The notes under the pieces are model-generated. The model was given only the letters and a program-made list of their open reading frames with translations. It had not been told where the DNA came from and did not search any database. Shown in pieces: positions 1-24,314 of a stretch of DNA of 24,314 nt. The position numbers and the translations under genes were made by a program. Location: positions 1-24,314 of IMG/VR virus record IMGVR_UViG_3300035703_000404; one strand, written 5' to 3'. Each line of letters begins with the position of its first letter. Positions within the stretch are counted from its first letter, which is position 1. The DNA comes from a virus.

Positions 1-950
1 TTGTCGACCCAAAACATAGCTTCATTGTCTTTGAATTCCTGGCACTTGAACAGATAGGACGGGTCTCGTGTGACAATGTTGTCCGCGTCAAGGTGCAGGA
101 TCTGCGTGTGCTTACTCTGCATGATCGCATTGATTTTAATCTGCCATCCATGGACGCATCGCATTCCGCTCGTATCGACCACATGGCATGTCGCGGCTAC
201 CTGCTTGGCAAACAGTTCAGCGTGTTCGATCTGCTCCATCTCGCCGGGTAGAAACCAGAACTCAATTGGCAGTGTGCAGCCGTGATGCCTCAAGGTCCAT
301 GCTGCTGCGAACGCTCCCCAGAAATAAAACTGAGGGGCATTCGCGTCGTAGATCTGGCAGCGTCCACCAGCGGGAATTAGGATTGCCCGTGATTTTTCTC
401 GATGATATGGAAGAGACATCGCCTTTGCCGTTGCGAGTTCCTTCGCCAGCAACTGCCGATGATACTCAATCACCGCTGGCCAGTCCCTCCATCCATCTGG
501 CCAGTCGTGCGCGGGCGAGTGAAGACGAACGGCTATCTCTTCAACACTCATTCCCCTGTGCGGCGCTGACTCTGCCATTTCAATCGCTTCCTTTACGAGA
601 TTTCTTAACTGCCGTTTCCCTTCGAGTTTGCCAACGATTGGCACTTTCAATGCGGCACGGATCAGGACAGAGACAGTGGCACTTGTAGACGCCTCCTCAA
701 ACAGATGATCAACAATCTCCTCTGTATGTTCACGGCATCCGTCGACACCCCATAAGTTCATCCGGTCGATCCACTCTTGGCATGTGCATTGTGCGATCTC
801 TGCAGAGTAGCGATGTTTCAGCAGGTGGTGCAGGACATTCCCCGGCCGTTTCTGTGGTGGCACGGCAGTCACGTTCACAGGCAATTCCACCTTGCCGGTT
901 GTGCGTGTCACCGATCCATCAGCGTGCATGATCTTTGTCTTGATGGTCAT
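1..950 (-). CDS. Glycosyltransferase (mannosyltransferase-like), 3' end cut by window edge
   Basis: The minus frame is open from an ATG at 950 to the left edge (316 codons, no stop seen), so the C-terminus is missing. Residues 284-300 read as a strand followed by LHLDADN (D288-A289-D290), a typical DxD metal and nucleotide-sugar binding motif. It is preceded by a Rossmann-like stretch (about 210-285) with YFWGAFAAAW and PIEFWFLPGE, resembling the Mannosyl_trans3/MNN-type glycosyltransferases found in some phages and bacteria. Residues 1-90 form a separate N-terminal part with a Cys cluster (C55, C57, C72) and the motif MNLWGVDGC. Its start overlaps the stop of the 48-aa gene by one base (TAATG), implying translational coupling at the end of the tail operon. 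A role in modifying a virion protein or host surface glycan is inferred. The fold assignment is by eye from motifs. Confidence 0.75.
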   Translation of the reverse strand, partial: MTIKTKIMHADGSVTRTTGKVELPVNVTAVPPQKRPGNVLHHLLKHRYSAEIAQCTCQEWIDRMNLWGVDGCREHTEEIVDHLFEEASTSATVSVLIRAALKVPIVGKLEGKRQLRNLVKEAIEMAESAPHRGMSVEEIAVRLHSPAHDWPDGWRDWPAVIEYHRQLLAKELATAKAMSLPYHREKSRAILIPAGGRCQIYDANAPQFYFWGAFAAAWTLRHHGCTLPIEFWFLPGEMEQIEHAELFAKQVAATCHVVDTSGMRCVHGWQIKINAIMQSKHTQILHLDADNIVTRDPSYLFKCQEFKDNEAMFWVD

Positions 951-1096
951 TACAGGCCTTTCCCTTCATGCACTCTCTTCAGGAAATCATTGTACTCCTC
1001 TTGCATGAATACAGCTTCGCCTGACCAGATGAGAGAGATGATGATTGCTATAAGAATCACGATGCAAACTAAGATTGACTCGAATAGATACTTCAT
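950..1096 (-). CDS. Small single-pass membrane protein (48 aa)
   Basis: This short ORF begins MKYLFESILVCIVILIAIII and has one strongly hydrophobic segment (about residues 3-24), followed by an acidic and basic tail (EEYNDFLKRVHEGKGL). The ATG at 1096 overlaps the stop of the upstream gene as ATGA, and its stop overlaps the glycosyltransferase start as TAATG. This decides the start over the longer open frame reaching 1207. Such a peptide in the tail/lysis area could be a holin-like, spanin-like or signal-anchor protein, but nothing here is diagnostic. Real coding status is supported by the two tight overlaps. Confidence 0.6.
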   Translation of the reverse strand: MKYLFESILVCIVILIAIIISLIWSGEAVFMQEEYNDFLKRVHEGKGL

Positions 1097-1686
1097 GAAG
1101 TTATCTCGTCGGCTGTGCAATCTCCGTATGCTGCAAGTGTCACTGGGTTTCGTAGTTCCAGTGTGTAACTCCAAGGCCCAAAGTTTGTGCCTGGAAACCT
1201 GACCCATATCAGATGTGATGTTGCGGCATTCTCTGGCGTTTCATTTTTGCAGCACTGCTGATAGCTATAGTTGATAGACACCAATGCCACGGGTGCAAGA
1301 TTGTTGGTGTAAACAACGACGTACCAGTCCTCAACTTCCAGTGTGTCGTTTGCTGCTCCCAGTGGTTCCCATCGAACAGGCGTCGTCTTCTTGACGTACA
1401 CGACTCGCCGTGAAGTGTCTGGGTCCATACATAGCGGCGGGAACGCTGTGATCTTGTATTCGTAGCTCGTCATGTAGCGGCACACCCAATCAGGGTGCCA
1501 CATTCTGATAGCCTCTGGAATGGTGGCAGCAATGAACGGTTCGTTCTGGAATGATCCAGAAGCGACGGTCAGGTTTGCGCATCCTCCCGGTGGTCCCACG
1601 GCTCCCGCTCCAGCCACACCACCAGACTGTCCTTCAAGTCGGCACTCACACGGATACTTGACGCACGGGCAACAGATGCCTGTCAT
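1093..1686 (-). CDS. Hypothetical Cys-rich phage structural protein (197 aa)
   Basis: The family is not recognised. The N-terminus is unusually Cys-rich (CCPCVKYPCEC at residues 5-15), followed by a Gly/Ala/Pro stretch (about 20-36) and then a mixed beta-type domain with aromatic residues (WVCRYMTSYEYK, VEDWYVVVYTN, YSYQQCCKNE). The start ATG at 1686 overlaps the stop of the Gly-Ser-repeat gene as ATGA, so the two are translated in tandem. Because the upstream protein ends in a Gly-Ser linker with no domain after it, this protein may be the detached last domain of the same multidomain tail appendage (inference). It lies downstream of the tape measure, where tail-tip and fibre proteins normally sit. 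Confidence 0.7.
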   Translation of the reverse strand: MTGICCPCVKYPCECRLEGQSGGVAGAGAVGPPGGCANLTVASGSFQNEPFIAATIPEAIRMWHPDWVCRYMTSYEYKITAFPPLCMDPDTSRRVVYVKKTTPVRWEPLGAANDTLEVEDWYVVVYTNNLAPVALVSINYSYQQCCKNETPENAATSHLIWVRFPGTNFGPWSYTLELRNPVTLAAYGDCTADEITS

Positions 1687-2615
1687 GACCCACTCCCTGA
1701 TCCGCTACCAGATCCAGATGATGAGCATGGATCAAACCTGTCAGCCAGTGCGCCGCCAAAGTACCAGATCCTCGCGTACTGAGTGATCTTAATCCCGGTG
1801 ATTGGGCAACACTCGATCTTCTTCGGAATCTCTGCGACACACCGCATTCGCTTCCCGAACATCACGACCCAGCCGTTCCATCCATCAGCGTTCGATCCGC
1901 TGCCACTGCCACTGCCACTGCCGGATCCGCTTCCTGATCCACTGGCAAACCCATCGCATGTCGGCCACTTTGCCACGCCGACTTTCCCCGCCTTGTACCC
2001 GGCAGGAACGAGTACCATCTCCACGCCGATCTCATTGCAAAGACTAAAATTCATGTCCAGAAACGACGTGTCTCCACTGCCCCCGGAGCCGCTGCCCGAT
2101 CCACTGCCGGAACCGGTGAGTGCTGGCCCACAGGACACAGCACTGAATGTTGCAAGATCTGCGGTCTCGTATAAGGTGACTGGCAGTAGTGAATCTGCTT
2201 GTCCTGAGTCCTGCGATAAAATTCCAAACGCGAATTGAGCGCTCTTGCCGCCACCGACGTAGAAGTACCACTTGTCCTGATACAGCTCTTTGGCGAAGCC
2301 AGCAGTTTCGGCTGAGTAGGAATTTGGCGTTCGGTTATAGGCTTTGACGATGGAGGGGGCCGGTTCATTGGCCCAGCCGTTTCCGACTTGAATAGCGGTC
2401 TTGATCTGGAAGTTTGCTGACGTGGGCACGTTTGGATCATCGGTGCCGTCGAGATCTTCAAGCAGAATCCCTTCGACGATGGGCACGATCCGGCGCCGGT
2501 TTGGACCGCGAAGTTCGTTCGGCAGTCCTCTTGCGGTTTCCACCTCACGCGTGGCATTGGCAATGCGGACGAACGATCTTTGTCCAACCAAAAATGCTTT
2601 TTTGTCGTCTGCCAT
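1683..2615 (-). CDS. Gly-Ser-linked multidomain tail-region protein (310 aa)
   Basis: No named family is recognised. It has three modules separated by long (Gly-Ser)n linkers at about residues 168-181, 225-241 and 299-310 (numbered from the ATG at 2615), the last linker ending exactly at the stop codon. The first module starts MADDKKAFLVGQRSFVRIAN and is about 165 residues. The second and third modules are about 43 and 57 residues and contain Cys pairs. Linkers are encoded by repeated AGTGGC/AGTGGA hexamers, which makes length change by slippage plausible. The frame is also open from a GTG at 2630. The ATG at 2615 is preferred by sequence, but neither site has a convincing Shine-Dalgarno. Position after the tape measure suggests a tail-tip, fibre or adhesin-like protein. 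Confidence 0.75.
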   Translation of the reverse strand: MADDKKAFLVGQRSFVRIANATREVETARGLPNELRGPNRRRIVPIVEGILLEDLDGTDDPNVPTSANFQIKTAIQVGNGWANEPAPSIVKAYNRTPNSYSAETAGFAKELYQDKWYFYVGGGKSAQFAFGILSQDSGQADSLLPVTLYETADLATFSAVSCGPALTGSGSGSGSGSGGSGDTSFLDMNFSLCNEIGVEMVLVPAGYKAGKVGVAKWPTCDGFASGSGSGSGSGSGSGSGSNADGWNGWVVMFGKRMRCVAEIPKKIECCPITGIKITQYARIWYFGGALADRFDPCSSSGSGSGSGSGS

Positions 2616-2638
2616 GAGAGAACCCAGCACAAATGAAA

Positions 2639-2676
2639 GAATCCACAGTGTTGCATTATTGCGACACTATGGATTC
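2639..2676. promoter_or_regulatory. 38-bp near-perfect inverted repeat containing operator copy A
   Basis: Two 17-bp arms (starting GAATCCA) differ at only two positions and flank a TTAT centre. The core at 2649-2666 is TGTTGCA-TTAT-TGCGACA, which matches the inverted repeat found at 8035, 13718, 19742, 19780 and 20322. On the minus strand the hairpin is followed by TTTCATTT, so it could also act as a weak terminator for the 316-aa gene upstream. It lies in the 106-bp gap between that gene and the Gly-Ser-repeat gene. What is seen is the symmetry and its recurrence. Binding by a regulator is inferred. Confidence 0.65.
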
Positions 2677-2721
2677 AACAAAAGGGAAGTTTCCGGAATA
2701 TACAGGAGAATTCACACGGCA

Positions 2722-3672
2722 CTACGTAAATCCGAGTGCGGTGAATGATGTTCTTTGCAGATAGCGAAACCTGCGAAAATGCGGAACAAACGTGTCTGGA
2801 TCCAGATACTGAGTACGATCCACGCCGTTTTCATCCAGAGAAACAGCTTCCTCGGCGAAGACGTATGGACGTTCATCTGTCGAACCGTCGGCCAGTCCGT
2901 TCTTGATCATGCATCGTTTCTTGACGCCGTTCGTGGCGTCAAAGCAATAGAACCCGCGATTGAGAAGGCTTTCGTCCCACCCCTCTTCGCGAAGCATGAT
3001 TTCGTAATCGACCGTGCGGAACTCGTACGTCTCAAATCGCTTTGGAACTGAAACTGGTGCCGCCATTATCAATGCCTGACCAATCGCCACGGATCGGCCG
3101 TCGAGCGTGAAAGCGTCGTTGTTTACTAGGCCTGGCAGTTCCAGCACTGTGACCGGCACCACCAGCTCGTTGCGGCTGTATTTGCAGGTCGACAGGTAAC
3201 GATTGCGGATGATTCCGGGAATGAACAGATCGTCGACCGTGTTTTCAACGGGCAGTTCGTCGGTTGACCACGTGGCGCCGTCGTCATCGCTGACGAACGC
3301 CTTTTCTACCGGTTCCTGAATGACACGATGTCCCCACGACTTGGTGGCGCGAATGCTATCGACGTAGCGGTCTGGATCATGCCGTTCTGCGGCTGCGATT
3401 CCATTTGTGGCCCAAACAAGCGTAAAATCTAACGCCCTCAAGCTTTTGTCAATCGGCGGACTGAAGTTCGAAACGCCTTTCAAGTACAAAAGGCTGTTCT
3501 CAGGGTGCTCTGTGCCGATCGACGGCAACTCTGGGTCACCGAGAAACGCCAATGGGTCGACCACTTCGTCTGCCCACGTCGCCTGCCATGTTTCGCGAAT
3601 TTCCCAAATTCCTTGATCGTTCAAGCCTCCGGAACGGGAGCCGATCAGGCGTTTAAAACTGATTACACTCAT
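2722..3672 (-). CDS. Hypothetical tail-tip/baseplate-position phage protein (316 aa)
   Basis: This is a complete frame with a plausible Shine-Dalgarno (GGTGA, six bases before the ATG at 3672). The protein is acidic, rich in aromatic residues and Asp/Glu, lacks membrane segments, and contains a mixed alpha/beta pattern (for example DDLFIPGIIRNRYLSTCKYS, TVDYEIMLREEGWDESLLNR). I do not recognise the family. Its position directly after the tape measure gene, with only the opposite-strand gene between, is where distal tail or tail-tip proteins are encoded in siphoviruses, so a virion role is likely but unproven. The 5' end is divergent from the plus-strand gene at 3696, leaving only 23 bp between the two start codons. 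Confidence 0.75.
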   Translation of the reverse strand: MSVISFKRLIGSRSGGLNDQGIWEIRETWQATWADEVVDPLAFLGDPELPSIGTEHPENSLLYLKGVSNFSPPIDKSLRALDFTLVWATNGIAAAERHDPDRYVDSIRATKSWGHRVIQEPVEKAFVSDDDGATWSTDELPVENTVDDLFIPGIIRNRYLSTCKYSRNELVVPVTVLELPGLVNNDAFTLDGRSVAIGQALIMAAPVSVPKRFETYEFRTVDYEIMLREEGWDESLLNRGFYCFDATNGVKKRCMIKNGLADGSTDERPYVFAEEAVSLDENGVDRTQYLDPDTFVPHFRRFRYLQRTSFTALGFT

Positions 3673-3695
3673 TTGACTTCACCGGAGAAAAAGAA

Positions 3696-4277
3696 ATGCT
3701 GAATCTGTCCATTGTGATCATGGCACTGACAACCGGGATCGTCTCGAGCGGTCCGCCACTGACGGCGAAGGATCGGGCCGACGCCGCCCGCGATTGCGCC
3801 ACCACGTTTCTGGAGCGGCTGAAAGAAGATTCGTCCGAACCGATGAAACCCAAAATCACGGACGTGAGAGAAAACCATCCGACACGTCGGGCCGAGGGAC
3901 TCACTGCCGAGGCTGTATTGATCTCTTCGAAGAAGCTCGGCGTTCGAATGACAATGAACGTCGTTGGCGACGCCATGGTGATTCAGACGGCTCATTTCGG
4001 CGTACCGTTCCACAAGCAGGAAGCTCATCCGAGTCGGGACAAGTCGCTCGACGTTCTGGAATCCTGCCTGACAGCGTTGCTCGCATCCAGCAACCATACA
4101 GAGAAGCAACGCCAACAGATAATGGAAGAATGGCGAACGCATCGACCAGCCTTGATGCAGATTGGCAAACGCCATGAGGTGACCGTCGACGACGTCAGAT
4201 ATGCGTTTCATTCGCTGCCCGGGACTGTGCATGTTTCCTTCATTCTGAATGCTAAGGCCAACGAAACCCCGTACTAA
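3696..4277 (+). CDS. Opposite-strand accessory gene (moron candidate), N-terminally hydrophobic (193 aa)
   Basis: The plus-strand frame fills the 600-bp gap between two minus-strand tail genes. A GGAG-containing Shine-Dalgarno lies just upstream of the ATG. The first 19 residues (MLNLSIVIMALTTGIVSSG) are hydrophobic, like a signal peptide or membrane anchor but without the usual basic N-end. The rest is soluble, alpha-helical looking and charged, with no recognised domain. Its stop overlaps the tape measure stop by 4 bp tail-to-tail, and its start is 23 bp from the divergent start at 3672, so its promoter must overlap the neighbour. The competing 187-aa minus frame (3669-4232) is rich in His, Cys and Arg like a shadow. 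Function is unknown. The layout fits a moron expressed independently of late genes. Confidence 0.7.
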   Translation: MLNLSIVIMALTTGIVSSGPPLTAKDRADAARDCATTFLERLKEDSSEPMKPKITDVRENHPTRRAEGLTAEAVLISSKKLGVRMTMNVVGDAMVIQTAHFGVPFHKQEAHPSRDKSLDVLESCLTALLASSNHTEKQRQQIMEEWRTHRPALMQIGKRHEVTVDDVRYAFHSLPGTVHVSFILNAKANETPY

Positions 4278-7036
4278 AACATTTCCGCCACTGCTGGCGC
4301 CGCCTGAGCGTTGCGTTCAAGGATTGCTCGCTGTTTCTTCATTTCCTCACGCAGCAGCTTCAGTTCCGCGACAACAGGTTCTGCGTCCTTCTGTGCCATG
4401 CTTCGCATTCGTTCCTGTTCTAGGAACCTGCGTGTTTCGTCTGAACCACGAGTCAGTCCTGAGACGACGCCAGCAGGGGACAGAGTTTCGGTTGCCGATC
4501 GAAGAAGCCTGCTTTCCGCTTCCTTTAACCGTTCCATTTCCTTTTCAGCGGCTCGGTTCTCTTCTTCTAAGCGGAACACGCGTTCCATTTCCTGACGGTA
4601 TGCGGCGGCCTGTTCGGCCGTCATGTGACCGGAACGCTGTGCAATGTCTATTTGCTGATTGATTTCCTGCTCAACCCGCAACCGTTCGTTGCTGATCCGC
4701 AGTTCCTCGTTCATCGCCTCGTATCGACCTGTGAGTGTGGACTCAAGATCTCGCGCGGCCTCTTCTCCGGCCTGATTCAGATTGACACGAACCTCGTCGA
4801 TCTGAAGAAGTTGGTTATTAAGTTCGACGATACGCTGCTGATATCGCTCACGCTGCTGCACGGACGCTGTGTGCTGTTCAGCCATCAGCAACATATCACG
4901 CTCTGCCGTGATTCTGGCGTGGTGGTGAGCCATGATGGCTTCATTGCCGAACCGAGTCACGTCGATATCGCCGGCACGACGGTCCCGAGCCGCGATGGCT
5001 TGACCGCCCTGCATGCCTGGAGCAAAACCGCCGAACGCCATTTCGCCGTTCATCGCTCGAGACTGCTCTCGCAACACATTGGACTGTGCGTTCAACAGGT
5101 TCAGTCGCTTCTGTTCCTCAGAGTTTGCCTTTTTCAGTGCGTTTTCCTGACGCTGTACCTCGATGGCAATTCTGGCTTCCTGATTGAAGCGTTCTTCCGC
5201 CAAGTTTGCGGCCTGTTCACTCTCGAAGAATCCGGCAATACCGGAACCGACGCCGATGGCGGCATCTCTGAGATAACGACCGATAGCAAACGTCCAGCGA
5301 AACTGTTCTTCGTACCACTGAGCGTTGTCCTGAGCGATACGGCCCTCGATTTCCCGCAACGCATTCTGTTCTGCAGTCAGATTCAGAAGTTGCTTTGAGG
5401 TATTGAGCCGAGAATCTTCCAGTGTGGCAATTTCACGAAGCTGTTCCAGATTGCGTTCATACATGGAGTTTAACTCCTCATGATCCGCAGTTCTGGCCTT
5501 GTGAATCTGAGCATTCATCTCGGAAATGTATTCCGAGTGGTCGCCGATCCGCTCGGTCAGGTCGAGCACTTCCTCGTTCGCCTTTGCCGTTTCCTCCGCA
5601 GCCTTCTTAGTCTCCCACCAATGCAGACCGATTGACGCCACAGCGGCGGCGATGGACGCAGCGACGCCAACTTGTGGCCCCATAGTTGCGGCCATGGCAG
5701 TCAGGTTGTTGCCGGCGGCACGGAATGCCCCGGACAAACCCATCGTGCCGTACATGCTCGCGGCATCTTCGATCGCGTAACCGAATTGCTGTGCTGCGAA
5801 TCCCATACGCCGCATGCCGAGGAATCCGGCTTGCTGCTGTTGGGCATTTTGCATTAGCAGTTTCTGTTGCTCGGCAAACTCCGCCGTCATCAACTTGGCA
5901 TTTGCCAGCGAAACATGCCCCGACCGGACGGCGAGGTCCAACTGGTCCGCAAAGTCTTTTGCTTCGTCCGCCAGTCGCATTTCCATTTCGACCATTGGAC
6001 TCAGCATTGCCTTCATGCGGCGGACTGAGAGTTCTGCCTTCTCCTGAGCCTCCCGGCCACGCTCCCAGAGCACAGCATCACGCGCAGCAGCACGAAAGCC
6101 CGGGGAAATGTTTTCGGACGTGGTTCGCAGTGGATCTCTGGCGCCAGCACGGAACCGCCTTGCGTCTTCTTCTTGGCGTAACTGAGCTCTGTAGGCCGAA
6201 CGGTTTCGCTGTGCGAATTTGTCCTCGATCTCCTGAGTCTCGCGCAGGTACTGCTGGCGACGCTCTGCTGCTTCTTCCTCCATTCTGGCGCGCTGCTGAA
6301 TGCCTTGCTGCCGGAATCGTTCGGTGTCTTCGATCTGCCGGAGTTCTGCACGGTGAGCCGCTTCTCGGCGACGCTCAAACGCATCCTGCAACGCCAGCGA
6401 TTCCTGCAACCGTTGCCGGCGAGCATCCGCAATGGCGTTCTCTGCGGCCACGCCGGAACTCCCGCCCATCATCCGGGACAATGGGCCGTTAATCTCACCA
6501 GCACCACCGCCTGACGCCATGGCAGACAGTCGCGAATCAGGAACACGGCCTGCGGCAAGTGAACCGCCCATGATTGCAGCCGTCAGAGACCGTGAATCGC
6601 CGATCGAACCGCTTGACTGAAGCTGCCGACTGCGGGCGAGGTTCTCGTTGTACTTTGCCAGTGCAGCAGCAGCTTCCTCAGCCTGACGAGTTGCTGCGAG
6701 AGAACCGCCCATCATCATTTGAGTCAGAGAACGCTGGTTCTCCGCAGCCTTTACGGCTTCCTTCGCGTATTCTCGCGTGGCTAGGCGAGCCTTGTCGGTG
6801 GCAATCTGCTGAGACAGCATTTTGGCACTGAGAAGCTCCACCATGCCAGCGGCACGGCGGAGTGCTTCCACCAGACTGTCCGTGTCACCACTCGACGCGT
6901 TGAACGACTGACCGAGTCGCGTTGCGGATCCGGCAAGGTTGTCCAGATACTCGACGCCTCGTTCGGTGGCCATCCGGACGCCTGAGACGTCCATCATGAT
7001 TGAGGTTTCGAAACCACCACCGATTGAGCTTACCAT
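4274..7036 (-). CDS. Tail tape measure protein (920 aa)
   Basis: The longest ORF in the window sits directly after the tail assembly chaperones, the canonical position for the tape measure, which sets tail length and helps DNA ejection. It is dominated by Ala/Glu/Gln/Arg helical and coiled-coil sequence with a single hydrophobic section at about residues 425-474, as is usual for the family. Internal repeats are visible: MMMGGSLAATR (about 107), IMGGSLAAGR (about 155) and MMGGSSGVAAE (about 189), plus two related helices ending ELRQIEDTERFR and QLRQEEDARRFR (about 231 and 286). The stop codon overlaps the convergent plus-strand gene by 4 bp. No lysozyme or peptidase domain was recognised. Confidence 0.92.
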   Translation of the reverse strand: MVSSIGGGFETSIMMDVSGVRMATERGVEYLDNLAGSATRLGQSFNASSGDTDSLVEALRRAAGMVELLSAKMLSQQIATDKARLATREYAKEAVKAAENQRSLTQMMMGGSLAATRQAEEAAAALAKYNENLARSRQLQSSGSIGDSRSLTAAIMGGSLAAGRVPDSRLSAMASGGGAGEINGPLSRMMGGSSGVAAENAIADARRQRLQESLALQDAFERRREAAHRAELRQIEDTERFRQQGIQQRARMEEEAAERRQQYLRETQEIEDKFAQRNRSAYRAQLRQEEDARRFRAGARDPLRTTSENISPGFRAAARDAVLWERGREAQEKAELSVRRMKAMLSPMVEMEMRLADEAKDFADQLDLAVRSGHVSLANAKLMTAEFAEQQKLLMQNAQQQQAGFLGMRRMGFAAQQFGYAIEDAASMYGTMGLSGAFRAAGNNLTAMAATMGPQVGVAASIAAAVASIGLHWWETKKAAEETAKANEEVLDLTERIGDHSEYISEMNAQIHKARTADHEELNSMYERNLEQLREIATLEDSRLNTSKQLLNLTAEQNALREIEGRIAQDNAQWYEEQFRWTFAIGRYLRDAAIGVGSGIAGFFESEQAANLAEERFNQEARIAIEVQRQENALKKANSEEQKRLNLLNAQSNVLREQSRAMNGEMAFGGFAPGMQGGQAIAARDRRAGDIDVTRFGNEAIMAHHHARITAERDMLLMAEQHTASVQQRERYQQRIVELNNQLLQIDEVRVNLNQAGEEAARDLESTLTGRYEAMNEELRISNERLRVEQEINQQIDIAQRSGHMTAEQAAAYRQEMERVFRLEEENRAAEKEMERLKEAESRLLRSATETLSPAGVVSGLTRGSDETRRFLEQERMRSMAQKDAEPVVAELKLLREEMKKQRAILERNAQAAPAVAEMF

Positions 7037-7092
7037 CGTTCAGCACCACGTTCAGAATTGTGACTCAACCAGACTCAATCCACCACGCAGCG

Positions 7093-7488
7093 TCAGGCCT
7101 TGTTCTGTTCTTTGGCCTTTCGCTTTGACAACTTGCGAGCTCTAACCTTGTCGACAACCGGCGGTGGGACTTTCGCCTGCCGCTTGTTGCCGTCCTTATC
7201 CTTCTGCAGGTCTCGCATCCTTCCAAGCACTTCACCAGTTTTCGGGTCTCGCACAATCGCATTCGTGTTGAGTGCATAACTGTGCATCCACGCCTCAATC
7301 TGATCGTCAGTTTGCTCGACTCCATCCGGGTAGTAAAAATCAGAGATCATCCCACGCAGAATTTGCCGAGCGTTCGCCTTGGGATACTGAGCTGCCGTAA
7401 TCGTCGCCGCCGGGAGCCAGTCATCAAACCCATCAATCAGAAACGCCTGCCATCGGAGTGCCGCATCTTCCGGATCACTCCGCGACAT
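7093..7488 (-). CDS. Tail assembly chaperone, downstream (gpT-like) part
   Basis: A 131-aa frame lies between the first chaperone ORF and the tape measure. The region from the slippery heptamer at 7566-7560 to this ATG is open in the same frame (24 codons, no stop). It is therefore positioned to be the C-terminal extension of a frameshift fusion analogous to lambda gpG-gpGT. The C-terminal 40 residues are very Lys/Arg-rich (KDKDGNKRQAKVPPPVVDKV, then RARKLSKRKAKEQNKA). An AAGGA-like sequence stands just before the ATG, so some independent translation is possible. Fusion proteins of this type chaperone the tape measure during tail assembly and are absent from finished tails. Confidence 0.8.
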   Translation of the reverse strand: MSRSDPEDAALRWQAFLIDGFDDWLPAATITAAQYPKANARQILRGMISDFYYPDGVEQTDDQIEAWMHSYALNTNAIVRDPKTGEVLGRMRDLQKDKDGNKRQAKVPPPVVDKVRARKLSKRKAKEQNKA

Positions 7489-7496
7489 CGCTTCCT

Positions 7497-7958
7497 TTAC
7501 TGAGCATCCCCACCGGTTGGCGAGGTGGCACCAGAATCTGAGCTTGGGACTGGCCCTGAGTTTTTTTCCGTCTCTTCCTCATCCTTCACTCGCATGCGGT
7601 TGATTCGCAGGCACTTGCCGTACAACTCCGTCAGTGCCGCGCCAAGACGTCGCACGGCCAGAATGTCGGCACGGGAATCTGCGAACACACGTTTCTGAGT
7701 CCCGGAAACTGGTTCACCGCTGTCGTCAAGATCACAGGTCACCAAGCACAGCCGAACCAAATGCTCAGCACCGGTGCCGTATTCCATGGCGTAACGATCG
7801 TCTTTCAGTCGTTCCATGCTGGCCTTGTCCCACTCATAGGACTGAAGCCCGTCGATTTCCTGCAATACAGTGACTTCGTCACCCCACGCCTTCACGGTGA
7901 CCTTATGCAGTTTTGGTCCCGTCGTGGTTTTCTGGCGAATCGCCTCTGCCGTCAACAT
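7497..7958 (-). CDS. Tail assembly chaperone, upstream (gpG-like) part (153 aa)
   Basis: It lies between the major tail protein and the tape measure. The ORF is open from a GTG at 7988, but the ATG at 7958 (MLTAEAIRQKTTTGPKLHKV) has an AAGGA Shine-Dalgarno seven bases upstream and avoids starting inside the terminator stem, so it is preferred. The protein has a compact N-terminal domain (KVTVKAWGDEVTVLQEIDGL, WDKASMERLKDDRYAMEYG) of phage_TAC type and an acidic, low-complexity end (DEEETEKN then Ser/Gly/Pro) that contains the slippery site. It is expected to be made alone and, at low frequency, as an approximately 288-aa fusion with the downstream ORF. Family assignment rests on position, size and the frameshift signal. 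Confidence 0.82.
   Translation of the reverse strand: MLTAEAIRQKTTTGPKLHKVTVKAWGDEVTVLQEIDGLQSYEWDKASMERLKDDRYAMEYGTGAEHLVRLCLVTCDLDDSGEPVSGTQKRVFADSRADILAVRRLGAALTELYGKCLRINRMRVKDEEETEKNSGPVPSSDSGATSPTGGDAQ
7560..7566 (-). other. Programmed -1 ribosomal frameshift site (A AAA AAC)
   Basis: In the zero frame the codons are GAA AAA AAC, giving the classic X XXY YYZ heptamer. Slipping back one base leads through CTC AGG GCC AGT and 20 more sense codons directly in frame into the ATG of the 7093-7488 ORF. The zero frame ends 61 nt further on with TAA at 7499-7497. A short stem (CCACC/GGTGG) lies downstream on the mRNA and could stimulate the shift. Position and layout match the conserved tail-chaperone frameshift of siphoviruses. 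Confidence 0.85.
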
Positions 7959-7990
7959 GCCTGAATCCTTCTGGTTGTCTGGAAACACAA

Positions 7991-8024
7991 AATGCTCGGC
8001 CGGTGGGCCTTCCGACCGAGCATT
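7991..8024 (-). terminator. Rho-independent-type terminator after major tail protein
   Basis: On the minus strand AATGCTCGG pairs perfectly with CCGAGCATT, with extra CGG/CCG pairing inside, and the stem runs into TTTTGTGTTT. It sits between the major tail protein stop and the first chaperone gene, about 33 bp before the chosen chaperone ATG. This would set the high tail protein level apart from the lower chaperone level. Confidence 0.75.
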
Positions 8025-8034
8025 CTAAACATAA

Positions 8035-8052
8035 TGTCGCATTATTGCGACT
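8035..8052. promoter_or_regulatory. Operator copy B (18-bp inverted repeat)
   Basis: The sequence TGTCGCA-TTAT-TGCGACT differs from perfect symmetry at one end position and has the same TTAT centre as copy A at 2649. It starts 7 bp beyond the major tail protein stop and precedes the terminator hairpin and the chaperone genes. A regulator site is inferred from recurrence ahead of several transcription units. Confidence 0.65.
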
Positions 8053-8058
8053 GCAAGC

Positions 8059-8487
8059 TTACGCCGCTCCGGCAGTGAACTCAGGCGGTCCAGTCACTTT
8101 GAGAGTGTACTGGCCACGTCGGAGGTCTCGCATTGCGAATGATGCACCGCCATACTGAGACATACCACCTTGAAACACCAGTCTCGCGCCAGTCGTCTGA
8201 CCGGCTTTCGGTGGGCTTTGAATGGTGATCTCTTCGACTGGCTGGTCAATTGGTGGCAGAAGGTCCATGTCGTAAAGAATCTCGACGACAATGTCGTTCA
8301 CGCTACCAAGATCCCCAGGGCACTGTTCCATCCAGCGCAGACCGTCAAAATCGGTTCCGGCTGCTGATCCGAAATGCGTGGAGTCGTACCACTCACGCAC
8401 AAGGTCACCGCCACTGATGCCGGTCACCTTGCCTGCAAACTCACTGTCCTCGAAGGCGATTGTCACGCCCATGCCGCTCTGGCACAT
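8059..8487 (-). CDS. Major tail (tube) protein (142 aa)
   Basis: The frame has a strong Shine-Dalgarno (GGAGGA) seven bases before the ATG, fitting high expression. The 142-residue sequence has the beta-rich pattern of siphovirus tube proteins (GVTIAFEDSEFAGKVTGISG near the N-terminus, QYTLKVTGPPEF at the C-terminus). It lies between the tail terminator and the tail assembly chaperones and is followed by an operator copy and a terminator, the usual position and regulation of gpV-type proteins. The assignment is by synteny and secondary-structure pattern, not by a signature motif. Confidence 0.8.
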   Translation of the reverse strand: MCQSGMGVTIAFEDSEFAGKVTGISGGDLVREWYDSTHFGSAAGTDFDGLRWMEQCPGDLGSVNDIVVEILYDMDLLPPIDQPVEEITIQSPPKAGQTTGARLVFQGGMSQYGGASFAMRDLRRGQYTLKVTGPPEFTAGAA

Positions 8488-8528
8488 AATTCAATCCTCC
8501 GTAAACGTCCGAACCTGACAGTTCGTGA

Positions 8529-8960
8529 CTAATCCAAAACATGACACAGGAGAAACAACTCACCCACCAACTGTTGCCACTTCGAAGGACTTCCGTCAGC
8601 TTCAAGAAGCGGCACCTGTTGACCAACATTCATCTGGCTTTCGCCAATCCACAACTTGTCACCCCACGTGACAGAATACTTCCCATCGCAGATTTTCCGC
8701 ACGGCCGCATAGACCGCACTTGCCTTCTGGATTGTCTGATGCACGACGACAATTGCCGTCGTGCATCGAAAGCAACCGGTTCCGCCAGAAAAGGTCATTT
8801 CTTCCTGCCAGTCTCCCCGTTCCAGGTTCAACCATGGCGGACGGATCTTCGTATTTTCGACCTCTTGCGGGACGTCGCCGGGAAAGACCTTGCAAGGGTT
8901 CCGGCCCAAAGCGTCCTGCACGGACTTGTGCCCTATCAGGTGTTTCAGGATCGCCGGCAT
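8529..8960 (-). CDS. Tail terminator/completion protein, DUF3168-like (143 aa)
   Basis: This gene lies between the HK97-gp10-like gene and the major tail protein, where the tail terminator that caps the tube and joins it to the head is normally encoded. The pattern of a helix near the start (AILKHLIGHKSVQDALG), a central TTAIVVVHQTIQKASAVYAA and a C-terminal hydrophobic strand (GELFLLCHVLD) fits DUF3168-type proteins of about this length. The frame stays open to a GTG at 9032, which would overlap the upstream gene by 35 bp and lacks a Shine-Dalgarno. The ATG at 8960 is therefore chosen, with only a weak GGAA upstream, so the start is uncertain. Confidence 0.72.
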   Translation of the reverse strand: MPAILKHLIGHKSVQDALGRNPCKVFPGDVPQEVENTKIRPPWLNLERGDWQEEMTFSGGTGCFRCTTAIVVVHQTIQKASAVYAAVRKICDGKYSVTWGDKLWIGESQMNVGQQVPLLEADGSPSKWQQLVGELFLLCHVLD

Positions 8961-8997
8961 GATCAGTTCCGACTTGTCAGTCGTTTCCGTCACCACG

Positions 8998-9678
8998 TCA
9001 AGCCCTCCCCACCGCGCCGTGAATTCCAGCACGTCGCAGGTAGCGTCTGGTCAGCTTCGACATCTGCTGAGGATACAACGTGGCAAATTTCTGCCTGATG
9101 ATTGTCGGAATGATGGCATTGAGTGCAAGTCGAGTCGTCGCCATGAACGGATACGGTCTGGCGGGAGGAATATTGACCTGCGGGGCTCCCCTATGTCCCT
9201 TCTCCACCAAGTGAATGTATTTGTAAGGGGCGATGACTGTGCCCTTTGGCGTGTTGCGAGCGAGACGGCCAACACGCTGACCACGGCCGCGAATACTTTC
9301 GACGTTGCGTTGCGTCTGCTTCGACACGCGGAAATCCAGACGTGCCCCATACAGGCCGAACACGAGGTTCTTGTTCCGCATCCGAGACAACGGGACCACT
9401 TTCGAACCGAGCGAGTCCCGCAAAGCACCGGTCGGCCTGTCCCAGCGACGGGTGTCAGGGTCGCGTTTTGGCAGCATCCGAACGAGGTTTACTTTGGCCA
9501 TGCGAGCACCGGCTTTGACGATCTCGTTCACGATCGGCTGCACAATTCCGTTGCGGAGTGTCGCAGGCATCGCACGCATCAGTTCCTGGATGCCTTCGAT
9601 GCCGCTGAAATCCATGTCAAACGTGATGGCGCCAGCACCAGAAGTTCCGCGGCGACGTTGTTGATTTCGTGTGTTCAT
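8998..9678 (-). CDS. HK97-gp10-like minor tail/neck protein (226 aa)
   Basis: The true start is the ATG at 9678, which overlaps the upstream stop as ATGA. Open frame beyond that is only a shadow of the neighbouring gene. After a basic N-terminus (MNTRNQQRRRGTSGAG), the segment FSGIEGIQELMRAMPATLRN followed by VNEIVKAGARMAKVNLVRML matches the HK97-gp10 pattern of a helical array of about 30 residues before a central variable part. Near the C-terminus GAPQVNIPPARPYPFMATT resembles the conserved PARPF block of this family. It is involved in head-tail or tail completion in related phages. Order between head closure and tail terminator agrees. Confidence 0.82.
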   Translation of the reverse strand: MNTRNQQRRRGTSGAGAITFDMDFSGIEGIQELMRAMPATLRNGIVQPIVNEIVKAGARMAKVNLVRMLPKRDPDTRRWDRPTGALRDSLGSKVVPLSRMRNKNLVFGLYGARLDFRVSKQTQRNVESIRGRGQRVGRLARNTPKGTVIAPYKYIHLVEKGHRGAPQVNIPPARPYPFMATTRLALNAIIPTIIRQKFATLYPQQMSKLTRRYLRRAGIHGAVGRA

Positions 9679-10076
9679 ACTTCCTGCATTCCGCTTTGCG
9701 TGGTCGTGCGACACAGAAACCGCATGGTGACATTGTTTTCGTCGACGTTGATGGCTTCCAGAATATGGCGATAGACGAAAGATCCGTCGAAGTTCACTCT
9801 CCGGATCGCGTGGCTTCCTGTGATCCGCCGGGTGACTGCGTTCCATGAACATTCGACAACGGAATCGACCTGCTGGTGACTCTGTTGAGCGAAATTGACG
9901 GACCTGCTGCCTGTCGTATGGATTTTTGCATACGCTCGGCCGGTGACTGTCCAGTCGGACCAATCTCGGGCTTCAATTTCCTGGTTGTCGTTGAGTTCAT
10001 CGGGTGCCTTTAGGAAAACAACCAGCTTGTCATAGTCGGACGGACAAGGGATGTGGCATTCGCGTTTCTTTGCCAT
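9675..10076 (-). CDS. Head closure (head-tail joining) protein (133 aa)
   Basis: This small beta-rich protein has the layout of Phage_H_T_join proteins: an early strand YDKLVVFLKAP, then DWTVTGRAYAKIHTTGSRSV (an Ala-x-Ile strand followed by a loop), a central HAIRRVNFDGSFVYRH and a terminal strand NNVTMRFLCRTT. It starts 3 bp after the connector stop with GGGGTGA before the ATG, and its own stop overlaps the next start (ATGA). In related siphoviruses this protein plugs the connector after packaging. Confidence 0.78.
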   Translation of the reverse strand: MAKKRECHIPCPSDYDKLVVFLKAPDELNDNQEIEARDWSDWTVTGRAYAKIHTTGSRSVNFAQQSHQQVDSVVECSWNAVTRRITGSHAIRRVNFDGSFVYRHILEAINVDENNVTMRFLCRTTTQSGMQEV

Positions 10077-10079
10077 GCA

Positions 10080-10991
10080 TCACCCCATGAACTGAACTGG
10101 AGGACGCCATTTCAGACGCCTCAGCATTGGATTGGATTCAAAATCCGACGCAGAGCAGACACAACCGCCCTCCGGACACCGTTCACCGTAAGCCTTCGCT
10201 GTGATTTGCAGCAAAGCCAAACGGTGGAATGGGTCAATCTCACCAGCGAACAGCAGATCAATTGCCGCTCCGTCGGCGGGAGGCGATGCCAGACCCACCG
10301 CCGCGCCACCAGACGAAGCGGCAATTTTGAACGAGTTGCCGGAGACGTCTCGCACGTAATAGGTTGTCTGAGCTGTCACGCCGTCTGGAAGTGCAGCCAC
10401 ATCGCCAATGTCTGGATTGCTGTTGCCACTCTTGGAGATTGTGATTTCGTCGCCGTTAACAAACGGGTAACCGGTCACGCTTGTGAACGTGTCCGTCGCC
10501 AAGTCGACCGTCAACGGAACAATCTGACCGGCCCAAAATGTGATCGTGACCGCGTCCCTGCGCTGGATCGTTGTCGGCCAGGAGGTATCCAAGGCCTGCC
10601 GTAGTTCCCCAGGCTCCGAATCCGCAAACAAATTCCAATCGTCGTACTCTTGCTGTTCGTTGTAAGCATCGTAGTACGTGATGGAATCAATTTTTGCAGT
10701 CGGAACCATGTTGAGACAGACGGCAGAACCATCTGTGTCATGACGGAATTCATCGGTGTCGAACGGCAACGCTCTGACTTCGCCAGACGTTCCCCATGGA
10801 AAACGTGGTAGCGTGAGTCGATACTTTGCCATCACAATTGATCGTTCGCACTGGATCTCAATATCCTGCTGAGCTGCCAACAGGTATGCACTAATGAGTT
10901 CCGTCTCTTCGACGTTGAAGCTGCGCAGATGCGAACGCACTTCCCCGGGGGAAAGTGCAGGACGCATTGCGGTGATTCGCTTCAGGCTCAT
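10080..10991 (-). CDS. Head-tail connector (adaptor), with inserted beta domain (303 aa)
   Basis: The N-terminal 70 residues (SPGEVRSHLRSFNVEETELI, then AYLLAAQQDIEIQCERSIVM) and the C-terminal helix (DPFHRLALLQITAKAYGERC) have the pattern of gp6/gp8-type connector proteins, which are usually 100-200 residues. Between them, at about 160-245, lies a beta-type insertion with GYPFVNGDEITISKSGN and TTYYVRDVSGNSFKIAASSG. The latter resembles a domain common in phage structural proteins. The insertion explains the large size. The gene sits immediately upstream of the head closure gene and downstream of the capsid, as expected. Confidence 0.8.
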   Translation of the reverse strand: MSLKRITAMRPALSPGEVRSHLRSFNVEETELISAYLLAAQQDIEIQCERSIVMAKYRLTLPRFPWGTSGEVRALPFDTDEFRHDTDGSAVCLNMVPTAKIDSITYYDAYNEQQEYDDWNLFADSEPGELRQALDTSWPTTIQRRDAVTITFWAGQIVPLTVDLATDTFTSVTGYPFVNGDEITISKSGNSNPDIGDVAALPDGVTAQTTYYVRDVSGNSFKIAASSGGAAVGLASPPADGAAIDLLFAGEIDPFHRLALLQITAKAYGERCPEGGCVCSASDFESNPMLRRLKWRPPVQFMG

Positions 10992-11024
10992 GTGATAACC
11001 CGTGGAGGTCTGCGATATTGCCGA

Positions 11025-11354
11025 TTAACCAACGAGGATGGCGTAACCGGCGTCGATCAGCCGATCAGCCTCGTACGCTGGCATCTCGTATTCCTGATTC
11101 GGATTGCGAACGAATTCGTGGCCGTTCCTCGTCACTGGAATCCCATCATCCCGCAGCACCTGCTGACCAGCAGCATCAAGCACGGGAACCTGATGGTAAC
11201 CGGCCTGACTGGTGAGCATCTTGACCTTCACCACATCAGTCGGCTTGGTCGTGGGCACGGTTTTGGCCGCAGGCTTGCTGACTGCCGGCTTTGTCGCAGT
11301 CGCAGACTTAGTTGGCGTGGCGCTTTCGGCGGATTCTGGCGTAGTTTCTGGCAT
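11025..11354 (-). CDS. Hypothetical small protein with Thr/Lys/Ala/Pro-rich N-terminus (109 aa)
   Basis: Residues 1-42 are low complexity (Thr, Pro, Ala, Ser, Lys) and look disordered. The remainder (VKVKMLTSQAGYHQVPVLDA, EYEMPAYEADRLIDAGYAIL) looks like a small folded domain. The pattern 'EYEMPAYEADRLIDAGYA' resembles short proteins encoded just after capsid genes in many phages, where they are usually left unnamed. It follows the capsid terminator and has only a weak Shine-Dalgarno, which would give lower expression than capsid. Function is not assigned. Confidence 0.7.
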   Translation of the reverse strand: MPETTPESAESATPTKSATATKPAVSKPAAKTVPTTKPTDVVKVKMLTSQAGYHQVPVLDAAGQQVLRDDGIPVTRNGHEFVRNPNQEYEMPAYEADRLIDAGYAILVG

Positions 11355-11392
11355 CTGGATTCTTTCTCTAACGATCTGGAACGAAACAGGTC

Positions 11393-11422
11393 AAAAGAGG
11401 TGGCGGCAATCACCGCCACCTC
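11393..11422 (-). terminator. Rho-independent terminator after the major capsid gene
   Basis: On the minus strand GAGGTGGCGG and CCGCCACCTC form a perfect 10-bp stem with a six-base loop (11397-11422), followed by TTTT. It is 25 bp past the capsid stop. Partial termination here would reduce expression of the connector genes relative to capsid. Confidence 0.82.
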
Positions 11423-11447
11423 GCGTCATTCAGTCACTCACCGTTGA

Positions 11448-12878
11448 CTACGGATGAGTCAGCGACTTCACAGGGTTGTCGCCAGCGTTCAGCAGGTTGC
11501 CGTCCGCACGAACGAAAGCGATGAACGCCTCCTGGTCGCTTTCGGCGTATCGTTCAGCCAGTCGGCGGAATCGAACCTGACCGACCATTCGCAGCTTGTA
11601 AGAGGACAAGCGGCCGAACAGCATGGACTTCACGCCTGAAGCAGCGTTCGCCATATCATCGTTGATGATGTAGCGGTAGTTGTTCATCGTGTCCGGCGCT
11701 CCCGTGTTGGCGCCAGCCTGCCACAGATAGCGGTTCTGGCTATCCTTCAGCTTGCGGACCAGTTTCAACGTGTCATCGTTGAACATGTACGAGCAAGCCG
11801 CACGGTTTGCTCGGATCGCACGGTTCACGCTGTGCTCGAGGTCGATGATTTCATCGAACACGATTGCAGCAGCTCCGGCCGCAGTCTTGCCAGTCACAGC
11901 ACGGGTAACGATCCCCCACATCGTCGAGGCACCGTCTCCGGTGGTGCCTTTTTCGTTCAGGATGCGGCCCAGGCGTTCACCCAGCATTTGCGGGATGACG
12001 TTTTCCAGACCGACGGCATTGTCCTGCATCAGTTCGTACGGAACTTTGATCATGTCCGACGTGAACTTGTGGGCGTACCACAGAGTGTTCCCGAAGCTCG
12101 GATCGAGATCGGCAACGTCGCGGGCTTCGCCAATCTGACGGCCCTTGTTTGCGGTGTCATCCGCAGTCGGCCAGCGCATTTCCTCGCCGGTTTCCGTACG
12201 GATCACGTCAGCAGCTTCCATGATGCCGGAACTGGCAATCATGGCAATTTCGAGACGGTTGACGAAAGTCGTCCCGAACAGATAGCCGCCAGTGGAACCA
12301 ACGTTGCTTCCGAGCGAGTTCATGAATTCGTCCGTGTTACCGGAACGAACGGCATTCTGCAGCGGGATGAAGTCGCCCGTATCCAACAGGCCGCAGGAGA
12401 TTTCCCGAACGGCAGGGTTGAAGTTCAGGTGCTGGCAAGCCGCTTGCGCTGCAGCGTCAGACCGGCCAGAGAGCCACGCAGCAAACGCCAGAGCGCCAAC
12501 CTGAGTGGTAGTCATTCCCTTCAAGACGCCATCGGTGATTCGGCCGTCACGACCGGTGCGGAAATCGCCACCGCCGGAAATCAGGCGGTTCTTCTGGCTG
12601 GACTCAAACCGATTGCCGTGACCGGCCATCTGATTGATTTTCTCCAGACGACGAGCGGCGTTCTCGGCGGAAGTCGCTTCGGATTCACACGCCTTGATGT
12701 GGGCGTCGAGCTGTGAGTACACAGCGTCGTAGTCGGCTTCCATCTTGGAAAAGACGGTGTCGTGCTCAGCCGACCACGTTTTCTCGTGCTCGGTGTGGTA
12801 AGCCTTCATCTCGTCGTGGAGCTTCAACCGCTTGTCTTGCAGAGCGGCCAACTGATTTGGGTCGGTGATCTTGGTCAT
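11448..12878 (-). CDS. HK97-fold major capsid protein with N-terminal delta-type scaffold domain (476 aa)
   Basis: Residues 1-95 are a charged coiled-coil helix (LAALQDKRLKLHDEMKAYHT onward) like the delta scaffold domain removed by the prohead protease. The rest matches phage_capsid family features: GGYLFGTTFVNRLEIAMIAS, TGEEMRWPTADDTANKGRQI (P-domain to E-loop region), FGNTLWYAHKFTSDMIKVPY and a C-terminal GRLSSYKLRMVGQVRFRRLA. GAGGA lies upstream of the ATG as a Shine-Dalgarno. The 5' leader carries a strong hairpin (12924-12982) and an initiator-like tRNA, and a terminator follows. It assembles into the icosahedral shell. Confidence 0.93.
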   Translation of the reverse strand: MTKITDPNQLAALQDKRLKLHDEMKAYHTEHEKTWSAEHDTVFSKMEADYDAVYSQLDAHIKACESEATSAENAARRLEKINQMAGHGNRFESSQKNRLISGGGDFRTGRDGRITDGVLKGMTTTQVGALAFAAWLSGRSDAAAQAACQHLNFNPAVREISCGLLDTGDFIPLQNAVRSGNTDEFMNSLGSNVGSTGGYLFGTTFVNRLEIAMIASSGIMEAADVIRTETGEEMRWPTADDTANKGRQIGEARDVADLDPSFGNTLWYAHKFTSDMIKVPYELMQDNAVGLENVIPQMLGERLGRILNEKGTTGDGASTMWGIVTRAVTGKTAAGAAAIVFDEIIDLEHSVNRAIRANRAACSYMFNDDTLKLVRKLKDSQNRYLWQAGANTGAPDTMNNYRYIINDDMANAASGVKSMLFGRLSSYKLRMVGQVRFRRLAERYAESDQEAFIAFVRADGNLLNAGDNPVKSLTHP

Positions 12879-12923
12879 TGCGAGTCGGTCCTCGTGACTA
12901 TGTCACTGGACGGCAAAGCAACA

Positions 12924-12982
12924 AGGCGGACGCCGGCCAGCGACTTCCTGTGAAACAGAAAATCGTTGGTAGTCGTCCGCCT
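12924..12982 (-). other. Long structured hairpin in the capsid leader
   Basis: The outer stem AGGCGGACG/CGTCCGCCT (9 bp), middle stem CCAGCGA/TCGTTGG (7 bp) and inner stem CTGT/ACAG (4 bp, loop GAA) are stacked and separated by two symmetrical four-by-four internal loops, spanning 59 nt. It lies 45 bp upstream of the capsid ATG and downstream of the tRNA. There is no T-run, so it is not a simple terminator. A processing site (RNase III type) separating tRNA from capsid mRNA, or an mRNA-stabilising leader, is inferred. Confidence 0.65.
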
Positions 12983-13071
12983 CGTGAAGACTCGGCAGCA
13001 GATCACCTATGCCATGGCGGTGAAGACCGATCCGGCATGCTTTCGAATTGAGATCAGCCACACGGCTGAAG

Positions 13072-13146
13072 TGGCAGTGACGGGATTTGAACCCGCATCT
13101 TCCGGCTTATGAGGCCGACGAGGTCACCAGATGCCTCTCCACTGCG
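13072..13146 (-). tRNA. tRNA with CAT anticodon, initiator (fMet)-like
   Basis: The minus strand folds into a complete 75-nt cloverleaf: D stem GAGG/CCTC, anticodon stem TCGGC/GCCGG with loop CTCATAA (anticodon CAT), variable AAGAT, T arm GCGGG-TTCGAAT-CCCGT, and acceptor CGCAGTG/CACTGCC with discriminator A. The first acceptor pair is a C1xC72 mismatch, and the D stem has A11:T24, both hallmarks of bacterial initiator tRNA. The block CCTCGTCGG.CTCATAA closely resembles bacterial tRNA-fMet. It departs from the classical three G:C anticodon-stem pairs at the third (C31:G39). The CCA end is not encoded. It lies between two virion genes in the late operon. Confidence 0.88.
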
Positions 13147-13158
13147 TCGTTGTATCAT

Positions 13159-13194
13159 GCCTGCCGTGCTGGCATAGAGCCAAACACGGCAGGC
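13159..13194 (-). other. Strong hairpin just upstream of the tRNA
   Basis: On the minus strand GCCTGCCGTG pairs perfectly with CACGGCAGGC, with an inner TGGC/GCCA stem. It ends 12 nt before the tRNA 5' end and lies after the stop of the 146-aa gene. No T-run follows, so processing or mRNA 3'-end protection seems likelier than termination. Confidence 0.6.
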
Positions 13195-13217
13195 TTCCCT
13201 TTAGGTTTTGCGGTCGG

Positions 13218-13658
13218 TTACGCCGTGCCTTCGTTTGGCGCGACGAGAACCTCGTTTCCAATAGTTGACTGAGTGACTGGCACAACCTGCGGATTCCCAA
13301 GGATCGCGACGATGCCATCCAGCACAACGTTGGCAGTTGTGCGGGTTAGAATCAGCTTGAGATAGCGTTTGGTTGGCCGCATGACCTCAACGGCGATGAT
13401 CTTATCATCATCGGTATCAGTAGCGGCGAATGCTGACGCCTCCAAGTCACTGTACGCGTCAGTTGCACCATCGTCGCTTGACTGCTGCACCTTGATTGCT
13501 GGAACACCCGTCGAGGTGACAGTGCCGAGCATCGTCAGAAACAGGCAAGAGTTAAAGCCTTGCATGTCAATGCCAGCCGTTGGCGTAATTGTGGAGGTTC
13601 CAGCAGCCGCCCCTGCATTGTGACGCACAATCTTTGTGTTGTTCAGTAATCCGAGCAC
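13218..13658 (-). CDS. Probable virion protein, unknown family (146 aa)
   Basis: The GTG start at 13658 has GAGGG eight bases upstream. The sequence is beta-rich (MQGFNSCLFLTMLGTVTSTG, AIKVQQSSDDGATDAYSDLE, KRYLKLILTRTTANVVLDGI). This pattern recurs in small phage proteins encoded next to capsid genes that are usually unnamed. Position between prohead protease and capsid suggests a head decoration or accessory head protein, but this is inference. A degenerate copy of the operator (13718-13735) stands 60 bp upstream, and a strong hairpin and the tRNA follow it. Confidence 0.72.
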   Translation of the reverse strand: MLGLLNNTKIVRHNAGAAAGTSTITPTAGIDMQGFNSCLFLTMLGTVTSTGVPAIKVQQSSDDGATDAYSDLEASAFAATDTDDDKIIAVEVMRPTKRYLKLILTRTTANVVLDGIVAILGNPQVVPVTQSTIGNEVLVAPNEGTA

Positions 13659-13717
13659 AGCAAAACCCTCATCAATCAGAGTGAATCAAACACTTCGAAT
13701 GCCCGTTGGCGTCACAA

Positions 13718-13735
13718 TGTCGCATCAATGGTACA
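13718..13735. promoter_or_regulatory. Degenerate operator copy C
   Basis: TGTCGCA-TCAA-TGGTACA matches one half-site of the recurrent inverted repeat exactly and the other at five of seven positions. It lies in the 111-bp gap upstream of the 146-aa virion gene, where the other copies also precede genes. It is the weakest copy. Confidence 0.4.
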
Positions 13736-13769
13736 TTCGGCAGGAACTTGCGTCAAGAACAATAAGCCA

Positions 13770-14585
13770 TCAGCCGAACCGTGAAGCGAGTTGGCTCCGG
13801 ATTGCGTTCAACTTTTCAGCCCGCAACGCAGCAGCGTGACGGCTGCTCATGGACTGCAGTCTCGACTGAATGTCGTTCGCTGGCTTCTCACTGCCGCTCG
13901 CATTGGATTCGCCAGACTCTTCTTTTTTGCGAGTCTTCAGCTTAATCAATGCGTCCGCGAAACCGTATTCCACAGCCTGCTTGCCGCTGAAAACTGTTCC
14001 GTCGTGATTCTCGCCCTCAAACCACTTCACGATTTCGTCACGTGTTCGCCCGGTCCTGGCGGCGTACGTGTCGATAATCTGTCCGTCCAGAGTTTCCAGC
14101 CAGTTTGCGCTATCACGCAAGGCAAACCGGTTGCCCATGGTGTAAAGCCAGGCAGGGTGGATGCCGAGCGAACCATTTTCCGCGATGTTTATGACGTCTG
14201 CGGCCATCGGAATAATGGAAGCGGCACTGTAGCCGATGCCCGTGATATTCGCCGTGACCTTCTTCGGGTGCTGTGCGGCTGCATTGTAGATGGCAATGCC
14301 ATCGTAGGCCGATCCGCCGAAACTGTTGATGTCGAAGGCGAGTTCCTTGTCGGCGTGCTTTTTGATTTCGGCGACAACTGTGTTCGAATCCAGCCCAACC
14401 CATGAATCACCAATGGAATCATGCATCATGATTACGAGTGTGGTGACCTCATTTTCGACGACTTCCAACTTGCATTGCAATGAACTCTCAGTCACTCGTG
14501 CGAACGGCTGGCCATCGGAGTTGCGGAACAGTCGGGACTTATCGGCGGCTGCACTGAAAAACTGGCGAAAACGATCAGATCGCAT
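13770..14585 (-). CDS. ClpP-like (S14) head maturation protease (271 aa)
   Basis: Residues 80-130 carry the ClpP-fold signature: DINSFGGSAYDGIAIYNAA with the oxyanion-hole Gly-Gly (90-91), then ITGIGYSAASIIPMAADV with the likely catalytic Ser (S120 of YSAAS). A conserved His follows (H143 in SLGIHPAW), and an Asp at 167 or 172 completes the probable triad. After about residue 215 comes a charged tail ending in a helix (HAAALRAEKLNAIRSQLASR). It sits between portal and capsid and overlaps the portal 3' end by 11 bp. It is expected to cleave the capsid delta domain during prohead maturation. Confidence 0.92.
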   Translation of the reverse strand: MRSDRFRQFFSAAADKSRLFRNSDGQPFARVTESSLQCKLEVVENEVTTLVIMMHDSIGDSWVGLDSNTVVAEIKKHADKELAFDINSFGGSAYDGIAIYNAAAQHPKKVTANITGIGYSAASIIPMAADVINIAENGSLGIHPAWLYTMGNRFALRDSANWLETLDGQIIDTYAARTGRTRDEIVKWFEGENHDGTVFSGKQAVEYGFADALIKLKTRKKEESGESNASGSEKPANDIQSRLQSMSSRHAAALRAEKLNAIRSQLASRFG

Positions 14586-16302
14586 TGAATATCTCCTTAT
14601 GCCACAGGTCCGTGACAGTTTGCTGAAACTCTGCCAGAAACGCCTTCACGTTCCCTTCCAACTCCGCCGGCTTGTGTGGTGGCTCCAGAAAGACACTCAC
14701 GCCAGCAGTCAAAACACCTGTCAGCCATTGCCGACTGGCCAGCATCAACAAAGATGCCTTTTGTTCGTTCACTACGCAACTCAGTGACACGTCCAGTTCT
14801 TCATCGACAATCGACTGGTGATCAACAGCTTTGCTGTCACACCACGCCAGCAGATCGTTTGGCTTCCGAGCCTTGTTCTGGCACACGGTCGCCAATCGCT
14901 TGGCAGCACGCGAAACCGCCTGGTCGAGTAGTCGCTTGTGAGACTTCGACGGCGTGGCGGCTGACTGCGTGTCTGTGTCTTCAGGATCTTCCGTGTCATC
15001 AGTCGACCGGGAACGCGACGTTCCCGCCTGACTCGTTTCGGCCGGTCGGTCCGTCTGGCCTCGAGTGCTCGGGTTGTAATACTCGCTCGCCTTTTCGTCC
15101 GCGCGGGCAGGGAGATTGATTTTCTTCCGCCAGTCGTTGGCGTTGATGACCTCGTTCTGGCGCTGAATCGCGAGCACCTCGTTGAGCGTCTTGATGTCCG
15201 CTTCGACGAGCTTGGAAAAGTTGTGTTCGAACCGGTGAGACCGTGCGCGGCGGGTTCGCTCACTGAGAAGCTTAATGTTCGCTTCGCCCTGAATTCGGGA
15301 CGTGACGTGCAATAAGCTTCCCATGATATAGGCTTTAGCAGCCTGCTCAGCCGAGTTGTAGGACTCGGAGTTTCGCAAACCCAGCTTCCAGGGCGGCATG
15401 TTGAAGAAGTGACAGACGGCCCGGGCTTCGTCGTCGTTGAGCTCGTGCATCTGCGCAGCACGCGGATCCACCGTCGCGGAGTGCCATTGAGCACCTTCAC
15501 GCAACACCAGCGTCTTGAACCAGTTTGCCGGGCTTGACCGCTTAGCGACGCCTTTCTCCAGATTTTCCACGCTCTTTGGTGTGGTGCCGGGAGGAATACT
15601 AAGGATCCCGCCGTGATGCCCGCCACGCTCAAAGAACTTGGACAGATACAGCTTTCCGGCCAACGCCAGACCGAGCTCATTCCGCATCAGGTTGATACAG
15701 GAAAGAGCCTTGCCGCCACCAAGTGACAGGCCTTTCAGGTGAAAGACTTCCCAGTGATTCAAGATATGGACTTCGCCGTCCAGCATCAGTTCATAGACCA
15801 ATGCGCCGGTGTCTTTGTCGATCAGTGGCGTGACGGCGGTCGGGACCAGATTTGCCATCCACTGAATCGGACCGTTTGGAGCCCCGCCTTGTCGGCCAAT
15901 GTAGGCGTACCCGTTTCCGAACAACTGGTGGTGAAAAACGAGGTTTTGCCAGCCTTCATTGGCTGGAGTCAAGTCGTTCCATTGCAGAGAACAGACTCGC
16001 TCGCACGACTGGTTGTAGTCGATATCGTCAGCACCGGGTTCCACGTCGTTTTTGTGACAGTGCAGGGTGGCTGCGCCAACATCCGCTGACTTGATTTCCA
16101 GACACTGATAGACCGGACCAAAACGCAGGGCTTCTTCGGGACCGATCGACAGTCCGCTGTCCGCTCGCTGATGCCCTAGCGTCTCCCAGAAAGCCGGATC
16201 GTCAAGGCTGACTCGTGGATCTTCCAGACTTCCAGCCGAACGCGCATTACCACGCCGGGCTGGCAGCAGTCTGTTGAAAAACTCAGCGAGGTCTGGCAGC
16301 AC
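14575..16302 (-). CDS. Portal protein, HK97 family (575 aa)
   Basis: Residues 60-400 match phage_portal features: RFGPVYQCLEIKSADVGAAT, WQNLVFHHQLFGNGYAYIGR, a WEVFHLKGLSLGGG segment, LYLSKFFERGGHHGGILSIP and ARAVCHFFNMPPWKLGLRNS. The C-terminal portion (about 400-575) has a Ser/Thr/Asp-rich linker (TSRSRSTDDTEDPEDTDTQS) and then a helical domain of unknown role, making it longer than a minimal portal. The start is a GTG at 16302, overlapping the upstream small membrane protein gene by 20 bp. The portal forms the dodecameric DNA gate. Confidence 0.92.
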   Translation of the reverse strand: MLPDLAEFFNRLLPARRGNARSAGSLEDPRVSLDDPAFWETLGHQRADSGLSIGPEEALRFGPVYQCLEIKSADVGAATLHCHKNDVEPGADDIDYNQSCERVCSLQWNDLTPANEGWQNLVFHHQLFGNGYAYIGRQGGAPNGPIQWMANLVPTAVTPLIDKDTGALVYELMLDGEVHILNHWEVFHLKGLSLGGGKALSCINLMRNELGLALAGKLYLSKFFERGGHHGGILSIPPGTTPKSVENLEKGVAKRSSPANWFKTLVLREGAQWHSATVDPRAAQMHELNDDEARAVCHFFNMPPWKLGLRNSESYNSAEQAAKAYIMGSLLHVTSRIQGEANIKLLSERTRRARSHRFEHNFSKLVEADIKTLNEVLAIQRQNEVINANDWRKKINLPARADEKASEYYNPSTRGQTDRPAETSQAGTSRSRSTDDTEDPEDTDTQSAATPSKSHKRLLDQAVSRAAKRLATVCQNKARKPNDLLAWCDSKAVDHQSIVDEELDVSLSCVVNEQKASLLMLASRQWLTGVLTAGVSVFLEPPHKPAELEGNVKAFLAEFQQTVTDLWHKEIFNAI

Positions 16303-16486
16303 GGTCGGTTGTCATCCTGTGACTGAGGACTCCGTAACTAAACAGGATGCCGCCAGAAATGGCGAAACCGGCGGCACTATGTAGCAAGAATGCAGCATAG
16401 ACTACCATGGCAGAACCTGCAAAACAACAGAGGTTTGCAACTGTCAAGCCCGACCATCGTTTTTTCACCTGCGGAGTCGTTTCCAT
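16283..16486 (-). CDS. Small protein with two membrane segments (67 aa)
   Basis: The ORF starts with ATG preceded by AAAAGGG four bases upstream, like the start-associated sequences of the rightward genes. Two hydrophobic segments are visible, at about 15-35 (LTVANLCCFAGSAMVVYAAF) and 38-54 (AAGFAISGGILFSYGVL), with a basic tail (HRMTTDRAARPR). Its 3' end overlaps the portal start by 20 bp. A membrane protein between terminase and portal genes is unusual. Holin-like or superinfection-exclusion roles are possible, but nothing in the sequence decides. Confidence 0.6.
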   Translation of the reverse strand: METTPQVKKRWSGLTVANLCCFAGSAMVVYAAFLLHSAAGFAISGGILFSYGVLSHRMTTDRAARPR

Positions 16487-16544
16487 TGTACCCTTTTCCA
16501 GTGCTTTGAGACGTCAGATTTGCCAAATTATGACTGGCGGACCT

Positions 16545-16865
16545 TTAGGCCGGAACCTTCGGACGTTGCGGCTTTCGGTCTGCTGGCGCTGCGTTCGACC
16601 TCCGCTCCCATCCGCGTTTTTGCAAATGTTCGGCGTGAGCGAGAGTGATCGGCATATACTCGATACAGTTTCCCGCCGGGTCTCCGCCTTGCAAAACCAT
16701 GACTTTGTTCACGACCATTTCACCGACGCACAACCCTGGGAACGGTTCGACCGGAAGCACAATTTCCGGACCGTGCAAGACTCCTGATCCCGGAATATGG
16801 ACCTTTACGAACTGATGCCAACGAATCGAAGACGACATTTTACTAGCCCTTCTATGACGTTTCAT
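16545..16865 (-). CDS. Hypothetical protein (106 aa)
   Basis: The ATG at 16865 overlaps the upstream stop as ATGA, which decides the start over a longer open frame to 16883. The sequence begins with a basic stretch (MKRHRRASK), followed by a compact segment (RWHQFVKVHIPGSGVLHGPE, GEMVVNKVMVLQGGDPAGNC) and a basic C-terminus. No family was recognised. It sits among head genes but away from the usual set. Confidence 0.62.
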   Translation of the reverse strand: MKRHRRASKMSSSIRWHQFVKVHIPGSGVLHGPEIVLPVEPFPGLCVGEMVVNKVMVLQGGDPAGNCIEYMPITLAHAEHLQKRGWERRSNAAPADRKPQRPKVPA

Positions 16866-17359
16866 CGACCTACCACATAACAAACGTAATCTGCCACATC
16901 CAAACCGTGGCCTCGCATGACGGCCACGAACTTCCCATGTTGACGCCCGTCTTGCAGATCCCGAACCTGCTGAGACGTCAGTCGCAAAAACAAATCGTGG
17001 TGAAGCGGTGGCGACTCGCTGCCACCGATCGCCGAAACCAATGCAGACCCCACAGCGTTTGGCGTGTTTAGCCGCAAAGTAATCTTGCAGAGATGAGTTC
17101 CGACCAAAGACTCATCAACCACGAATTGCGGCGAAGCTGATTCCTTTGACTGAAAGAACTCTGTCACTTGCGCACGTGAAACCATTTGCACGGTTCGCGT
17201 TCCAGCACGACCACGATACTTCGGTTCGTCGAAACTCCACGCCTGCACGCGTCCAGCGTCGATAGCGGCTCTCAATCGTCGATCCGAAACACCAGCTATC
17301 TTCAAAGCTTCGGACCTTTCAATCAGATCGCTCGGCGGCTTCTCATCGTGTGGCGTCAT
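16862..17359 (-). CDS. HTH (MerR/excisionase-like) DNA-binding protein (165 aa)
   Basis: The ATG at 17359 overlaps the large terminase stop as ATGA. Open frame upstream of it is a shadow. Residues 10-70 (LIERSEALKIAGVSDRRLRA, AIDAGRVQAWSFDEPKYRGR, then TVQMVSRAQVTEFF) have the shape of a winged-helix HTH of the MerR/excisionase type: helix, turn, recognition helix, wing and return strand. The C-terminal part (90-165) includes LFLRLTSQQVRDLQDGRQHG and is unassigned. A DNA-binding protein coupled to terminase could contact DNA during packaging or act as a late regulator. It is one candidate to bind the operator copies, but there is no direct evidence. Confidence 0.68.
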   Translation of the reverse strand: MTPHDEKPPSDLIERSEALKIAGVSDRRLRAAIDAGRVQAWSFDEPKYRGRAGTRTVQMVSRAQVTEFFQSKESASPQFVVDESLVGTHLCKITLRLNTPNAVGSALVSAIGGSESPPLHHDLFLRLTSQQVRDLQDGRQHGKFVAVMRGHGLDVADYVCYVVGR

Positions 17360-19257
17360 ACGTACTCCACCGGATTGTCGTCGTAGAAGTTCAGCGTCTG
17401 AATTTCCCACTCTTTGTTGTCCAACGCTCCCCACCGAGACATGACCGAGGCCTGGCAACCGTCGACCGTACGAAATGACTTACGGTCCTCCTTCTGAATC
17501 AGGCGATGTCCTCGAGCATCCTCCTTGACAGTCGCATGCCCGAACTGCCACGTGAGGACCGGATTGTCCTCATGCCTGATGGCGCCGCGTTTGAGATCGT
17601 TTTCAAAGTCTGCGACTGGTCCAGTCTGAGTCAGCATGCCCTGCGAAATTGCCTGTTCGCCGATCGCCAGTCCTTCGAACATCAACGTGCCGTCCGGACC
17701 GAACTCGCCTTCGAGCAAATCCTGTATCAGCGATTCGGCATACGTGGCGTCGTAGACGATCCCGACCACCTGCCGCCGATGACAGAAGTCTCTGAGGTCT
17801 CGCTTGATGACGCGAAGATCGGTTACGTTCCCCGGGTTGACCCGAATCAATCCCTGTTCGACCCACTGCAGCACAACCGGGTGATGGATCGCGAGTTCCT
17901 TGATTCTCGCCTCGTTGCACCAGAACATCGGATCAACAATGTCGATTGACTCGTTCTTGTTTGGTGACGTTGGAACAGCGGCGGCGAGGTCGAACTTCCT
18001 GGCGAGGTCCAAACCCAAAACCCACTGCCGCTCTGACAATTCCTTCTGATCGAACTTATGACCACCGCATCCGGCCCAAACTCCGGGAGCCAGCCAGCCC
18101 TGTTTGGCGTGCTGCCAAACGTTTAGGCGGTACATCATGTAGTCGGCGAAGTCTGCCGGCGAAGTCACAGACTTGTGAAACGCTGGCAACAGTTCTTCCA
18201 TTCCAACGGTATGACCGAGCGACGGATTAGCCATCCGAATGTAGGCCTCCGGATCCTTCTTCGCTTCCTCCGCCGACAAACGCTGTGGCGCATTGTAGGA
18301 CTGATGGAAGAAGTCATCGAGTGCCCGCTTGCCTTCGTTGACTTCTTCGCCGACGTCCCATTCGCCTTTGCCGAATCCTTCAGGGTTGTTGCCCGCGGTC
18401 GAATACGCAAGGTTTAAGGGCTGAGGACGTGAAGCTCCGGCAAACTCCAGAATCTTCATGAACGGTCGCGTCACAACGTGAGTCTCATCGACGATCACGT
18501 TCCCGTTCAGACCTTCCTTCGACTTCTGATTGTTAATGTTGCCAGACGACAACGGTTCGAAATGGCTTGTAGTCGGATGGAACTTCACCTGATGCGTGTT
18601 CATGTTCGGCTTGCACGCTGCGGCAAGCTCCGGAGACCGAACCAGCATCTGATACGCATGCTCCCAGACTCGAATCGCCTGAGCACCATCCAGCGCCGCA
18701 ATGAACGTCTTGGCGCCGGGTTCGCCATCACCACAAGTCAGGTAGAGCGTGTTAAAAGCCAGTGATGGCGTTTTGCCACTCTTCTTTGGGATCCAGACTC
18801 TGGCCGTGCGAAATCGTCGAACCTGCTGCAACCCGACTCTCTGCCATCGTTCAGCCGCAACTCGCTGCCAGCCATAGATTCGAGCGTGGCATTCGAACTG
18901 CCAATGCATGAACTGGCCACTGTGGAACAGATCGTTGTGCCACTTCAGGCGAGACAAATAGAAGTCCACAACCTCCGGAACTGGCTGATCGTCGTCACCA
19001 TAGAAGACGGGAAACAGATCGGGAATCTCTTCGTAGTTCGGCTGATCCACGTGCGACAACATGATGACCGGCTTGTCGGCGAAACCTTCCCCTTCATAGA
19101 GTCGGCAGTATCGCTCAACCCACCAAATCATGTAGGCAGCACGAATCGGATCAAACCAGCAGCCGTTGTTGACCGCGAGTTCGTCAGCTTTATTCCGCAT
19201 CCACGGTTCTGTGGCGGCTTTCTGGGCTTTGCTGAGTTTCTTCCACGACTTCGCCAC
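17356..19257 (-). CDS. terL: Terminase large subunit (633 aa)
   Basis: The ATPase domain carries Walker A IPKKSGKT at about 156-163 and Walker B NVIVDETH at about 253-260, with the motif NLAYSTAGNN further on. The C-terminal nuclease domain has a first acidic strand in WVLGLDLARKFDLAAAV and a later VGIVYDATYAESLIQDLLEG, fitting Terminase_1/phage_terminase proteins of HK97-like phages. The start is GTG at 19257 overlapping the small terminase stop by one base (TAGTG), so the two are coupled. It cuts and pumps DNA into proheads through the portal. Confidence 0.94.
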   Translation of the reverse strand: MAKSWKKLSKAQKAATEPWMRNKADELAVNNGCWFDPIRAAYMIWWVERYCRLYEGEGFADKPVIMLSHVDQPNYEEIPDLFPVFYGDDDQPVPEVVDFYLSRLKWHNDLFHSGQFMHWQFECHARIYGWQRVAAERWQRVGLQQVRRFRTARVWIPKKSGKTPSLAFNTLYLTCGDGEPGAKTFIAALDGAQAIRVWEHAYQMLVRSPELAAACKPNMNTHQVKFHPTTSHFEPLSSGNINNQKSKEGLNGNVIVDETHVVTRPFMKILEFAGASRPQPLNLAYSTAGNNPEGFGKGEWDVGEEVNEGKRALDDFFHQSYNAPQRLSAEEAKKDPEAYIRMANPSLGHTVGMEELLPAFHKSVTSPADFADYMMYRLNVWQHAKQGWLAPGVWAGCGGHKFDQKELSERQWVLGLDLARKFDLAAAVPTSPNKNESIDIVDPMFWCNEARIKELAIHHPVVLQWVEQGLIRVNPGNVTDLRVIKRDLRDFCHRRQVVGIVYDATYAESLIQDLLEGEFGPDGTLMFEGLAIGEQAISQGMLTQTGPVADFENDLKRGAIRHEDNPVLTWQFGHATVKEDARGHRLIQKEDRKSFRTVDGCQASVMSRWGALDNKEWEIQTLNFYDDNPVEYV

Positions 19258-19724
19258 TAGATCTTCCTGTTCATCCCTTGAACCTTGCTCGACTTGGTGT
19301 TGCCAAGTGCTGGGGGCACTTTCGCTCGGCCCATCGGAGAAAAGCCAAGATTCATCTGAGCCTGCTGAATGAACGCCCTTGCCTTTTCCATCGTGACGAA
19401 GCCAGGGTGACGAGCCATCCCGGACATCGTCGGAAAGTAGTCGCCATTCTTCGCAATGTCGGCTCGTGCATCACTTTCGTCCTGGTGTGCATCGCAGAGT
19501 GCCTCAAGTGCTGGCAAATCCCGGGCAGTCAGCACCCCGACCGCCAACAACTCCGCCGCGTACTGCTTCCACCGGCGAGTGAACTCCGCTTTCTTCTTCC
19601 CGGGAACTCGCGGCAATTCGGTCAACACCGTCTCCGCGCCGTAAGCCTCCTTCGGTCCGTGAACTCCTTGCCGATGTGTCCCATCTGCGATCCGCAGACT
19701 GGGCGCTTTTGGATGCCGTGGCAT
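19257..19724 (-). CDS. terS: Terminase small subunit, P27-like (155 aa)
   Basis: The ATG at 19724 has a perfect AGGAGG eight bases upstream, so the longer open frame to 19802 (which would run through both operator copies) is rejected. The protein begins MPRHPKAPSLRIADGTHRQG, then has a helical core (RRWKQYAAELLAVGVLTARD, LPALEALCDAHQDESDARAD) typical of P27-family small terminases. It ends with a basic C-terminus (SSKVQGMNRKI). It recognises the packaging site and recruits the large subunit. It is the first gene of the leftward late operon, and two operator copies sit in its leader. Confidence 0.88.
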   Translation of the reverse strand: MPRHPKAPSLRIADGTHRQGVHGPKEAYGAETVLTELPRVPGKKKAEFTRRWKQYAAELLAVGVLTARDLPALEALCDAHQDESDARADIAKNGDYFPTMSGMARHPGFVTMEKARAFIQQAQMNLGFSPMGRAKVPPALGNTKSSKVQGMNRKI

Positions 19725-19741
19725 CTGTCGTGCCTCCTCAA

Positions 19742-19759
19742 TGTTGCATTCTTGCGACA
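19742..19759. promoter_or_regulatory. Operator copy D
   Basis: TGTTGCA-TTCT-TGCGACA is an 18-bp inverted repeat (one mismatch between arms) located 18 bp upstream of the small terminase ATG, directly before its Shine-Dalgarno. Its centre is 38 bp from that of copy E. Confidence 0.65.
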
Positions 19760-19779
19760 ATGTGAAATTCCCGCAAGAG

Positions 19780-19797
19780 TGTTGCACTAATGCGACA
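19780..19797. promoter_or_regulatory. Operator copy E
   Basis: TGTTGCA-CTAA-TGCGACA is extended outward to 10-bp arms (GAG...CTC at 19777-19800), the second of two copies in the leader of the late operon. The pair suggests cooperative binding by a dimer. Confidence 0.65.
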
Positions 19798-19802
19798 CTC
19801 AA

Positions 19803-19891
19803 CTTTCTAGATTAAAATACCCGCACAAAAATCTGCGGACGAGCAAGGCGTGGTCTCGCAGTCGCAGAGCCGCACAATCGGACCTACCCCC
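19803..19891. other. Non-coding stretch between late-operon leader and repeat array
   Basis: It is A/T-rich at 19803-19835 (including TTTCTAGATTAAAATA), followed by a small stem CCGCA/TGCGG and then GC-rich sequence. A leftward promoter for the terminase operon probably lies here or in the operator pair, but no clear -35/-10 pair could be identified. No ORF in this stretch looks coding. Confidence 0.35.
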
Positions 19892-20143
19892 CGTCACGTG
19901 GTAGCGTGGGACGTGGACGCCGTCACGTGGTGGCGTGCTCGGCGACGTAGAGCCGCCGTGCGTCGCGTGGTGGCGTGCTCGGCGACGTAGAGCCGCCGTG
20001 CGTCGCGTCGTGGCGTGCTCGGCGACGTAGAGCCGCCGTGCGTCGCGTGGTGGCGTGCTCGGCGACGTAGAGCCGCCGTGCGTCGCGTGGTGGCGTGCTC
20101 GGCGACGTAGAGCCGCCGTGCGTCGCGTCGTGGCGTGCTCGGC
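19892..20143. repeat. Tandem array of 40-bp direct repeats
   Basis: Five complete 40-bp units (19921, 19961, 20001, 20041, 20081) are followed by a 23-bp partial unit at 20121-20143 and preceded by a degenerate partial copy at 19892-19920. Units are nearly identical. The base at unit position 9 follows the pattern G,G,C,G,G,C, so the array is really a duplicated 120-bp block. Each unit contains GCGACG and CGTCGC as a short inverted repeat. There are no unique spacers. The array sits in the divergent control region and could be a set of iterons (replication origin), a partition-type site or a packaging-initiation site. Open frames across it are by-products of its composition. Confidence 0.9.
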
Positions 20144-20180
20144 CATTGCGCAGGTGTGCCACTGGCCGAGGCACTGGCGA

Positions 20181-20230
20181 GTGTAGCATTTTGCAACAGT
20201 GTAGCATTTTGCTGCAGCAAAATGCTACAC
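20181..20230. promoter_or_regulatory. Perfect 32-bp palindrome plus upstream direct half copy
   Basis: The 14-mer GTGTAGCATTTTGC occurs at 20181-20194 and 20199-20212, and its exact reverse complement occurs at 20217-20230 around a TGCA centre, giving a perfect 32-bp palindrome at 20199-20230. The half-site GTGTAGCA resembles GTGTTGCA/GTGTCGCA of the operator copies. TGTAGCA-TTT-TGCAACA at 20182-20198 is almost an operator with a three-base spacer. Its centre is about 125 bp before the predicted start point of the sigma-54-type promoter, a typical distance for an enhancer-binding activator. Confidence 0.8.
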
Positions 20231-20312
20231 CACCGGCTCCGGACGCGTCCACCGAGCCACGCCACCACGCAAAATTCCAGCGTTTTCGCCTGCGCCACGT
20301 TTTTGTGACGAG

Positions 20313-20328
20313 TGGCACGGGGGTTGCA
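20313..20328 (+). promoter_or_regulatory. Sigma-54 (RpoN)-type -24/-12 promoter
   Basis: TGGCACG-N4-TTGCA matches the sigma-54 consensus at every defined position, with exactly ten bases between the invariant GG (20314-20315) and GC (20326-20327). Transcription would start near 20339 and read the rightward gene block, the first ATG being 62 bp further. Its -12 element lies inside operator copy F, so a bound regulator would block polymerase. The match is seen in sequence, while use by RpoN is inferred. Confidence 0.7.
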
Positions 20329-20339
20329 TCTATGCAACA
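20322..20339. promoter_or_regulatory. Operator copy F overlapping the -12 promoter element
   Basis: GGTTGCA-TCTA-TGCAACA fits the TGTYGCA-N4-TGCRACA pattern except for the first base. It covers the -12 element and predicted start point of the rightward promoter. Directly downstream, GTGCCA-ACGC-TGGCAC (20342-20357) is another inverted repeat. Confidence 0.55.
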
Positions 20340-20362
20340 CAGTGCCAACGCTGGCACGGTCA

Positions 20363-20400
20363 CCGGTGAGACTGATCACCGGCCATCAAAGGGAAGAACA
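20363..20400 (+). promoter_or_regulatory. Start-associated cassette of the first rightward gene
   Basis: An inverted repeat CCGGTGA/TCACCGG (20363-20382) is followed by GGCCATCAAAGGG and the ATG at 20401. The arrangement (GC palindrome, CCGGCCAT, AAAGGG, start codon) is the same as at the next genes on this strand. AAAGGG serves as a Shine-Dalgarno-like element. Confidence 0.6.
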
Positions 20401-20598
20401 ATGAAGCTTACAACACTCGCCAAGCGGATCGACCGAGAACTGAACAAGGAAGTCACCGACGCGCAGACCGTCAAAGTCGTCGAAGCATTCTGGAAGCTGG
20501 ATATTGAACTCGATTGTGCTGACTGGTTCTTTGACAGAATCGCACTGCTTGAGTCCTGCTTGGAAGCACAGCACGGACTCATCTGTGACCGTGCCTAG
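20401..20598 (+). CDS. Small hypothetical protein, first gene of the rightward block (65 aa)
   Basis: The protein reads MKLTTLAKRIDRELNKEVTD, then AQTVKVVEAFWKLDIELDCA, and looks all-helical and acidic with no recognised family. The ATG lies 8 bases after AAAGGG. It is the first gene after the sigma-54-type promoter and operator F and ends in its own terminator at 20608-20640. Longer frames starting at 20095 would run through the control region and are rejected. A regulatory role is possible from position alone. Confidence 0.7.
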   Translation: MKLTTLAKRIDRELNKEVTDAQTVKVVEAFWKLDIELDCADWFFDRIALLESCLEAQHGLICDRA

Positions 20599-20607
20599 GT
20601 CACCGGA

Positions 20608-20640
20608 GCCGGGGGGAGTGGTTCCCCCCGGCGGGTTTTT
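20608..20640 (+). terminator. Terminator-like hairpin after the 65-aa gene
   Basis: GCCGGGGGG pairs with CCCCCCGGC across a seven-base loop, followed by GGG and five T. The same hairpin type recurs after each rightward gene. Confidence 0.78.
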
Positions 20641-20645
20641 CGGTT

Positions 20646-20665
20646 CCGGAGCCGATCGGCTCCGG
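20646..20665. repeat. Perfect 20-bp intergenic palindrome, copy 1
   Basis: CCGGAGCCGATCGGCTCCGG lies between the terminator hairpin and the start-associated AAGGG of the DUF932 gene. The identical sequence occurs at 22129-22148, and a 21-bp variant occurs at 23711-23731. Confidence 0.85.
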
Positions 20666-20689
20666 CCATTATGTTGAAGGGTTTTTGTT

Positions 20690-22066
20690 ATGTTCCTTGC
20701 ACACCTGAAGTCAAATGCTGTTTCTGAAGTCGTCGCAACCGTGACCACCGAGCCGGTCACCACTCCGGCCATCGTCGTTCGGCCATCGGTCCCCGTTGTT
20801 GTCGTCCCCCCTCCGCCGGTTGTTTCGGCTCCGGTCACTCCGGAGCCGGTCACCGTTGAATCAGTCGAGACGTTGCAACCGTTGCGTGGCACTGGCCGAC
20901 GTGGTGACTTCGTTCATGCTAATCAGACAATGGGAACCGCGCAGGGTTTTTCTCACGTCTCTGAACGCTGGTTGACACGTGGTAAAGTGATGACGTTCGA
21001 CCAGGCCATCGACCACGTTCACGCCACGCGTGGCAACACGTTAGACCTCGTGCGCGACTTTTCGGAATTGCAACCGGTTGCCGATTCCGGCGGGTTCGGA
21101 CTGATCGACAAACGCACGGGGAGACGTCTCACAATGTCGGCGGAGGGACTCGACCAGTTCGCCGAGAAAACCCGTATTGGCCAAACGTTGCCGCGCCGAC
21201 TGGTGACCGGTGATTCCGCCGACGTCGAGACAATGGCACTCATTGCAGCGAACGGAATCCGCAAACTGAACGGGAAAACATGCCTGATTCGTACGCGTGA
21301 ATCGGACAATTCTATCCGTGCGTTTTTGTCGGAAGAATACGCCGTGATTGATCACGCGTGGTATCTTGAGACGTTGTCGCGCATCATCCCCGGCGGGCTT
21401 GTCAGTCACTTCCGCAGTGATGACGGTTGTGATTCGATTTTCTTTAACGTCCTGATTCCCGATTCACTCCGCGCGGAATCAGACTCGGATTATGGCGGAA
21501 TGTTGGCTTGTGGCAACGGGGAGACGGGACACAATCGGCTCCGGTCACTTCCGAGTATCTTCCGAGCCATTTGTCAGAACGGTTGTATTTGGGACCGTGT
21601 TGACGGAATCGGCTATATCATGCAGACTCACCGCGGTGATATCGACTTGCCGGAATTGGCTCGGGTAATCGGCGACAACCTAAACCGGCAGATTCCGTTG
21701 TTGAACAGTGGCATTGATAGCATGCTCGCAACGCGTGGCATTGTCACCAGTGCCGAACCGTTGCCGGTGATCGGCGCAGTTCTGCAGACGTTGAACATCG
21801 CCGGAATCTCGAAAGACAACGCAACGGCCATCCTAGACGGGTTCAACGAACAGCGAACGGAATCGGCTCTGGTGACCGCGTTCGACGTCATTCAGGGAAT
21901 TACAAAAGCAGCGCAATCATTCGACGCGTACAGTCAAGAAGTCGCCGAACGTGCCGCGGGTTCGGCTATGTTGTGGACGGCCGAACGCTGGCAAGCTGCT
22001 TTCAGTTTGGCCGGTTCAATCGACACAAAAGCGCTCAAACGTATCTTCTCAAAGTCAGTCGTTTAA
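20690..22066 (+). CDS. DUF932 family protein (458 aa)
   Basis: Residues 15-57 are a Pro/Val/Thr/Glu-rich linker (TTEPVTTPAIVV, VPPPPVVSAPVTPEPVTV). From about 100 to 450 the sequence follows the DUF932/phage-plasmid-like pattern: an early ADVETMALIAANGIRKLNGK, then RTRESDNSIRAFLSEEYAVI, an FFNVLIPDS strand, GNGETGHNRLRSLPSIFRAI and a C-terminal helical half ending SIDTKALKRIFSKSVV. DUF932 proteins are common on phages and plasmids and often neighbour replication or recombination genes. Their biochemical role is not established. The ATG follows AAGGG. Leu TTG and short GC-rich repeats are frequent here, unlike in the late genes. Confidence 0.85.
   Translation: MFLAHLKSNAVSEVVATVTTEPVTTPAIVVRPSVPVVVVPPPPVVSAPVTPEPVTVESVETLQPLRGTGRRGDFVHANQTMGTAQGFSHVSERWLTRGKVMTFDQAIDHVHATRGNTLDLVRDFSELQPVADSGGFGLIDKRTGRRLTMSAEGLDQFAEKTRIGQTLPRRLVTGDSADVETMALIAANGIRKLNGKTCLIRTRESDNSIRAFLSEEYAVIDHAWYLETLSRIIPGGLVSHFRSDDGCDSIFFNVLIPDSLRAESDSDYGGMLACGNGETGHNRLRSLPSIFRAICQNGCIWDRVDGIGYIMQTHRGDIDLPELARVIGDNLNRQIPLLNSGIDSMLATRGIVTSAEPLPVIGAVLQTLNIAGISKDNATAILDGFNEQRTESALVTAFDVIQGITKAAQSFDAYSQEVAERAAGSAMLWTAERWQAAFSLAGSIDTKALKRIFSKSVV
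20826..20848. repeat. Intragenic copy of the GC palindrome in the DUF932 linker
   Basis: CGGCTCCGG and CCGGAGCCG flank TCACT, so the two arms of the intergenic palindrome occur here in reversed order inside the coding region of the Pro-rich linker. This suggests that linker and intergenic cassette share ancestry. Confidence 0.65.
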
Positions 22067-22091
22067 CGTCCCCGGTTCTATGTTCTTCCCT

Positions 22092-22122
22092 CCGCCGCGG
22101 GAACGTCCCCCGGCGGGTTTTT
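22092..22122 (+). terminator. Terminator-like hairpin after the DUF932 gene
   Basis: CCGCCGCGGG pairs with CCCCCGGCGG (one C-C mismatch) around AACGT, followed by a five-T run. It is the second copy of the cassette terminator. Confidence 0.75.
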
Positions 22123-22128
22123 CAGTCT

Positions 22129-22148
22129 CCGGAGCCGATCGGCTCCGG
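22129..22148. repeat. Perfect 20-bp intergenic palindrome, copy 2
   Basis: CCGGAGCCGATCGGCTCCGG is identical to copy 1 and is followed by GGCCAT-like sequence and AAAGGGTTTTCGTC before the ATG at 22172. Confidence 0.85.
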
Positions 22149-22171
22149 CCATCGTTCAAAGGGTTTTCGTC

Positions 22172-23653
22172 ATGCTGGCATTTGTCAACGTCCACAATTT
22201 GCATCGAACCGCGCGCGAAGTCGTTTCTACGTTTCGCCGAACTACTTCCGAGCCGGTTCCGTTCGGCGGTTCAATCACACTCTCAACAGGAACCCAATTG
22301 ACGGGAACCCGGAACGCGTTCGGCGCTATCGTCTGGACGATCACAGAACGTCCAGGCGACGTTTTGACGGTTGCGGAATGGCACGAACTCTGCGACGTTC
22401 AACAGGGACGCAACACGGTTCCGGCTCCGGAGCCGGAACCCGTCAAAGTCGAACCCCTCCGCGCTTCCATCAACATCAACCGCAAACGGTTTTTGAACGA
22501 CGTTAAACAGGCGGTTTCGCACAACAAACGTGCCGCGCGTCAGTTGGTTGTCATGCGGTTCGGCGAACGCGTTCGGCTCGAATCATTCTCCGGCCATTCT
22601 CTTCTGACGTTGTGCGTTCAGACTGAGACAACTGACGGGGAATTGTCGATCGTCATTCCCGCCGAACGTTTGGCCACAATCCTGGCCAAACTCACTGCCG
22701 TTGATATCACAGTTTCCGCCGAGCTCAATCCCGCCGGTTCAACGGAACTGACAATCGAAACTGCAGACGGGAAGTTCTCACTACCCGCCGAACCACTCAC
22801 AGATGACTTTGCGTCACTCACCGAGCCATTCCCCGCAACGTTTGCCAGTGGCGTTAGCGCTGGTGACTTGAGACGCGCGATTCTGGCCACTGAATACGCA
22901 ATCGATGAACAATCAGGCCGGTTTGCTCTTGGCGGATTGTGTTTCGATATCACTCCGGAGTCTATCAATGTGGCCGGAACTGATTCCAGACGTTTGGCCG
23001 TTGCAACGGTTCCCGCCGCGATTGTCGGGACGTTGCCGGATGGCTTCGATTCTATGGAGATGAACACGCGTAAAATTCTCGTTCCAATGCGGATTGTGAA
23101 CGAGCTCAAAACGTGCCTTGCCAGAATGGTTGATTCTGAGTGGGTTTACGTGGCCGGTTCGACGTTGTCTCAGTTGGTGATTGAATCGGAAAACGCGTTT
23201 TCAATCCGCGGGCTGCAATTAGAAGGACGATTCCCCAGTTATCGGGACGTCATCCCACGCAATCCGCCGGCCATCATCACCATGAACCGCAAACGCCTGA
23301 TTCAATCATTGGAGACTGCCGGCCTGGTTTGTGATGAAGAATCGCGCGGGGTAGATATGGAATTCCGAGCCGGTTCCGAGCTCTTGACGGTCCGCGGGAA
23401 ATCACCATCTTGCGGGAAGTCAGAAACAACGTGTCCGATTGTTTCCGGCTCCGGAGATATCGGGGTTCTGACAAAAGACGGCGCGCCGTTCGTCATTACG
23501 TTCGATCCAAAGTATCTCATTGAGTCACTCCGAACTATGTCCGATGAATCGGCAAGTTTGGCGTTTCACGATTCCGATACGGCCATGGTTTTGACCAGCG
23601 CGGAGGAATCAACCGTCTCTCATATCATCATGCCACTGTCAAACGAACGTTAA
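22172..23653 (+). CDS. dnaN: DNA polymerase III beta sliding clamp-like protein with extra N-terminal domain (493 aa)
   Basis: Residues 97-493 follow the DnaN pattern of three clamp domains. Conserved blocks include VAGTDSRRLAVATVPA at about 268-283, EGRFPSYRDVIPRN at 351-364 (the GRFPxYxxVIP motif), then KRLIQSLETAGLV, and a C-terminal SHIIMPLSNER like the usual YxxMPxR end. Normal DnaN is about 370 residues. Here a 95-residue N-terminal extension (FGGSITLSTGTQLTGTRNAF, WTITERPGDVLTVAEWHELC) precedes a Pro-Glu linker (VPAPEPEPVKVEP). The extension was not recognised. The clamp tethers polymerase to DNA. A phage copy implies some independence from host replication. Its own terminator cassettes lie on both sides. 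Confidence 0.88.
   Translation: MLAFVNVHNLHRTAREVVSTFRRTTSEPVPFGGSITLSTGTQLTGTRNAFGAIVWTITERPGDVLTVAEWHELCDVQQGRNTVPAPEPEPVKVEPLRASININRKRFLNDVKQAVSHNKRAARQLVVMRFGERVRLESFSGHSLLTLCVQTETTDGELSIVIPAERLATILAKLTAVDITVSAELNPAGSTELTIETADGKFSLPAEPLTDDFASLTEPFPATFASGVSAGDLRRAILATEYAIDEQSGRFALGGLCFDITPESINVAGTDSRRLAVATVPAAIVGTLPDGFDSMEMNTRKILVPMRIVNELKTCLARMVDSEWVYVAGSTLSQLVIESENAFSIRGLQLEGRFPSYRDVIPRNPPAIITMNRKRLIQSLETAGLVCDEESRGVDMEFRAGSELLTVRGKSPSCGKSETTCPIVSGSGDIGVLTKDGAPFVITFDPKYLIESLRTMSDESASLAFHDSDTAMVLTSAEESTVSHIIMPLSNER
22417..22440. repeat. Perfect 24-bp palindrome inside dnaN coding region
   Basis: GGTTCCGGCTCC is followed immediately by its exact reverse complement GGAGCCGGAACC. It encodes the Pro-Ala-Pro-Glu-Pro-Glu-Pro linker that joins the extra N-terminal domain to the clamp. 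The core is the CCGGAGCCG element of the intergenic palindromes. Confidence 0.8.
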
Positions 23654-23672
23654 CGTCGCAAGTCACCACCGA

Positions 23673-23701
23673 GCCGGGGGGCGTCCCCCCGGCGGGTTTT
23701 T
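23673..23701 (+). terminator. Terminator-like hairpin after dnaN
   Basis: GCCGGGGGG pairs with CCCCCCGGC around CGT, then GGG and five T. It is the third cassette copy, with the same stem as the first. Confidence 0.78.
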
Positions 23702-23710
23702 CCGTTGTCT

Positions 23711-23731
23711 CCGGAGCCGAACCGGCTCCGG
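23711..23731. repeat. 21-bp variant of the intergenic palindrome
   Basis: CCGGAGCCG and CGGCTCCGG flank AAC. It precedes the GTG start of the 119-aa gene with AAAGGGG in between. Confidence 0.8.
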
Positions 23732-23752
23732 CCATTGTAAAGGGGTTCAATT

Positions 23753-24112
23753 GTGGGACTGTCTATTGTGCTCGAAAACGGCCGTTTGAGAATTCGCGAC
23801 GCTATGCCCTGGACTGATGAACCAACTGAGATTGTGCATTTTTGGCCTACGCGGTTCGACGTCCACGACTTGATGAACCACGCAACCGGAATTCAGGACG
23901 ATCCTGCAGAGATACGCGTTGAGAGAATTCCGAACGGGTTCACGTTGCGGTTCCCGCGGCACAATTTTTGGTGTGATTGTATCGGCAACCGTTCGGCCGT
24001 TCGTGTGGAGACGGTTCCCGTTGAACGTCCGAAAGTTCGCAAGGGAATTGAGCTCAAGTGGCGTTACGGGAAATGGCAGAAACTGCTGAAAACGGGATGG
24101 CAGGACGTTTGA
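23753..24112 (+). CDS. Hypothetical protein (119 aa)
   Basis: The GTG start follows AAAGGGG by 8 bases in the same cassette layout as its neighbours. The protein begins MGLSIVLENGRLRIRDAMPW, has a Trp- and Arg-rich basic C-terminus (VRKGIELKWRYGKWQKLLKT) and a central HNFWCDCIGN with two Cys. No family was recognised. Small size and basic tail allow nucleic-acid binding, but this is only a possibility. It lies in the block with the clamp and DUF932 genes. Confidence 0.72.
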   Translation: MGLSIVLENGRLRIRDAMPWTDEPTEIVHFWPTRFDVHDLMNHATGIQDDPAEIRVERIPNGFTLRFPRHNFWCDCIGNRSAVRVETVPVERPKVRKGIELKWRYGKWQKLLKTGWQDV

Positions 24113-24136
24113 CGTTCGCCAGTGTTTCACCACCGA

Positions 24137-24164
24137 GCCGGGGGACGTCCCCCGGCGGGTTTTT
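24137..24164 (+). terminator. Terminator-like hairpin after the 119-aa gene
   Basis: GCCGGGGG pairs with CCCCCGGC around ACGT (itself a palindrome), then GGG and five T. This cassette lacks the second palindrome but keeps the AAAGGG before the next ATG. Confidence 0.78.
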
Positions 24165-24202
24165 CCGTTGCTTGTCAGTCACTCAATTAAAGGGTTCCGT
24201 TC

Positions 24203-24314
24203 ATGTTTCTTCCGCATATTCAAACGGCCGAACCGGCTCCGGTGATTGTGTCACCGGCCATCGTTTCGCCGATTCCGATTATCATCAGTCGAACGAAGTC
24301 ACCGGCAACCGATC
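24203..24314 (+). CDS. N-terminus of a further rightward gene, cut by window edge
   Basis: The frame is open for 37 codons from an ATG eight bases after AAAGGG. It starts MFLPHIQTAEPAPVIVSPAI and continues with a Pro/Ile-rich stretch. This resembles the start of the DUF932 protein (MFLAHLKSNA, then a Pro/Val-rich linker), so the two N-termini may share origin. The DNA includes CCGAACCGGCTCCGG, also found in the intergenic cassette before 23753. The product cannot be named from this much. Confidence 0.6.
   Translation, partial: MFLPHIQTAEPAPVIVSPAIVSPIPIIISRTKSPATD

Follow-up and report, generated by a model that had tools for sequence, protein, structure and literature searches.

An initiator-type tRNA encoded beside the capsid gene of a phage carries G8/C14 and an inverted third anticodon-stem pair

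Few RNAs of the cell are as constrained as the initiator tRNA, and why phages carry tRNAs is a long-standing question. In nearly all tRNAs, positions 8 and 14 are occupied by U and A, respectively. Formylation of the bacterial initiator, tRNAfMet, is determined by a 1x72 mismatch together with G2:C71, C3:G70 and A11:U24, and its use at the P site by three G:C pairs of the anticodon stem (3GC; 29:41, 30:40 and 31:39), which are highly conserved in cells (PMC7949028). In structures, residues A1339 and G1338 of the 16S rRNA grip the pairs 30:40 and 29:41, and not 31:39 (PMC11497404).

The DNA analysed here, hereafter the window, is an IMG/VR contig of 24,314 bp (IMGVR_UViG_3300035703_000404). ARAGORN identified a single tRNA in the window, a tRNA-Met(CAT) on the minus strand (13071-13146), which is also matched by Rfam RF00005 (41.6 bits, E 7.9e-6). 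A previous sequence-only reading had placed the mature body at exactly the right coordinates, and every base and pair that it listed, namely the CAT anticodon, C1xC72 (13146/13073), A11:T24, G29:C41, G30:C40 and C31:G39, is present. ARAGORN, Rfam and a stem-pair comparison with the related contig IMGVR_UViG_3300034092_001327 (hereafter L010) agree on a cloverleaf fold. No CCA is encoded after the tRNA body, where CTT comes next. The minus strand carries, in order, genes for TerL, the portal, a ClpP-type protease and a 146-aa protein (phrog_5707), the tRNA, and the gene for an HK97-type major capsid protein (MCP) (Table 1). The proposed placement among head genes was therefore borne out, the tRNA lying between the 146-aa head-region gene and the MCP gene on the same strand, an arrangement kept in L010. 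A role as attP or tRNA integration site was considered and dropped: the gene is complete and mid-operon, and no integrase was recognised nearby in the general gene annotation.

Table 1. Features of the tRNA locus and the surrounding head operon (window coordinates)
Feature	Position	Strand	Evidence
Major capsid protein (HK97-type)	11448..12878	-	PF05065 E 4.9e-51; phrog_10
Long hairpin, 31-nt arms, 3-nt loop, between tRNA and MCP start	12921..12985	-	Inverted-repeat comparison, fold z -4.4
Initiator-type tRNA(CAT), mature body C1 (13146) to A73 (13072)	13072..13146	-	ARAGORN, RF00005, orthologue L010:7068-7143
Anticodon loop closed by C31:G39 (13114/13106), inverted vs G31:C39	13106..13114	-	Sequence; also L010
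CAT anticodon within loop CTCATAA	13109..13111	-	ARAGORN, sequence
C14 (13133) to G8 (13139), replacing A14 and U8	13133..13139	-	Sequence; kept in L010
Hairpin just upstream of tRNA	13159..13194	-	Folds z -4.8 and -4.0
146-aa head-region protein, no assigned function	13218..13658	-	phrog_5707; 0 gaps vs L010
ClpP-type head maturation protease	13770..14585	-	PF00574, phrog_94
Portal protein	14575..16302	-	PF04860
Terminase large subunit (TerL)	17356..19257	-	PF20441, PF03354

The window tRNA shares with bacterial tRNA-fMet the anticodon and its CTCATAA loop, a 1x72 mismatch, G2:C71, C3:G70, A11:U24, A73, G29:C41 and G30:C40, and possesses every MTF determinant named in PMC7949028. It differs in its mismatch (C1xC72, against C1xA72 in E. 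coli tRNA-fMet), in its third stem pair (C31:G39 instead of G31:C39, still a G-C pair), in having G8/C14 instead of U8/A14, as L010 also does, in its 10-nt D loop, and in being borne by a phage within a head operon. Elongator Met and lysidine-type Ile2 tRNAs, which have the CAT anticodon in common with it, are marked by a pyrimidine 11 opposite a purine 24 and by a paired 1:72, whereas the A11:U24, C1xC72 and G29:C41/G30:C40 found here are initiator features. Moreover, the mean identity of the window tRNA is 73% to 94 viral initiator-like tRNAs and just 49% to 14 elongator-like CAT tRNAs, part of this gap being built in because the anticodon stem was the criterion for choosing the initiator-like tRNAs. 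An elongator or Ile2 identity is thus highly improbable, and the initiator-type reading, which had been preferred from the letters alone, is well supported by these sequence determinants. Since the 16S rRNA does not grip 31:39, the inverted pair appears compatible with P-site binding and need not harm initiation.

L010 is the sole relative found with the tRNA locus; its TerL, portal and MCP are 75%, 61% and 62% identical to those of the window, respectively. Its tRNA, at the equivalent site, differs at 14 of 76 positions (82% identity). All 20 stem pairs are intact, and three of them (12:23, 28:42 and 51:63) have changed on both sides, although pair statistics from two sequences are weak, with 70 of 500 shuffles reaching these values. 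The stronger argument is the contrast in identity: in comparison with the 82% of the tRNA, third codon positions of the neighbouring genes are 37-46% identical and neighbouring intergenic stretches 53-56%. The C1xC72 mismatch is common to both phages, and C31:G39 and G8/C14 are kept in both. On account of the compensatory changes and of an identity far above that of third codon and intergenic positions, we consider that the tRNA is a maintained RNA whose fold is evidently under selection. The loss of U8/A14 and the lack of an encoded CCA might suggest a host tRNA that was captured and is now decaying, but the compensatory changes, the slow change relative to silent sites and the identical G8/C14 in the two phages leave this origin with very little credence. 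The more distant MCP relatives (L001-L009) show no tRNA in the stretches covered, and they are uninformative on the age of the tRNA because several of these stretches end at the MCP. Just before the portal gene, L010 carries an ORF resembling a staphylococcal-nuclease-type protein (L010:3069-3656); the small ORF at this place in the window (16862-17458) is a different one.

Hairpins flank the tRNA on both sides. In each phage, the hairpin downstream of the tRNA, ahead of the MCP gene, is the longest inverted repeat (the relative's copy is L033:5892-5956); the region 12918-12991 is 92% identical to L010, and the fold z is -4.4 in the window and -5.9 in the L010 stretch. The upstream hairpin has a counterpart at the equivalent place in L010, with its form kept and its sequence different. 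A search with the tRNA-MCP leader returned no DNA match in phages and one weak match in plasmids (E 0.5). The flanking hairpins suggest that the capsid message is processed or stabilised around the tRNA, and an RNase III site, an mRNA stabiliser or a DNA palindrome are candidate roles for the leader hairpin. The tRNA fold could accordingly be mainly RNA punctuation, a cut site for RNase P and RNase Z that, together with the hairpins, frees a stable capsid mRNA whose 5' end is structured. The strong conservation of the downstream hairpin and the presence of a lone tRNA directly after the capsid gene in several unrelated phages agree with this proposal; however, conservation of the anticodon, C1xC72, A11:U24 and A73 would not be needed for a cut site, and all four are kept; we regard the proposal as unlikely.

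The sequence-only reading had singled out the non-canonical third pair as distinguishing, a claim that a wider survey did not sustain. When IMG/VR was scanned for the C31:G39 core with U24, at least 119 stretches matched, and among the matches listed at least 96 distinct viral tRNAs with C31:G39 and A11:U24 could be parsed. In these 96 tRNAs, again among the matches listed, position 1:72 is unpaired in 62, a weak or wobble pair in 28 and G-C in 6, while G2:C71 occurs in 84, C3:G70 in 80 and A73 in 89. In addition, 24 GenBank phage records (L153-L176) were sampled with a query left blank at 31 and 39, and 20 initiator-like tRNAs were counted, mostly from named phages plus an uncultured record. 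Pair 29:41 varies in 16 of these 20, 31:39 in 7 and 30:40 in none, and all three G:C pairs are retained in four. C31:G39 was seen in Agrobacterium phage Atu_ph07, Streptomyces phage Wakanda, Pseudomonas phage Milchi and Aeromonas phage Aeh1. Because it is common among phage initiator-like tRNAs, several cultured phages included, C31:G39 does not mark the window tRNA out, and it was dropped as an unusual feature, being present in about a hundred viral tRNAs. These four phages and Caulobacter phage CcrBL9 resemble the window in their initiator-like determinants, relaxed outer 3GC pairs and G30:C40, but have U8/A14; furthermore, the Aeh1 and Wakanda tRNAs sit among other tRNA genes, whereas the window tRNA stands alone before the capsid gene. 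Part of this anticodon-stem variation may mimic the hosts' own initiators.

The combination of G8 and C14 was found only in the window and L010 among the 96 parsed C31:G39 viral tRNAs from the matches listed. The G8/C14 core was also absent from about 85,000 GTDB species genomes when searched as an exact match with a fixed D-loop length, a requirement because of which the scan does not exclude all G8/C14 variants. We infer that a G8-C14 contact stands in for U8-A14. A second departure from U8 among viral C31:G39 CAT tRNAs is a group that parses with A8 (D arm GAC...GTC; L040, L061, L086, L087, L101, L114 and L128). G8/C14, the absent CCA and the conserved tRNA-MCP hairpin all go beyond the sequence-only reading; what is new here is the lineage-specific G8/C14, that hairpin and the position in the capsid operon.

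The genomic position of such tRNAs was compared across phages. Among the matches listed, the C31:G39 tRNA is the sole tRNA of the examined stretch in 55 of 94 loci. For lone tRNAs near a long same-strand ORF, a set selected by closeness to the ORF and by ORF length, 10 of the 13 neighbours with an assigned function belong to the PHROG head-and-packaging category (among the matches listed): five major head proteins of four families, two portals, a TerS, a minor head protein and an Ig-domain structural protein. Under a similar selection rule, loci with tRNA arrays gave 0 of 8 (Fisher p = 0.001 vs 10/13), although four of these eight neighbours belong to one exonuclease family and are thus not independent. 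In 20 more loosely spaced lone loci, head genes account for 1 of 11 annotated neighbours (combined 11/24, p = 0.03); the link to head genes is thus limited to a subset, since it weakens when the tRNA lies further from the nearest long ORF. In the five cases with an MCP neighbour the tRNA comes after the capsid gene, whereas in the window it comes before it. The occurrence of a lone C31:G39 tRNA beside head genes in unrelated phages is a lead rather than an established link.

Within the phage and plasmid collections, the closest annotated capsid to the window MCP (46% identity) is that of pPLIM01 (NC_014149, L032), a phage-plasmid of Planctopirus limnophila. Its head and tail module is syntenic with the window, including the order TerL, portal, ClpP protease and MCP, but it is without the tRNA and its gap before the MCP is just 167 nt. 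Because of this capsid relationship, a planctomycete is the likely host of the window phage, a virus of bacteria; the TerL does not lead in that direction. A TerL-profile scan of GTDB did not find a prophage, which says little because both peptide patterns were weak. Elsewhere in the window, a 40-bp tandem repeat (19921-20143; 5.6 copies, 97% match) lies upstream of the terminase genes, an ORF rich in long Gly-Ser repeats (GSGSGS...; 1683-2630, minus strand) lies near tail-region genes, and 22172-23653 (plus strand) encodes a DNA polymerase III beta (sliding clamp) homologue whose nearest phage relatives found, in Nodularia phages, are about 24% identical.

The altered anticodon stem could also reflect evasion of a nuclease. 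According to this explanation, a toxin of the host or of rival prophages would cut the anticodon stem-loop of tRNAfMet, and the phage copy, with G39 and also G8/C14, would be cut poorly and keep phage translation going. In tRNAfMet, the cleavage site of enteric VapC is the bond A38-C39 (PMC4105405), which corresponds to A38-G39 in the window tRNA; toxin escape is attractive because base 39 is altered exactly where VapC cuts. That phage tRNAs are altered at anticodon-nuclease sites is a published hypothesis (PMC10264068), and C31:G39 is widespread in phage initiator-like tRNAs although the 3GC pairs are highly conserved in cells (PMC7949028). The window tRNA resembles the defence-evading tRNAs of PMC10264068 in its change at a known anticodon-nuclease cut site, but it is an initiator, is changed at stem base 39 and is without a known matching nuclease. 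Phages of a VapC host were found, in general, to avoid encoding tRNA-fMet (PMC10264068). Moreover, 29:41 is altered more often than 31:39 in GenBank phages (16 vs 7 of 20), a pattern that may stem from relaxed constraint or from mimicry of the host. Evasion therefore appears possible but doubtful; it is compatible with a functional initiator, and both can hold.

We favour, with a probability of about 0.7, a functional phage-encoded initiator tRNA in the head operon, made with the capsid message and supplying altered fMet-tRNA. That it is expressed, processed, charged, formylated and used in initiation, and when, is predicted from sequence. The tRNA would be co-transcribed with the capsid message, excised by host RNase P and 3' processing, completed with CCA by a host enzyme, charged with Met and then formylated, and extra, slightly altered fMet-tRNA would be supplied during capsid protein synthesis. 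The formylation determinants, the pairs G29:C41 and G30:C40 gripped by the 16S rRNA, the conserved placement and the wide class of phage initiator-like tRNAs point to function, whereas the U8/A14 loss, which could weaken the elbow, the lack of a CCA in the gene and the single relative with the locus count against it. A putative retuning of initiation late in infection is plausible, and the phage may gain tRNA supply, a changed choice of start sites or protection from toxins that cut initiators. Speculatively, many phage families may repeatedly keep a single capsid-side initiator tRNA, its stem rebuilt outside 30:40, which would drive the translation of capsid genes late in infection and evade host toxins or quality control directed against the host's tRNAfMet; in the window lineage, the elbow contact between 8 and 14 would also have been rewired. 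The features that merit further work are the G8/C14 particular to this lineage, the leader hairpin conserved in both phages and the recurrent position beside the capsid gene. Phages are seemingly free to alter the outer anticodon-stem pairs with G30:C40 kept, a natural mutagenesis test of the ribosome's 3GC requirements, and a lone capsid-side initiator copy opens the question of phage tRNAs to direct testing with a single tRNA and a single cut site.

Follow-up and report, generated by a model that had tools for sequence, protein, structure and literature searches.

We identified a match to sigma-54-type (-24/-12) promoters in a viral DNA of 24,314 nucleotides, the whole of which was analysed and is called the window here. 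The match, TGGCACGGGGGTTGCA, occupies positions 20313-20328 on the plus strand and reads TGGCACG-GGGG-TTGCA, with the exact GG-N10-GC spacing that an initial annotation of this DNA had described. Its -12 half is embedded in an 18-bp dyad, GGTTGCATCTATGCAACA (20322-20339), which is well supported as an operator of a repeated family and would bind a phage-wide regulator. Judging from the DNA sequence, we tentatively propose that 20313-20339 is a working sigma-54 promoter for a rightward transcript, overlapped by this phage operator, and put the likelihood of this reading slightly short of even. Sigma-54 is the best single promoter reading of the site, by virtue of the match and the lack of an alternative, and it rests on one unconserved site.

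The site lies in front of the rightward genes of the window. The leftward block holds the terminase (terS/terL), portal, protease and capsid genes, with terS (Terminase_4) at 19257-19727 on the minus strand, where its ATG start was set by comparison with a relative. About 670 bases separate this start from the first rightward ORF, and 20313-20328 falls within that gap. The first ORF (20401-20598, plus strand) encodes 65 amino acids and has no family match. Downstream of it, also on the plus strand, are the gene for a phrog_1362-like protein of 458 aa and unknown function (20690-22066) and the gene for a DNA polymerase III beta-clamp-like processivity factor (22172-23653). A 119-aa ORF after the beta-clamp-like gene completes the block. 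The rightward block seems to have a word bias of its own. GAGCCGG, counted on both strands, occurs 12 times in its 3.9 kb (20401-24314) and is absent from the 19.7 kb of leftward DNA (1-19727), and it occurs 18 times in 5.5 kb of L034, the contig that carries the nearest relative of this block.

The sigma-54 match was recovered both as a pattern and with a core matrix of 12 positions, which was built from 29 Salmonella sites given in PMC3844500. It is the sole 12/12 core match within the 24,314-nt window. Its core score of 19.6 was at least as high as that of every one of these 29 Salmonella sites, each scored with itself left out of the matrix, and the runner-up in the window scored 13.9. Shuffling the whole window gave as high a core score in 3 of 500 trials, and shuffling only 20144-20400 (plus strand) did so in 6 of 20000. 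When the window was shuffled with its dinucleotides preserved, the exact pattern TGGCACG-N4-TTGCW appeared in 5 of 300 trials. Among other loci, exact TGGCACN5TTGCW was found at 2 sites in 628 kb (six repeat loci dropped), and the composite TGGCAC-N5-TTGCA-N3-ATGCAACA was absent from every other viral contig scanned.

The description of the site as full-consensus stands for the core but not for the site as a whole. With a matrix of 18 positions that includes the spacer, the match was weaker and scored 12.9, under all 29 of the Salmonella sites (lowest 14.3). Their score range comes from a single organism, and we use it as a measure of degree, not as a threshold that a promoter has to pass. A spacer-inclusive score of at least 12.9 was reached in 160 of 300 shuffled windows and at 47 sites in ~621 kb of other loci, a count from which six loci that repeat others or the window, as well as loci with unread bases, had been dropped. 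The low score and the frequent matches in shuffled DNA are due to the GGGG spacer and the last C. Since the reference set represents one enteric species, the spacer penalty may not apply to another host. The Salmonella promoters, as given in PMC3844500, share the GG-N10-GC core (TGGCACG / TTGCA) with the window site, which differs from them in its G-rich spacer, in a -12 that lies within a repeated operator and in the phage gene downstream.

The operator half of the proposal draws on a family of dyads. The form TGTYGCA-N4-TGCRACA, with at most one mismatch, has five copies in the window where 0.04 would be expected, and none of 100 shuffles yielded as many. Every copy sits in a gap preceding a gene. 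One (2649-2666) precedes the leftward gene that ends at 1683, one (8035-8052) the leftward gene at 7497-7988, and two precede terS, the proximal at 19742-19759 and the distal at 19780-19797, 20 bp away from it. The fifth is the dyad at 20322-20339 (plus strand), listed as copy F in the initial annotation. The excess of dyads, together with their position in gaps before genes, makes the operator half of the claim well supported. The placement of the -12 element inside an operator was also confirmed, in that TTGCA (20324-20328) lies within a member of this repeated family.

Both dyads before terS are kept, with the same 20-bp gap, in the related contigs L005 and L006/L019 (TerL 75% identical). 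No dyads were found in 11 kb of L007, which is related by its capsid, or in the 5.5-kb locus of L034. Transcription of the four window dyads that precede leftward genes would give an RNA stem with a C-A mismatch in three cases, and a DNA-binding protein is therefore likelier than an RNA hairpin, which we disfavoured on this ground. We also rejected a Zur-like reading, because the half-sites of the Desulfovibrio motif ATGCAAC-N3-GTTGCAT, as given in PMC545781, are turned the opposite way.

We compared the promoter elements that the dyads cover. In L005 and L019 the proximal terS dyad overlies the -10 hexamer of TTGCCA-N17-AATAAT, which makes a good sigma-70 promoter. The window dyad centres, read leftward, are AATAAT (2649 and 8035), AAGAAT (19742, on the minus strand) and ATTAGT (19780), and among these a -35 with at least 3/6 matches at a distance of 17 was present only before 19742, where it is poor. 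Read rightward, the centre of the dyad at 20322 is ATCTAT, which is no -10, and the -24/-12 element fits there instead. The best sigma-70 reading in register with this dyad is GTGACG-N17-ATCTAT, with 6/12 matches. The dyad at 20322 thus lacks the sigma-70 -10 seen at terS, which favours sigma-54. From the GG-N10-GC geometry the start of transcription would lie at 20339 on the plus strand, in agreement with the earlier estimate, and the dyad would then extend from -17 to the start, much as the proximal terS dyad would be placed on its own promoter.

The strongest alternative accepts the operator and takes the -24/-12 element for a chance match, helped by the TTGCA of the dyad and by the TGGCAC/GTGCCA words repeated nearby; in that case some other promoter over the dyad, such as a weak sigma-70 one, would transcribe the rightward genes, as at terS. 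Words of the TGGCAC/GTGCCA type indeed occur three times inside 39 nt at the site, and as many were seen in 10 of 2000 shuffles. Because the dyad already explains TTGCA and TGGCAC is locally repeated, the -24 may belong to this local repeat. The poor spacer-inclusive score of 12.9 points in the same direction, as do the good sigma-70 promoter that underlies the terS dyad in L005 and a sigma-70-like promoter in L034. On the other hand, the gap that holds 20313-20339 contains no sigma-70 match of at least 9/12, and when the dyad was retained and the upstream DNA alone was shuffled, an equal core score was obtained in 4 of 20000 shuffles. We consider a chance match a serious possibility, somewhat less likely than the sigma-54 reading.

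The promoter in L034 bears on conservation as well. This 48-kb contig holds the block most closely related to the rightward one, with 51% identity in the 458-aa protein and with small ORFs ahead of the gene for its homologue. The L034 block is preceded by the weak sigma-70-like promoter TTGACG-N15-TATACC, and TGGCAYN5TTGCD is absent from the whole 48-kb contig. The sigma-54 site is not kept in L034, and the L005 and L006 contigs end short of the rightward promoter. The window TerL found no match in the L034 contig, which marks the two phages as mosaics whose regulation may differ.

More distant relatives of the 458-aa gene contained five 12/12 sigma-54-like matches against 0.6 expected, counted in 57 of 59 loci after L035 and L041 had been dropped as repeats of other loci. 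Phages with such distant relatives (L057, L062, L076, L077, L078, L081 and L084) carry recurring elements of the TTTGGCAC-N5-TTGC type, mostly on the strand opposite the 458-aa-type gene. The elements read in detail, those of L076, L077 and L084, immediately precede strong sigma-70-like promoters and, with exceptions in L077 and L084, are opposite to the operon strand. We rejected these elements as support, since most are on the wrong strand and upstream of sigma-70-like promoters. A tblastn search with the 458-aa protein against plasmids and phages returned no matches, and alignment scans of genome contigs with TerL and capsid found no relative that would name a host. The sigma-54 activator domain (Sigma54_activat, PF00158) was found in none of nine records, which include the 24-kb window, nor in the L034 contig, all of them fragments, and the same search detected it in 14 of 14 control genomes. 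A host activator would do as well as a phage-encoded one.

Two palindromes upstream of the match are candidate binding sites for such an activator. A perfect 32-bp palindrome (20199-20230), a candidate enhancer, has its centre at -124.5 from the supposed start. Next to it, the 17-bp sequence TGTAGCATTTTGCAACA (20182-20198), whose half-sites are related to those of the 32-bp palindrome, is centred at -149. Many sigma-54 enhancers are located 70-150 bp upstream, according to PMC3844500, a range that includes the centre of the 32-bp palindrome. Downstream, the supposed transcript would open with the hairpin GTGCCA-ACGC-TGGCAC (20342-20357, plus strand), which starts 3 nt into it and contains two of the three TGGCAC words found at the site. 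A second leader hairpin, CCGGTGA-N6-TCACCGG (20363-20382, plus strand), comes ahead of the first ORF and its ribosome-binding site. The leader fold has a z score of -2.4.

The claim that the promoter drives the rightward block is supported only as to gap and direction, which are proper. An intrinsic terminator of 11 pairs (20608-20632, plus strand) directly follows the first ORF, and the promoter may therefore serve the 65-aa ORF only. A G+C-rich, terminator-like hairpin with GGGTTTTT follows each of the four rightward ORFs (20608-20632, 22092-22117, 23673-23693 and 24137-24156), and a second hairpin, CCGGAGCC..GGCTCCGG, precedes the next start in three of the four rightward gaps. Given the terminator at 20608-20632 and the hairpins before a T run in the later gaps, the clamp gene would be reached only through read-through, antitermination or other promoters. 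Similar hairpins stand behind two genes of L034. These repeated hairpins of the rightward block possibly reflect antitermination or gene-by-gene control.

The gap also contains repeats of another kind. A G+C-rich tandem array of 40-bp units (19921-20143; 5.6 copies, 97%) lies upstream of terS, and this raises the question of whether it is an origin or a packaging site. By eye, L005 has a different tandem repeat in the same place, where that contig ends. The stretch CGGACGAGCAAGGCGTGGTCTCG (19836-19858), also upstream of terS, is shared by eye between the window and L005 amid differing DNA, and on the side of the relatives it lies at the start of L005/L006. In a scan of viral contigs, dyad pairs were found in 17 loci, of which two are the known relatives. 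In 3 of the 15 others (L018, L032 and L022) the pair sits just before a small gene preceding terL, and the small pre-terL genes of L018 and L022 gave no terS family match. In L017, L020 and L033 the pair is inside an HTH- or replication-type ORF, the type of the L033 ORF being assigned by reading alone, as it has no Pfam match. The L017 locus has five iteron-like TGTTGCA-N4-TGCAACA dyads (7037-7158) in a weak-HTH ORF that adjoins a DnaB helicase gene. In another reading, the whole gap at 19740-20340 would serve as an origin of replication or for packaging. Its dyads and palindromes would be bound by a terminase or a replication initiator, the 40-bp array would form part of the region, and the resemblance to a promoter would be accidental. 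This reading would agree with the 40-bp array, with the tandem repeat of L005 and with dyad pairs in replication-type ORFs (in L017 by the DnaB gene) or just upstream of pre-terL genes, but it is quite improbable in our view, as two of the five window dyads are far off in gaps of the leftward block, where a regulator fits better.

Promoters that diverge or lie close together and are overlapped by repeated dyads are familiar from OR/PR of the lambda type. The overlap in the window is alike, with the difference that one copy covers a sigma-54-like promoter. The use of RpoN by a phage had been called uncommon, and it is rare, yet it has a precedent: development of the Pseudomonas phage YuA is reported to be strictly sigma-54 dependent, a statement in PMC5053324 that was the sole precedent we found in a literature search for phages relying on sigma-54, itself made in partial texts. 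YuA (AM749441) has annotated -24/-12 promoters, the class proposed for the window, and they are noted as having high measured activity. Its three annotated promoters sit in structural genes and have no operator annotated over the -12, unlike the window site, which precedes a replication-side block. They also fit the consensus poorly, with a best core score of 3.4 against 19.6 in the window, as scored over the first 50000 of the 58663 bases of YuA. With scores of at most 3.4, the annotated YuA regions neither support nor refute the matrix, and we set YuA aside as a yardstick for it. The Gifsy-1 prophage and RtcR-RpoN in Salmonella likewise couple prophage state with RpoN activity; in that system a host operon is activated by a signal that requires the prophage, and the abstract claims no sigma-54-type phage promoter (PMC9879122).

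Taken together, the arrangement suggests how a sigma-54 promoter under this operator could work. Host RpoN polymerase would be parked at 20313-20328 as a closed complex, which an AAA+ activator, probably that of the host, might open from the palindromes near -124 and -149. A phage protein bound to 20322-20339 would exclude the polymerase at the -12. The transcript from about 20339 would fold into both leader hairpins and encode the 65-aa product, and the replication genes would be reached only if the terminators were read through. A wider scheme, which we hold to be rather unlikely, is that entry into the replication block is gated by a host-signal sigma-54 promoter, with the 32-bp palindrome as its enhancer, and that the -12 is contested between the phage regulator and RpoN polymerase in its closed complex. 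With the same operator over a sigma-70 -10 at terS, one repressor could in this scheme act on two sigma classes, with early and packaging genes answering different host signals.

Transcription of phages by RpoN polymerase has rarely been reported. If the sigma-54 reading is true, the replication-side genes of this phage would wait for an AAA+ activator, and hence for a condition of the host, while a phage operator occupies the identical bases.
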